This document shows positions 1 through 64,000 of a stretch of 64,000 nt of DNA, piece after piece. Source of the DNA: Dioscorea cayenensis subsp. rotundata (taxonomy: Eukaryota > Streptophyta > Magnoliopsida > Dioscoreales > Dioscoreaceae); contig NC_052477.1 of the NCBI RefSeq assembly GCF_009730915.1, positions 5,358,611-5,422,610 of the forward strand, in the 5' to 3' direction. The position numbers and the translations under genes are program-made. Position 1 is the stretch's first letter. The number at the start of each line of letters is the position of its first letter. Below the pieces are notes generated by a model. That model worked only from the letters and a program-made list of their open reading frames with translations, had not been told where the DNA came from and did no database searches.

Positions 1-686
1 TCATACAATCCAAATTTTGTTTTAAATGTTGTTTTTCACTCATCACCCTCTTTCATTCTAATTTGCTGATACCCACTACGCAAGTCTGTCTTCGAGAAGA
101 TAATAGATCCACTAAGTTCATCAAGCATGTCATCAAGTCTAGGTATGGGATGTCTATACCTCACAGTTATGTTGTTAATGGCTTTACAATCTAGACACAT
201 TCTCAAAGAACCATCTTTCTTAGGAACTAAAATAATTGGGACTACACAAGGAGAAAGACTTTCCCTTACGTAACCTTTATCGAGCAGTTCTTGAATTTGA
301 TGCTGGATTTCTTTTGTTACCTCCGGATTGGTGCAGTAAGGTGGCCGATTACGCAATGGTGCTCCTGGTATCAAATTAACTTGATGCTCAATTCCTTGCT
401 TCAGTGGTAGCCCAGGTGGGACCTCATCAGGGAACACGTCCTTGTATGCCCGCAAAAGATCAAAAACAGAACTAGGCAAAGTAGAGGGTAAATCATTAGT
501 AGTTAGTAAACTTTCTTCGCATATGAGAATAAAGAACATAGAATTTGGTTCTCTCAAAGCCCTCATGTCCCCCTTCCTAGCCTTCATCACTAAACCCTCT
601 TTTTCCCGGGGCTTAGTTAATTTAAGCTGTGGGGTTTTATTTGGTTTTGGATTCACTCGCTCACTATGATGGTGGTTCTCACTCAA
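1..686 (-). pseudogene. Ty3/gypsy polyprotein, reverse transcriptase fragment
   Basis: Minus-strand frame from 686 to 36, running on towards the window edge. It shows the start of a Ty3/gypsy reverse transcriptase: the linker LIPGAPLRNRPPY, then a domain with IQELLDKGYVRESLSPC, VPKKDGSLRMCLDCKAIN, RHPIPRLDDMLDELSG and FSKTDLRSGYQQIRM. The last one contains the first catalytic aspartate region. The frame is cut at the left by the window and by drift, and the upstream protease and gag lie in other frames with stops, so this copy cannot encode a polyprotein. It belongs to the minus-strand element whose gag is at 1470-2845 and whose 5' LTR is at 2846-3820. Family assignment is by motif resemblance. 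Confidence 0.9.
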
Positions 687-969
687 GTATTTTGCACTTT
701 CTTTCTCTCTCTCTCTATTTTAGATCATCCATCAATATTTCCTCCGGAGTCATGGGAAGCAAAGAAATGCACTCCCCTTTGTACATGAAAGTGAGTCGGT
801 TAGCATAGTTGCTAATATGGACATCATGATCAAGCAACCAAGGGCGTCCCAACAATAATTAGCATGCTTGCATTTGGACAACATCACTCTCCACTTTATC
901 ATGATACTTCCTAATAGAGAATTGAACCATTACAATGTTGCTAACGCGCAACGATCCACAATCATTGAT

Positions 970-1400
970 CTACTGCATCTTGTATGAACTAGGGTGACGC
1001 CGCTGCTTCAACCCTAATCTCTCCACCAAGTCTGAACTAGCAAATGTTATTACAGCTGTCATTATCAACAATAATCCTGCATACCTTGTTCTTAATGGTG
1101 CCTCGAATGTGGAAGATGTTATGCAGTTGTCCCCTCTCCTCTTCGACATCATTGACATGAAGCACATGGCGGGAAATAAAGCAATCTCGCACATCAGCTT
1201 GAATGCCACAATTACCTTCATTGGCTGGCTCATTATTTGCATCACCATCATCTTCGGGGTCACTCTTGGACTCCCACTTGCCCTGTTCATTAATGAGCAA
1301 GGTCCTCTTGCTGTGGCACTCAAAAGCAATGTGCCCTCTCTCTTTGCACTGGAGGTACTCAATGTCACGACTGCGAGAAGATGCCATGGTGGATGTTGAA
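970..1400 (-). pseudogene. Ty3/gypsy gag zinc knuckle and protease remnant
   Basis: On the minus strand, 1387-1037 reads RDIEYLQCKERGHIAFEC. This is a CX2CX4HX4C zinc knuckle in which the first cysteine has become tyrosine, as a single G-to-A change would produce. It is followed by a retropepsin-like stretch, CRIIVDNDSCNNIC. The continuation SSDLVERLGLKQRRHP is found in another frame (about 1040-970), so a frameshift lies between them. The order knuckle, protease, RT matches gag-pol of plant gypsy elements. The RT at 36-686 is downstream and the rest of gag is upstream. Non-functional. Confidence 0.8.
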
Positions 1401-1469
1401 GAAGATGCAGTTTTTGAAGAACTGGGTTGTTGTTCACTAGGCGAGAGCCCACCGAAGGTGCTGACGTGG

Positions 1470-1890
1470 TCAACATACGGCCAAGGGGTGCGTCAGCGGT
1501 GGCCGTTGTCGGCCTAAGAGTAGCGCCACTTCCTGTGGTGCCCTGAGTGTGGCGCCAAGTGAGGACAGCGGGACGATTGGGTATGGTGTGACCTCGACTG
1601 CCAAGCTATTGCTATTGCTCCACCTTTGTTGCTTGATGTACAAGCTCCTGTAAAGTGTTGTAGGGGAACATCTCCACTTGATCAGCAATCTCACGGTTGA
1701 GACCACTCAAGAACCTCGACATGTTCGCCTCAACACTTTCTCGCATGTTGGTATGGATCATCAGGACCTCCATCTCCTTATAATATTTATCGACGGTTCT
1801 TGTACCTTGAACAAGCTGTTGTAGTCTGTTATATAGTCTTTAGAAGTGTGGAGGAGCAAAACGGCGTCGCATAGACCACTTCATAGCATC
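1470..1890 (-). pseudogene. Ty3/gypsy gag, C-terminal half of capsid
   Basis: Reading the minus strand from about 1893 gives WDAMKWSMRRRFAPPHF, a stop, then a stretch with VDKYYKEMEVLMIHTN and MSRFLSGLNREIADQVE. This is the conserved Retrotrans_gag core of plant gypsy elements (WDxMK..RRF, YYKEME, FLxGLNREIAD). Stops at the PPHF* and VEQ* positions and frame changes show decay. The N-terminal half of the same gag is at 2435-2845. The two halves are separated by the solo LTR at 1896-2429. Confidence 0.85.
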
Positions 1891-1895
1891 CCATG

Positions 1896-2429
1896 TGATG
1901 AGGACACACTCCCATGCCAACTACACCACCTACGGATGGTAATACTTTAGCTAGTATACAAGAGGAAGCATATCAAGGACCATTTACACGAACCATGTTA
2001 AACAAATCCAAAACCAGGTGAACACTAACTTAAGCTTATTCTTAAATTATATTGAAGTGGTGGTGTTTCAAATTTCTTCTACCTTAATTGTACTTAGGAA
2101 CTTTGATTATTATTCATGAAATAAGAGTTGTCTTACTATCATTATTCTTCTAAGTTCTTCCGGATTCGCGAGAGAAAAGTTTCGGCTTTCTCCTAATTCG
2201 TGCTCTACGCTTTCGGGCATTTTGTGTGGATTAGTGTCTGCTTTGTGGTTCTGCGATTGTTTGGGCAGCGGGTAAGAGTTTTTGAAGCTTCGGATCGTCT
2301 CTCCCAAATGTACGGGTCATGTCCACCACTGGCTGTTCGCAGCTAGCTATCACTCAACCTAGATCCTATGCTGTGAAGATCGGGCCATCATTTAGATGTC
2401 CTTCTTCTTCACCAAGTTGGAGCCTATCA
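1896..2429 (+). mobile_element. Shortened solo LTR inserted in gypsy gag, 5-bp target duplication
   Basis: The segment starts TGATGAGGACAC and ends GGAGCCTATCA (TG...CA) and is flanked on both sides by CCATG (1891-1895 and 2430-2434). It is the reverse complement of the two ends of the LTR at 7698-8740. About 500 bp of the middle is missing: the match jumps from the TTGTACTTAGG region to the ACTTTGATTATTATTC region near 2102. It lies inside the gag gene of an element of the same LTR family but in opposite orientation, so it is a nested self-family insertion. The fragment includes the LTR-overlapping end of pol, visible on the plus strand as EEAYQGPFTRT-like sequence interrupted by frame changes. 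Confidence 0.85.
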
Positions 2430-2434
2430 CCATG

Positions 2435-2845
2435 TGCGAATATAGCCATTACCCGCAAATAGCCCATCTTCTTGTAGCTGGTTCCACCATGTTAGTGCAT
2501 AATCGATAATTTCAAGAGATGCTAGGTTTACCCTTTTTCATCAGAAAAACCATGGATCTTGAAAATTTGATCACACCTCGCCTCACACTCCAAGTAAACT
2601 TTGGCATCCGCTTTGCTGCTGAATGGTGGTATGCTCATCTTGATCTTCGCCATACTATCAGGATCTTCTCTATCTCGGCGACCGTGAGGAAGACCTTCAT
2701 TGTTGGCAGGGCGTGGAAATTGCCGATGTCCATGACCAACATGACTGGGGTCATGATGGTTATGATGGTCATCAAGCCCACCTCGGGTTGGTACACGCTC
2801 GGAGAGGGTCCGGTCAATAGTCTCACGTAGGATATGGTGGCCCGA
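2435..2845 (-). pseudogene. Ty3/gypsy gag, N-terminal half
   Basis: The minus-strand frame reads ETIDRTLSERVPTRGG, a His/Gly/Arg-rich stretch (HHNHHDPSHVGHGHR), then MSIPPFSSKADAKVYLECEA, SDEKRVNLASLEIIDYA and LTWWNQLQED. The PPFxGKxDPxxYLxWE and VxLAxxEFxxYAxxWW pattern is the start of plant gypsy gag. It is broken at 2434 by the solo LTR and resumes at 1890. The 5' LTR adjoins directly at about 2846, so the usual primer-binding site and leader are deleted. Confidence 0.8.
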
Positions 2846-3820
2846 TCTTTACTGCGTAGGATCTAGTTGTGAATAACCGGTAATTGACGCGACCCATACG
2901 TTGGGGAGAGACGATTCAAAGCTTCAAGAACTCCAACCCGCTGTCCGAACAGTCGCAGAACCACAAACCAAAAACTAATCTAGACAAAACGCTTGAAAGC
3001 GTAGAGCATGAATTAGGAGAAAGCCTAAACTTTCTTCTCGGGAATCTGGGAGAACTCACAAGAGCTATGGTAGTAAGACATGTCTTATTTCGTGGATAAT
3101 AATCAAAGTTTGATGCTCCAAGGGAGAAGGTACAAGGCTATTTATAACCGACGGGATACAAGAAAACTATCTTATTAAAATTGGCTAAGGAATCAATCTA
3201 AAACTAGTAAATTAAAATTTGCTAGGAAAACAATCTAAAAATAGGAAAATAAAATTTGCTAGAAAATCAATCTAAATATAGGAATAGTATCCCTCAGTAC
3301 TGTAGCACGTGAATATGGTAGGTGGAATTTCTCATCCTTAAACTTGGAATAATGGATTTCTTGGTTGATTGGGATTTGATTTTGGTTCCTTCTTGAAATT
3401 GGGCTGGTTTAGGAAAGAGATATTTTGGGCTGATTTGTCATAAAAGGAAACCGTATCTCCTTCTTTTTGTGGGGGTCAGTAAAGATAGGCACAATTTCCT
3501 TCATGGACGTGAATGTGAGTGTGAGGCCCACATGTGGCATAGCTCCAAATGCTTCTCTCTTGCTATCCTCTTGTTTAACTAAGTCTGGAATTATGTCCTC
3601 ATTTCAAGTATATGTAAGTACAATTAAGGTAGAATAAATTGGAAAGACCACCATTTCAATATAATTTAAGAATAAGCTTAAGTTAGCATTCACTTGGTTT
3701 TGGATTTGTTTAGCACGGTTTCATGTAAATGGTCCTTAATATGCTTCCTCTTCTATACCAACTGAAGTATTATTACCATCCGTAGGTGATGTAGTTGTCA
3801 TGGGAGTGATATCCTCATCA
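2846..3820 (-). mobile_element. Ty3/gypsy 5' LTR of the element at the left edge
   Basis: Homologous over its whole length to the LTR at 7698-8740. It begins (minus strand) TGATGAGGATATCACTCCCA at 3820. The minus strand carries a TATA element, TTATAAATAG, near 3133-3145, expected for U3. The pol tail that overlaps the LTR in this family is also present in decayed form (GPF-R motif, near 3690-3740). The inner end lacks roughly the last 45 bp compared with the 7698-8740 copy. On the other side the LTR abuts Ty1/copia gag sequence, so the gypsy element inserted into that older copia element. Confidence 0.8.
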
Positions 3821-4521
3821 GTTGGTCATCTTAAAGTACATGATTTCATCACCGATGCGGGGAACGACAACGTTTATGATCGAGGCACATATCATCCCGT
3901 TGTTCTTGATCCATTCATGACCACCATGCATTATTGATCTCATCCAACTTAATAAGAAGACCAAAGAAAGGATACTTGGTGCTTCCTACATGTTCACCCA
4001 GCGCCTCCCAGCGGCGATGTCACCTTCGAACTTCCTGATGCTGAGACCATGTCTTTATGAACCCAAAGCTACAAAACTCATCAAACGGAGACAAGAGGAG
4101 TCACACCATCAAGAACTTGCACACAACGACACCATCACATCTACCAAAGGATGTGGAATGTGGTAGACAGGTGGTGCTACTTTGCCCACTAAGGAAGGAG
4201 ATAGTGGGGATAGGGCTTCGGAAAGATGGCATAGGGAAAGAAGCACTACACCTAGGAATCAACAACATGAAAACTTTGTTTTAAATTCTCCTTTTCCGTA
4301 TTGGTATCGGGACTAAGAAGAATGGTTAGGACAACAAACATCCATCTCGTTTGTACTTTGGATATCCATATAACCATCAAAGACCGTTAAAGTGACTAAT
4401 TCCTGAAAATAGGGGGCGTTGAGTACAAAGAAATTGTTGGACATGGATTGGGGAAGGAAATGGTGGGTCTAGGGCTTCTGAAAAAATGGGTCCAGGGACC
4501 CTGTCTAGGGTCATTTCTCTA
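3821..4521 (-). pseudogene. Ty1/copia gag remnant and leader (duplication copy 1)
   Basis: Minus strand 4010-3821 matches, with substitutions, the copia gag at 9938-10180: the PRIG-EIMY motif and the preceding KLDE region are recognisable. 4013-4521 corresponds to the untranslated leader at 10190-10520. The rest of this copia element is cut off at 3820 by the gypsy insertion. No open frame survives. The short plus-strand frame across 4057-4284 is incidental. Confidence 0.7.
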
Positions 4522-4719
4522 ATACAAATTCAAAAATAGGAACTAATTTTCTTATTGATGGATGAGGCAAGGGTCTCTTTGTATAGCGAGAGACCCAAGC
4601 AAGAACTAGGAACAAAGCAACCATACATAGAAATGAGTTGGAAAGGAAAAAGAAAGAGAGGGAAAGTCCAAATAAGGATATATAGTTGTCTCTTTTTGGT
4701 TTCCGACTAGTTTCCAACA
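4522..4719 (-). mobile_element. Ty1/copia 5' LTR (duplication copy 1)
   Basis: Reading the minus strand, the LTR starts TGTTGGAAACTAGTCGGAAA at 4719 and runs about 200 bp, through CTTGGGTCTCTCGCTATAC and AAGAGACCC, to the leader. The flank at 4720-4724 is ATATT. In the second copy of the block the same LTR (10521-10712) has the same flank, followed by the same A/T-rich sequence. Length and sequence style are typical of short plant copia LTRs. The inner end in this copy is degraded. Confidence 0.75.
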
Positions 4720-4941
4720 ATATTAAATCAAAAATTCAAAATTCAAAAAGGATCGATTGCATTAATAATACATAACTCAAATCAGCCATATTATAATAAA
4801 AATCCAATCTATCACATATTACAAATATGGGTCAACCTTAAATTTTTCTTATTTTCCTTATAATTATATACCATTTAACCAAATATTTAGTTGGAACACC
4901 TAAGATGAATTGCGAAAATCATCTCTTAGGTTTATTTGATC

Positions 4942-5033
4942 TTTAGGAAAAAGGTTTTGATGGATGTTTGTAATTACACCACCCTTAGCATCATCTAAAA
5001 ATTTTTCAAAATCTTGTTCAACCACTTATCATT
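4942..5033 (-). pseudogene. Histone H2A C-terminal fragment (copy 1)
   Basis: The minus strand encodes NDKWLNKILKNF, then in a shifted frame DDAKGGVITNIHQN. This resembles the H2A segment around NDEELNKLLG..TIANGGVLPNIH. It is an orphan tail directly abutting the plus-strand H2A fragment at 5030-5190, with no matching N-terminal part next to it. Recognisable but frameshifted. Confidence 0.7.
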
Positions 5034-5515
5034 TAAGAGGGCGAGCTTTGAGTTCCCAGTTAGCAAGGTTACTCAATACCTTAAGGCTGGCAAGTATGTA
5101 GAACATATTGACGCTAGTACATCTATTTATTTCACTACCGTCCTAGAGTATCTTGTTGGCGAGGTATTTGATCCATTTCTTTCTAGTCTTAAGATTTGTC
5201 ATTTCTCTGTATACGTGGGTTTTTATGTTATTTTATTTATTTTTTTAGAACAAACGATTAGGATGGACACCCGATAAGACACCACTTTTAGTGATTGTGA
5301 TAGATTTCAAAAGCTTCTTCAACTCCTTATCATTTCTAATTGCAAGTTGGAGGTGTCTACACAAATCTTTTTATAATTGGCAAGCCATATCAAAGGATCC
5401 CAAAAATAAAAAGATTTTACTGAGGCACATCCATCTTGCAATAAGAATTGATAAGGGTTTGAACAAGCTTTTAGAATTTGTCACGTACATTCACTAAGGG
5501 TGGCGCATGTATTGT
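5030..5515 (+). pseudogene. Histone H2A gene copy, plus strand, split (copy 1)
   Basis: 5030-5190 encodes KRASFEFPVSKVTQYLKAGK, then YVEH, STSIYFTTVLEYLVGEVFDP. This is the H2A core (RAGLxFPVGR..xLKAGKYAERV..PVYLAAVLEYLAAEVLEL). After an intron-like stretch and an opposite-strand insertion, 5378-5515 encodes ISKDPKNKKILLRHIHLAIR, then DKGLNKLLEFVT (H2A: ARDNKKxRIxPRHIQLAVRNDEELNKLLGxVT). Many core residues are replaced (for example G-R to S-K, A to S/T), and the tail is frameshifted. It lacks the first ~20 residues and a promoter. A degenerate genomic copy, not a retrocopy, because the intron position is kept. Confidence 0.85.
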
Positions 5516-5800
5516 CAAACATCCATCCAAATCATTCTTCTAAAAAGCAAATAAACTAACATAAAATAAAAACCCATGTATATAGAATAATGGAAACTCT
5601 TAACCTAGCAAGCAATGGAAGAAATACCTCACTAGAAAGGTACTTTAGGATGCTAGTAAAATAAATAGAAGTACTAGTATTGATATGCTCAGTGTGCTTT
5701 ATGGCCTTAAGGCATCGAGCATCCTGCTAACTGGGAACTCGAGACTAGTCCTCTTAGAACAAGAAATAGACTTCTTATCCTTGAGATTGTTGCAACCACT
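5030..5800. repeat. Imperfect inverted repeat built from H2A fragments (copy 1)
   Basis: The left arm (about 5030-5370) reads H2A N-part (+), intron, H2A C-part (-). The right arm (about 5375-5790) is its reverse complement: C-part (+), intron (-), N-part (-). For example TTAGTG..AAAAGCTT.TTCAA..CTTATCA at 5285-5335 pairs with the reverse complement of 5410-5495. Arms look about 75% identical in the part I compared. The transcript of either strand could fold into a long imperfect hairpin of histone sequence. Confidence 0.75.
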
Positions 5801-5850
5801 AATCTTAGTTTTTTTTCCCAAAAAGTAATGGAGATGCTTAGATGTAGAAT
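5240..5850 (-). pseudogene. Histone H2A gene copy, minus strand, split (copy 1)
   Basis: On the minus strand, exon 1-like sequence (about 5829-5630) gives the basic N-terminal tail and the start of the fold. After an intron-like stretch (about 5620-5520), exon 2-like sequence at 5367-5240 reads [20 protein letters not shown], then [15 protein letters not shown]. This is a clear H2A C-terminal half (RHIQLAVRNDEELNKLLGxVTIAxGGVxPxIHP). The plus-strand C-terminal fragment lies between the two parts, so the two opposite copies are interlocked. The upstream sequence keeps a TATA box and CCAAT box. The start codon seen in copy 2 is not preserved here. Confidence 0.85.
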
Positions 5851-5960
5851 CACAAATTCTAGAAAAGTGTTGTTATTGATAGAGAGACATCAAGAGAAGT
5901 TGAAATCCCAGAAAGAGAAAAAAGATTTTGTGTTGAGTTCTACAATGAGGAAGAATGAGG

Positions 5961-6010
5961 GAGTTTATATAGAAGCATTACAATTAATTCAAAGGTCACT
6001 CTCATTGGCT
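5961..6010 (-). promoter_or_regulatory. H2A-type promoter: CCAAT and TATA boxes (copy 1)
   Basis: Read on the minus strand: CCAAT (complement of ATTGG, 6004-6008), then about 33 bp further TATATAAAC (5963-5971), then a ~130-nt leader with AACTCAACAC and CTTTCTGGGATTTCAAC before the H2A start region. The same arrangement is at 11924-11973. This supports origin by DNA-level copying of a whole H2A gene, including promoter and intron. Confidence 0.55.
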
Positions 6011-6309
6011 TGAAAAAAAGTTAATGAATTTGCTGGTCTGGACCAAGCCATGCTCCTTTTGATGCGTGTGAAAAATTGTTGACCAAACAAAGTTTTTGTT
6101 TACATGTATAACCTTTGAAAGTTGTCAAATTATTTAATTTCCTATATTTGAGCAAATTTTAACCAGGCGATCCTTGAAAGATATTGAAATTACTCACCAT
6201 AACCATTCTAATTTCATACTTCTTTTGTTTCAAATTATTTACCACTTTAGGTAAATTTTAATTCTAAATTATTTTTTACTTTCTCATCACTATCGCTGGA
6301 GATGATGAG

Positions 6310-6785
6310 ACCACCGCCATCTTCATCAATCTTGCCATGAGTTGGGATGCATGATCAAAGCTTTGGAGAGTAAACTCAAGAACAACATCCTAATGGAGAT
6401 AATGCCAATCAAAAATGTCAAGTTCATAGACAAAGATAATGATTCGCCTAATATTATTCAAGAGGATGAATTTATAGAAGTAGTAAATAATGTTAAAGAA
6501 GTTGCTACCTTGCCTTCCTATAGAGATCATTTGGTAGGAATTAAAGATAAGACATCATAGGATGAATTTCCGTTGATAATGGTGATATTTTATACCGGAG
6601 AGTGAATATGGTAATTATGAAGCCATGGACGAATGTTGTGAGTGTCAAACTCATGGGTCATCTTGTTAGATACAAAATACTTTTACAATAGAATGCAGGA
6701 GATGTGAATGCCTTGAGCGTATATAAAGTATAGATATTGATAATAACTTCTTATTTCAACTATCATGTGAGAAAATGTGATGGCA
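6310..6785 (+). pseudogene. L1-type LINE ORF1 remnant (copy 1)
   Basis: A degraded match to the DUF4283 region of plant LINE ORF1. It shares sequence with 12260-12910, where PWTNVVIVKLMGH and DIDNNYFF can be read across frames. This copy keeps the EKPWTNVVSVKLMGH-like segment near 6620-6660 and the AYDIDNN-like segment near 6730, but it has stops and a deletion. An open stretch at 6342-6560 has no recognisable domain of its own. Confidence 0.55.
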
Positions 6786-6789
6786 ACCT

Positions 6790-7697
6790 CACTGAAGCCT
6801 TGTTTGGATTGGCTTTTAAGATAAGTGTTTTTTTTAAGTTTTGTAGAAGTACTTTTAAAAAAAGTGCTTTTTTAGAGTAAGTTAAGTGCTTTTTTGTATG
6901 CAGAAGTGCTTTTATATATATGAAGTTGTTTGGATGTGGATTTGTAAAAGCACTTTTGGATGTGGCAAATTACTAAAATGGGCATTCTTTGAGTTTTTCT
7001 TGAGTTACTATTATATATTGATTTTTTTAACTATAAACAAATCACTTATAGAATTCAAACAGAGGTAAAGAATGAAGCACTTTATGACACATAAATTAAA
7101 AATAAAAAATAAAAGAAAAAAAAGAAACTAGCATATCATTCAAGCTCTAACCATTTCGCATATTCACATTTATTCGATTAATTTGGTATAATACAAACAG
7201 TAAAAAAAAAATAGCAGCATCACATAACATACATTGTAAATTTACAAACTAAGCAACCTATTCCAAATAAATGAAAAGGGGAATAATAATAGGGTGGAAC
7301 CTGCTTTACGGGCTTTTAAGCCATTTATCATTCACAACAATGGTTAACATCCTATAACAATAAGCAGAACAATCGGGTGATTCATCACTTTACATAGCTT
7401 TGGATGATGCATCACTTTACATAGCTGCTAAACCAGCCACTATATTAGTAATGCACACACAACTAAAGGCAATAGAAGACTGCAATTTCCAAACACAAGC
7501 CTAGTTTAGCCTTGATGAATGAGTAATATTGATGTTATATATACTGCAACATGTAAAATTCCTTTCCTTCAATTAAACGTCATCCAATTTACTACAACAT
7601 GTAAAATTACTGCAAAAGAAAATGTAAACATCAAAAGAAACTTATTGCAACATGTAAAATTCCTTTCCTTCAATTAAATGTCATCCAACTTACCAAA
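6790..7697. other. Intergenic; MITE-like sequence only
   Basis: 6797-6990 has GTTTGGATTGGCTTTTAAG followed by repeated AAGTGCTTTT blocks, in the style of hAT/Harbinger-derived MITE ends. I found no matching second terminus, only GGGCTTTTAAGCC near 7312-7324. At 7545-7680 a phrase with CAACATGTAAAAT and TTCCTTTCCTTCAATTAAA occurs twice. No gene seen. Confidence 0.35.
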
Positions 7698-8740
7698 TGA
7701 TAGGCTCCAACTTGGTGAAGAAGAAGAAGATCTAAATGATGGCTCGATCTTTACGGCGTAGGATCTAGGTTGAGGGATGACTAGCTGTGAATAGCCGGGG
7801 ACGAATACGACTCATACGTTGGGGAGAGACTATCCGAAGCTTCAAGAACTCCGACCCGCTGTCCGAATAATCATAGAACCAAAAACCGGAAACTAACCCA
7901 CCCAAAACGCTCGGAAGCATAGAGCATGAATTAAGAGAAAGCCGAAACTTTCCTCTCATGAATCTGAGAGAACTGACAAGAACAATGGTAGTAAGACAAC
8001 TCTTATTTCGTGAATAATAATCAAAGTTATATCTTTCAAAATAGAAGGTACAAGTCTATTTATAGTCGATATAAACTTGGGATACAAGAAAAAGATCTTA
8101 TTAAAGTTGGCTAGGGAATCAATCTAAAAATAAAAAATGAAAATTTTCTAGAAAAAAATCTAAAAATAGGAAAATAAAATTGGCTAGAAAATCAATCTAA
8201 ATATGGGAATAGTATCCCACGAGTACTGTTGCACGTGAAGATGGCAGGCGAATCTCTCCACTCTTAATCTTGAAATATTTGATTTCCTGGTTGATTGGGA
8301 TTTGATTTTGTTTCCTTCTAGAAATTGGGTTGGTTTAGGAAAAGGATATTTTGGGCTGATTTATTATAAAGGAAACAACATCTCCCTTTGTTTGTGTGGG
8401 GCTAGCGAAGATAGGCACAATTTCCTTGGACGTGTACGTGAGTGTGAGGCCCACATCTGGCAAAGCTCCAAATGCTTCTCTGTCGTTATCCTCTTGTTTG
8501 ACTAAATCTAGAATTATGTTCTCACTTCTAGTACACCTAAGTACAATTAAGGTAGAAGAAATTGGAAACACCACCATTTTAATATAATTTAAAAATAAAC
8601 TTAAGTTAGCGTTCACTTAGTTTTGGATTTGTTTAGCACGGTTTCGTATAAATGGTCCTTGATATGCTTCCTCTTCTATACCAGCTGAAGTATTACCATC
8701 CGTAGGTGGTGTAGTTGCCATGGGAGTGATGTCCTCATCA
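7698..8740 (-). mobile_element. Ty3/gypsy LTR, full length (1043 bp), apparently solo
   Basis: Starts TGATAGGCTCC and ends GTCCTCATCA (TG...CA). On the minus strand it carries the end of pol, which overlaps the LTR in this family: MATTPPTDGNTSAGIEEEAY, then QGPFIRNRAKQIQ (the GPxTRxRAK motif). It then has a TATA element, CTATAAATAG, near 8054-8065. Flanks are CCAAA and CTTAA, so no target duplication is visible. The right side abuts copia RNase H, and no gypsy internal region is attached. Either a solo LTR with eroded flanks or a recombination product. Same family as 1896-2429 and 2846-3820. Confidence 0.85.
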
Positions 8741-9340
8741 CTTAAGAATAGTAACATGCAAATCCACTAGTAGCAACCGTACCCACGTTAATTTTGCTGT
8801 TGCTTGCGCCATGGTCTTGCACTCACTCTCAACACTAGAATGAGAGACAACTGCCAGTTTCTTGCTCTTCCATGTGATAAGGTTGCTTGCTAGATAGGTA
8901 CAAAATCGAGCAGTGGACTTTTTATCAAAAAGAGAGCTTGCACGGTCAACATCTGTGTAAGCAACCAGATTAATAACATTGCTTTTAGAAAATAGTAATC
9001 CTATCCTGGGTGAGGACTTAATGTACCGAAGAACCATTATAGCAGAGTCTAAGTGAGTCTAAGTAGATTTGTTCATGAACTGGCTCAGTTTCCCCACTGC
9101 AAGTGACATATCTGGATCTGTAATAGTCAGTTATAATAGCTTCCCTATTAGACTTATGTACCTCCGTATATCAACCTCCTCGTAATTGCAGTCTTATTTA
9201 TATAGCATAAGGTCGATCAAAATATTGCAGGTTTGAATCCCAACGGTATAGTCTCCTTCAAAAGATGCATATTTTCTCTTTGAGAGAATAATTCCTTTTT
9301 TGCTGTGGGCAATCTCAATTCCCACAAAGTACCTCAGTGG
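8741..9340 (-). pseudogene. Ty1/copia RT C-terminus and RNase H
   Basis: Minus strand 9340-9200 reads DPLRYFVGIEIAHSKKGI then ILSKRKYASF, the conserved end of copia RT (GxLxYFLGIEVAxSxxGIxLSQRKY). Then 9037-8738 is open for 99 codons: VLRYIKSSPRIGLLFSKS, YTDVDRASSLFDKKSTARFC, LITWKSKKLAVVSHSSVESE, MAQATAKLTWVRLLL. This is the copia RNase H with D, E and S/T-rich motifs in place. It is cut at 8740 by the gypsy LTR. A frame loss separates the two parts. Remnant only. Confidence 0.9.
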
Positions 9341-9379
9341 ATCACAAACTGCTCAGGTAAGGTTTTCTTTACATGCATC

Positions 9380-9618
9380 AACCAATTGGCTTTAAGATTG
9401 AGAGGAAGTGTCAGAAAGTGTGCCTATTGAAGAAGGTCATTTATGGACTGAAGTAGAGCCCATGTGCATGGTTCTACAAGCTGTTTGATGTTCTTGAGAA
9501 CTTATGATTCTCAAGGTCCACTTCAGACCAATCCTTGTTTGCGAGACAAACAAGGAGAAGAGTTGTTGCCATGCCGATCTACGTTGATGGCATCATGCTG
9601 ACCGGCGATGACACCTAG
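9380..9618 (+). pseudogene. Ty1/copia RT core, inverted relative to its neighbours
   Basis: The plus strand reads KKVCLLKKVIYGLK, stop, SPCAWFYKLFDVLENL, then DQSLFARQ and MPIYVDGIMLTGDD. These are the copia RT blocks KLxKxLYGLKQSPRAWF and IVYVDDIIxTG, with one catalytic Asp of YVDD replaced by Gly (YVDG). The parts on both sides (8741-9340 and 9620-10185) are on the minus strand, so this ~240-bp core has been inverted inside the element. Stops and the active-site change show it is dead. Confidence 0.85.
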
Positions 9619-9619
9619 A

Positions 9620-10185
9620 CGCTTAGTTTGCTATATGCCTCTTCCAATGTGGGTAGGGTAGATCCAGTAATTAACTGGTCAAAAGAGGCGGCATACGACA
9701 GATTGGCTCTAGAGAGAAACAAGAGAACCCCAGTCTCTCTTCTATGGGCTTTTTGAGTCTCACAGGTGTAGGTAGGCCAATAAGCATTATATTTCTCAAT
9801 TAATGCTTTCAACTAAGAGTAGTACTATGATAGGGGCTTATTTCCTTGCTTCAGATTCATCATCTTGTACTAGGTCTAGAAGATGCATCTAGAGTTCTTC
9901 TCATGGGAATAACTATCCTCCAGACTATCCGACATCTCTTTGGCCATCTTGCAGTACATGATTTCATTACCAATGCGGGGAACAACACTGTTCATGATCC
10001 AGGCACATATCATATCGTTGTCCTTGATCTATGTCACATACTTCTCTGCCTTTTCCTTAGGCTTTGGTTCAGTGAGAATATGCTCCTTCTCGTGACCCTC
10101 GACTGACATCAAAAATATGCGTGGCCATAGTGCATTATTGATCTCGTCTAACTTCACAAAAATGTACTTCCTGCATTTGTACCCA
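9620..10185 (-). pseudogene. Ty1/copia gag (copy 2)
   Basis: The minus strand from about 10180 reads KLDEINNALWPRIFLMSVEG, then a stop, IKDNDMICAWIMNSVVPRIG and EIMYCKMAKEMSDSLEDSYS. Further on (9812-9615) it has ETGVLLFLSRAN, DQLITGSTLPTLEEAYSKLS. This is the UBN2-type gag of plant copia elements (KLxxxNYxLW, IxxSxxPxIxxxI, AKEMWDxL, FLxGLxxxYxxVRxQIL). Internal stops are present. The leader and 5' LTR follow at 10190-10712. Confidence 0.85.
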
Positions 10186-10520
10186 CCCCTTCCCGTCCCC
10201 CGATGTCACCTTTAAACTTTCTGATGCTGCGGCCATGTCTTCATGAACCCAAAGCCACAAAACTCATTAAATGGAGACAAGAGGAGTCAAACCATCAAGA
10301 ACTTGCACACAACGGCACAATCAAATCAACCAAAGGACTTGTAAGGCAGCATATGTGCCACTGGGAGCTGCTGGAAATGATTGGAGTCAGTGGGAAGAAT
10401 GTGGGGGGTCGCTATCAGTGGTGGGTGTGCTACTAAGCCCCCTGAGGAAGGAGAGAGTGGGGCTAGGGCTTCGAAGAAATGGGTACAGGGACCTAGTCTA
10501 GGATCGTCTCTCTGATATGA

Positions 10521-10712
10521 TGTAGAAGGTAGGAACCAATTTTCTTATTGATGAATGCGGAATGGGTCTCTTTGTATAGACAAAGACCCAAGCCAAAACT
10601 AGGAACAAATCAACCATACATAGCAAAAAGCAGGAAAGGAAAAAGAAAGAGAAGGAAAGTCAAAATAAGGATATACAGTTGTGTCTTATTAGTTTCCTAT
10701 TGGTTTCGAGCA
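10521..10712 (-). mobile_element. Ty1/copia 5' LTR and leader boundary (copy 2)
   Basis: The minus strand starts TGCTCGAAACCAATAGG at 10712 and ends CCTACCTTCTACA at 10521 (TG...CA, 192 bp). It is followed by TCATATCAGAGAG, which resembles the initiator-Met tRNA primer-binding site (TGGTATCAGAGC). The flank at 10713-10717 is ATATT, the same as in copy 1. The leader continues to about 10190. Confidence 0.75.
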
Positions 10713-10934
10713 ATATTAAATATTTTCAAAAATTCAAAATTCAAAAAGGATTCATAGCATTAATAAGATACATAACCCAAACCAACCATATTGTAAAAGA
10801 ATCCAATCTATCACATAATCTAAATATGGTCAATCATTATAATTTTCCAGTTTTCCTTATAATTATATGCAATTTAACGAAAAATGAATTACGAGCATCA
10901 TCTTTTAGGTTTATTTGATTTTTAGCAAAAAGGT

Positions 10935-11003
10935 TTTGTTGGATGTTTGGCATTACACCACCCTTAGCGTCATCTTAAAATTTTCCAAAAGCTTGTTCAA
11001 CTA
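10935..11003 (-). pseudogene. Histone H2A C-terminal fragment (copy 2)
   Basis: Counterpart of 4942-5033. The minus strand has the LNKLLENF region and, in a shifted frame, DDAKGGVMPNIQQN, resembling the end of the H2A fold. It directly abuts the plus-strand H2A fragment. Confidence 0.65.
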
Positions 11004-11516
11004 CTTATCATTTAAGAGGGCGAGCTTTGAGTTCCTAGTTAGCAATGTTGCTCAATACCTTAAGGCTGGCAAATATGTTGAACATATCCACGACAATACT
11101 TCAATTTATTTCACTACCATCCTAGAGTATCTTGCTAGTGAGGTATTCGATCCATTTCTCGCTAAGGTTAAGATTTGCCATTTTTCAGTATACATGGGCT
11201 TTTATGTTGTTTTATATATTTTTTATAAAAAATGATTTGAATGTTTGCCTGACAAGGCACCACTTTTAGTGACCATGATAGATTTCAAAAGCTTATTCAA
11301 CTCCTTATCATTTCTTATTGCAAGTTGGAGGTATCTGTGCAAATCTATTTATACTTGGAAAACCATATCAAAGGATTCCAAAAATAAAAAGATTTTACCG
11401 AGGCACATCCAGTTTGCAATAAGAATTGATAAGGGTTTGAACAAGCTTTTGGAATCTATCACAATCGCTAAGGGTGGTGTATGTATTGTCAAACATCCAT
11501 CCAAATCATCCTTCTA
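10996..11516 (+). pseudogene. Histone H2A gene copy, plus strand, split (copy 2)
   Basis: 10996-11155 encodes KRASFEFLVSNVAQYLKAGK, YVEHIHDNTSIYFTTILEYL and ASEVFDPFL. 11358-11516 encodes ISKDSKNKKILPRHIQFAIR, DKGLNKLLESITIAKGGV. This is closer to H2A than copy 1: PRHIQ and TIAxGGV are both kept. Between them lie the intron-like stretch (11160-11230) and the opposite-strand C-part. No start codon or promoter for this strand. Each half is open but they are not joined in frame. Confidence 0.88.
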
Positions 11517-11795
11517 AAACTCAAATAAAACAACACAAAAACCCATCTATTCCGAATAATGGCAAATCTTAACCTAAGAAGAAATGGAACAAATACCTCA
11601 CTAGCAAGGTACTTTGGACGCTAGTAAAATAAATAGAAGTACTAATGTAAATATGCTCAACATACTTATAAGCCTTAAGGTATCGAACAACTTGCTAACT
11701 AGGAACTCGAAGCTAGTCCTCTTAGAATAGAAAATAGACTTCTTATCCTTGAGATTGTTGCGACCACTACTCTTAGTTTTTTCCCAAGAAGTCAT
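11235..11795 (-). pseudogene. Histone H2A gene copy, minus strand, with start codon (copy 2)
   Basis: The ATG at 11795 begins MTSWEKTKSSGRNNLKDKKS, then SKRTSFEFLVSK. This is an H2A-like basic tail and the start of the histone fold (SKAGLxFPVGR). A frameshift follows, and AYKYVEHIYISTSIYF is read in another frame. After the intron-like part, 11352-11235 gives [30 protein letters not shown]. The promoter is at 11924-11973. It is interlocked with the plus-strand copy exactly as in copy 1. Decayed. Confidence 0.85.
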
Positions 11796-11923
11796 GGAGA
11801 TGCTCGGATGTAGAATCAGAAACTTTAGAAAATTGTTGTTATTGATAGAGAGAAGTCAAGAGAAGTTGAAACCCTAGAAAGAGAAAAAAGGTTTAGTGTT
11901 GAGTTCAACAATGAGAAAAGAGG

Positions 11924-11973
11924 GAGTTTATATAGAAGGATTGCAATTAATTCGAAGGTCACTCTCATTGGTT
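11924..11973 (-). promoter_or_regulatory. H2A-type promoter: CCAAT and TATA boxes (copy 2)
   Basis: On the minus strand: CCAATGAGAGTGACC (ATTGG at 11967-11971), then TATATAAACTCCCTC (TATATAAAC at 11926-11934), then a leader of about 130 nt before the ATG at 11795. It is conserved with copy 1. Classification as a histone promoter is inferred from its position in front of the H2A coding sequence. Confidence 0.55.
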
Positions 11974-12259
11974 GGCAAGAAAGTAAATGAATTTTCTGGT
12001 TTGGGGTAATCCATGCTCCTTTGATGAGTGTGAAAAATTGTGGACCATACAAAATTTTTGTTTACATGTATAACTTTTGAAAGTTGACAAATTATTTAAT
12101 TTCCTATATTTGAGCAAATTTTATCTAGGAAATCCTTCAAAGATATAGAAATTACACGCCATAACCATCTCTAATTTCATACTTCTTTTGTTTCAAATTA
12201 TTTACCACTTTAGGTAAATTTTTTATTTTAATTATTTTTTACTTTTTCATCACTATCGC

Positions 12260-12925
12260 TAGAGATGATGAGACCACCACCATCTTCATCAATATTGCCA
12301 TGAGTTGTGATGCATGATAGAAGCTTTGGAGAGAAACTTCAAGAACAAGTGAACAACATCCAAATGGAGATAATGGCAATCAAAAAGTCAAGTTTAGAGA
12401 CAAAGGTAATGATTCACCTAATATTATTCAAGAGGAAGAATTTATAGAGGTAGTAGATAATGTTAGAGAAGTTGCTACCTTTCCTTCCTATAGAGACCAT
12501 TTGTTAGGAATTAAAGATAAGACATCGTAGGATGAATTTCCATTGATGGTGGTGATATTTTATATTAGAGAATGAATGTGGTCCGAAAGTTTTGATTTCC
12601 AAAAAACTTCATGTAGTGATTGAGAAGCCATGGACGAATGTGGTGATTGTCAAACTCATGGGTCATAGATACAAAATACTTTACAGTAGAATGTAAGAGA
12701 TGTGGATGCCCTGGGTGTATATAAAGTTTAGATATTGATAATAACTACTTTTTTCAACTATTATGTGAGAAAAATGTGATGGAAGCGTTATTGAGTTTCC
12801 TGATATGCTAGTCCGATATTATCATGAAGCCATTCTCTAGGATTGGAAATATGGTTGGTAAAACCTTGAAGGTAGATTATAACAGTGGTATAACCTAAAT
12901 GGGTTAACTTATAAGAGTTGTAGGG
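12260..12925 (+). pseudogene. L1-type LINE ORF1 remnant (copy 2)
   Basis: Plus-strand frames give RKVLISKKLHVVIEKPWTN, VVIVKLMGH, then DIDNNYFFQLF and GNMVGKTLKVDYNSG. This corresponds to the DUF4283 part and the following IGxxVGKxxKxDxxT motif of plant L1 ORF1 / endogenous nucleic-acid-binding proteins. Frameshifts separate the blocks. It runs up to the Harbinger end at about 12923. Confidence 0.65.
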
Positions 12926-12933
12926 TGTGTTTG

Positions 12934-14654
12934 TGATAAGTGCTTGAGTAGACATATTTTTATATATGTTTTACATGCATTGAGCATCATTTTTACTGTG
13001 GTTTATGTCTCATATTGTGTATTTGGTGTTCTTTTATGCATATAGGTTGTGAATGCCTTGAAGAGTAAAAAGGAAGCAAAGATAGGCTATAAAGACACAA
13101 TGTTGGGAGTTCTTGTTCAATTCAAGGATCAAGACACGAGAGCAGTTCATAAACGTGGAGATGTGTGCCAACTTCCAAGAAGATTCAAGTCAATTCACTA
13201 TTTGGAAGGGCACAAAGGCAGCCACATCTTCATATTCCTTTTCTTTGTGAAGATTGCAAGGCCTCTCAAAGATACGTCGATGAAGAAAAGTTTTATAGCC
13301 TACCACATGGACGTGTGCCCAGACATGTGGCCTTAAGGGAAGAGTGTTCGGATCGTGTTTTGTGAAAAGTACTGTAGTAATTTTACTGTAGCAGTACTGT
13401 AACAAATTACTGTTCACGCGGCCGCGTGGAAAATCCACACGGGCGCGTGAGGGCACGTGACAGACGTGATCTAAGGCCTATAAATAGCCGTTTTGCCCTA
13501 TTCTTTCTCATCTTTTGTGCGGCTCTTGAGGGGTGAGACGGCTAGGGTTTGGAGAGGAGGTCTTTGCGGCTTTGGAGGCGCTTCGTCACCAACTTTGATC
13601 GATTCCTCCTCCGTCATAGCATCAAGGAAGCCACCGGTGAACCTAGCTTTGGAGTGGGTCTTTCAAGACGTCGAAGCTCTCTATCAAGGCCATCAGTTTA
13701 TATATAAGGGAGTTTATTTCTATGGTTTTAATATACTTTCATTCATTGATGGTGTGTTTTGTATGTTGCTCCATGGAGAGTTAAAACCCTAGAGGGTATT
13801 TGGGCTTGTGAACCCTAGGATTCTCATCTTTTATGGATTTGCTTAGTGTTTCTATTTAATCCGAGTTTGATTAAGTTTTAATCTTGTATTCTCATTGCTT
13901 GCTTGTTTAATTAATCTTTGTGGTTGATTGGATTTGCATGATTTGTTACTTTGATGTGAGAGAGGTCTCCATTAGAGTTAGAACTTCAAGGTTAAAGAGG
14001 GTTGAGAGGGTGAGTCATGAGATAGTGGAGTGTCCCCTCTCCCTTCCGATTGAGTGTATTCTATCTCCGTTCCTTAAGCTCTATGCAACCATATTTGGTG
14101 TGAGGCGTGAGATTGAGAGATTTCTCCGCCGGGACCTTGTAGGGGGTTAGGATCCTTCGCCGGAATTAGGGTTGGATCAATCTTTAGGAATCGGATACAA
14201 CTCTTGAATCCCTAGAGTGCTTTTGCAGTACATATGTGGTGTGAGGTGTTGAGATTGAGCGATTTCTCCACCGGGACCTTGTAGGGGACTAGTATCGGTG
14301 ATCGGGAGGCCGGATCCGATTATATTTGGATTTCCACGACTTAACTTACTCATCATAGAAACACTTTGCTTATTCGGTACCTAATTCCTGAATCCTAGGG
14401 GGAGCATTGCCCGAATACCCCACTTTTACTGATTGAGATCTCCATCCATTTTACCCTTGCATATTTGTCTCCGGTATTCATTTCTTTGCACATTAGATCA
14501 CCACACCTTTCCATTTATCATTAGGTTAGAAAGCAGAGAAGAAGTTAGTACTAGTAGCCATGTTCCCTGTGGATTCGACTACCCACTCACCGGGGTAATT
14601 ATTACTTCGACACCCGTGCACTTGCGGTTTACACGCATATTCGGACGCGTGTCA
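12934..14654 (+). mobile_element. Large solo LTR (1721 bp) with 5-bp target duplication GTTTG
   Basis: Begins TGATAAGTGCTTGAG and ends ACGCGTGTCA. GTTTG occurs immediately outside both ends (12929-12933 and 14655-14659), so the borders are exact. It contains a TATA box (CCTATAAATAGCCG near 13478) and downstream GGGTGAGACGGCTAGGGTTT. The 3' part has CCCTGTGGATTCGACTACCC and GTGCACTTGCGG, the kind of LTR end seen in plant Athila/Tat elements (resemblance only). No internal region, so it is a solo LTR left by LTR-LTR recombination. Short open frames inside it are not genes. Confidence 0.88.
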
Positions 14655-16559
14655 GTTTGCTTAGAGGTATTTGAAACTATAATTAACTTCAAATACCCTA
14701 TTCTTGAAATACCTTGTTTGGTTTGTTGACTTTAAAAAAAATTGTTCAACTTCAAATATCCCCATGGATGTATTTTGACTTACGGCAAAAGTGGGCATAA
14801 GTCCAAATCCTTGTAATTGGAAAGCTTCACATGATTGCTTGATAGTTTTGGGGCCCGATGGTTACCCCACACCATCTCCATCTTCAACTCAGGTATTTCT
14901 CATCACTTCATCTACTTCATCATCTCCAAACTTTTTTTCTTTATTTATTGAAGCAATCACAGATCATGCCGTTTCTCCTTCTCTCCGTAAGTCCTATCAT
15001 TTTATTTTTTTTCATGCAACTTCTTTTTTTACTGAATTTAAAAGATGTTTTTTTAAAATCTTGTAGACCTAAATTTGTAGATCTAAAGCTGCATGACAGT
15101 TATCTTCATTGTTTCTCTTTCATCCTCTCTATATGATATGTTATTTTATTTATTTTTTTTGTGATTTTTTTAATTTAAGATATTTGTATAAACTATTGTA
15201 GATCTAATGGTTATATTCATCAATTTCACTCGATAGTTCTCATCTATTGAGGTTAAAGATATCTTATCTTGATTGATATTTAAAATTTTTATGTGAAAAT
15301 TTTGATAATTATATGGTGGTTTTTTTTTAGTAGTGTTTGTTTTCTCTCTTTGGTATAATGATATGATAGCTTAATTAGTGTTAATATGGCGATCTCTTTT
15401 TTAAATACGGATATCAATGTTAAATCAATCCTTTTTAATGTTCATTTACTTTGAGTTTGAAGTTATTATGCACATAAGAATTACATCATTTGTCATTATG
15501 TGTACTAAATAAGTAACAGAAATTATATGTTTGGTTTGAAGCTTCCATGAAGTTCATTTATTATAATTTTGGAACATATTTCTGTTGAAAATTATGCTAT
15601 ATTTTTGTTAATTTTAATTTTTAGTCAAATGATATATTCCCCATTTGTAATGGAGTTCAATTATTGTCGATGTTGTGTGGGTTTTTAATGCAAATAGGAG
15701 CCTTAAGAAATTGACACAACATGTAGAAGGGAGCTGCTAGTGATCATCTATTATGTAGACTATTTCAGCCTCAAGTTTAGGTCTAATCAGTTTTTTTGTT
15801 GCCTAGCATATTTTACAATGTTTTTTATAAACAAATGACATGGGCATTATCAACTAGAATGACATGATAAAACAATAAACTCTTTCAAAGGATCTCCACC
15901 ACCACATAGTGTAGCCTTTATCAAACCTCTCTATTATAAACAAGGCATTCATCTACTCTAGATTGTAAAGTTTTTTTCATGAACTAGTTTTCTTGTTGTA
16001 ATTATTAGTTGTTTAGTGTTGTTAAAATTGAGCTACTAGTATGTTATAATGCTTTGATATATTCTACCTTTATATAAAATCTATCACTTTTCTAAGGATG
16101 CTCTCTGACTTAAGTCATACATTCTCATGTGATCATTCTGATTTTTTATTCTCTTTTGATGTACGCCTATTGATTGGGTTGCTCTTGTGCATGTATAGCC
16201 ATATAATGTTTTTTATTTAATTTTCTTCTATTTTAAGAAGAATGAACAAGTGATTTTGTTTATTGCATATACATGCCTCAACCTTCAACTTAACTATTTG
16301 TTATTGTGCTAAAGGTAGTATAGTATTATAAATATTGCGTTTGATAAATATTTGTACTAAGATATATGTACATATGTTAATGTATTAATTCCAAGATATA
16401 TCTATGTATGACATGCATAAAAAATAATCAACATATTGCATTAGATTTTAATCTTTGTGTTTTTAAAATTGTAGATGCCCATGAATGACAAAAGAGAATT
16501 TGTATGCCATGCGGACTATATTTTTAGCTGTAGCTTATGCAGTCACTTTGCTTTTACGT

Positions 16560-17700
16560 AGCAAAAGACCCAGAGTTTGTAGAGAACCTTTGTGAAGTCG
16601 ATTAGAAATTAGAGAGCAATATTTGTCCAGGCTGGTGGATGGCAATGAGACGAAAAGGTCTTATGAGAGATACATTACATATTACCATAAAAAAAATAAC
16701 TATTGATGTTCCTCCACACTATAGGACATAACCAATGCAATCTCATACTTGGGCATAACTTTCTTATGCCTGGTGAGACTATTAATAGGTATTTCAATCA
16801 TGTGCTTTATGCAATTGGGCAATTGCATGATGAGTACGTGCATCCACCTAGTACACAAACGCTTACATACATCGCATTGAGGGCTACATTATACCTTTAT
16901 TTCAGGGTAGTGACACATTTTTCTACTTGTCTTGAATTTACTACACTAGAAACAATTCTTAGTTAAACTATATTAAAGATAGGATTGTCTTGAAACTCTA
17001 GATGGGACCCATATCAATGCTTCTATTCCTACATATGAAGTTGCAACATTTCGGGGATGAAAACCATACCCTACACAAAATGTGCTTGCTACTGTATACT
17101 TTAGTTTACATTTTACCTATGTCATCACTGGATGGGAATGTTTAGCACATGATGCCCTAGTCTTAGGTGATGCACTTGAGAGGTCAAATGGCTTATTAGT
17201 CCCTAAAGGTATCTATTTTGGCGTAGTTTGCTATAGATTGACATACGGCATTAGTCTAATCATTATAATTTTATAACTTTCATATTTGCTTTTTCTTAGG
17301 AACGTATTACTTGGTCCATGCCAAGTATGCTACAAGACCAGGTTTTATAGCCCCTTACAGGGGGTGTTAGGTACCACCTCAAAGAGTTTCGCTCATGAAC
17401 ACCTGCAAACTATAAGGAACTTTTTAATCTTCACCATTCCTTAGCTCATACAACAATTGAACATGCATTTGGTTCTCTTAAAGGCCGCTTCAAAATTCTC
17501 GTGTCTAGATCATTTTTTCCTATTCAAAACTCAGGCTGAACTAGTCTTGGCCACGTGCGTTCTACATAATTATATATTGAGTGGGGGTGAAGACGTGTTT
17601 AAACCACCCGAGGGAGAATGTACTCCGCATCAGCCATCCTCACAAAGTAACACAAGAGAGCAAAGAGAAGAGGCCCAATAATGAATGGGTTGCACACCGA
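16560..17700 (+). pseudogene. PIF/Harbinger transposase (DDE_Tnp_4 family)
   Basis: Pieces in several frames: MFLHTIGHNQCNLILGHNF, PGETINRYFNHVLYAIGQLH (16703-16900), LDGTHINASIPTYEVATFRG (16996-17055), VYFSLHFTYVITGWE and HDALVLGDALERSNG (17090-17200), then after an intron TYYLVHAKYATRPGFIAPYR (17303-17362) and TIEHAFGSLKGRFKILVSRS. The first Asp (LDGTH) and the Glu (IEHAFG) of the catalytic triad are present. The second Asp (normally LVDA) is His, codon CAT at 17317-17319. Frameshifts and stops are also present. Inactive. Confidence 0.88.
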
Positions 17701-18095
17701 GAAATGATTCCACTCGATATGTGGGCAAATAAGTCGATAATTACCTTTTTTTAACTTTATAATAAAATATTTTTTTTTGGACCATGAATTGTACTATTAT
17801 TTCTAAGTTGACAAGTTATTTTGATATGTACTCAAATAAATTCTATGTTTCCTATGAATATTGATGTATAAGACAAGGGCTAGATTTTGAATTTATCTAG
17901 AATATGTCCATTTATTCAACATATTAGACACTTTACATGCTCAAGTTGAACATCTATATTTGTGGTTAAATCATTCCAACAAATTTAAATATAATTAAAA
18001 TAAATTATCACGCCAACAATAAGCCAAACAACAAGCCAAACATACTAGCATGTAATAATTATCCATACTCACTTTGGAAGTGTGGTTAAATCTAG

Positions 18096-18215
18096 GTATA
18101 ATACCCTAGTTGGTCCCTCTACTTTTCTCTCTCTTCTCTTTTGGTCCCTCTACTCAGAAATGCTCCCGACTAGTCCCTCTACTTTTGAAAATGTGCCCAC
18201 TTAGTTAAAAATGCT
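18096..18215 (+). mobile_element. Half copy of a GGTCCCTCTAC-type MITE
   Basis: TATAATACCCTAGTTGGTCC followed by CTCTACTTTT.TCTCTCTTC, GGTCCCTCTACTCAGAAATG and AGTCCCTCTACTTTTG. It matches the left half of the complete palindromic MITE at 26778-27076. The right half is missing. It lies between the Harbinger transposase and its Myb-like partner. Confidence 0.7.
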
Positions 18216-18330
18216 CCCAACCACTCATCCATACTCACTTAGTTGGTATAATTATGCTATATTTTGTCCATTTGTGAAATTTCATTCTATTACATGTAAT
18301 TCTATCTTTTAAGAGAGTTTCAATTCTATC

Positions 18331-18880
18331 TTGGCCAAATATAGAATGGACAGCATGAGAGCATCTCTGGATAGCCAAACATCAATAGTAAGAAGCTCTA
18401 ACAAGAGACCAGGTGGCAATAAAAGATGGACACCCACTGAAAGCCGCTACTTTATAAGATTCAAGGCTTCCCAAGTAGAGCAAGGCTTCAAAGTGGATAA
18501 AGGCTCCAAACCTCAAGCATTTGATGCTGCAATTAAGGCAATGAAAGATGAGTTCGACATCATTGTTACTAAATCGAATGTGTCCAACCACCTAAGGACA
18601 AGAATTAAAAATCTAAAAGAATTAAGTGGAATGGGTTGGGATGATAGACTGAAAATGATAATCGTAGGAGAGTTTGAGTATAAAAACTTTATTAATGTAT
18701 TAATTTACTTGGAAGCAATTTTTATTTATGGTTTCTTTTAATTTTGCTTAAGGTAGTTTTTACTTAAGACCTATAGTGATTTCTTCTTGTGTACTATATT
18801 CATCCACAAGATGAACAATTCCCTAACAAGCTTATCGAAGATCATGACTTGTTGGAGCTTGTTTCCATCTACGCAGGATA
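18331..18880 (+). pseudogene. PIF/Harbinger Myb/SANT-like accessory protein
   Basis: Exon 1 is open from 18331, with KRPGGNKRWTPTESRYFIR, LVEQGFKxDKG-type sequence (VEQGFKVDKGSKPQAF) and SNVSNHLRTRIKNLKELSGM, GWDDRLKMIIVGEFEY. This is the plant Myb_DNA-bind_3 domain that accompanies Harbinger transposases (WT..ES, HVxNRLRTLK..YxxIxxLxxLSGxxWD). After an intron, 18795-18880 reads IHPQDEQFPNKLIEDHDLLE, then a stop. This parallels the HPGEEIYINKPIQDYDEM segment of the partner protein at 42563-43270. Truncated at the Mutator-like element boundary. Confidence 0.8.
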
Positions 18881-19439
18881 GATAGATTTGTCTCTTCCCC
18901 GTTGTTCTAGTTTTATTTTGCACTCTTGTACTTTGAATATTTCTTCACCCGGAAGACAATTCATGTGAGTTTCTCCACACTTGTTTTGGTTTTATTTTTT
19001 GTGGTCATGAAATTGTTGACCATGCTTTCTTCATGCAGGAAGCCAATAGATACCTTTTGCGCAGTTGCTAGGTATAGGGGGGAGGGTCGAGTCCTCCAGT
19101 TCACAGTGTCGACTCCTTGGGAGTCAATTCTAGATGAGATATGTCAAAGATGGGGGCTTGACATTAGCACTGTGAAAGTGAAGTTTGTCACACCCGATGC
19201 AAACCGAACTATTTGTCCCATTGATTCTGAAATTGACTTCAAGCGTATGTGCCAAATATATCAAATACTAAATAGCGCTGCTGTTGACCTTATTGTTGAT
19301 GCAGATGCAAATGCTGTAGACATGCCATCGTGTTCCTCACTCCCGTCGTAAATATCCTTTCTTTGCTTGATGTGTACTCATTTTATTTCATTCTTCTGGA
19401 GATATCATTTACCATTATCCATTTCAACTTATATTTGTC

Positions 19440-19607
19440 CGTTACTACTTAAAAGTTTTTATTTTCGCTTAATATTAACCGATATCGCTTAAAGGCTGCT
19501 TAAATGGAAGCGCGCGCTTTACATGCGAGAGTCATGGGGTTTGGTCCCCCTCATATCCAACCATTATTTTAATTTTTAATTCAACAAAACCCTTCTTTTT
19601 TGTGAAC

Positions 19608-19642
<35 letters not shown>

Positions 19643-19850
19643 CCGCTTACTTTCCCTGTTTACGCTTAATAATTTATGTTTTCGCTTAATATTATCCGAT
19701 ATCGCTTAAACTATTTTCTTCATCCGCTTAAGATTATACTATTTTGCTTAAACTTATCCGAGTTTGCTTAAACATTTACGATCTCGCTTAAAATTCTTTG
19801 ATTTCGCGTAAAAGTTTTTGTTTAAAGCTGTTTGATTGCGCATAAAAGTG
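19440..19850 (+). repeat. 20-bp-period array, MURA intron 1 (core CGCTTAA)
   Basis: CGCTTA-type cores lie at 19447, 19466, 19486 and, after an AT microsatellite (19608-19640), at 19644, 19663, 19683, 19703, 19725, 19745, 19765, 19785 and 19805. The spacing is almost always 19-22 bp. The sequence between cores varies. The core is read in the direction of transcription. Confidence 0.85.
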
Positions 19851-21194
19851 CCATGCTTTCACTTACACTTATCTGATTTGTACACTACAGCGAATCATTT
19901 TCGGCGAGTATGTCACTCAATAGGGGCACATTTCCACCCCATCAACAACCTTCGGGGGTTCTTGCCATCCAGCCTTCGTCAGAAGATCATGAGATTGTTT
20001 CAATGGAAGTCGGTGATCAGTTTCCTGATAGTGAACATTTTAAGGATGCACTTAGAAATTTTGCTATCAAACGCAATTTTAACTTTACATTCATCAAGAA
20101 TGACAAACAGAGAGTGACTGTCAAGTGCGCTGCTAAATGTTGTGAATGGCGTGTCCATGCGTCCATGGAAGGTAACCACGAGATGTTTAGGATCAAGACG
20201 ATGTATCCCACACACACATGTGGTGGCGGTATTGGCAAATCCTCACATCCCAAGGCATCAAAAAAATGGGTGAGTGCACGTGTTATACAAAAGCTGAAGG
20301 ACAGTCCCCTATATAGGGCTATTGACATTCAGCGTGATATGTTGCGAGACCACGGTGTCTATTTATCCTATAAACAAGCTTGGCTAGGGAAAGAGGTCAC
20401 GAAGGAGGTTCTCCATGGGAGTGAGGTGGCGAGCTATGATTTATTGATGTGGTACGCGAAGAAGGTATTAGTAACAAACCCTGGTAGCGTTGCTATAGTA
20501 GAGAATGATGGTTCCCGTTTCAAACGTGCATTTTTTGCCTTCAAAGCATGTGTCATTGGTTTCAAGACCGGATGTAGGCCATTGCTGTACCTGGATGGAA
20601 CTCACTTGCTCGGTAAGTACCGGGGGAGGGGGGGCACTTTGTTAGGTGCAACGGGAAAAGATGGGAACGATGGTTTCTTTCATGTAGCATTTGCAATTGT
20701 AGATAATGAAACGGATGCGAACTGGACGTGGTTCTTGTCAAAGATTGGAGATACTATATACGATGATGACGAATATGTGAAAATTATTACATTTATATCT
20801 GATAGGTCCAAGGGCCTTATCAATCTTTGTCGCTGAAGGTATTCCCTTCCTCACCACATGCATATTGTTTTGCGCCACTTGGAAGCAAACTTCATGAAAA
20901 GCAAATGTCGGACTTGGCAAGTCATTGAAAGAGCGGTGCTGGTCTATATTTTTTTGAGAATTGCATTTTCATGTCTTTGAAAAAGAATTCGATGATCTCT
21001 GTTGCCGATCCATTAAACACATCGGCGGATGCACATCAATGGTTGATCGCGAAATCCGATCCGGCACATCGGGCGAACTACATGTTCAAAGGTGATAGAT
21101 GGGGGAGATGTACTCAAACGTGGCGGAGTCGTTTAATGCATGGATAAAAGAGGCACACCATCTCCCTGTCACAAACATGGTAGACTCAATAAGG

Positions 21195-21540
21195 TACACA
21201 CCATTTCGCGTAACTTCATTTGTTACCGCTTAAATTTATTTCTTACCGATTGAGTTTCAATTATTTCGCTTGATATTAATTGTTTCCGCTTAATATCAAT
21301 CGTTTCCAATTACATTATATTTTTTCTGCTTACGTTTAAATTGTTTCGCGTACGTGTACTTGTTACCGCTTAATATTAGGATTTATCGCTTAAATTACAT
21401 CGTTTACGATTAAATTATAATTTTTCTGCTTAAGTTTCAAATATTTCACTTAATTTTAATTGTTACCGCTTAAGTATCAATTTTTACAATTAAAATGTAG
21501 TGTTTCCGATTAAGTTTTAATATTTCCGCTTATTATTTCA
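21195..21540 (+). repeat. 20-bp-period array, MURA intron 2 (exact register)
   Basis: Fifteen consecutive units have their core (CGCT/CGAT/TGCT TAA) at 21247, 21267, 21287 and so on to 21527, each exactly 20 bp from the next without a single indel, although unit sequences differ at many positions. Working consensus: TTTCCGCTTAAnnTTnAAT. It fills the intron between the DDE and SWIM exons. Confidence 0.92.
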
Positions 21541-22139
21541 TGACTTGTCTTTCGTACGAAGGTTTAAGCTAATGGGCATGTTGTGTCATCGACGTGAACA
21601 ATCTCAAAGATGGGAGAGACGTCTATGTCCTGTCATTCATCGAAAGATTGAGGAACTTGTTGAAGAGTCTCGCAACCTACTGGTCGGCTGTTCTGACGGT
21701 GACCATTTTGAAGTGGTTGACCAAAGAACTATTGCATCAGTTTGAACGCTCGGACATGCTCATGTCGTAGGTGGCAGGTGTATGGCATTCCATGCAAACA
21801 TGCATGTGCGGTAATACTGCAGACAAACACAAATATTCATCGATATATCGATGACTACTTTACAATGGACTCTTACCGACAAGCATATGCAGAAGCCATA
21901 TTTCCAGTACCAGATAATGACAAACCAAATGATATCAACCGCGAACTACTTGTGCGTCCTGCAATCACCAAGAAGCCAGTTGGTCGGCCAAGACGGAAGC
22001 GTCTAGAGTCACAACCATCAAGCGTTCGTGAATTACGATGTAGCCGTTGCCATGATGCTGGTCATAACCGTATATCCTGTAATGTATGGATAGCTGACTG
22101 ACTACATGATGTTATGTACATGTAGCTTGCCACAACAAA

Positions 22140-22310
22140 AGCGGTATGTTTTAATTTTAAGTGAAAACAACAAAGTTTAACTAGTATGAACCAAATTTAA
22201 GCAGTATTACCGAAATTCAATTGCTGCATGAACAAAATTTAAGCCTTATTAGCTATGTTTAAACAGTATAAATTAATTTTAACTAAGAACGATACTTTTT
22301 AAGTAGACAA
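22140..22310 (-). repeat. 20-bp-period array between the convergent genes
   Basis: In plus-strand view, TTAAG-type cores are at 22157, 22177, 22197, 22217, 22238, 22258, 22279 and 22299, i.e. every 20-21 bp. They are in the inverted orientation relative to the MURA introns and so follow the minus-strand gene. It lies in the ~300 bp between the two gene ends. Confidence 0.75.
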
Positions 22311-23184
22311 GCATATTTGAGCATGACGAACAAGCATATTAATAGTGATAGGCAAATAAGTATCTGTCCAGAACTCAAAATAGGAAAAAAGTCAAGTTAA
22401 TGAGAATGTATTGTTAAACATATCCTAACAGTTCTTTCATTGTCCGGAAGTTCGGCGACCACGGGCGATGCCATCCATCAATATGCGTGCCGCAAAACGT
22501 AGACGCAAGTGTGGAATGTCCGTCTGGGGAAGTTTTAATTTCTCGCCAGCGAGTATTTGCTCTATGAAGCGCATGACATAGACTAGACAATCGACTGTAC
22601 CCGGCTTTTGCCGCGGCAATTCCGTTCGTGTCTAAGAGGGTAAGCTTCGGCTGTGTTATCACCAAATTCAATTGCTAAACATCTATCGAATAGTTCCCGC
22701 TGTCAACAAAACATGCATCGGTCAAGCCAAACGGCGACGAAAATAGAAACAGTTTAAACGAATGAAAACATTATTTACCATGTGGATGGCATCTTGATCA
22801 TATTCTAGACTGACAGACGAGGAATGATGAATATATTCCTTCTTCACTTTATCGAGTACGAGGAGATGGAAGTGACCATGAAGTATAATAGGCATCAAGA
22901 TGACATCGACATCTGCAAACCGGCGTACAACATCCGCCATCATTAGCAATGACTCTTCTCCTGTGTGCTCTGTTGAGGACATCAAAAGAGCAAGTGGTCG
23001 GGTGATTGTTGCACGTACTTTGTAAGGGTACGGTTCGCTATTTATCTGTTCCGTGATTATCAATACATATACATCCATGACATCATCAGCGACCATTTCC
23101 TTACCTTCCAATAGAGAGTAGACACGCGCCCGAGTGGTGTATGACACATCATTCTTCCAGACATAAGTCCTACCAGATCAAAGC

Positions 23185-23390
23185 ACGCAAAATTGAGCGT
23201 AACATTGTAAATTAAGCGGAAATGTTTTAACTTAAGTGGAAACATTTATAGTTAAGTGGAAAATATTGAAACTTAAGTGCAAACATTAAAACTTATGCGG
23301 AAAAGGTAAATTTAATTGGAATAAATAAATCGTAAGCGTAAAGCATTAAATTAAGTGTAAACATTAAAACTTAAGTGATGACAGTAAAAG
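23185..23390 (-). repeat. 20-bp-period array, Ulp1 gene intron
   Basis: TTAAG(T/C)G cores (reverse complement of CGCTTAA) are at 23193, 23212, 23232, 23252, 23273, 23293, 23312, 23332, 23351 and 23371: ten units at 19-21 bp. Orientation is sense with respect to the minus-strand gene. Confidence 0.85.
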
Positions 23391-24834
23391 TAAAAAACAG
23401 GATGCTTACATGTTCATCGGACAGTTTAGGAAGTGGCTGATTGTCAGTTGTTCGACTTTATTTAATCTCATAAATCCGGCAGGACGTTTGTTCCGTGGTA
23501 CCCTAAAAGTCTTAGTAACTTGTTCAGTCGGTACCACTGCCTGTTCATCAATTGATGCCATCTCCGGCATTGGTTTTGGGATGACAATTGACGCTTCATC
23601 AGTAATTTCAGTTGATGGTTTCGCACCTGTCGACGAAGACGGTTTTGGATTCGGGGAGTCAGTGTGGATGTCCTCCAAGTTCGGTACTTCATGATGAGTT
23701 GGTGGGTCAGTGTGGATGTCCTCCACGTTTCCTAACTTCTCATTTGAAGAAGGGGGCAGATCATTTCTCAAGGATGTTAGTGATTCAATTATAGAGACCA
23801 CGTCGATATTTTCACCGACATCGACTAGTGGTACAGCGGGTGGAGATAGCTTCGCTGGTTCGGAGAAGGAAGGAAATGGACAAGATGGCACCGGTCCGGA
23901 GTGGGAATGGACGGGGGATGGTGGCGAGGGTCCGGATGGGGAGGGGATTGTGGAAGATGGTGCAGGTCCGGAGGGCGAAGGGAGTTGTAATGACGGATCT
24001 AATGCGGAGGGGGAAGGGGGTGGGGATAGTGGCTTGGTTGCGGAGGAGGGAGGGAGTGGGGATGATGAGACGGGTCCGGAGACGGAAACGGGTGGGGATG
24101 GCGCTGCAGGTGCAGATGGGGAAGCGGGTGGGGATTGCTTGGCTGGTGCGGAGAGGGAAGGGCATGGGGATGGATGCGTGGGTCCGTCGGGACGAAGTCG
24201 GGTGAAGAGGGAGTTGAGTTTGTCTTGACTTTGCCCTTTGGGGAAATTTTTGGAGGCCGTTCTTCTGGTCGGCAATCGGCTTACGAAATTGCAGACCTTG
24301 TAGATCGCCTTGTAACTGGCTTCAGAGGAGCATCATCAGAATTGTTAGATACGGAATGAGGCAATGGTTGTTTTTGCCTATTGGCAACCTTCTTCACTCG
24401 AGTTCCCTTGGTGGCCGCTTGTTTCGGCGGCAAATCCTTGGTGTCGTCAGCTATCAGTGCGACATTGGAAGGGCCACGACCCTCAATTACTTCAACTCTG
24501 GTTTGAAGTCCACCAACAGTCTCGGCCAACTTCTCAAAACCTTTCAGTAAACGTAACCCAATGTCTTCATCAATTACCCCCCTCGGTGGATTAACAGAAA
24601 CAGAACCACGTCGACCCCGACGTGGTGGGCTCATTGGTGGTGAGGGAGACCGTCCACGTTTCCCTGTGGATTTCTCCGCAGATTTTGCGTCAGGACGTAT
24701 TGTGCTAACCACTTGTTCTCCACGGTAGCTTGTCCTAACGAAAGCTTCTTCTTCGGCGTTAACCGGGGCGAGGGCAGAAAACTGTAATGTGGAAATGACA
24801 TACAGTCAAGGTAAGCAATGATACTCAAACGAAA

Positions 24835-25100
24835 AACTTAAAATAACAATAAAAAATTAATTCTTAATCGGAACCTTAAAATATTAAGTCTAAACTACAT
24901 ATTTTAACCGTAAACACTAAATATTTAAGCGAAAAAGTATAATTTTTAAGTGTAAAACCTAAAAGTTAACGGAAAACATTATTTTGAAAGTGAAAAAAAG
25001 AAAACTTAAGCGAAAACTAAATATTTTAAATGTAAACTAAAACTTTAAACTAGAAACGAATATTATTAAGCGGACACTAAATAAGTTAAGTGTAAACTAA
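24835..25100 (-). repeat. 20-bp-period array, second Ulp1 gene intron
   Basis: Cores at 24863, 24884, 24904, 24925, 24946, 24966, 24986, 25006, 25026, 25045, 25066 and 25086 (TTAAGCG/TTAAGTG/TTAACGG types), 19-21 bp apart. A shorter stretch of the same kind follows at 25945-26015, in the intron before the first coding exon. Confidence 0.85.
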
Positions 25101-26777
25101 ATACCTCTTTCCCCTCAACTGATGATAGCAATGAACCGATGGATGCTTGCTTCTTGAAACTGTTAGCCCCGTAACACAGGATCCGGGGAGTCTTACCAAA
25201 TCGCACCTTCTTACCGGTGCCAGTTACTTCGTAGAACCAAATATTTAGAGCGACAACACATCCTCGCAAGTAGCCAATGTTTGTCTTCTCACCGGAGCAT
25301 CTTGCTTGAACTCTGGCGGTCGTTTGCGGGACGTCATCCATAAGCCACTTATGTGTGGCTTGCGCCCATGCATAGCGCCGCATTGCGGGAAGATTGTCTA
25401 CATAGTCTACAAGCCTATTGGGAACAAAACATGATTAGTTTGGGAACAGCATGGTCCCCATGATGAATACCAACAATATCTTCACAAAGTTTTCTTCTTC
25501 TCCCCTCTTCCGGACTAGTGTGCTAAGAGTTTTTTTTATAGCTTCCCTATGTCTTTCATAGCTTTTCGAGAAATATTTTTCTTCAAAATCTGAATGTGGC
25601 TTTCTCTTTTTGAAAACCACTGCGTCCCCATCGCATCTGAGACCAAGAATAATGGATACATCTTCTGGCCTAAACGTCAACAAGCTCTCACCAATTTTAA
25701 ATTTTTGGGAGCACTCATCATATCTCTGCAATAGAGCATCGAGCAATCTTGTAGTACAGGTTCAATTTCCATTAACGATGCGAAAGGAGTACTCCGAATG
25801 ATTTCCAAATGTCTAGAACTCATGTTTTGCTTAACTCAGCAATCATTTCCACTATAGAGACCAAATAACACCTGTCGTTCACAAGGTTGGTTGCCATATG
25901 TCCAATACCTTCACCAAGAAGGATTAACGAACTATCAATAATATTTAAGCGAAAACTAGAAATTATAAGTGCAAACACATTATATAAATTAAAACAGTTT
26001 AATTTAAGGGGTAAACAACACAGGCAAAAAAAAGCCAACGGTAAAACTAAAACCAAAAACGTTTATATACATCATCTTCCATTCGAGAAAGAACCTAAAC
26101 TTTCCAAATTTAAGCCTGGATCATACACAACAAACAAAATTAAAAAACCTTCAATTACAAAACCCTAGAAACCCATAAGAGCGATGTAAACAAATGAACA
26201 ATCTGTCATTAATACCTTCAGGTTCGCTGATTCAAGAGTATGGAGATGGTGTCAACGAAACAACAATGAAGATCCAGGAAAGCTCTAGCAAACTTCTTCT
26301 CGATACCTTCAGTTGAACACAGGGCTTCAATGTGTGTAAGTCTTAGCATCTGAAGGGGCAAGTCTCAGAATGTGTTGAAGGGGCAACTGAGAGAAGGCGC
26401 GCACAGGAACCAGTACTCCCCTCTCAAGATTCGTGGCCGCCTAACCCGCCACTTCCCACCATGGAGAGAGAACGAAGCATTGATGTAACTGGCGGGGCAT
26501 TTCGGTCTTTTCTCCTCAAAAATCACGGTGTTAGCAACCGGAAGGACCAAATAAACATGTGTACGGAAAAGGAGGGATGAACTGTGAATATTCAAACTAG
26601 AGGGGTGTTTCTGTGAATACCTGAACTTTGGAGGGATTTTCTATTCATTTCCAGTTTTTTTAATTAATTTGGAATTATTTTGACTTGATTCTTTTATTTA
26701 TTTTGAGTTCTATATGAAGGAAAATAAAATGATGAAATATGAATATTTTTTATATTGTAGAAATTGAAAAAAAAAAG

Positions 26778-27076
26778 TATAATACCCGAATTGGTCCCTC
26801 TACTTTTCCCTCTCTTCCTTTTTGGTCTCTCTACTCAGAAATGCTGTCAAGTAGTCCCTCTACTCTTGGAAATGGTTCTATTTAGTCCCTCCTACTCTAA
26901 AATAGGCTAATTATTTGACTGTATTTTAAAGAATAGAGGGACTAGATGGGAAGAGATTAAAAGTAGAGGGGCTAAATTGGGTCATTTTCAAGAGTAGAGG
27001 GATTAGTGGGGCGCATTTCTAAGTAGAGGGACCAAAAAAAAGAGAAAAAAGTAAAGGGACCAATTCGGGTATTATA
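26778..27076. mobile_element. Palindromic MITE (about 299 bp)
   Basis: The left end TATAATACCCGAATTGGTCC and the right end GGACCAATTCGGGTATTATA are exact reverse complements. The inverted repeat continues inward with CCTCTACTTTT..CTCTC, CTCTACTCAGAAATG and AGTCCCTCTACTCTTG versus their counterparts at 26940-27050, so almost the whole element is one hairpin. It is possibly bounded by a TA duplication. A half copy is at 18096-18215. The class is not determined. Confidence 0.85.
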
Positions 27077-27929
27077 TCTTGAAAAAATGATTTAACATTT
27101 ATACGGTTCCCAAAGAAGTTATATATAAAAACATGGGTTTATTGATTATTACATTAAGGGACAAAAAAGTTCCTATTGAGAAAACTAAAATTTTTTTAAA
27201 ATTTTTAACAAGGACAACAAACATCTGTTAGTGTCTCTAATAAGCGTGAGTTAGGGGATGAGATAATTCTTTCAAAAAGAATTTAAACCTTCATCACTCT
27301 GTATGTTACACAAAAAATCCATATTAATATTACTAACCACCTGAAGCAAGTGACTTTGATGGAAACCAAAATTTCAACACCACATTTGATTATGAAATCA
27401 TCATCAGCTCAATCTTTTTCTATTCGGCAAAGACCTTCCATTTTGGATTATGAAATCATTTCGTAGTTTCGGTTTTAGCTTTTAATTATGTTTCTAGTTT
27501 TGTGTTTAGTTCTCATATTAGTATCTTTGTCTTCGTTTACTTTTAATACATAGCTTCCCCAGTTGGAGAGGTTCTTCAACACCACATTTGATTAATGTTT
27601 ACAATATTATCATTATTGTTATTGTAGCAAGATACATATTTAATTAGGGATTTCTACACTCTCAAATCTATCTCAACTTTTAACAAAAGCCTTTATTTCC
27701 ATCTTGTTATTACTAATAAAATCGATTATTTTACTTTTAAACTTTTTTTTACAATGCCGGTTACTAAACATTAAAGAAAACAATCACAAGATTAAAAATC
27801 TATATTATTATAGTTGTTTTTTTTCAAATGGTGCCAAGTACCCCTCCCCATTTAAGGGGCATGAGAAGGACAAACATGTATAAATTACAATAATTAAATA
27901 GTTTAACCATTCCTACAAATCTACTATAT

Positions 27930-28175
27930 ATAATGAAATAAGGGTAACAAGGACCTGTCACGTAAGTCCAAAATAAAACACCAAAGACCACAACCTCATA
28001 TTACTCGCACCGAGCCCAATATACATTGAATAAACAATACTTTATTGTACTAAATCTCAGTAAATAGTAAATAAATAATATTAAATAACATTATATAACG
28101 CAAACACTGATTTTAAACTCGCACTTGCCCATTAACTGCTAAAATGCCTTACCACTAGAACACACTTCCGTCGAC
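27930..28175 (-). mobile_element. tRNA-derived SINE remnant
   Basis: The minus strand near 28165-28095 reads TTCTAGTGGTAAGGCATTTT (box A-like), then GGGCAAGTGCGAGTTTAAAA (box B-like, degenerate from GGTTCGAATCC) with about 30 bp between. This is followed by body sequence towards 27930. Recognised by similarity to the SINE heads at 50100-50185 and 50980-51035. Remainder of 26640-28440: AT-rich, no gene seen. Confidence 0.4.
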
Positions 28176-28611
28176 TATTATTATAACCTTCTCCGAGGAT
28201 AATTTGCATCCCAAATTGCGTGTTAGACAAAAGGATTTTGATTTGGAGAAATAAATAAATACAACCAAATAACTTGCCAATGCCAACTACAAATAAACAA
28301 ATACCCAAGATTCTTTCAAAAAATATAAAAGATAAAAAGTAGGGGAAAAAAGCATTGTTGCAATTAATAAACCAACGCTAACTACATTGACAAACGAACA
28401 GACATGCCTTAAAATTCCATACAAACTAATAGTAAATGGAAATAATTGCACTTAGTGCAGTCAAAAGAAACCAGCTCCAATTATATTGATATAATTGACA
28501 AGCATCAAATCATGTCCAAGAGTTTTCAACAATTTCTACTGAGCCAAATTGGGCAGAAAGCATTACATCCCAATCTTCTGCATCTGAGGTTGTACATTAC
28601 ATCACCAAAGC

Positions 28612-31285
28612 TCAAGCTCCCCGGGCTTCTCTTCTTGTGGCGTCATGTAGAATATCAATGTCTACACCATCTGGTGGAAGTTGCACATATCGAACGACTG
28701 ATCCTCTGATGAAGCAGTTCCTCACCGATAACTGCAGCCAAAAAAGGTTTCTGGAGTTAATAAAGATTTCAGGAAAAAGTTATAGTTTTGAAGTGCAACG
28801 CTCAAAAAAGAAGCAAAAAAGAAAAAGAATATTCACGATCAATGTCATCGAGTTCTTATAGCAATTATAGCAAGAAGCAGATTCATATGTTGCAGCGTGA
28901 TGACAATGGCAATTTTAGAGAACAGGTATGTTGGTAAGCACCTAGTGATTAAAAATTTTAAATTTCATGTTCACGGATGAAGTGCTTAAATATCAATCAT
29001 TAGATGTTTAAGTTATGGCAAAAATGAATTGGAAATGTTGTGATATTTGTCATGCAGAAGTAAAACCTTCGAAGATGATATGACTCTCAGGATCGGTTAT
29101 CCTACTACTCTTAGCCATGCTTTTAATCGCAACTATATTGTGCAATAACTTATTTAAGTTCTCACGCTCGATCATTGTGGCAGAACCAAGATTTTTTCCT
29201 TGAGGAGCTTAGGAAATGGTTATATAAACTAGGGGAATATTGGAGTTCTACAAACTTGGTTCTATCTACGTTCCTGCTCCTTTATTTCTATCCCTGAGAG
29301 CTTGAAAGGAAAAAGACCAAAAAAAAAAGGATTTTCGAGAGCCTAGCACCCTCTGGTGCATGTTTAGATTAAATTGTTTTTCTAAATAGTTGTATTCTCC
29401 TTAATGATAAATGACAATCCAAACCCAAGATTTGGAAAGATATCTACAGATTTCTTGTATTTAGTTGTCATACGCAAAAGCTTAGCATACAATATCATGT
29501 GCTATCATGAGTAAGTGGAATCAATGAAACATGTAGGCAACCCATTATAACAAAGAAATGAAACTTGGTGAAGACTCTTGTTAATCAGAATCCATCCAAA
29601 GCAGAAATTAGAACTTTCCAGGGCATAATTGCAGGTTAGCAGAATAAATAATGTGGGCTGCAACTTTATGCATCAATAACTGATCAAGATCGACGATATC
29701 ATGCAGACTCCAGACGGAAAAGGAAAACAAAGAAAAGAATATGCAATGTCTCTTTGCTTGTTTTAGAAAGCATAAGATTTTGATGTCAGTATACCATTCT
29801 TCACCAGGTGTGAGATAACAAGATAAATCAAGATAAGTCTTACATTAAATAACCAATTATTAATATACTAAATACATGACACCATAAACCATAACAAATA
29901 GGTGAAAGCCACAAAGAAATTAATAAAACTAGGATGTAGGAGGTTGGCATACACAAGTAGCCAAGGCAATAATTACTCATAGAGAAGGTTAGCCAGTTAG
30001 AGTTTGATAGGAAATTGAAGTCATCATATGATATAGAAGCCCCAAAATTTGTTGATATTCAGTAATATTATAAATGATTTTATGGGTAATGAAAAAGTAG
30101 ATGCATTAAGATCAAGAACAACAAAAACCCCAAATACCAACTGCCAATGATATACTTCATTGAAGGTATGAATTAACAGATATAGATATCTACTTTGTAA
30201 TCATCTGACTCTTATTTTAACATGCATGTCATTTTAATCTCATAAAGAATGTAAAATTGAAATCCCAAAGTATTTAAACCACAAAATTTGGTTCACGTAC
30301 CCACTAATGCTCATTTTTCAAAAGTTACCATAAAATTAATCAACTACTAAAATCCTTAGCATTTAATTGAAAAACTTCACTAATTCCTCAAGTTAAGGAT
30401 ACGGCAAATCTGGTCCCAATCCCCAAATCCCCTCCTACAGTCCTACTCAAGCTAGTTGATATCCTACAAGAGACTAAGAATGAATCTATTCATCAAGTTC
30501 AGTCTAAAAAATGTGGGCATAACACCCAAAGTATACCAATTCACAGTCCAAAGCTAACAGTTAGTTTGCAGTACTTCATAAAATAATCTGGAAGCAAGGA
30601 TCAAGCTCATCACTTATTGAAATTATGGTCTCTAACCTTAGAATCTCTAAATACACAGCAGGTAAACCCTAAAACAAAACCCTCCAAATCTGACAATGTG
30701 GACATACCAAGGGCTGGAACCCTAGGTATACCAATTCACAACGAAAAGCTCAACAGTTAGTTTGCAATATTTTGGAAAACAATCTGTAAGCTAGAATCAA
30801 GCTCATCACCTACTGAAATTATGGTCTCTAACCCTAGAATCTTTCCATACACAGCAAAAATACCATAAACCAAAACCCTTCAAATCAGACAACCAGCCAA
30901 GTTACGACCTTTGCAATCACCAACCATAGAATACTTAACAAATCAACGAAAAAACAAGAAATTTAGCCAAGAAAAGCCAAAAAGAACTCAAGAAACAAAA
31001 TCTAGGGGGGAAAAAACCAAGAAAGGTACCATGTGAGGGTACTTGTCCTGGTCGACGACGCGAGTATTCTCAAGCTTGATGTTGAGGTATTGATCAACGG
31101 AATGGAGAGTGCCTCTGATCGCCAGGTCGTTCTTCAGCTCCACGGTGACCTCCTTCCCCACCAGCTCCTTGAAATACGAGAAAAAAAGCTGCAAAAAACC
31201 AGAAAACACACAAAGATTGATCAAAGATAAACAACAAAGAACAGAGACATAAACCAATTGGAGATTCTCGAAGAAAAGCTACCAT
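28612..31285 (-). CDS. LSM2: U6 snRNA-associated Sm-like protein LSM2
   Basis: LSM2 is a subunit of the LSM2-8 ring that binds the U6 snRNA 3' end in the nucleus and of the LSM1-7 ring in cytoplasmic mRNA decay. Coding exons: 31283-31285 (the ATG alone), 31030-31188, 28612-28731. Every junction is GT-AG and the total is 282 nt (93 aa, the usual length of plant LSM2). Exon 2 starts LFFSYFKELVGKEVTVELKN and holds the Sm1 motif (AIRGTLHSVDQYLNIKLEN). Exon 3 starts LSVRNCFIRGSVVRYVQLPP (Sm2 motif) and ends RREARGA. Intron 1 splits the start codon from the rest, and intron 2 is 2.3 kb with nothing else recognisable in it. It lies 1.5 kb downstream of the PheRS alpha gene on the same strand. Intact. 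Confidence 0.96.
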
Positions 31286-31794
31286 CTTTCCTTCTCTTCT
31301 ACTTCTTCGACACTTTCGAAGTTCAAGGATTTGGGGTTTGGCCGCGAGGAACGATCTGGGATTTGGGTTTTAGCGTATTAGGTTTGGTATAATTTCGATT
31401 CAGTCCTCTTGTAGAGATTTAATTATGTTTTAGCCCCTCTTGTTCAACTTTACGTTTGAGTCATTTGTGGGGGTGTTTTTTTTATTAATATTATTTTATA
31501 CATGAAGTGCCCAGTTAATAATATAAAGTCCTCTTTTTAACGCATTTTTTTTATGAAATACTGTTAGTTTTCCTTAAAAAATATATATTAATTTTTAAAA
31601 AAAAAAACTATTTTCTTTTAAATTTTTTTTAAATATATTAGACATGATTGTTTTAAATTTTGAAAAAATTCCATCTACTATTACTTCAGATTTAATTTAT
31701 AATGGACTAACATTTTCTCTATCAAATATTAAACAATAATAATGATAATAGTTAATTAATTTAAAAATATTTATGTATAAAACTCACTTACAGT

Positions 31795-31985
31795 TGCCGT
31801 AGCGTAGAGGCATAGTAAAAAAATTTTATTGCCCCAAGTTCAAATCATCAAAATTATAACATAATAGTAAAAAAGATCATCTGCAAGCCCGAACTCCACA
31901 CACTTGAGAACACTGGGCTAGAAGAATAATTTATACTCTTCGCACACCCTTACTACATGGCTTGTCCATAATTTTCACAAAAATA
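31795..31985 (+). mobile_element. tRNA-derived SINE remnant between LSM2 and PheRS alpha
   Basis: GTAGCGTAGAGGCATAG (box A fits TRGYNNARNNG) is followed about 30 bp later by AAGTTCAAATCA (box B-like), then a short body with CAAGCCCGAACTCCACAC and CCCTTACTACATGG. The heads of plant SINEs look like this. It is degenerate and has no clear target duplication. The rest of 31400-32785 is AT-rich and shows no gene. Confidence 0.5.
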
Positions 31986-32785
31986 ACTTGGTTATACTTA
32001 TGGTTACATGTAGGATGAGAAATAAAAATATATAAAAAAAATCATGTCCAGATAGGTTTACAATTTTTAAAAAATAAGATTCCAGATTTATTTAAAACAA
32101 TTATATTTCATCTAAAAAATTAATAACGGAAAAATAAAGGAAATATAGAAGTTGCCAAATAATTTATAGGGTTTTCAAATGTCATTAGCTGCTTAAAGAA
32201 TGAGATTGAAAGACTCCAAAAGCCAAGAAATAAATCGAAGAAAAACTCAATTAAATCCATCCAAAATATCATGTTCTGTTAATTTAGATCTTATTTAAAT
32301 TATCTCTAAGACGATAACAGATTTAGGCTTAAATTAACCATCGTAGCCCATAGCTTGTTAATCCTAAGTTTTTTAAACATTAATGTGCTTAAAATTTTAA
32401 AATCCAATTAATTTTTGAAGTGGAATTAAATCTTTTGATTAAAAAAAATTATATATATATACAAACGTCCTACCAATCCTGTGAGTATCAATCTACGGAA
32501 GGAAGCTCTAAATAAGGACATGCCATCTCTAAATTAATAAGGTCACAAACAAGCTCATAGTTTCAACGTATGGATATCTTGAGTGAATAATTCCGACTAA
32601 CATATCTCCGGAAATGCCATCTCTAAATTAATGAGGTACACAAACAAGCTCTTACTTTCAATGTATGGAAATCTTGAATCAGCATTCTGCAAAATTCGGC
32701 TGGAAAGTATAAAAGAGGAAGAACAGTAGCAACAATTTTGACTGGAGTGCGAAAATGTTGTATCTTTCAATTTGGTGGGCGAATA

Positions 32786-35700
32786 TTACTGCAATCCCAG
32801 ACGGCAAAGTGGGTTGTTCTTTATAACATCAAAGTCAACCTGCAGACCATGGCAATAAATTAGGCCGGCCTCAAGTAGTCATGCTTTGATTTTGGCATAA
32901 TATGAAATGTTACCTTGTGTCCGAAGAGATCTCGAATGTTGTCAATTCCGTAGAGAATCATAGTTGGCCTGGTTAACAGAAAAAAAGACAATTCTTTGGT
33001 ATAATTCATAAGTTACAACCCACAAAATACATGCAACAGCAGAGAATCATAAGTAAATTATAGCATTTCAACAAAAAAAAAAACTTAGACCAGTGATTAT
33101 TGATCACTTAGCTAGACAATGGCTTTAAGCAAAAAAAAAAATAACTTAACACATATATGAACCAGTTCGTAAGGAATTTCTTTTTTTTTTTAATAAGTTT
33201 GTAGCTTGAATTTGTCCACATACAGAGCAACTTAACTTATTTAATCAAAAATAATGATTTGCTTGAATTAACTTGAACACTGTGAAATAGTGTATATACC
33301 TTTCAAGGGAAAGACCCCATGCAATAACATTGACATCTTCTGGGAGACCCATCGGCAACAACATTTCAGGTCTAAACATGCCGGAGTTTCCAACCTCCAC
33401 CCATTTCTTTAAGCCATCATGATAACTGAATAAAATAAACCACAACTAGATGATGAGAATGGCATGCGAAATTAAAATCTAAGCCTAATTTCATATTGAT
33501 TAAGATTCATTACCTGAAAATTTCCATGCTAGGTTCAGTATATGGATTATAAGCAGGTTTGAACCGTAGTTTTGTCATCCCTGAAAGATAGATCCCTTAT
33601 TTGAGAAAGTAAATGGAATACACTACAGGAGGACAGAAAGCCAATGCAAGCATACAATGCAAACATAATGAAGCCGACCAGAACTCCGAGAAAATTACAT
33701 GATAAGAGAAGTTTGTAACCACCAAAACTGAGGACTATAAAGTCATACCAAGGCGGGAAAAGAAGTCCTCCAGGACTCCAAGCAAATCACCTAGGCTAAG
33801 TCCCCGATCACATATAAGACCTGAAATTAAAGAGGACGTTAAATAGCCAGGGAAAAACAACATAGTTTGTTCTAAATCAAGATTGCTCTTGCAATTTTCT
33901 GTAAATGAAATAATCAACATAGACAAGTAAACACCTTCAATCTGATGGAACTCAGCAAGATGAGTTCGGTCTACAGCTTCATTACGAAAAACCCGGTCGA
34001 TTGAGAAGTACCTCTTTGGAACAAAAGATTTCTGAACATACAACAAATAAACCACAACTCAAGAAAAAAGTATGTGTGTGGCATCCAGACTCAAAGAACA
34101 AAAGTGTCAAGCACTGGTGCCTTCCAAATAATATTGTTTTCATCTTTTTTTTTTTTTTAATACAACAAGGGTTTATCACATTTTGACTGTATTAATATAT
34201 TGGCCGAACATATTAGTACAGGAAGATGATTCAAAAGAGAATTTTTTAGAAATACTGTGCTTCTAAAGGATGAAACTTTTTGCATCTCAAAACAAATTGA
34301 AAAATGGGGCATTCTGACCATAAAAGAAATTTAAATCAAGAAAGAGTGGTGGTCAAGCAGTTTATTAAGAACTAATCATTTATTAAATAGGGAGACTTAC
34401 GAGAAAATATACATAGGGTCATAGTTTGTAACCATGATTTGAAGACATGTGGTTCCTATGACAAACTTTCCTTGGTTATCAATTAATCTTTCTATTGTCT
34501 CAAAGAAGAATTTCAATCAAAGAACCCTTTTTAGAATTGATATGTTATCTAAAGTCGAAGCATCTTCTCCCTGATAATCTAGTTCATCATTAGACCCAAC
34601 GGAAAGGTTTTAAATTATTCTATCCACTACCTACTATTATTTTTACACCCTTTTAAGCTTTCAATGAAGAAAAAGTAAAGTGCCAGTGACTTTAATGAGA
34701 AAAAAACAAGAGAATAACTGACCATCTTATTGTTCATCCTCAAAATTTAGAACTGTCTTGTTCTGTGATGCAAACACAATAATCCAAAATATTCTCATAA
34801 TTAATTAGTTGATCATATCCATCATGAAATATAATGCCATATTGTGACCATGAAAGAGATTCTAGAAGGAGCAAGAGAAAAGAAAAGATGAGAGGCGAGA
34901 GGATGGGGGAGGAAGGAGAGACATTAGAAAGAGAGGGGATGATGAGAGAAGGGAGAGAGATTGAAGAAGAGGACATTTTGTCCTTTTCAAACCTAAACTC
35001 CAGCCTTATTGATAAATCCACAAACATCGGTGAAACTAAGGAGTATATGCGCACTTACAAAATTTACATGGCTAGACATGCAATTTCATGTCTTTAGGGG
35101 GTATAATTTATTATTGACAAGGGAGGAATGGGGGCAGCACCTGTTGAGCAAGCTTGTAAAGCATTCTTGTAGAAACTGCAGTAGTGTGAGTTCGAAGTAG
35201 ATTTTTCTCAGCTTCCTCCCGTTTCCAATCATATTCATAACTGTGAAGAACAATACTTTTAATCAGTCTTGAAATTCATTTGCAATATTACTCAGACACC
35301 TTGCTGAAAACATTTTACCATGCAACAACCAGAAACTTTTTTTTTTTTTTGGCTATTGTCAAAGTCCTCTAAGTTTAGGACAAATAATGAGACAAGTCAT
35401 ATACTATGCTCAACAGATATTCAATATACAAACATTTTGAAAAGGCATGCCACAATATATACTCTTTGCATTTGCCATTGGGGGCTCTTTTGGACATTAG
35501 AACTTCAGATATGTATCAAAGGTCTGCTATAACTGCTTGCTATTGTGAATATTTAAAATATTATTTCACATACCCTTTGGATCCGTAACCACCAGATTGA
35601 TGAACTTGCTTTACCCTCTCCAGATAATCTTCTGGAAGTTGTTTTGTGGTAGAAGGAACTATAAATGCAGCCAGAAACATTAGCATTAGCATCAAAGAAA

Positions 35701-36964
35701 TACACGGACAGTGAAAATGAGAGCATGATAAGTGAAATAAACCTTTGAGAAAGAATGTGTCATGCGAATCACGGGCAGGATGTTGTTGTGGCTGGAACAA
35801 GGCATCAAAATTCCAAAAGCTACAGAGACACATAGGCACAGAAAAATGTAGAAAGTACTTAAATGTGAATTCTAACAACTAATTTTTTTCTAATTAGATT
35901 AACTGAGCAGAGAGTACAGTGATTTACATTACTTACAAATTAAAGTGTGAACATGTCCTGTTGAAGTCCCACAAAACTAAAACTAAACTTTATCATTCAT
36001 CCACATGTTTCACACATACTCAATCCTAATGTGTCAGGTATCTCAAGGGGTCGACCTACAGTTTTCTTCAAAGATCCGCTTTTGACCTAAAGGTATTTAC
36101 TATTCACTATTCAAAATAAGATGCCAACAGCAACAAGCTGACAAACAAAATAATAGATAGGACTTGGAAGGCAAGCGATAGTTTGTCCTTCCCCCGGCGG
36201 CCGCCCGCCACCAACAAAGTGAGAAGAAGCACAAAGCAGGAAAAATTCAAAACAGGTAAAAGTAGGGAATCTTAGTTATAACATTAGATGACAGCTCGAA
36301 CATGCCAATAGACAAATTTCCTAAGAAATATCTGACAGATAATTAACCACCAAAAACTGCTAGGAAAAGAGAATTTTGGATGTTTATGTTCAGTATTAAG
36401 AAGTTGTACAACAGGTCATAATATGGACAAGTCTCCTCCCACTGGCTCACTAAGAACTATGTTAAAGGATCCAATGCAACATTTGACTTACAATGCAGTA
36501 CTTCACACACAAGTCTCGATGCACTTACCCACTTATCAACTCAACTCATGTACCAAAAGTATTTCCACATATTATCCCATTGCAAGAACAAATGCAATAT
36601 ATATGAGTGCATAAATTATTGCCCCCTAAGCTAGTTACATCCCACAGAACAGGTTTTCATTTAATTCAGAATATTAAAACTAAGAACCACAGAAACCAGT
36701 AAACAAATAAGTTGAAAAGCATAGAGAAAAAGGAAGTAAAACCTGCTTTCAACATAATTGTTTGTTGGCATCTCCTCAAAACTGCAACAAGAGAATGATC
36801 TTAGTATTAGTATTGAACTTCTATTTGCAAAAGAAATTGACTTGAAGGTTATTCATCTGGATTACCCCATCTGAAGGAAGATATTTTGGATTTCCTCTTT
36901 CACCTGGCCACAATAAGTTTTATAACATTAATGAAGCAAAAAGATGCAAATAATAACAGTAACA

Positions 36965-37000
<36 letters not shown>

Positions 37001-40000
37001 GTAATAATAAACAGACGTTCAGGTGGTGACTAATATGATCAAAAAGCTTGCTGGGCAGGTAAAGAATAAAAGTAACATACTAGAGACATCCAACGAAAAA
37101 CACAAATGGGGATATTGTATAATAAGAATAATATTGGCTTAAAAATCCTTTCCCTCTAAAGCAGCTCATTATAACAAATAGGACACTTCATGTTGATGAG
37201 AAATCATTTCACTCATTATTCAAGATCCTTACATTAGCTACTATATTCCCACATAAAACACACATGGCAGGCGGACCATTTCCACCTCGATTATCATCTT
37301 CATCAACAAAATTACATGAATCATCAGCACAACAATCAAAGTAAGATTCTTCTCCTGATTACTCTGTAAGTATGTGGCATGTCACTTAGTTAATGATGCA
37401 TGCACACAAAACCCATAGTGCAAGAAGAATGACACCAACAAACAAATGAAAATGCAGCGAAAATCATTATGTTCCAGACAATACATCCATAACAACTATA
37501 ACATATATGGACAAAACCACAATACAGTTCTGAGTTAGGTAAATGTTTGTCAAATAATGAAGACAGTTTCAACTCTTCAATGCTGTGTATCGCCATCCCA
37601 TTCTAAAACTTTGGAGTTCAGAGAAACCTAAACAATGCGATCTAGAAAAAAATAATCTCTGGTAGTGCAAGTACCAGAGGGAAAGTGATGCATATGCATA
37701 CATAGAACTAACTCAGAAAAAGAGGAAGTGTTAAATTTAGGAAGGGGTTTATCATACCTCCAGCAAAGGTTGAACATAACCAATTTGGATTGGCTGAACT
37801 TGAGCACTCAGATTATACTCTTTAAATTTTAACTGTTTCCAATCACCTCTAAAAATAAAATATCAATCAAAGATACATCAGTACAGAATCCACTGAAGAT
37901 GATTAAAAGTACTAAACTTAATGATGCAAGCTATATGAATTACATCTAATTTATGCTAATATGTATGCATATACATGCCTATGGATGAGATAAGATGCAC
38001 ATGTAATGATGTAAACAACATATAGCCACAGGGAGTTGGTTAAGAAGCAAATGCGGCAACTGCAGTAATGACTGCTGATAAGGAAATTGGTTCAAAAGTT
38101 TATCTCGCACAAATAATCAACCTCAAAACTGCAGAAGCCTCCAATAACCCCTAGTTTGCAAATATTAGTTGGCAAACATGAGACCAGGACATTAAGCTTC
38201 AAGCTTTCATATCTAATTATGTTGCAAAACCAAAATTAATAGCATGAGGGAAATGTGCTCCTCATCATGGACCTTTTTGCAAACTACAAATGCCAATGCT
38301 AGAATTAATTATAGCCTGGTTCACACAAAAAATTCTTAAAGTAAGATAATCATTTGTGATCTTAATGCTTATCTACATTAACCTAATTAATTCCATAACT
38401 CAATAAAACGAGATGTAAATCTGACAATGACATCACAGGGAAAAGCAAAGAATTTGCTGGTGCAAATAATCATATCAGCTGGTCTTCAGCATTTACGACG
38501 TGAAATCCTCATGGAGTTTTAGAGAAAGGTAGCAACTGCTGCAAAGTGTGCCTATGAGGATATGAAGATGTAAAATGAACATAAAAGGGACAAGTAAATG
38601 ATGAATTCAAGCAGCCCTGTCAGCACTTTTACAACCCAAAGATGTGTATATTAGTATGTATAGCACTTTCTTTTCTTAATTTAGTGAGGGTAAAAGCCAA
38701 GATTTTTAATTATTGTCAGTTGGGTTATTAAAATGAGCTATTACATGACTTCAGTTCAATGTGTGCATTCCAAACCATAAAAATAAATAAATAAATAAGT
38801 CATGGAACAAATTTTAGTCTGAGAGAAACTGTAAAATTAATTGCTAAAAGTACAGAACCAACACAATGGTAAGATGATGGAAAAAGTCATGAATACCTCC
38901 ACATCTCATCAAATTTAATGGAACTTGCATAAATGGGAGTGAATGATTAACTGAACTACCTTTGTATATGCTCTCGCGTTAAATCAGTTGCAGTTTTTTC
39001 TCTAACAAGTACATACTCGGGACCTTTTCTTATTGAGTAACCCCTCCAAGTCCTGTGTGATGAAAATGAAAGAAAAAAAACAAATTATAGCTGTTTTTCA
39101 GACTATGGAAAACATTTGAAGAAAGAAAACACACACTAAGGGATTAAATATATATATATTATAAAAGGTCTATCTATCTATACGACCTATAAGTACACTG
39201 ACAAACATGAATCAGTTGGAAAACCAAGAAAATAAATAAATAAACATAAAGGATAATAAACGCATTACTGTAGAATAACAAGCTTTCTCCTTTTCAGAGC
39301 ATCAACATCCTTCTCATCAACAGCCTGGCATAACAAAAAACATTAGCGCTGCAGAAAACAGGTCAATAACTATTGACATAATATAAAGGATGCTAAATTG
39401 CCAGATAACATTTCATTATATCTTCCAGAATCCAGTAAGATTATTAAAAGTAAATACTAAAAACATTAGTTCTTATAGCACAATTATACCGATCCGAATA
39501 TTAATGGCCAAAGATTTTAGTTTTGTAACTAGAAAATATAATTAGCATATGCAAAACAATACCCACTAGATTCACTACTAAAACAAATTGAACTTGGAAA
39601 TAAGTCAAAATGAAGAATAGCAAAGTGATTATCAAGAATGAAAGGGACCTCGCCAGCTTCAATTTTTTGGAGCAAATCTTTGACCTTATCTTCCACACCA
39701 TTAATCTGTATAAAGAGGAAATCAATCCAAAGAGCCAAATATATATATATAGATATAAAAGGAATAAAAAAAGAATAAGATCAGCAAACTAGCATGCTCA
39801 AGTAATTTTCATAGAAAAGCTATCTATTATATACATTGCTTGGAACCGTTTATGATAATTCACATTGAATATAAGTATATAACCACTACATTCACCAGCA
39901 AAAGAAAGATGACTATAAGAGCACTGAAGCCAAACACAAATTATAATATAATAGGATGGCAGTGCTCCGCAAAGCATGATCGCAATTTCGCATCATTGAA

Positions 40001-40626
40001 AAATACCTTTCGAGAAACATATACAATGGTTTCCGGCTTCGTACTCCCAGGGACTTCCCTCTTCTCCTTCCTCATGGTAACCCATTTGTTCACAATTGCC
40101 GCAGATGGCCCCACCTTATACACAGTTGGATCTAATTTTTTCTAAACAACTCCTCAAAAATTAGTGACAACCCATCCAAATCCAGTCTCCCATTTATCAA
40201 AAGAAGCAAAATTTAAAACTTTAAATCAGCAAGCAAATCTCTCACAAACCTCGAGGTCCTTCATGAGGATTTCACCCTCAGAGGGCAAAGCCCGAAAGAA
40301 TTGCACCTCAGGCGATCCAGAATCAACATAAGACTTGCCCTCATCCGTGAGCGCCCACCTTTCCTCCTTGATCTCCTACAAAATTGAAAACTCAACAATC
40401 CATTAGGGTTCAAGGGAAGCAAATGGCAGAGAAAAGGATTTCCAGGAGGTCAAAAAAGGGATACATTGGCTTCTATGGTTCTGGAGCCGCAGAGGCTCTT
40501 GATGACGTTCTCCACAACGCCATGATCGAAGCCGGAGGAGGCGGCGAACTTCTGCGAATCAGGAATCTCATCATGGCTCTGGAGGTGTTCGAGAATGGTG
40601 TTCTCCGCCGCCTTCGCCGGATCCAT
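32786..40626 (-). CDS. Phenylalanyl-tRNA synthetase alpha subunit, cytosolic
   Basis: Class II synthetase subunit that charges tRNA-Phe in an alpha2-beta2 enzyme. Exons: 40465-40626, 40250-40375, 40007-40141, 39649-39705, 39269-39324, 38960-39052, 37758-37848, 36866-36903, 36743-36781, 35743-35819, 35574-35658, 35141-35240, 33935-34031, 33749-33820, 33514-33580, 33300-33425, 32914-32968, 32786-32839. All have GT-AG borders and phases match; total 1530 nt, 509 aa. Protein starts [20 protein letters not shown]; an N-terminal winged-helix region is followed by the catalytic core: [16 protein letters not shown], motif 2 [19 protein letters not shown], the Phe-pocket region [17 protein letters not shown] and motif 3 [15 protein letters not shown]. 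It ends NPLCRLGLQ. Intact and probably essential. A 6-kb transposon lies just upstream of the ATG. Confidence 0.97.
36966..37010. repeat. (AAT)n microsatellite in a PheRS alpha intron
   Basis: About 15 AAT units, one interrupted by G near the right end (AATAGTAATAAT). It lies in the intron between exons 7 and 8 of the PheRS alpha gene. Confidence 0.95.
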
Positions 40627-41536
40627 GGCAGTGGTCAGAGGCCGTGGTCTCCGGTTGGGAAGGGCGATAGCCTAAACCCTTGCGTAGTGATGTACTTAAA
40701 GGAAAACTAGTGATGTACTTAGGGCTGTTTGGTTACAAGTGAGATAACATGTAAATAAAATTACAGTGTAAGTGAAAATCCTGCATGTGTTTGTTTTGCC
40801 GGATATAAAACTACATGTAATTGTAATTAGTAAAAATTTCAAAATCTGGTGTTTGTTTAGTTGGATTTGAGAATTTTAAAGTAGTTAAAAATACAGTATA
40901 GATAAATTTGGTTAGTTTTGAAACTACGTGAGACTTTCTAATAAAAATATATATAAATAAAAATAAAAATAAAATCATGATATTATTTTATCTTAATAAT
41001 AAATGGTTACTATTATATTTTTATCAATATAAAAAATTATAAATATAAAAAGTTATAAATAGTGTAATATATTTTTTATAATTATAAAAAATAACAATAA
41101 TTTGTAATGAAAACAAAATTTTATATTAAATTAAGTAATTATATGCATAATTATTTTGGTTACTATTAATAACAATTAATTGTGTATTTATAATTAATTA
41201 AATTTAATAATGATCTAAGGTGGAGTACCCTTAGCAAGAGTGTTTATATCCTACAAATACATCCTTCCAAACAAACACAAAATTTTGAAATCCAGCATTT
41301 TCAATTACAGTCAACCAAACACCAAATTTGACTCATCTGTATTTTCAAATCCAGAATTTACAATTACACCATAATTAGAAATCTACTATATTTTTAACTA
41401 CATCTAACCAAACGCTACCTTACATCATTTCAGTTTGGTTTGCTGTAATTGGAAATGGTGCATTTACTTCTTTTTTTTTTGGTACTATGTAAGTTAAAGA
41501 TATAGTTACCATTTAAGTGAAGGGGTGAGATTACCC

Positions 41537-41568
<32 letters not shown>

Positions 41569-41764
41569 TAATTAATATTTTTCATAAAAATAATTTAAAC
41601 CTAAATGATTAATTTCATTAAATTTATTTTTGAAACTAATTAGTTGATTTAATAAATTGGTGATTACATTTAAACAATACATAAATTATTTATTATTCAT
41701 TATTAATTAATTAATACTTTATATATATAAAATAACTAATTAATTTTATTTTGATTGTTGATCC

Positions 41765-42145
41765 AAAATACGACATTCAACATTCATAGTTTAAATATAA
41801 CATAACAATTGTCCATCCAACAACAACAAAAAAAAATTAAAAATATGACATTCAACATTTATAATGCACATCAACATAATGATACACAAAAATATAAACA
41901 TGAAGCCTTGTTCATCCAAAATACGACATTGAACATTTATAATACACATCAATATAATGATACACAAAAATACAAACATGAAGCCTTGTTCATCCCAAAT
42001 ACGACATTCAACATTCATAATACACATTTTAATAATCATACACAAAAATACAAACATGAAGCCTTGTTCATCCAAAATACGACATTCAACATTCATAGTT
42101 CAAATATAACATGACAATTGTCCATCCAACAACAAAAACAAAAAA
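41765..42145. repeat. Minisatellite of ~78-bp units inside Harbinger element 2
   Basis: The phrase ACGACATTCAACATTCATAA and its variants starts at about 41844, 41922, 42001 and 42078. Each is followed by a block with ATAATGATACACAAAAATA and AAACATGAAGCCTTGTTCAT. The block AACAATTGTCCATCCAACAA flanks it at both ends (41804 and 42112). Because the unit length is close to a multiple of 3, several frames stay open on both strands. These are not genes. Confidence 0.9.
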
Positions 42146-42562
42146 AAAAAATAAACAAATAACAAAGACATCATCCCATAATACTTGTCCAATTAAAACA
42201 AAACATAACATTGTCCAAAGTCATCATCCCAAGTTAAGATAAAATAACATGATATGGTGTTATAACAACTCATGCTCGACGACCACCCCTTAATTGATCA
42301 ATAAAATCATCCATTCAAAGGCAACGAAGTGAATGAGTTTTGTTCATAAACCCATTTGCTAAAGGAAGATTTTGAAGCAAATAGTCATATGTCCGTCCAA
42401 GATCATATTCGGTGTAGTGCTCACTTAAAATCATAATCTCATCAAGCAATTGCTTACTAATAAATTGACTCGTCTCCCTCTAATGCATTTGCAATTCTTC
42501 CTAATTGATGCTCAACATTTTGCATGATTTCTTCATCCGCTTTAGCACTTTTTTCTCGTTTT

Positions 42563-43270
42563 TTACCATTTTTTGGCTTTGGAGGTGAAGCTCGTCAGTG
42601 TGTCATTTGTAGGAGGTTGAGTTTGTCCAATGTCATCAAAATCATCGAAGCCTTGACTTTGGTCATCAAGATTGATTATTGACATTTGTAGTGGTGGTTC
42701 CATTTGTGTGCCTAGGCTTCTAGAACTTTGAGCACCTGTTCTCGCAAAAGATCCCGTTGCTTGATCATTTCCACATACAATTGTCATCTCATCATAGTCC
42801 TGAATTGGCTTATTAATATAAATCTCTTCCCCGGGGTGGGTCTACAAAGATAAATATGCATTCTCTAATTAAAGTCAATGCACAAATATTGAAAATATAT
42901 TATAAAAACTCTAAGTCACTACTTACTTGTATATATATATTTGGTATTCCTCCTCTCCCATGATTATTTTTATCTCCACATCATCCCATGATACACCACT
43001 TAAATTCTTGATTTTCTTTATTATTAGCCATATTTTTCTTACATACCTAAGCCAATTGAAAACATGTATGGCACTTACGGCTAAATTGAAGCTTTCACCC
43101 ACAGCCCTAGCAACAGCATTTATAGCGACACTTTTAAATCCCTTGTCAAATTTAAGGCCAAAATTTGCTTGTTCAACCAAAGATGCCAACATGAAAGATG
43201 TCATGATAGCTGTCCATCGGAAATTAGTTGATGTTTTTCTTCCAACAGAGTCATGGCTTTCTTGTGTTAA
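42563..43270 (-). CDS. PIF/Harbinger Myb/SANT-like accessory protein
   Basis: Two exons on the minus strand. Exon 1 (about 43270-42920) has SHDSVGRKTSTNFRWTAIM, SLVEQANFGLKFDKGFKSVA, SAIHVFNWLRYVRKIWLIIK and KIKNLSGVSWDDVEIKIIMG, a plant Myb_DNA-bind_3-type domain. Exon 2 (about 42841-42563) reads HPGEEIYINKPIQDYDEMTI, VCGNDQATGSFARTGAQSS, then an acidic tail (DDQSQGFDDFDDIGQTQPP) ending in a basic KAKKW. In the family this second protein helps the transposase bind and enter the nucleus. It appears open across both exons. The exact start codon is uncertain. Confidence 0.75.
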
Positions 43271-43531
43271 GTCTTAAGACTCCATCTGTATCACATAATT
43301 AGCATTGAAGTAATTATTTCAAAATTGAGCTTATTCAATAGTGGGCAAGGTATAACAAACTCATTTCAAAATGTAAGGAGACATTGAATAAGATCACAAA
43401 CGAAAACAACACATAAACAAGTTTCACCACATGATTTGTTTTGTATAATTAAACAACAAAATTTGGAAAACATATAGCATTCCATAAGCCCACAATTTTT
43501 TTTTTGCCTAAAAAAACACAGGAAGTTAGAT

Positions 43532-44650
43532 TTATCTATTAATCCACATATCATTCATAATTGTTTCTCGTATTGCACACCATTCCCTTGTTTCTTCACG
43601 AGCTTGGGCTTGCGTTCTCACCTCGCGTACATTTGTGTTTGGTTCCCAATCTTCAATATTTGGTACATATATATCATTACCTCTTTGTAAAATGTAATTA
43701 TGAAGTATGCAACACGCAATGACAATATCCACTTGTGTTTGAAATGGAAAAAATGGTCTAGATGTTAGAATTTTGAACCGATTTTTTAAAACACCAAAGG
43801 CTCGTTCCACTGAAGTGCGCAAAGAGGAATGCCTATAATTAAACAACTCCTTGCTATTTGATGGAGTTCGTGCACTAAACTCCTTGAGATGGTATCGGAC
43901 ACCACGAAATGATGATATAAAACCGGGTCGGGTGGAGTATCCGGCATCTACTAGGTAGTATTTGCCTATGACAAAATAGCCACAATCTATTAATTACACA
44001 ATTGTATTAGATTAACTATGTTAATTTTGAAATAATTTTATGATACCTTCCGGCACTACAAGCTCATCTTCTCTTTCCAAAGCATTCCAAAGGACAAGTG
44101 CATCATGTGCTGAACCTTCCCAACCGGCTAGTACATATGTAATTCAAAATTAATTGCAGCTAATACATTTTGACTAGGGTAAGGCTTTCTTCCACGGAAA
44201 CGAGCTACAATATCGTGTGGAACAAATGCATGAATATGTGTATCATCAAGTGCTCCAATGCAATCCTATTAATTAATGAAAAATTATTGACACCTTGCAT
44301 CTATTAGTTAAAAAATTATTTAGAGTTAAATCTATATTTCTTACCTTAAAGTATGGCATAAACCTTGGATCTTGAGTGATGATTGGACCTGTGGCTATAT
44401 TAGGTGGTTGGATTAATTCACCCCGAAGTTCTCCAATAGCATACAAGACATGATTGAAATATCGACTAACCGTTTCTCCCGATTTTAGAAAATTAACGCC
44501 AATGACCCTATTTCTCACATTATGACCAACTATGTGAAGAAACATAGCCACTTGCTCTTCCACACTTACATGTAAAGTATTGTATAGCAATACTTTCGCT
44601 TTTAAAAGATCACACAATCTAAAAAATGATGCTCTTTTCATTCTCAACAT
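43532..44650 (-). pseudogene. PIF/Harbinger transposase (DDE_Tnp_4), one frameshift
   Basis: Minus strand. 44650-44290 has HVSVEEQVAMFLHIVGHNVR, KSGETVSRYFNHVLYAIGEL. After an intron comes DCIGALDDTHIHAFVPHDIV then RFRGRKPYPSQNVLAAINFE. A one-base frame loss near 44140 interrupts LHMYVLAGWEGSAHDALVL and LWNALEREDELVVPEG. The next exon gives YYLVDAGYSTRPGFISSFRG, VRYHLKEFSA, and 43846-43532 SLRTSVERAFGVLKNRFKIL, IACCILHNYIL. All three catalytic acids (D in DDTHI, D in LVDAGY, E in VERAFG) are kept. One frameshift is therefore the only clear defect. Confidence 0.88.
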
Positions 44651-45459
44651 AGATATACTAGCCTCATCGGAGCTATTTATTATTCTTGAAATATAATTTG
44701 CTCATTGTGCATCTCTATTGTAATAAGGCTCCCATGGCAAACTAAGGTTTCTTCGCCTAAACCACATTAACGCAAAGATGGTGGCAAATAAAGTGGAAGA
44801 AATTGCGGCATATTCATCTTCAGACATTGACTCCATCTATAAGTCATATTGCAATAGTCATTAAGTAAGATAATTAAAATAATTAAAATAATTACCAAAA
44901 AAATATAAGTATCACCATGCAAAGAAAGAATCAACATGTCCAAGTATGACAAATCTTGATGAAAGAATAGTGGAATTCTATTGAACCTTTTTGCAAATTT
45001 CATTGGAATAATAGTCTTGATCCTAGCAATAAACAGGTATCGTAATTGGCAATACCAAAAAAAAATAAAGAAAATAATACAACATCATTTATGGTTAGCA
45101 AATAATTCCCACTAGTAAAATGCATAATAAAATGAAGTGTTTTTTTTTGTGGGTTTCGGGGTGGGTGGTAAAATGCATAATAATCTTATGCTTTTATTTT
45201 TTAGGATGCACAAAATGCCATAAATGCCATAAATGAGCAGACAGGTATGTTGCATAACCCACCATACCTTTGCATTTGTTTAATGGCTTTTTAATTATTG
45301 TTTCTATGACCGAATTTGATGACAATATTGCTAAATAATTTAACACAATAATTTGTTTTTACATTATTATGCTTTTCATATATAAAGTAATGGACTATCC
45401 CTCTAGTTCATACATGTACATATGCTAGAATGACTGTATATACATACAAAAATTTCATC

Positions 45460-45501
<42 letters not shown>

Positions 45502-46589
45502 TCATATATAAGTTACAAAGGAAATGAGAAAAACATATAATTAAGAGAATAATTTTCTCTCCAAGTTCTCACCTAATTTCAACAACACTCTTCACGAAAA
45601 TGCCAAAAATTTCAAAGATCTTCTTAGCTATCAAGAACCACAAAATAAGTTTTAAGTCACTAATTAACATTTTAAAGATCATGGTTAATTAAACAACAAT
45701 AATATATATGCTTCCAATCATAAGTACACATGATCATATTTTCTAAGCTAAATCTAACAACAAAAAATACATGTAAATGCAAGCTATTAATCAGTTGATA
45801 AGCACACTCCCTAGTTGCAAATGGAGACAAGATTACACAGTCAGCCACATAAACAATGAGCAAGCTTGATTAGTATTAAGTCTAATAGGCCAAAGTTGAG
45901 TGAATAGACATGCTCCAATGAAAAAAAAAAGATTCAATGATTTATATATGTGCAAATGAGTGTGTGTGTGTGTGTGTGTGAGTCTGAGTGAGAGAGTGCT
46001 TGGTAATAGCAAAGAGGTGAGAAACACGTTGGTTTCACGTTCATGTTTTCACAGTCAAAATGTCCCAGGTTTCACGTTCATGTTTTCACAATCAAAACAT
46101 CACAAAAAAAAAAAGAAAAAGAAAAAGAATCGCAATCACATAAATGAGACCAAAATGAAAACAGTGAGGATCGAAGGTCTGGAAACTATGGTACCGGATC
46201 TATTCCAACCAAGATTGAGGCCAGATCCAAAGGGCAAGGGAGGAGAAGTACCTTGTCGTCGTTGGCGGTGGATCCCAACCTGATCAAAGAGCAAGAAGAG
46301 AAACACGATGTCATGGGGTTTGAACAGTTTTGGAGAACCAAATTTTCAAGCCTCTTCGGTTCTGCGATGTTGTAGATCCAAATTGGCCTGAATTCTTAAA
46401 AAAAATTAAGAATGAAGAAAAAAGGAAGATGCAAGATATGAGAAGAAGGCAGAAATGGATTGCGGTGTTACCAGAGAAAGAGACGGAACTAGAGCGCAAG
46501 GCTGCCGGAGCGGTGAGGATCAGTGGGGCTAGTCAAGCAAGAGAGGAAAGTTGTTTTGTTAAAATGAAGGTGACTTTAACCAAGTTATT

Positions 46590-46640
46590 TTGCAGGATTT
46601 CAACTTACAGCAAAAGTTGCTGTAAGTTGAAATCCTGCAA
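46590..46640. repeat. Perfect 24-bp hairpin near the right end of Harbinger element 2
   Basis: TTGCAGGATTTCAACTTACA plus GCAA (46590-46613), loop AAG (46614-46616), then the exact reverse complement (46617-46640). It is about 130 bp inside the terminus, next to the TTTTACATGTAA repeats. The left subterminal region has a related AAAATCCTGCATG near 40777. Confidence 0.9.
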
Positions 46641-46839
46641 TAGTACAATCAAGTGCAAAATATTTTACATGTAAAATGCTTATCACAGGTAACCAAACAA
46701 TGTTTTACATGTAACTCCACTTGCAATACAGCTAGTTGAAGCTACTTGCAGGTTACCAAACAGTCCCTTAAAGGAAAACTTGAAGAGTTTTTATACTAAA
46801 CCCCCTCTCGTATTTGTGATAATTAAAACATACTCCCTG

Positions 46840-49530
46840 ATTCCAGCTCGACCTCTACTCCTACCAACTCATAGAGTAGTGTCTACTATACTACTTTGAT
46901 TTCCAGCCTGTAATAGTGCTCCATTGTCTGCTCCGGTCAAACAAAAACACTCCTTTCTATAGTAGTCAGTATGTCCACACCAAGAAACCACCTGTCTTGG
47001 AGATATGAAAACAGGTATATGAGCTAAATAAATTTTAAAATAACAAACGCACTTTTAAACTTCTTTCATAGCTCTTAGAAATTATGGTCTATGTACACCA
47101 TCATATGGAACACTTATTTTCACATGTTTATATTGGAATTTTCCTAGCCCAATCATAATAGTAAATCCTAATGATTTGGTTTTTACTATACACAAGTTCA
47201 AAAGTTTGCTCAATCTATACGGTAAAATCTGATAAATGAGTGGAACTCTAATTTTATGAATACCTTTTTCAATTGTGTTACACACGATGAGGATAAGAAA
47301 TTTCTATGTACACTTTCTCTCTTCACATGTCATGGTAAATCTAATTTTTTTCTTTGGTTTTTCTTTTTTTTGTTTATTGAGATGGTATAATGTTGTAAAT
47401 TACATGAAATTATTGAATTCGAGGATATTGGTTTGTTCTGGAGAGAATTGTTTGACTTTATATATTCAAACTCTACATCAAGCAGAAGGAGAGTTTTTTT
47501 TGTAATTACTTTAATTATTTAATTATAGAATAACTCAAAAGTATTTTTTTTAAATTGTGTCACTTAATGTTAATTTAATTGCAAATCATACTGTTAGGCC
47601 AAGTATGCGAATTGATTAGCAAGCTAATGCATAAAAAGACATTATAATTGCATAGCAATTTTGAAGACAATTTACATGGTATGGAGCCATTTATAGAGAA
47701 TATGAAGCTAGATGCTATGCAAGTGACTATTGAAGCACCTACTCCATCCGATGCTCCACCTGCTACGGTTCTACCAGGTCATTTCATCTTCATGGATATT
47801 AGTTTGTTCTTGAGAGAATTGTTTGAATTTATTTATTCAAACTCTACATCATGCAAAAGGAGAGTTTTTTATAGTAATTACTTTAATTATTTAATTATAG
47901 AATAACTCTTAAAAAAAAAAATTTTAAATTTTGTCACTTATTGTTGATTTTATTACAAATCATACTGTTAGCCCAAGTATGTGAGTTGATTGGCAAGCTA
48001 ATACATAAAAAGCCATTATAATTGCATAGAAATTTTGAAGACAATTTACATGGTATTGAGCCATTTATAGAGAATTTGAAGCTAGATGCGATGCAGATGA
48101 CTGGTGGAGCACCTACTCCATCCACTGCTCCACCTGCTATGGTTTTACCAGGTTATTCGCATAGATCATCATCCCTTTCACATGTAGCTATTGATATCTC
48201 CTCTCTAGATAAAACATGCATATGGCCCTCTGCATACTTTCAAAACTTTCCTGTCTACTCAGCTCGACCTCTACCATTACCAACTCTTAGAGTAGTGTCT
48301 ACTATACTACTCTGACTTTCAGCCTGTAATAGTATTCCACTACCAACTCCTGTCAAACCAAAACACTACTTTCTATAGTAGTCAGTCTATCCACAGCCAT
48401 TAACCACCTGTCTTGGAGATATGAAAACAAGTATATGAGCTAAATAAAGTTTTAAAATAACAAACGTACTTTTGAACTTCTTTCTTACCTCCTAGAAATT
48501 ATGATCTATCTACAACATCATATGGAAGACTTATTTTCACATGTTTATATTGGAATTTTGCTAGCCCAATCCTAGTAGTAAAGCTGGATGATTTGGTTTG
48601 TTACTATACACAGGTTCAAAAATTTGCTCAATCTGTATTGGAAAATCTGCTAAATGAGTGGGATTCTAACTTTATGAATGTGTTTTTCAATTGCGTTACA
48701 CACAATGAGGATATGAAATTTCTATGTACACTTCTCTCTTCACATGCCATGCTAAGTTTAATTTTTCTTGAGTTTTTTTTTTTTTGTTTTTTTGTGTATT
48801 GAGATAGTCTGATATTGTAAATTAGAGGAAAATCGATAATTCGGGGATATTGGTTTGTTCTTGAGAGGACTGTTTGACTTTATTTCTTCAAATTCTACAT
48901 CAAGCATAATAGAGTTTTTATGGAAATTACTTGAATTATTTAATTATAGAATAACTCTTAAAAGCATTCTTTTAATTTTGTCACTTACTATTGATGTTAT
49001 TGTAGATCATACTATTAGGCCAAGTATGTGAGTTGATTGGCAAGCTAATGCATAAAAAGCCATTAAAATTGGCTAGCAATTTTAAAGGCTTTTTATGCAT
49101 TAGCTTGCCAATCAACTCAGCAATTTTAAAGACAATTTACATGGTATCAAGCATCTGAAGCTAAATGAGATGTTGATGCCTGGTGGAGCACCTACTCTAC
49201 CCGCTGTTCCACTTGCTACGGTTTCTACCAGGTCGGATGCATGGATCTTCATCCCTTTCACATGTAGCTATTAATATCTCCTCTCTAGATATAGCATGCA
49301 CGTGACCCATTGCCCTTGTATGTGGCTGCGTACTTTCAAAACTTTTTTGTCCACTATTCTTACTTCCGGCTCAATCTCTACCTCTGCTAACTCCTAGAGT
49401 GGTGTTTATTACACTACTATGACTTTCAGCCTGTAATAGTAATCCACTATCTGCTCCAGTCAAACCAAAATACTCCTTTCTGTAGTAGTCTGTCTATCCA
49501 CACCCATAAACCACTTGTCTTGGTACATCT
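46840..49530 (+). repeat. Array of two alternating modules (Y X X Y X Y)
   Basis: Module Y (about 580 bp; GTAATAGT, CCACCTGTCTTGGAGATATG, TGTTTATATTGGAATTTT) is at 46843-47420, 48255-48840 and in part at 49370-49530. Module X (about 360 bp; GATATTGGTTTGTTCT, AATTTTGAAGACAATTTACA, TGGTATGGAGCC) is at 47423-47780, 47795-48155 and 48846-49230. Divergence between modules is moderate. No transposase or LTR motif seen, so this looks like local duplication of a host or unknown sequence. Confidence 0.8.
47648..48315 (+). pseudogene. Exon-like pieces in the module array, unrecognised
   Basis: X modules encode NFEDNLHGIEPFIENLKLDA, then MQMTGGAPTPSTAPPAMVLP, open in two X copies (47648 and 48022). The third (49125-49230) is broken. 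Y modules encode VQKFAQSVLENLLNEWDSNF, then MNVFFNCVTHNEDMKFLCTL (best at 48612-48750), preceded by an acceptor-like TATACACAG. Composition and the splice-like border suggest exons of a duplicated host gene. I do not recognise the protein family. Confidence 0.35.
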
Positions 49531-49979
49531 ATAAATTGTATTTGTTGTCAAACTTTTGCCTAAATATCTCTCAAGTAACTCCTTGATCACCTCTTATTCT
49601 GTTCACAAATTTCCACTAGGTCAAAATATACAAGGTGTGTAGTGTAATCACCAATTATAATCTGTCCTCTAGGATACATTCAATTAAAATTGTGGTATCC
49701 TTCATCTTTTCCTACCAAGGCTCAACTTCCTCTAGATCTAATGTTCCACTAAACTCCGTGACTCCAAGCTTGTGTACCATCTTATAGTTCCAACTAAATG
49801 CAAGCCCTGCTTGGACCTAAATCTAGACTTCCCCAAGGCTAGTCTCACTAATAGCTATGGGTGCATTAAATGCATTATAATATCCTACAGAATCCTCAGT
49901 AAATCTACGATTAGGACACTTATTCCCATCATGTGCATGCCCATAAGATTTTTAAGAACCAAACTGAGCTAATGAATTT

Positions 49980-50190
49980 CTTTTACCATACAATCCTGGA
50001 GGGGAAAGATACCACACCCCCACAAGGGATCCAATGTGACCATTTAAATAGTACATTTAACAATACTTGGGCCCTAACAGTGATGAACAACACTGCTATA
50101 GTCTACAGTGCAAGGTTTCAACCCTGCATTTGCCCATTACTACTTTTTTGTAACATACCACTTGGCCAACTAGTGGTGTCATATAATACA
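49980..50190 (-). mobile_element. tRNA-derived SINE remnant
   Basis: The minus strand from 50185 reads CACTAGTTGGCCAAGTGG (box A TGGCCAAGTGG fits the consensus fully), then GGGTTGAAACC (box B lacking the C of GGTTCGANNCC) about 37 bp further. A body to about 49980 includes CCTTGTGGGGGTGTGG. A typical plant SINE head. Confidence 0.6.
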
Positions 50191-50339
50191 TTTTGTATGC
50201 ATGTTTCTTGCTAATAAAATTTAGAACATATTTTCTTGAGTACGTACATGTTGCAAGAACCCAAGAAGAATACCAACTCCACAAGATAAATTATGCGGTG
50301 GCTTTTAAGATTATTTATGTTATATACAAAGGCAACAAA

Positions 50340-50720
50340 CGCCACTCCGCAAGGGGTTGTCAAAACGATAGATAAGTATAATGGTGCACTAGTTACAGTG
50401 GTTTAATGATCCTTTAAGGATTTACCATGTTGAACAGGGCTAACATGTCGGATAATGACAACTTGCCACGTGCGCTCAAGATAATAAATCAGGGACTATA
50501 AAAACATAATGGTAAACCCCCTACCCTACAACTCTAGAGGGATGAAGAATATAGCTCCTTCCACAAGGAACCTAGTAAACAATGAATGAACAGTATTGTA
50601 TACTATTGTCTATGATATTATATAGAATTCAATAGTATTGCACAGTACCTATGGCAAGCAATTTTGACCCCACGCCACTCACTATCCAAGAGAGATACCG
50701 ATGTGCTACCTAGTGGCTCC
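50340..50720 (-). mobile_element. tRNA-derived SINE remnant, degenerate
   Basis: The body at 50355-50580 matches the SINE at 50815-51035: TGTCAAAACGATAGATAAG versus TGTCAAAAGGATAGGCAAG, then GGTGCAcTAGTTACAGTGGT and ACAACTCTAGAGGGATGAA. Its presumed head (50650-50715, minus strand CCACTAGGTAGCACATCGGT and GGGGTCAAAATTGCTTGCC) has a recognisable but eroded A/B-box layout. Confidence 0.5.
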
Positions 50721-50814
50721 CGGCTTTTAAGATTCTTTTAATCAAGGTTTGTCACCTAAAATTTTTTCAATAACTAGAAAATAAAGGCGATTCCTCCCAT
50801 ATCTTTTAAATTTT

Positions 50815-51035
50815 TTTATTCCACTATAGAGATTGTCAAAAGGATAGGCAAGAACAGAGGTGCATCTGTTATTGTGGTTTATCGACTTCCTAGAAAATCC
50901 TCGGGTCATACAACTCTAAAAGGGACAAAATACTGTTTTTCCAATAAAGGACCCACACCAGGAGGCTCAAATTGCGGGAACAAGGTTTCGAGCCTTCATT
51001 TCCTCTTTGCCTTGAGAGGTGAGTTACCACTAGAC
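50815..51035 (-). mobile_element. tRNA-derived SINE, best-preserved copy
   Basis: The minus strand reads GCTAGTAGTCTAGTGGTAAC (box A TAGTCTAGTGG), then GGCTCGAAACC (box B, one change from GGTTCGAAACC) about 40 bp later. The body has CCGAGGATTTTCTAGGAAGT and GTGCACCTCTGTTCTTGCC-like sequence and ends in the TGTCAAAAGG reverse-complement region near 50835. 51040-51920 downstream is very AT-rich with no feature seen. Confidence 0.65.
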
Positions 51036-52299
51036 TACTAGCAGTTTCTCCAAATCTAGTAAAGTAAATCTGATAAAGAAGAAGTCTATTTGATAACTTT
51101 AAAATAGTGAAAGAAGAAATGCACATGTTAATATAAATATGTTTTAAACAAGGCTAAGAAAGTTCTAGTGTTGGTAATCATTTTTTTTCCAATGCTTTAA
51201 ACCTAGTTTGCCTCCTCTGGTCAGACCCGATTTGACCTGACCTAGCCAAGTCACTGGCTTGGGTTATATAAAAAGCAATAAATCTTACTTTACATTTTTT
51301 GGGCTATTTTTGTTATTGAATTTTATAAATCTCAATTGGTTTCAGAACATTGATATTTTCGGCTATTATTTTGCAATTTAAGAGATTTTGATTGAAATAA
51401 AATTAGACAAGAAACAAAGTCAATACTTACATTATCTTTGTTTCTAGTTAACATGATTGGATTAAAACTTGACAAACCAACTCCGTAGCTTGGAATTATT
51501 TTTAAGGGATGCCAAGTGCAAAATCTTTGTTTCTAGAATATAATTTTTTTTCTAATATCATATATACCAACCAATAATAGCTTTTCACAAATATTTCTTT
51601 AAAAATATTAATTTTTTATGCCACATATATATATATTGTAAAAAAACTAGAACAAAATAATAAATTTTTAAAAATATTTCTCTAAAAATATAATTTTTTT
51701 ATATTATATATATGAATTTATAATAAGCCAAGGTAACTAGAAAATAGATTTTTTTTATAAATATTTTATTAAAAATAATTTTTTTAACCATATGTATTAA
51801 TTTGTAAACAGTCAAAACCATGACTTCTTTCCAGCCCACTTGCGTCGTCCCCAACAAAAACTAATAATCTTATTTATATAATTAACATTAATCTAAAGTA
51901 TAACATAGTCAGATATAGAGGTTTTTTTATTTTTTATTTTTTATTTTTTATTTTATTTTTTTGAACAACAAACAAAAGCTAAAGAAAAGAAAAGAAACAA
52001 CAAAAATGAAGACAACTAGAAGTAGAAATTTCTCCTGGAACAGAGGTCCTCCAACCAGTATGGTCGGTCTAATCCTTGATAGAAGAGGGAAAGGTAACTT
52101 TGAGATCTTCCAAAATCAGCTAAAGAATCACCAATGATATTATCTTCCTTGGGATGGTCTCAATAAAAATGTTGGAGAAGTTTTTGAGGTTGTTCTTCAA
52201 GTTCTCATATTCGGTTGTGAATGCCAAGCAATGCAAGGATTGAAATGCTTCATTAAGCTTGTGATTCCTGGACAATCACAACAAAGACGAGTTGGTTGC

Positions 52300-55200
52300 C
52301 ATTACTTCTCAATACACATATGGAGAGTAAGATTGGCTACAACAAACTCAGCAATAATTGGAGAGACCGAGGAGGTTCCCATTGCACCTCCAAGAAGAAT
52401 ATGGTTTAAGTTATCAATGATGATAAAGCCCAGACCAGCAGAGTTTAAGCTTGAGATCCAAGAGGCATCTGAGTAAATAGTGATAGATTGAAGTCTAGAC
52501 TTAGAAAGGAATTCCTCCCTGAATGGTCGCAAAGAACAATCAGTTCAAAGAGACTAGGCTCTAGGAACAATTGATTTAAAGTTGACTGGAGATTTCCTGA
52601 AGATCAGATTGCAACGTTGCTTACAGATGAGCCAAGCCACAGTGGCACTAACAACTTTAGCCCAAGAACTAGAAAAATGGGAACCAAAGTTATTCGTGAG
52701 CCAAGCGCCTATGCCAAAATGAAGGAAAGCATAAGGACTCAAACCAAGATGATTCATAAGATTATCCCAACAAGGATTGATTTTACCACATTTCCAAAGA
52801 AGATGATCAACCGTTTCTTCCTCAAGGCCACAAAAGGGATAATTCATGAAGGGCCAATATTGAGGCTAAAGAGATAAGCCCCACTAGCAATTTTACCACG
52901 AGCTAACTTCCATATGAAGACTTTCATACGGGGCATACAGTAAGTTTCCAAATTTCAGACCAACCAGACCAAGGATATGAAGATTTATGCGAGCTGTTTG
53001 AATAATGGTAAACTGCAGAGGCAATGGAGGATTGGAGGAAAGATTGCCCCAAACCCAGTGGTAAGGACTGTCTCTACAAATGGAAATTTTTTCAATCCAA
53101 TCCCAGTCCAGAGAGTGACCCAACAAGTTTCCAATAGAATCCTTACATAAACCCCTAGAATTACAAAGATCCGAGAAAAGAACATTCTCAACAGAAACAG
53201 ACATATTCAGAAAGATTGGCTTTTTGGAGAGAGGAAGATCAAGAATACAAGGATCATGCCTTAAATCAATAGATGAGGGATTGCATGAAAGAATTATAAG
53301 ATTAGGGTTGATGAAGTTAGCAGAATTGTAAATGGATTTGTAGAACCAGTAGGAATGGGAAGCATGGACCGGATTCCAAACATGCCAACTATGGTATTTG
53401 AGCTTAAAAATGTCCACCCATAACTTATTAGCAGAGTTTAGAATGTCAAAAATGTTTTTGGCCATTAAAGAGTGATTCTCCAACCTAAGATTTATGATCT
53501 CCAACCCCCCATCAGTTTTGTCAAGTGTAGTAACTGCCCAGCCAGTAGAGTGGAGGCCACGATTGCTGCTAGAGTTGCCATAGAGAAAAGAACAGGCCAA
53601 TTTAGTAATGTTATCCAAGATAGAGAAAGGCAAATTCATAACTGAAAGGATGTAGTTAGGAATAAGAAAAATAGCACAGTTAAGGAGGATTGCTCTGGCC
53701 GTAGTAGAGATGGAAGAATGGTTCCAGGTTTGAATTTTGGATTTCACTTTGTTAGGGTTGAAATGAAGTTGCCTGATTTGGAGTCTTTTAGGGGAAATAG
53801 GAGTACCTAGATAATTGAAGGGAAAATTCCCAAGTTTGAAACCAAAGATTCTAGACAAAGAATTAGCCAGTCTCCTATTACACGAAGAAGGAACATATAT
53901 AGCAGATTTAAGATGGTTAGGTTTTTGCCCAGAAATGCTTTGAAAAATATTCAGACAAAGTAAACAGTTTTTAGCAGACTTCCTAGAAGCAGAAGTGATA
54001 AGAAGAAGATCATCCACAAACATTAAATGGTTGAAGTTCCTAGGAAGATTAGAATTAAAACCCAAAACAAGATTGAGAAGAAAAGCTTTATTGAAAATGA
54101 CAGTAAGATTTTGAGAGAGCAAAAGATAAAGAAGAGGAGAGATCGGGTCCCCTTAACGGACCCCTCTACTACTTCTGAACCAAGGAGTACAATGACCATT
54201 AAGGATGAGGGAAAAAGAAGCAGAAGAAAGACAAGAATTGATCCAATTAACCCAAGTATCAGGAAAGTTCATTCTCTAGAGGGTAGCAAGGATGGTCATC
54301 CACTCAATTAAATCAAAGGCTTTTTCAATATTGAGTTTACAAATCATCCTCGGGAGGGGGAGGTATTGGTTTCTAAATTATGAGCTATCTCCTAGGCTGC
54401 AATGATATTGTCAGCAACGCCATGCCCTAGGAGAAAGCCATTTTGCTCAGGACCAATAAGGTTGAGAATCACTAACTTAAGGCAATTGGCCAAAATTTCA
54501 GAGATAATCTTATAGCAGACATTGCATAAAGATATGGGTCTAAATTTAGAAACACAAGAAGGATTGCTCTTTTTAGGGTTTAGAATAACAAATGTTTTAC
54601 ACCAGGAAATCGGGAGGTGGCCAGTGGTAAAAAAAATATGAAATAACATTGAAAAACTGGTCGCTAATAAGATTCTAATAGAAAATATAGAATTCAACAT
54701 TGAGCCCATCAGGGCTCGGATTTTTGCCACAAGGCATGGATTTGAGAGTATTATAGACTTTAAATTTGGTAATCGCTCTAATTAGAGACTCTCTCTCTCC
54801 AAATTGTTAAGAACCGGGAGATCATCCGGGATAGCTTGATAAAATAAATCGAGGTTGTATGAGGAGGAAGAAGTCTAGAGTTTTTTTTGTAAAAATCTCT
54901 AAAACATATTTCAATGCTAGATTTCTCAGTAACAATGTTACCAGAGGTGTCTTGAATAGATCTCACCCGATTTCTATGTTGCTGAACTTTGACAGAGTTA
55001 TGAAAGTAATGGGATTGGTGTCTCCCTTGTTCATCCAGAGAAGCTTCGCATGTTGACCCTAGTAGATAGACTGATGTCTAATAAGAGCATCATAACGGTT
55101 ATATAACACTCTGAGCCAAATAGCATACCAAGAATCATGCAAAGCAACGTTAGATATTTCCATCTTGTTGATCTTAAGCTGAATATTTTTAAGCTCCTCG

Positions 55201-56098
55201 TCAATGTGACAAAGCCCAGTCTTCTTCCATCTAAGGATGTTGAACTTAGTATGGGAGATAGCATGTATGAAGGCCTGTATGGGAGAAGCCGACGAGTTAG
55301 AAGACCAAGTAGTAGTAACACTATTGTGGCAATCCTCATAATCAAGCCAAAAATTGTCAAAACAAAAGATCTATTTAGAGGGAGAAATAGGGTTATGAAG
55401 ACTAAGAAACAAGGGGGAATGATTAGAATTGATGCGAGGAAGATGAAGGATCGAGGAGTTTTTAAAGTTAAGGAGCCAATCCATATTTGCAAGGAAATGA
55501 TCGAGTTTTGCCCATCTACAGGCAAGACTAATACGTCCATTATACCTGATGAAAGGCGAACCCAAAAAACCTAAATCATGAAGGTCATTGTCAAAAATGA
55601 AATCAGAAAACTGGGTAGAATTAGAAGCATAGTAAGAGAAACTCCCTCCATAGTGTTCATTCTGATTTGTAATGGTGTTGAAGTCCTCATTAAGTAGCCA
55701 TGGGAGATTTAGCAGAGTAAAACCAGAGAGGGACCACCACAGTTGCTTTTGGTGATGAAGAACCTATGAATTATAAATGGTAGTAAGAATCAAGGAAAGG
55801 TTATCAGGAGTAATTACAAGATGCAACGCTAATCTAGAGGTAGCCACAGGAGTGACATGCCCAATAGAACATTTCCAAAGAACAAGAATCTCCCAGACAA
55901 CCCCAGAGAAGGGATAGAAGCCCAATCCCAATAATGATTTAGTTTGTCACAAAAACTTTAAATACGATGGGCAGACAACTTGGTTTCCATTAAGCAGATG
56001 AAATCTGGCTTGTTGGATTTCATTAAATCCTTAATACGGTCCATGGTACAAGGGTTTGATAGGCCCCTGTAATTCCAAGAAATGATTTTTAAGTTCAT
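52300..56098 (-). pseudogene. LINE ORF2: endonuclease, reverse transcriptase, zf-RVT, RNase H
   Basis: Start ATG at 56098, MNLKIISWNYRGLSNPCTMD (APE-type endonuclease), then LMKSNKPDFICLMETKLS. Reverse transcriptase: HLPISWCKTFVILNPKKS, CKIISEILANCLK, IGPEQNGFLLGHG (54730-54392). Then R*GDPISPLL, with the expected Gln codon read as TAA (54153-54155), and the catalytic MFVDDLLL at about 54009-54023. Zinc-binding RVT region CGLEEETVDHLLWKCGKINP at 52847-52554. RNase H YSDASWISSLNSAGLGFIII and AEFVVANLTLHM at 52532-52302. The long 409-codon frame 54122-52893 is the least damaged part. Confidence 0.92.
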
Positions 56099-57065
56099 GA
56101 AAACAAAAATAATGAGAGAAAAGAAATCAAAGGAAAATGAGTTTAGTAAATGGGGGATTGTCTTCCTTTCTTTGGTTTCTTTCCCCATTTAGAAGGGGAC
56201 CTTCTAGCAATAGCTTCTGATTTAGCATCTTTCTGATAGTGCCTCAGAAGCATATCATCATCAACCTCTTGAGAAGGACTCAGATAATCGTTGCAGGAGT
56301 CATTTATACTCTAGTCACTAGGGGAGGGAGTAGCAAGGGCCCCCACTACCCTTTCTACTAGCATTAAGTACCGATTTTCCGCATTGTTTTGAGTAGTAGA
56401 ATAAGGGACGATTGAGGATATGAGCATCGGCTCAGAAGGTGGAACCAGTTTCTCGAAAGAAAGTGAGGATTCACCCGTTTGGAAACCCAACGGGCGACTT
56501 TTGCGATTTCCAACAGCCAGGGAAAGTATTGGGACCAGTGAAAGCGGGTTCAAAGTGATATCTCCAATGTTGTTAGGTAGAATAGTGTACGACAATATAG
56601 TAAGAGCGTCCGCATAGTTGACAAGAGGTGAACACCGTCAGAGCTTTCTCGGGCCCCAAAGCAAAACATCATGCCACGAGGGAATCCCTACCAGGTCTCT
56701 AGTGTTGTCAGGAGAGCCTAGCAACTAGAGGGAATCCCTGCTAGATCTAAACCAGCGTCACAATGCTGCAAGGGTGGGGACGAAGAAGAAGGTGACACGT
56801 GTACATTGGGATTAAGAACAGGCCGCCACATGTCAGCAGCATGGTCATCATCTCCATTGGAGCACCCGTAGATTAGAAAACGGGTACCACAGTGACCGTG
56901 AAACCCACCTCTACCACGAGAAGCCACTTAGCGCCGCTGTGGTTTCAACCAGGGACCGAACTCCTTTTCATTGTTTGAAACTGAGTTAGTTAGGCCAGGA
57001 TCCACTTCAATGCCATCATGTTCCTTACCAACCTCATCAACCTGCATAACTGGATCAGCGTGCAC

Positions 57066-57890
57066 CTACTCTGGTATAGAGGGACCATATGACACATGCT
57101 TTCCAGTATGCTGATGACTGTGGGCAAGGAGACAGTGTGCTTCTCCATGTTCAACCTTACCACACTTGTAACAAAAGATAGGAAGTTTTTCATAAAGAAC
57201 AAGGACAAAAACAGAATGTTCATCATTCTTCACCCAAGTCTCTTGTTGCAAGGGTTGATTAAGGTCAAGCTCCACATAGACCCTCACAAATTTGGCATGG
57301 GAACGATCGATGGTGTGTTCATCAACCTTAAGAACACGACCAAATTGGGAAGCAACCAGTTCCAGGATGTCGCCTCCCCATAGATCTATCGATAGATGAT
57401 AAATTTGAATCCAAACCGTAGCCAAGGAGATTTTCTCAAAGGCAGGTTGACAACTTTTAGGCCAAGTAGAGAGCTAAAGGATTCTGCCGGTGACTGTCCA
57501 TGAGCCATCCCATAACATCCTATGTTGCATTTTAAGAGTTTCACACCTAATATAGTAGAAACCACTGGGAAGGTCGGTGACAGAGAAAGCACCCAGCCCC
57601 CTCCACACATCAGCAAATGTGAGTTTGGCTTGCTCAATGGGTAAAGCTTTACCCAGAAATTTTACATACAAAGAAAATTGCATACTATCTTTAGCGTGAG
57701 ACCAAAGATTGTCATCAATCAAGACTGAAGCAGTGGAGGAGGTCTTCAGTTTTTCAAAATGATCCTTGCAGAGGTGAAGATGGAGTTACTGAGGATCCAA
57801 AGAGGGTTTAGAGCTAACAATGTTTGCCAAGGATAAGCCAGACTTGGCTCCTGGACGGAGGGAAGGCCCAGAAGGCCTAGGAGGGGCCAT
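57066..57890 (-). pseudogene. LINE ORF1 (DUF4283 and CCHC zinc knuckle)
   Basis: The minus strand starts near 57890 with PRPSGPSLRPGAKSGLS, then (57722-57474) DNLWSHAKDSMQFSLYVKFL, ALPIEQAKLTFADVWRGLGA and FSVTDLPSGFYYIRCET (DUF4283). Next comes ATVWIQIYHLSIDLWGGDIL with VASQFGRVLKVDEHT, and the knuckle CYKCGKVEHGEAHC (CX2CX4HX4C) at about 57132-57173. One frame change separates the two halves. In plant L1 elements ORF1 binds the element RNA. 56100-57060 between the ORFs carries a basic, proline-rich remnant with stops. Confidence 0.85.
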
Positions 57891-57959
57891 CTAGAAGGAA
57901 CAAGGTGGGGGGCAAGAGCAGAGGTTAGGTGGTTTAGTGGTGATGGTGGAAAGTATATA

Positions 57960-60110
57960 CCTTGTAATGGGCCCCTAGTATCTTTGTATTCAACAAATTT
58001 CCAAGCATAAGATTAAAAGTATCAAGGACTAACACATACTTGCAACATCATACACTAGTCAAATATAGAGTTGGCATTGCATTAAATTGGTTTAAAAGAC
58101 ATTGGGATGGACTATGGAGCCTGGCCTCCCTTTGCCCTACCGTAGTTCTATCTCTGAAGTAAAGGAAGAAATGAGTATGCATGTATGTGTTTATATGTGT
58201 ACATCCATAAATGAATATGCTTAGGTGATGGTATATCTTGGTTTTTTTTTAAATGATGAAAAGTGTTACTAAATAGGTATTTATTAAAGTTGGAAACCAA
58301 AAAGGTACAGAAACAAACTCGCAAAATCAAAAAGAAGAGATCGAGTGAGAATGTCATCCATGTGCCGCTAACTTGTCTGAAAGACAATTCTAATCTTTAA
58401 GAATTAATGACTAACACTAAACTTGTTCAAATCATTTACATGATTAATGATTGACAGCCTTTGTTTTTCCCTCCCAAGTGTGATCATTGGTTTGATGATG
58501 TATGGCCTTCTTAACATTGATGCAGTTTGTAAATGCCACTCTAGCCTCCACATTCCAATCTTAAGATACCTTAAGACTTGGCTCTAAAGCACAAAGCTCA
58601 AACTCCAAGCTTGAAATAGCTTCTATTCTACTGTAAAATGCAAGAATAAATCTTTCTTATCAATGAAAATTTTATGTTCTCAAGAAATCCAAGCAAATCC
58701 AACTAAAATATATAGCTCAAAAAGCTTAGCAGAAACAAAAAAGAAGATAAATAATATCTCAACACCTATAATTGCAGCACCTGAAGACGAAGTATTATGA
58801 ATATGAAGATAGTTTAGCCAATTTTAAAACACAAGCCTATAATAAGAATGTTAACATTGAGGAAATTATTAGTAAAGAAGAGGAGTAATTAAACCTCATC
58901 TTTCATAACTAATGGAAAGTCTAATAGAATATTTTAATGCTAATTATGCATGAGAAGAAAATTACTTAGAAATGCCAATAGATATAGATGATGTACATTG
59001 CTTGATGGAATGTAGTTATTTAGTAGTCAAGTATGGAAACCTTTTTGTTTTTTATCAAACCATGCGCATAACCATCATGTGTGAGCCATTCTTTTCATGC
59101 AAAATAAGTTAATATATATACTAACCATAAGTATACCAAAATATGAAACTCCAACAAAGCCAAATAAAGCAAAGGAACAACTTTTTGTTTCCAAACATAT
59201 TTTCAAGGTTTTGCATAAAGTCATATACAAGTTAAGAAGATACTTTAGTAAACAAAATATTCCATGGCATAATTTAACACCATAGTCAAACTATGCAAAA
59301 TCAATGGAAATTCACTCACCGTACAAGGAACTTTGGGTTTCCCACACAGCTAGTCCTATGCCAATTCTTTACCCTTGGCCAAGGTTTCAGAACCTATAAC
59401 ATACACAACAAAATATAGAATGAAGAATTTAAAAATGAATGCAAAACTCTTGCAATTGAAGCCTATATGCCATGCATGGAGGTTCAAAAATTTACATTGA
59501 TAAATCCCTAATGACCAATGATGTAAAATGAGGACGCAACATGAACAACTCCAAGGCATTGAAGAGTATTTTCAAGGTACTATAGTAACTCAAACCCTAG
59601 CTACAGTACCCGCCCAAACTCATGGATTGGCATGAAAATACAACCTTTCTACAACTTGATTTGGAAGAGAAACAACAAAGACATGATCCAAAGGGCCTTA
59701 TAATAATTGAAAGGTCTATATTTTCCCTCAAAATTCAATAAAAGAAAAAAATGAACTCTCCACACTTGAGTACCAAGTATTAATGAATGAAGCCAAGAGG
59801 TTCAATTCAACAAAGTTCATTCTAAGAAAAACAAAGACAATCAATAAGCAAGATATTAAAGTTCTCATGATACTATAATAGAGAATCAAGGTCTCACTTC
59901 CTCTAAAGGCTATGAAATCACAAAAAGATATGAAACAAAAAAACAAAGGAATTAAGAGAAATACTTACTTTTAAATTGCAAAAGACAAAGGAGATCCAAT
60001 CTTTATATACATGAGATCAAAGCTTGAAATTACATGTCCCCAACTTTCATGCCTTCTTCATTTCTTTCACTGAGGCCAAGGAGACAATGAATGAATCCCC
60101 TCAGAAACAG
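57960..60110. other. No gene recognised
   Basis: AT-rich sequence with only short frames. A TATATAAAG-like element lies on the minus strand near 60001-60010, with an LTR-leader-like neighbourhood, and ACAGTA-rich phrases lie around 59575-59610. Neither supports a named feature. It might be an old LTR remnant. Confidence 0.3.
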
Positions 60111-60114
60111 GCAA

Positions 60115-60227
60115 CTAGGCCAACACTTCTTGCAAAGTTCTCTCACTAATGAAGCCGTTGTTGTTGTTGTTGTTGTTGTTGTTGTTGAAAATGAGGAGCT
60201 TGGTGAGCTTTTCTTTTAGTTTGTCAA
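60115..60227 (-). pseudogene. C-terminal part of a frame split by the TRIM-like insertion
   Basis: The minus strand reads DKLKEKLTKLLIF, a run of ten Asn from a (AAC)n tract, GFISERTLQEVLA and stop. If the TRIM composite (60228-63718) is removed at its 5-bp duplication, this joins in frame to SMASTSLSLEVD at 63719-63760, which belongs to the zinc-knuckle remnant at the right edge. Function unknown; probably an old retroelement gag or LINE-like protein. Confidence 0.45.
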
Positions 60228-60357
60228 TGTAATGAACCCCTTTAGTCCAACATCGGCTATTAGATGGACTCCTTGTTTGTATATAAGTGGTTGGCATCCT
60301 TCACCACTAGGCCGGTCTTTTGGTGACACGCTCTCCTCACTACTTGTGTGCATAACA
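60228..60357 (+). mobile_element. TRIM-like LTR A (130 bp), 5' LTR of the plus-strand unit
   Basis: TGTAATGAACCCCTTTAGTC ... GTGTGCATAACA (TG...CA). Preceded by GTCAA (60223-60227). Followed by TGGTGCTTTTATTGAGAGCC, the start of a short internal region that is interrupted at 60396 by a larger LTR and resumes at 62979. The same LTR occurs at 63106-63235 (+), 63265-63389 (-) and 63588-63718 (-). Confidence 0.8.
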
Positions 60358-60396
60358 TGGTGCTTTTATTGAGAGCCGGTGTATGGGCACAGTTGG

Positions 60397-62978
60397 TGTC
60401 ATGCCCCATCCCGCGGGTCCCATATGTGACATACTGCCACAACAACCCACGGGAGCCCAACACTACCTCAACCCTAGATCACCGTAAAGCTAACCTGCTC
60501 CTTGTATAATAAATCTATAATCACAAGGAATAGCTCAACAATAAATACAAACATCAATCATCCTACCCATGTTCATTACATTGACACCAAGGTAAGAAAT
60601 ATAAGTAACCACCATATTATTATGATAACAACAACAACAACAACAACAACAAACCCAACACATGGAGTATACCTCTCATACATAACATAGACCAGACTAA
60701 TATACAAAAAGTATTCCAAAAAGGAAGGACATAATAGGGTTCAACAACACATAGTGGATCCCTGATGATACATGCCAAGGAAATAAAGCAACATACATAA
60801 CTCAAAATGGTAATACAAACATAACTCTTGCCAAGTACTTCACGCCTTCACCCTTACGCTGTGCTATCACCTGGGAGGGAGAAAGAGGGGGTGAGTAACT
60901 AGGTTACTCAGTGAGGGGTTAAAATGGGACTATAACTCAAGCATGATCAAATGAAAGTAAGATACCATAAAAAGTTTTAATTCTTAATAAGAATAAAGGT
61001 GCTTTAAATAACAAATATAACATAAGAATATAAGCTTTCTCAATGAAATGCAAAATAAAAATCCCTTGGAAATCATCAAGAAATCCATACAATTCTGGAA
61101 TCCAATATCCACACATTTTTTTTGATAGCTTCATATGTAAAAATGCTTAGAAATAAATAAATCAACAAATCACAATAATCAATAGTATCCAAGATGGCCT
61201 CGAAAACCCTCCATCACTAATTGTGGCCTCGGTTAGGTCTGGAGCTACCAAGATGTGCGTATCTTGGCGTTAACCATTGGGAAGTTCGTGTGGTGACTCC
61301 GAACAACCCAATTATATCCAAATCAGGGCTCTACGCTCCCACCTGAAATGACATAACTTGCTTGACAGTTTTCCATGCCAGCTCAACTAGGTCGGCCCGT
61401 GGAAACCATCCACTTCTTACTGTAGTAAGTACTAGAGCTCGGCTCCCATGCCACCATCAAAACATTTAAATAATAATCCAGATCGTAAGCTCAATATATA
61501 TGTCAACATGTTAGCATAGTTATCATCTAGAAATCACAAATGCTCACAATTGCAATTCTCACTCCAAGAGTGAATCATGTGATTATAACATTTCACTGAA
61601 ACCATTTTCATCAAGAACATCATACAAGAATATCTTTCGAAAATATACTTCAAATATAGTATCATCACAATGGAATTCAACTTGATTTACACATGCCTTT
61701 TTGGTCATCATAACAAGGACATCATATCTCTAAAAAAATGCACACTTTGCAACATATATTTCAAAACATGGGGTTTCCAAAACACAAACAATGTATATAC
61801 TTTACAAGTATTCATGAAGTAAGCCAAATCATAAATCATCACGATTTCTAAACTCCATGTAAAACTTTTAAAGAGATTTATCAATAAGGAGTTTATCATT
61901 CAAGGACAAGCAACTTAAATATTAGAAAAACATGCATGATTTATAGTCCATAATTAGTAAATCCCACTCACAAACTTGGCAAGCTAGAAACCTCCGGTGT
62001 TACTCCTCCACCGGCACTTTCCCCTTACTTGAAGTTTCACCTCCTAGAAGTAATTTAACAAATCAAAACAATAACAAAACATCATCAACAACTTGATTAA
62101 TTGAAATGAAGGAAAATGCTCAAAATGGGAAAATGATTGTTTCTAGGGTTTTCTAAACTCTCTAACTAGAAGATCTAGCAAGAATAGATCTCTCACAACC
62201 TTTAAAACCAACAAAGAAAGCAAGGAAAACCTAACTTGGTTCAGTGCTACACTAAATCCGAAATCAAGGGAGAAGAGGGTTCAAGGATTTCTCTATATCA
62301 AAGTCATACAAATTAACACAAATACTCCTCCCAAGCTTTACTATAAAAGAAAAAGAAAAGGAATAAGAATCAAGCTCCCACTTGAGTCCACAACCAAACC
62401 CTAACTATATTCATCCAAAGAACAAAGAAGAAACAAGAAAGGATGGAAGCTTACCTTGAGTCAAGAGATGATCAAACTCTTTGATCCAAGAACAAGCCCA
62501 AGAATCCCTCCAAAATCAGCCCTTAAATCTCAAAGAATGGTAGAGGAAGAGAGGAGGAAAGGATGGGAGGGCTTTGAGAGAAGAAAGATGGTGAAAATGA
62601 GCTCAAACGGGTATAAAAACACTAATACTGTGCGTGTGCGGGCTCGTGTGCGGCCCGCGCAGTGCCCGCACACCCTAGGTAGAAGGGTGTGTGGGCTAAT
62701 GTGTGGCCTACACACCAGGCCACACACCTCTCTGCCTGGGGTGCGCGGCCCCTTATACGACAACACAGGAGGCCGCACAGCTCCCAGGAAGGGCTGTGCG
62801 TCCTGTGCACAGCCCACACAAGCTTTGTGCGGTCTGTGCATAGCCCACGCACTCCAAATGACTCTCAAAATGTCACCAAATGCTCGGCAAGAAGCCCCAA
62901 ACCAAAGAAAATGAGAAAACAACTAAAATAACTAAGATAACAAAGTAATAGATAAATAAAGAAGACCGAAGTACCACA
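60397..62978. mobile_element. Large solo LTR (about 2.58 kb) inserted in the TRIM-like element
   Basis: Starts TGTCATGCCCCATCCCGC and ends GAAGTACCACA (TG...CA). Flanked by GTTGG (60392-60396) and ATTGG (62979-62983), a 5-bp duplication with one change. Removing it restores the TRIM internal phrase GGTTGGGGCTAGGTC-like, seen inverted at 63545-63556. It contains an (AAC)n microsatellite (60628-60652) and a GC-rich stretch with repeated GTGTGCGGGC/GCCCGCACAC phrases at 62630-62850. No internal retroelement genes; open frames inside it on both strands are incidental. Confidence 0.75.
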
Positions 62979-63235
62979 ATTGGGGCTAGGTCTGCGTCAG
63001 GCCTGAGAGGGTGCACAGAGCGGGTGAAAACACTGGTGGGTCCTAGAGTCCAGCACCCAGATAAACCAAGACTGACGATGACGTCAGGTTTGATAGGTGG
63101 GGTAATGTAATGAACCCCTTTAGTCCCACATCGGCTATTAGATGGACTCCTTGTGTGAATATAAGTAGTGGGTATCCTTCACCACTAGGTCGGTCTTTTG
63201 ATGACCCACTCTCCTTACTACTTATGTGCATAACA
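62979..63235 (+). mobile_element. TRIM-like internal region end and LTR B
   Basis: 62979-63095 is the internal segment (GGGGCTAGGTCTGCGTCAGG, AGAGCGGGT, GACTGACGATGACGTCAGG). It is followed by a purine-rich GGTGGGGTAA (63096-63105), which fits a polypurine tract, and the 130-bp LTR 63106-63235 ending GTGCATAACA. It continues into TGCTTTCATTGCGAG, the start of another internal region, so this LTR is shared between two units. Confidence 0.75.
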
Positions 63236-63556
63236 TGCTTTCATTGCGAGAGGTCGTGAGTTCATGTTATGCACACAAGTGGTGAGGAGAGCGTTTCACT
63301 AAAAGATCACCCTAGTGGTGAAGGATACCCACCACTTATATACACATAAGGAGTCCATCTAATATGTAGGACTAAAGGGGTTCATTACATTACCCCACCA
63401 ATAAAGACTGACGCCCTCGTCAGTCAGGATTTATCTAGGCACCCCCGGGCGTCAAACTTTAGGGCCAGACTCTGAGACCCACCAAGGTTCACTCGCTCCG
63501 CGCTTAACCCACTCCGCGCACCTGCCCGAGCCTGACGCGGACTTAGCCCCAACCAT
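62979..63556. repeat. Large palindrome formed by opposite TRIM-like units
   Basis: The left arm 62979-63236 and the right arm about 63264-63556 are reverse complements with moderate divergence. The innermost well-matched ends are GGTGGGGTAATGTAATGAAC at 63096 and its complement ending at 63399. The ~28-bp centre (GCTTTCATTGCGAGAGGTCG, then TGAGTTC) is not palindromic. Confidence 0.85.
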
Positions 63557-63718
63557 GTCCACACACTGGCTCTCAATGAAAGCACTATGTTATGCACATA
63601 AGTGGTGAGGAGGGCCTGTCATCAAAAAGACCTGCCTAGTGGTGAAGGATGCCCACCACTTATATGCACACAAGGAGTCCATCTAATAACCGATGTGGGA
63701 CTAAAGGGGTTCATTATA
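63265..63718 (-). mobile_element. TRIM-like unit, inverted: LTR C, internal region, LTR D
   Basis: LTR C 63265-63389 and LTR D 63588-63718, same orientation, separated by a 198-bp internal region. On the minus strand the order is LTR D, internal, GGTGGGGTAA tract, LTR C. LTR D ends at 63718 against GTCGA (63719-63723), which pairs with GTCAA at 60223-60227 as the outer target duplication of the whole composite. No coding capacity. Total unit length ~455 bp fits terminal-repeat retrotransposons in miniature. Confidence 0.78.
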
Positions 63719-64000
63719 GTCGACTTCCAATGATAGAGATGTGGATGCCATAGATCTTCACACTGGCTTATGGCTGAAGATTTCCTACTGGATAGTTGTC
63801 GCCATGCCATTATGATGGTATAGAACTTTGGCTCTTGTCTCTTTTTCATGTGGAGCCATGGTCCTCACCATCGGGCAAAAAGCTGCGACGTGGCCCGACT
63901 TTTCACATTTCCTGCAAGTGAGGAGGTGGCGGCACTCATCAATTCAATGAGTGTTCCAAAGACACTTCTAACAATACACTTGAGAGGCCAGATATCCTCA
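63719..64000 (-). pseudogene. Double zinc-knuckle protein remnant at the window edge
   Basis: The minus strand reads YC*KCLWNTH*IDEC (a CX2CX4HX4C knuckle with two stops where other residues would stand), then RHLLTCRKCEKSGHVAAFCP (a second, intact knuckle), then TMAPHEKETRAKVLYHHNGM. Two tandem knuckles are typical of nucleic-acid-binding proteins of plant LINEs and gag. It runs off the window at 64000. Its continuation to the left is split by the TRIM composite (see 60115-60227). Confidence 0.6.

Follow-up and report, generated by a model that had tools for sequence, protein, structure and literature searches.

Arrays of short units phased at 20 bp, with the core CGCTTAA, occupy the non-coding DNA of a Mutator-like transposon (MULE) in the window, the 64,000-nucleotide stretch of Dioscorea cayenensis subsp. 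rotundata DNA that was analysed. They are probably cis targets of an anti-silencing protein encoded by the transposon family itself, a protein that would resemble VANC21 of Arabidopsis and would act by binding the arrays and causing DNA demethylation.

The element carries a transposase gene and a convergent gene for a DUF1985/Ulp1-like protein (Table 1). A sequence-only reading had assigned the arrays to two genes of one MULE, which is borne out, although the left end of the copy is missing and both genes are broken. Homology to a related element (L150, element 990-9195) starts at about 18859 in the window, and the right end is matched with 0 mismatches in 32. Pieces of the transposase gene match PF03108 (1.2e-20), PF10551 (5.8e-9), and SWIM (2.6e-11). 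In the minus-strand gene, DUF1985 is found at 25339-25701 with one internal TAA (38.8 bits against a cut-off of 35.1), as are two Peptidase_C48 pieces that fall below the cut-off (0.0036 and 0.0039). A profile of four Ulp1-like sequences matched only SENP1 and SENP2, and remotely (best E 0.0067); the position of the Asp of YYDS, which we take to be a catalytic residue in C48 peptidases, is Ser in all four. Because it is broken and truncated, the window copy can at most be a target of its relatives.

Table 1. Features of the MULE copy and its arrays in the window
Feature	Position	Strand	Remarks
MULE copy	18859..26654		about 298 bp of left end missing; right end ..TTCATTTCCAG
Transposase gene, broken	19039..22101	+	exons about 19039-19347, 19891-21193 (frame breaks), 21562-22101
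DUF1985/Ulp1-like gene, broken	22437..25905	-	
Array	19440..19870	+	transposase intron 19348-19890; gap near 19500-19640
Array	21195..21545	+	transposase intron 21194-21561; 17 units exactly 20 bp apart
Array	22140..22310	-	spacer between ends of converging genes
Array	23185..23390	-	intron 23170-23409
Array	24819..25103	-	intron 24782-25104; adjoins DUF1985 exon
Short array	25945..26015	-	upstream of minus-strand reading frame; 3 units, weakest of six

Both autocorrelation and a weight matrix confirm that the arrays are real. In the longer arrays the autocorrelation maxima are at lag 20 or its multiples, with values of 0.64 at lag 100, 0.62 at lag 80, and 0.59 at lag 20 for 21195-21540, 0.57 at lag 20 for 23185-23390, 0.55 at lag 40 and 0.54 at lag 20 for 24835-25100, 0.52 at lag 82 and 0.51 at lag 20 for 22140-22310, and 0.45 at lag 20 for 19440-19850. 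The signal is weakest in the 71 bp of 25945-26015 (0.48 at lag 19, 0.47 at lag 20). The phase is significant in both transposase-intron zones of the window copy (L120), where none of 100 Markov shuffles matches the lag-20 value. A 20-bp matrix trained on the arrays themselves (cut-off at least 5 bits) finds 63 units within them, 62 of which are on the strand that the sequence-only reading gave, and the 16 consecutive spacings in 21195-21540 are all exactly 20 bp. Outside the arrays there are 145 matches, no excess over the 136-169 seen in five whole-window Markov shuffles.

Neither MULE gene has array units in its coding exons, as had been claimed, and none of the 11 further matrix matches in 18400-26700 falls in them. 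One of these 11, at 18616, is inside an ORF, but in the non-MULE segment that adjoins the element. All four array-bearing introns have in-frame splice junctions, and two others, of 74 and 79 bp, are free of arrays. The arrays do follow transcription in their direction, yet this is indistinguishable from their pointing inwards, because the genes converge in the fully read elements.

The pattern is a family trait, in sense orientation. Pairs of CGCTTAA 10-40 bp apart number 2128 genome-wide against 44 in the reversed control, and among the first 100 listed the spacing is 18-23 or 39-40 in 99. In related families the cores are GTTTAA and TGTGTATAA, but the period is again 20 bp, the arrays occupy the same introns, and they are again in sense orientation; the count of TGTGTATAA pairs (124 against 17 reversed) is too high owing to an unrelated repeat with spacings of 22 and 25. 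With the window copy included, none of 100 shuffles reaches the lag-20 value in 27 of 30 copies for the intron-1 zone and in 26 of 30 for the intron-2 zone, while no copy of 30 has such an unmatched value in an exon zone. Intron 1 of L127 was left out because r is 1.0 both at lag 20 and at a second lag, probably through an N run; the rearranged L134 was left out too. In the introns that follow DUF1985, motif pairs at spacings of 19-22 bp are present at 24 of 31 loci, every one in sense orientation; at the other 7 the intron tested has no motif pairs. The protein P0006 (JGI, 61% identical) has the top lag-20 value among 76 proteins, a modest 0.275, and its periodic stretch is read as intron read-through with the core GTGTATAAT. 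Viral contigs gave 111 stretches, with one match each in the 80 listed, taken as chance.

Of the first 8 loci with the pattern, 5 (in 4 places) belong to the same MULE group or are short derivatives of it, another 2 match a repeat next to L134 that is rich in arrays, and 1 matched nothing. An ordinary satellite spread at random, which the sequence-only reading had named as a refuting outcome, is rejected on the association with elements and on the ordered spacing and strand. A gene-less element of 507 bp has the same ends and retains arrays. The element ends, GGGAAAATTATT and TTCATTTCCAG, are only weakly alike, and target duplications were found at L184 (TAAAATTAA) and, ambiguously in a TA tract, at L150 (TTATATATA). 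As in VANDAL elements, terminal inverted repeats are degenerate or absent and the target duplication is 9 bp long.

A role in splicing or intron-length control, as the sequence-only reading had suggested, is unlikely because the spacer and the gene-less element have arrays too, and splicing was rejected on these grounds; the two short introns without arrays also speak against it. The 20 bp unit differs, moreover, from the 21 or 24 nt of plant small RNAs. An RNA-level role of any such kind, including a source of small RNAs, is very improbable, even with the sense orientation in the tested introns and the account of tandem repeats as possible siRNA sources in the accessible text of PMC10398659. 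It is also distinctly unlikely that the arrays are sites at which the transposase, or another protein of the element, acts in transposition. Subterminal motif arrays do serve transposition in CACTA elements (Spm TnpA), and oriented arrays are found here in both halves of the element and in the 507-bp one, but many are well within it, in its introns and spacer, and not just near the ends.

Phased protein-binding sites would be the likeliest of the roles first proposed, and the DUF1985 gene offers a candidate protein. When a profile of 20 yam DUF1985 proteins was compared with the PDB, VANC21 (9lnj, 9lnk) was matched at E 9.8e-6 over 193 profile positions and was the sole sequence at E<1; a single yam protein reached only E 0.16. 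The element thus encodes a DUF1985 homologue of VANC, in the window when one stop is read past, and one yam piece matches both PMD (2.1e-10) and DUF1985 (2.4e-5). With a mean pLDDT of 51.5 in one and 51.8 in the other, the two AlphaFold2 models are too poor for a fold test; Foldseek with the first of them returned nothing at E<=0.001, VANC21 being absent.

According to the accessible text of PMC5735166, VANC21 is an anti-silencing protein that binds arrays of same-orientation motifs in the non-coding DNA of VANDAL elements, where on VANDAL21 they are dense in introns, between genes, and in the non-coding DNA of the termini. The motifs of VANC6 are different, and the targets are arranged as tandem repeats, which lengthen and shorten (PMC5735166). 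Two Arabidopsis pairs, VANDAL21 (Hiun) and VANC21, and VANDAL6 and VANC6, resemble the yam elements in being MULEs with a DUF1985 protein (PMC5735166, PMC10398659), in their one-orientation arrays of short motifs in introns and other non-coding DNA, in family-specific tandem repeats of variable copy number, and in degenerate terminal repeats. They differ in that the yam is a monocot, that its protein has an Ulp1-like domain, and that its cores are CGCTTAA, GTTTAA, and TGTGTATAA where the VANDAL motifs given are YAGTATTAY or AGTTGTCC/AC. For VANDAL21 the accessible text of PMC5735166 states no 20-bp period, and the anti-silencing activity demonstrated for VANDAL is a prediction for the yam system. 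KIU/Kaonashi MULEs also have a second gene with an Ulp1-type domain, to which the yam match is remote; the accessible part of the review describes no 20-bp phased arrays in them, but it names Ulp1 MULEs in grapevine, melon, and rice and reports that VANC genes with Ulp1 also act on non-coding-DNA motifs (PMC13317346). The MULE-Monocots group shares a monocot host and a PMD-type gene, which in some cases runs antisense to the transposase, with neither arrays nor anti-silencing described in the accessible part of PMC6446971.

Whole 20-bp units and 100-bp blocks, the latter repeating at about 80% identity, have been gained or lost between copies, and intron 2 differs in length by whole units in 7 of 9 usable copies (of 15; L129, L132, L133, L136, and L144 were excluded for artefactual distances, and L124 was not found). 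The earlier argument from the kept register against tandem expansion was in this respect partly wrong. These changes, together with a core that overall evolves no more slowly than the linker (divergence 0.114 against 0.118, core lower in 7 of 14 copies), would be expected of neutral minisatellites, that is, functionless units spread by duplication and conversion in slippage-tolerant introns. This explanation is nevertheless unlikely, given that the unrelated cores A and C have the same period in corresponding introns, all sense, that coding exons lack units, and that gene-less elements retain arrays. Within the core, and post hoc, CG changes fastest (0.176, 0.254) and TTA slowest (0.072, 0.009, 0.067), a pattern expected if methylated CG sites decay in silent copies.

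Under the preferred explanation, targeting by a VANC-like protein, the DUF1985 (PMD-like) homologue of VANC21 in intact relatives would read the core of each unit, here a T-run and CGCTTAA. With units about two helical turns apart, bound molecules would lie near one face of the DNA, which may allow occupancy to be dense and perhaps cooperative. Where introns, spacer, and leader are bound, DNA methylation would be removed locally, and demethylation spreading over the element would let the transposase and DUF1985 genes be expressed. Arrays would change length by whole units, and core and protein may diverge together, so that each family mainly frees itself. The cores A, B, and C do sort by DUF1985 lineage, with partial overlap of A and B, in that one or two A pairs also occur at 4 of the 15 B loci. 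This sorting need not mean co-adaptation, because a single element carries both the motif and the DUF1985 lineage, and shared descent may be the cause. It can be suggested, tentatively, that VANC-type anti-silencing is older than the monocot-eudicot split and has a fixed 20-bp phase in its grammar, so that the core would vary in step with the protein, whereas the spacing of two turns, the location in non-coding DNA, and the inward or sense orientation would be constant.

The main evolutionary study of anti-silencing names eudicots in its title. The experimental work, as far as the accessible texts show, is in Arabidopsis (PMC5735166, PMC10398659). What is seen here is most likely this known system from thale cress in a distant plant group, and a yam counterpart that is present in many copies, and has three core motifs in the same genome, would place it in the monocots. 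The yam families would offer natural protein-motif pairs for studying DNA recognition by DUF1985 proteins and the reason for the fixed spacing and, if the system works, it may provide a sequence-specific demethylation tool in a monocot crop.

All six arrays of 20-bp units with the core CGCTTAA that the sequence-only reading had placed in the window (19440-19850, 21195-21540, 22140-22310, 23185-23390, 24835-25100 and 25945-26015) were recovered by autocorrelation and by a 20-bp weight matrix. In the longer arrays autocorrelation is led by lag 20 or its multiples, while it is weak in the 71-bp stretch 25945-26015, and Tandem Repeats Finder also reports periods of 20, 40 and 100 bp. The matrix, built from 57 array units (consensus about nTGTTTyCGCTTAAnTTTna), finds 63 units of at least 5 bits in the arrays, spaced mostly by 20 bp and otherwise mainly by 19-22 bp. 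The strand described for them holds for 62 of the 63, and the coding exons of both genes are indeed free of matches. Outside the arrays there is no excess (145 matches, against 136-169 in five Markov shuffles). The orientation with transcription stands, but since the two genes are convergent it is indistinguishable from arrays that point inward.

The arrays lie in a broken Mutator-like element (MULE; 18859..26654) from whose left end about 298 bp are missing; a relative at locus L150 of the same genome is 8206 bp long, with a 9-bp target duplication situated within a run of TA. On the plus strand the gene codes for a MULE transposase whose top protein match, at 88% with 96% query coverage, comes from Dioscorea cayenensis subsp. 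rotundata. In the minus-strand gene, DUF1985, of which a single exon piece alone falls below the Pfam cut-off, is followed by a variable central part and, at the end, a remote resemblance to Ulp1. Introns were placed from in-frame junctions.

Introns and DUF1985 region of the element in the window
Feature	Position	Strand	Remark
Intron	18965-19038	+	74 bp, no array
Intron	19348-19890	+	543 bp, array
Intron	21194-21561	+	368 bp, array
Intron	24782-25104	-	323 bp, array
Intron	23170-23409	-	240 bp, array
Intron	22700-22778	-	79 bp, no array
DUF1985	25339-25701	-	above Pfam cut-off if read through one stop

In the Ulp1-like exon (22722-23177, minus strand), YYDS of SENP1 is replaced by HYSS or HHSS in the window and three relatives; the Asp, which we take to be catalytic, reads Ser, and the product is possibly an inactive protease. 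PIF/Harbinger-like pieces (DDE-like and Myb/SANT-like stretches, read by eye) adjoin the truncated MULE at 16500-18880. A foldback MITE-like element at 26778-27076 has arms of 39-73 nt, 81-90% complementary, with a related piece at 18091-18204, and there are a 78-bp tandem repeat (3.3 copies) at 41840-42097 and a 374-bp repeat (2.0 copies) at 47423-48157.

From 6573 candidates 125 transposase matches were scored, and the best 30, including the window copy, were taken with 1.5-kb flanks. None of 100 shuffles attains the lag-20 value in 27 of these 30 copies for the first array-bearing transposase intron and in 26 for the second, against none of 30 for an exon-internal control zone. Having common descent, the copies are not independent of one another. 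Lag 20 strictly exceeds all other lags of 10-35, except 19-21, in 24 and 25 copies respectively; the zones that fail are in L127, L133, L134 and L136 and in more distant relatives with weaker signals. The first-intron signal of L134 is due to another repeat. Among the matches listed, 18 other copies are at least 81% identical, and in 14 of the 15 examined the exact CGCTTAA cores of both zones are on the transposase-sense strand; the rearranged L134 has none in these zones. The period and sense orientation thus recur in introns of related copies, making the arrays a family trait. Nine copies were usable for measuring the second-intron anchor distance, which comes to 390, 390, 388, 390, 410, 334, 370, 370 and 395; seven of these values agree, to within 2 bp, with 390 plus or minus whole units. 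Such changes by whole units show how the register persists as linkers drift.

The 584-Mb genome has 1042 CGCTTAA pairs at exactly 20 bp and 3 such pairs of the reversed pattern; at 10-40 bp the respective counts are 2128 and 44. Among the first 100 pair places by coordinate, spacing is 18-23 in 81, 39-40 in 18 and 11 in one, with none at 24-38. Five of the first eight pattern loci (four places) belong to the MULE group of the window copy or are short derivatives of it, two correspond to a repeat rich in arrays beside L134, and one has no match. Another array-rich repeat (L134:2239-3765, also in L116) has 20-bp units with a core of about CTGTTTAAAAAATGAG and is about 83% alike between loci. A 507-bp element, L184:3601-4107, has MULE ends, a TAAAATTAA duplication and an array, with no noteworthy reading frame; such gene-less 507-bp derivatives, with MULE ends and arrays, are also present in L113, L114 and L119 (81-90% alike where matched).

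The period is shared by arrays with other cores. L152 and L153, with transposases 67% identical and the same convergent layout, carry GTTTAA-core 20-bp arrays in the equivalent introns, the spacer and the leader, those of the L152 second intron and L153 spacer being under the automatic-scan threshold. A third family, with core TGTGTATAA, was found around DUF1985 loci, in the intron 3' of DUF1985. In matrices from hand-picked segments (CGCTTAA, A, 57 units; GTTTAA, B, 94; the third, C, 47) the commonest spacing is 20 in each. Cross-scores are low between A and C (A on C arrays -2.7, C on A -2.5), with A and B nearer each other (B on A 6.3, A on B 2.7). In 24 of 31 loci (30 and the window) the intron after DUF1985 contains pairs of motifs at a spacing of 19-22 bp, every pair in sense. 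The pairs are of type B in 15 loci, C in 6 and A in 3, with one or two A pairs also in 4 of the 15 B loci.

When 20 yam DUF1985 proteins are combined into a profile, the sole PDB sequence with E<1 is the Arabidopsis VANDAL21 anti-silencing protein VANC21 (9lnj, 9lnk; E 9.8e-6, 193 positions); a single yam protein gives the same match at E 0.16. Predicted structure models were unusable. According to PMC5735166, VANC21 binds the motif YAGTATTAY and occupies introns, intergenic and terminal non-coding DNA of VANDAL21, where the bound parts carry dense motifs in a single orientation; VANC6 motifs differ from these, and VANC target repeats grow and shrink. PMC13317346 describes VANC genes with Ulp1 as KIU, and Ulp1 MULEs from grapevine, melon and rice.

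The arrays are taken as predicted docking sites of the family's own VANC-like protein, given the homology, the array anatomy, the family-specific cores and the kept period. This protein would bind the array units, its binding may lead to methylation loss, and the bound proteins might cooperate on one face of the DNA. The agreement between motif and protein lineage can be explained by linkage alone. Counting against docking sites, the core overall diverges as fast as the linkers between copies, and 7 of the 31 loci have no motif pairs in the intron after DUF1985. Among the latter, that intron of L159 gives a weak signal at 20 bp, and in L164 an array lies upstream; L154, L158, L159, L162, L178 and L181 would be a lineage that lost arrays, never had them, or has unrecognised ones.

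The abstract of a 2022 EMBO J study on eudicots reportedly names helical periodicity of the motifs and a eudicot origin; if so, phasing as such would not be new. No description of such arrays in a monocot was recognised, by title or abstract start, among the open-licence papers listed by literature searches. The observation itself is true, and protein binding, among the roles suggested by the sequence-only reading, was a good first guess. Judged by anatomy and homology, the system is a putative VANC/VANDAL representative in a monocot.
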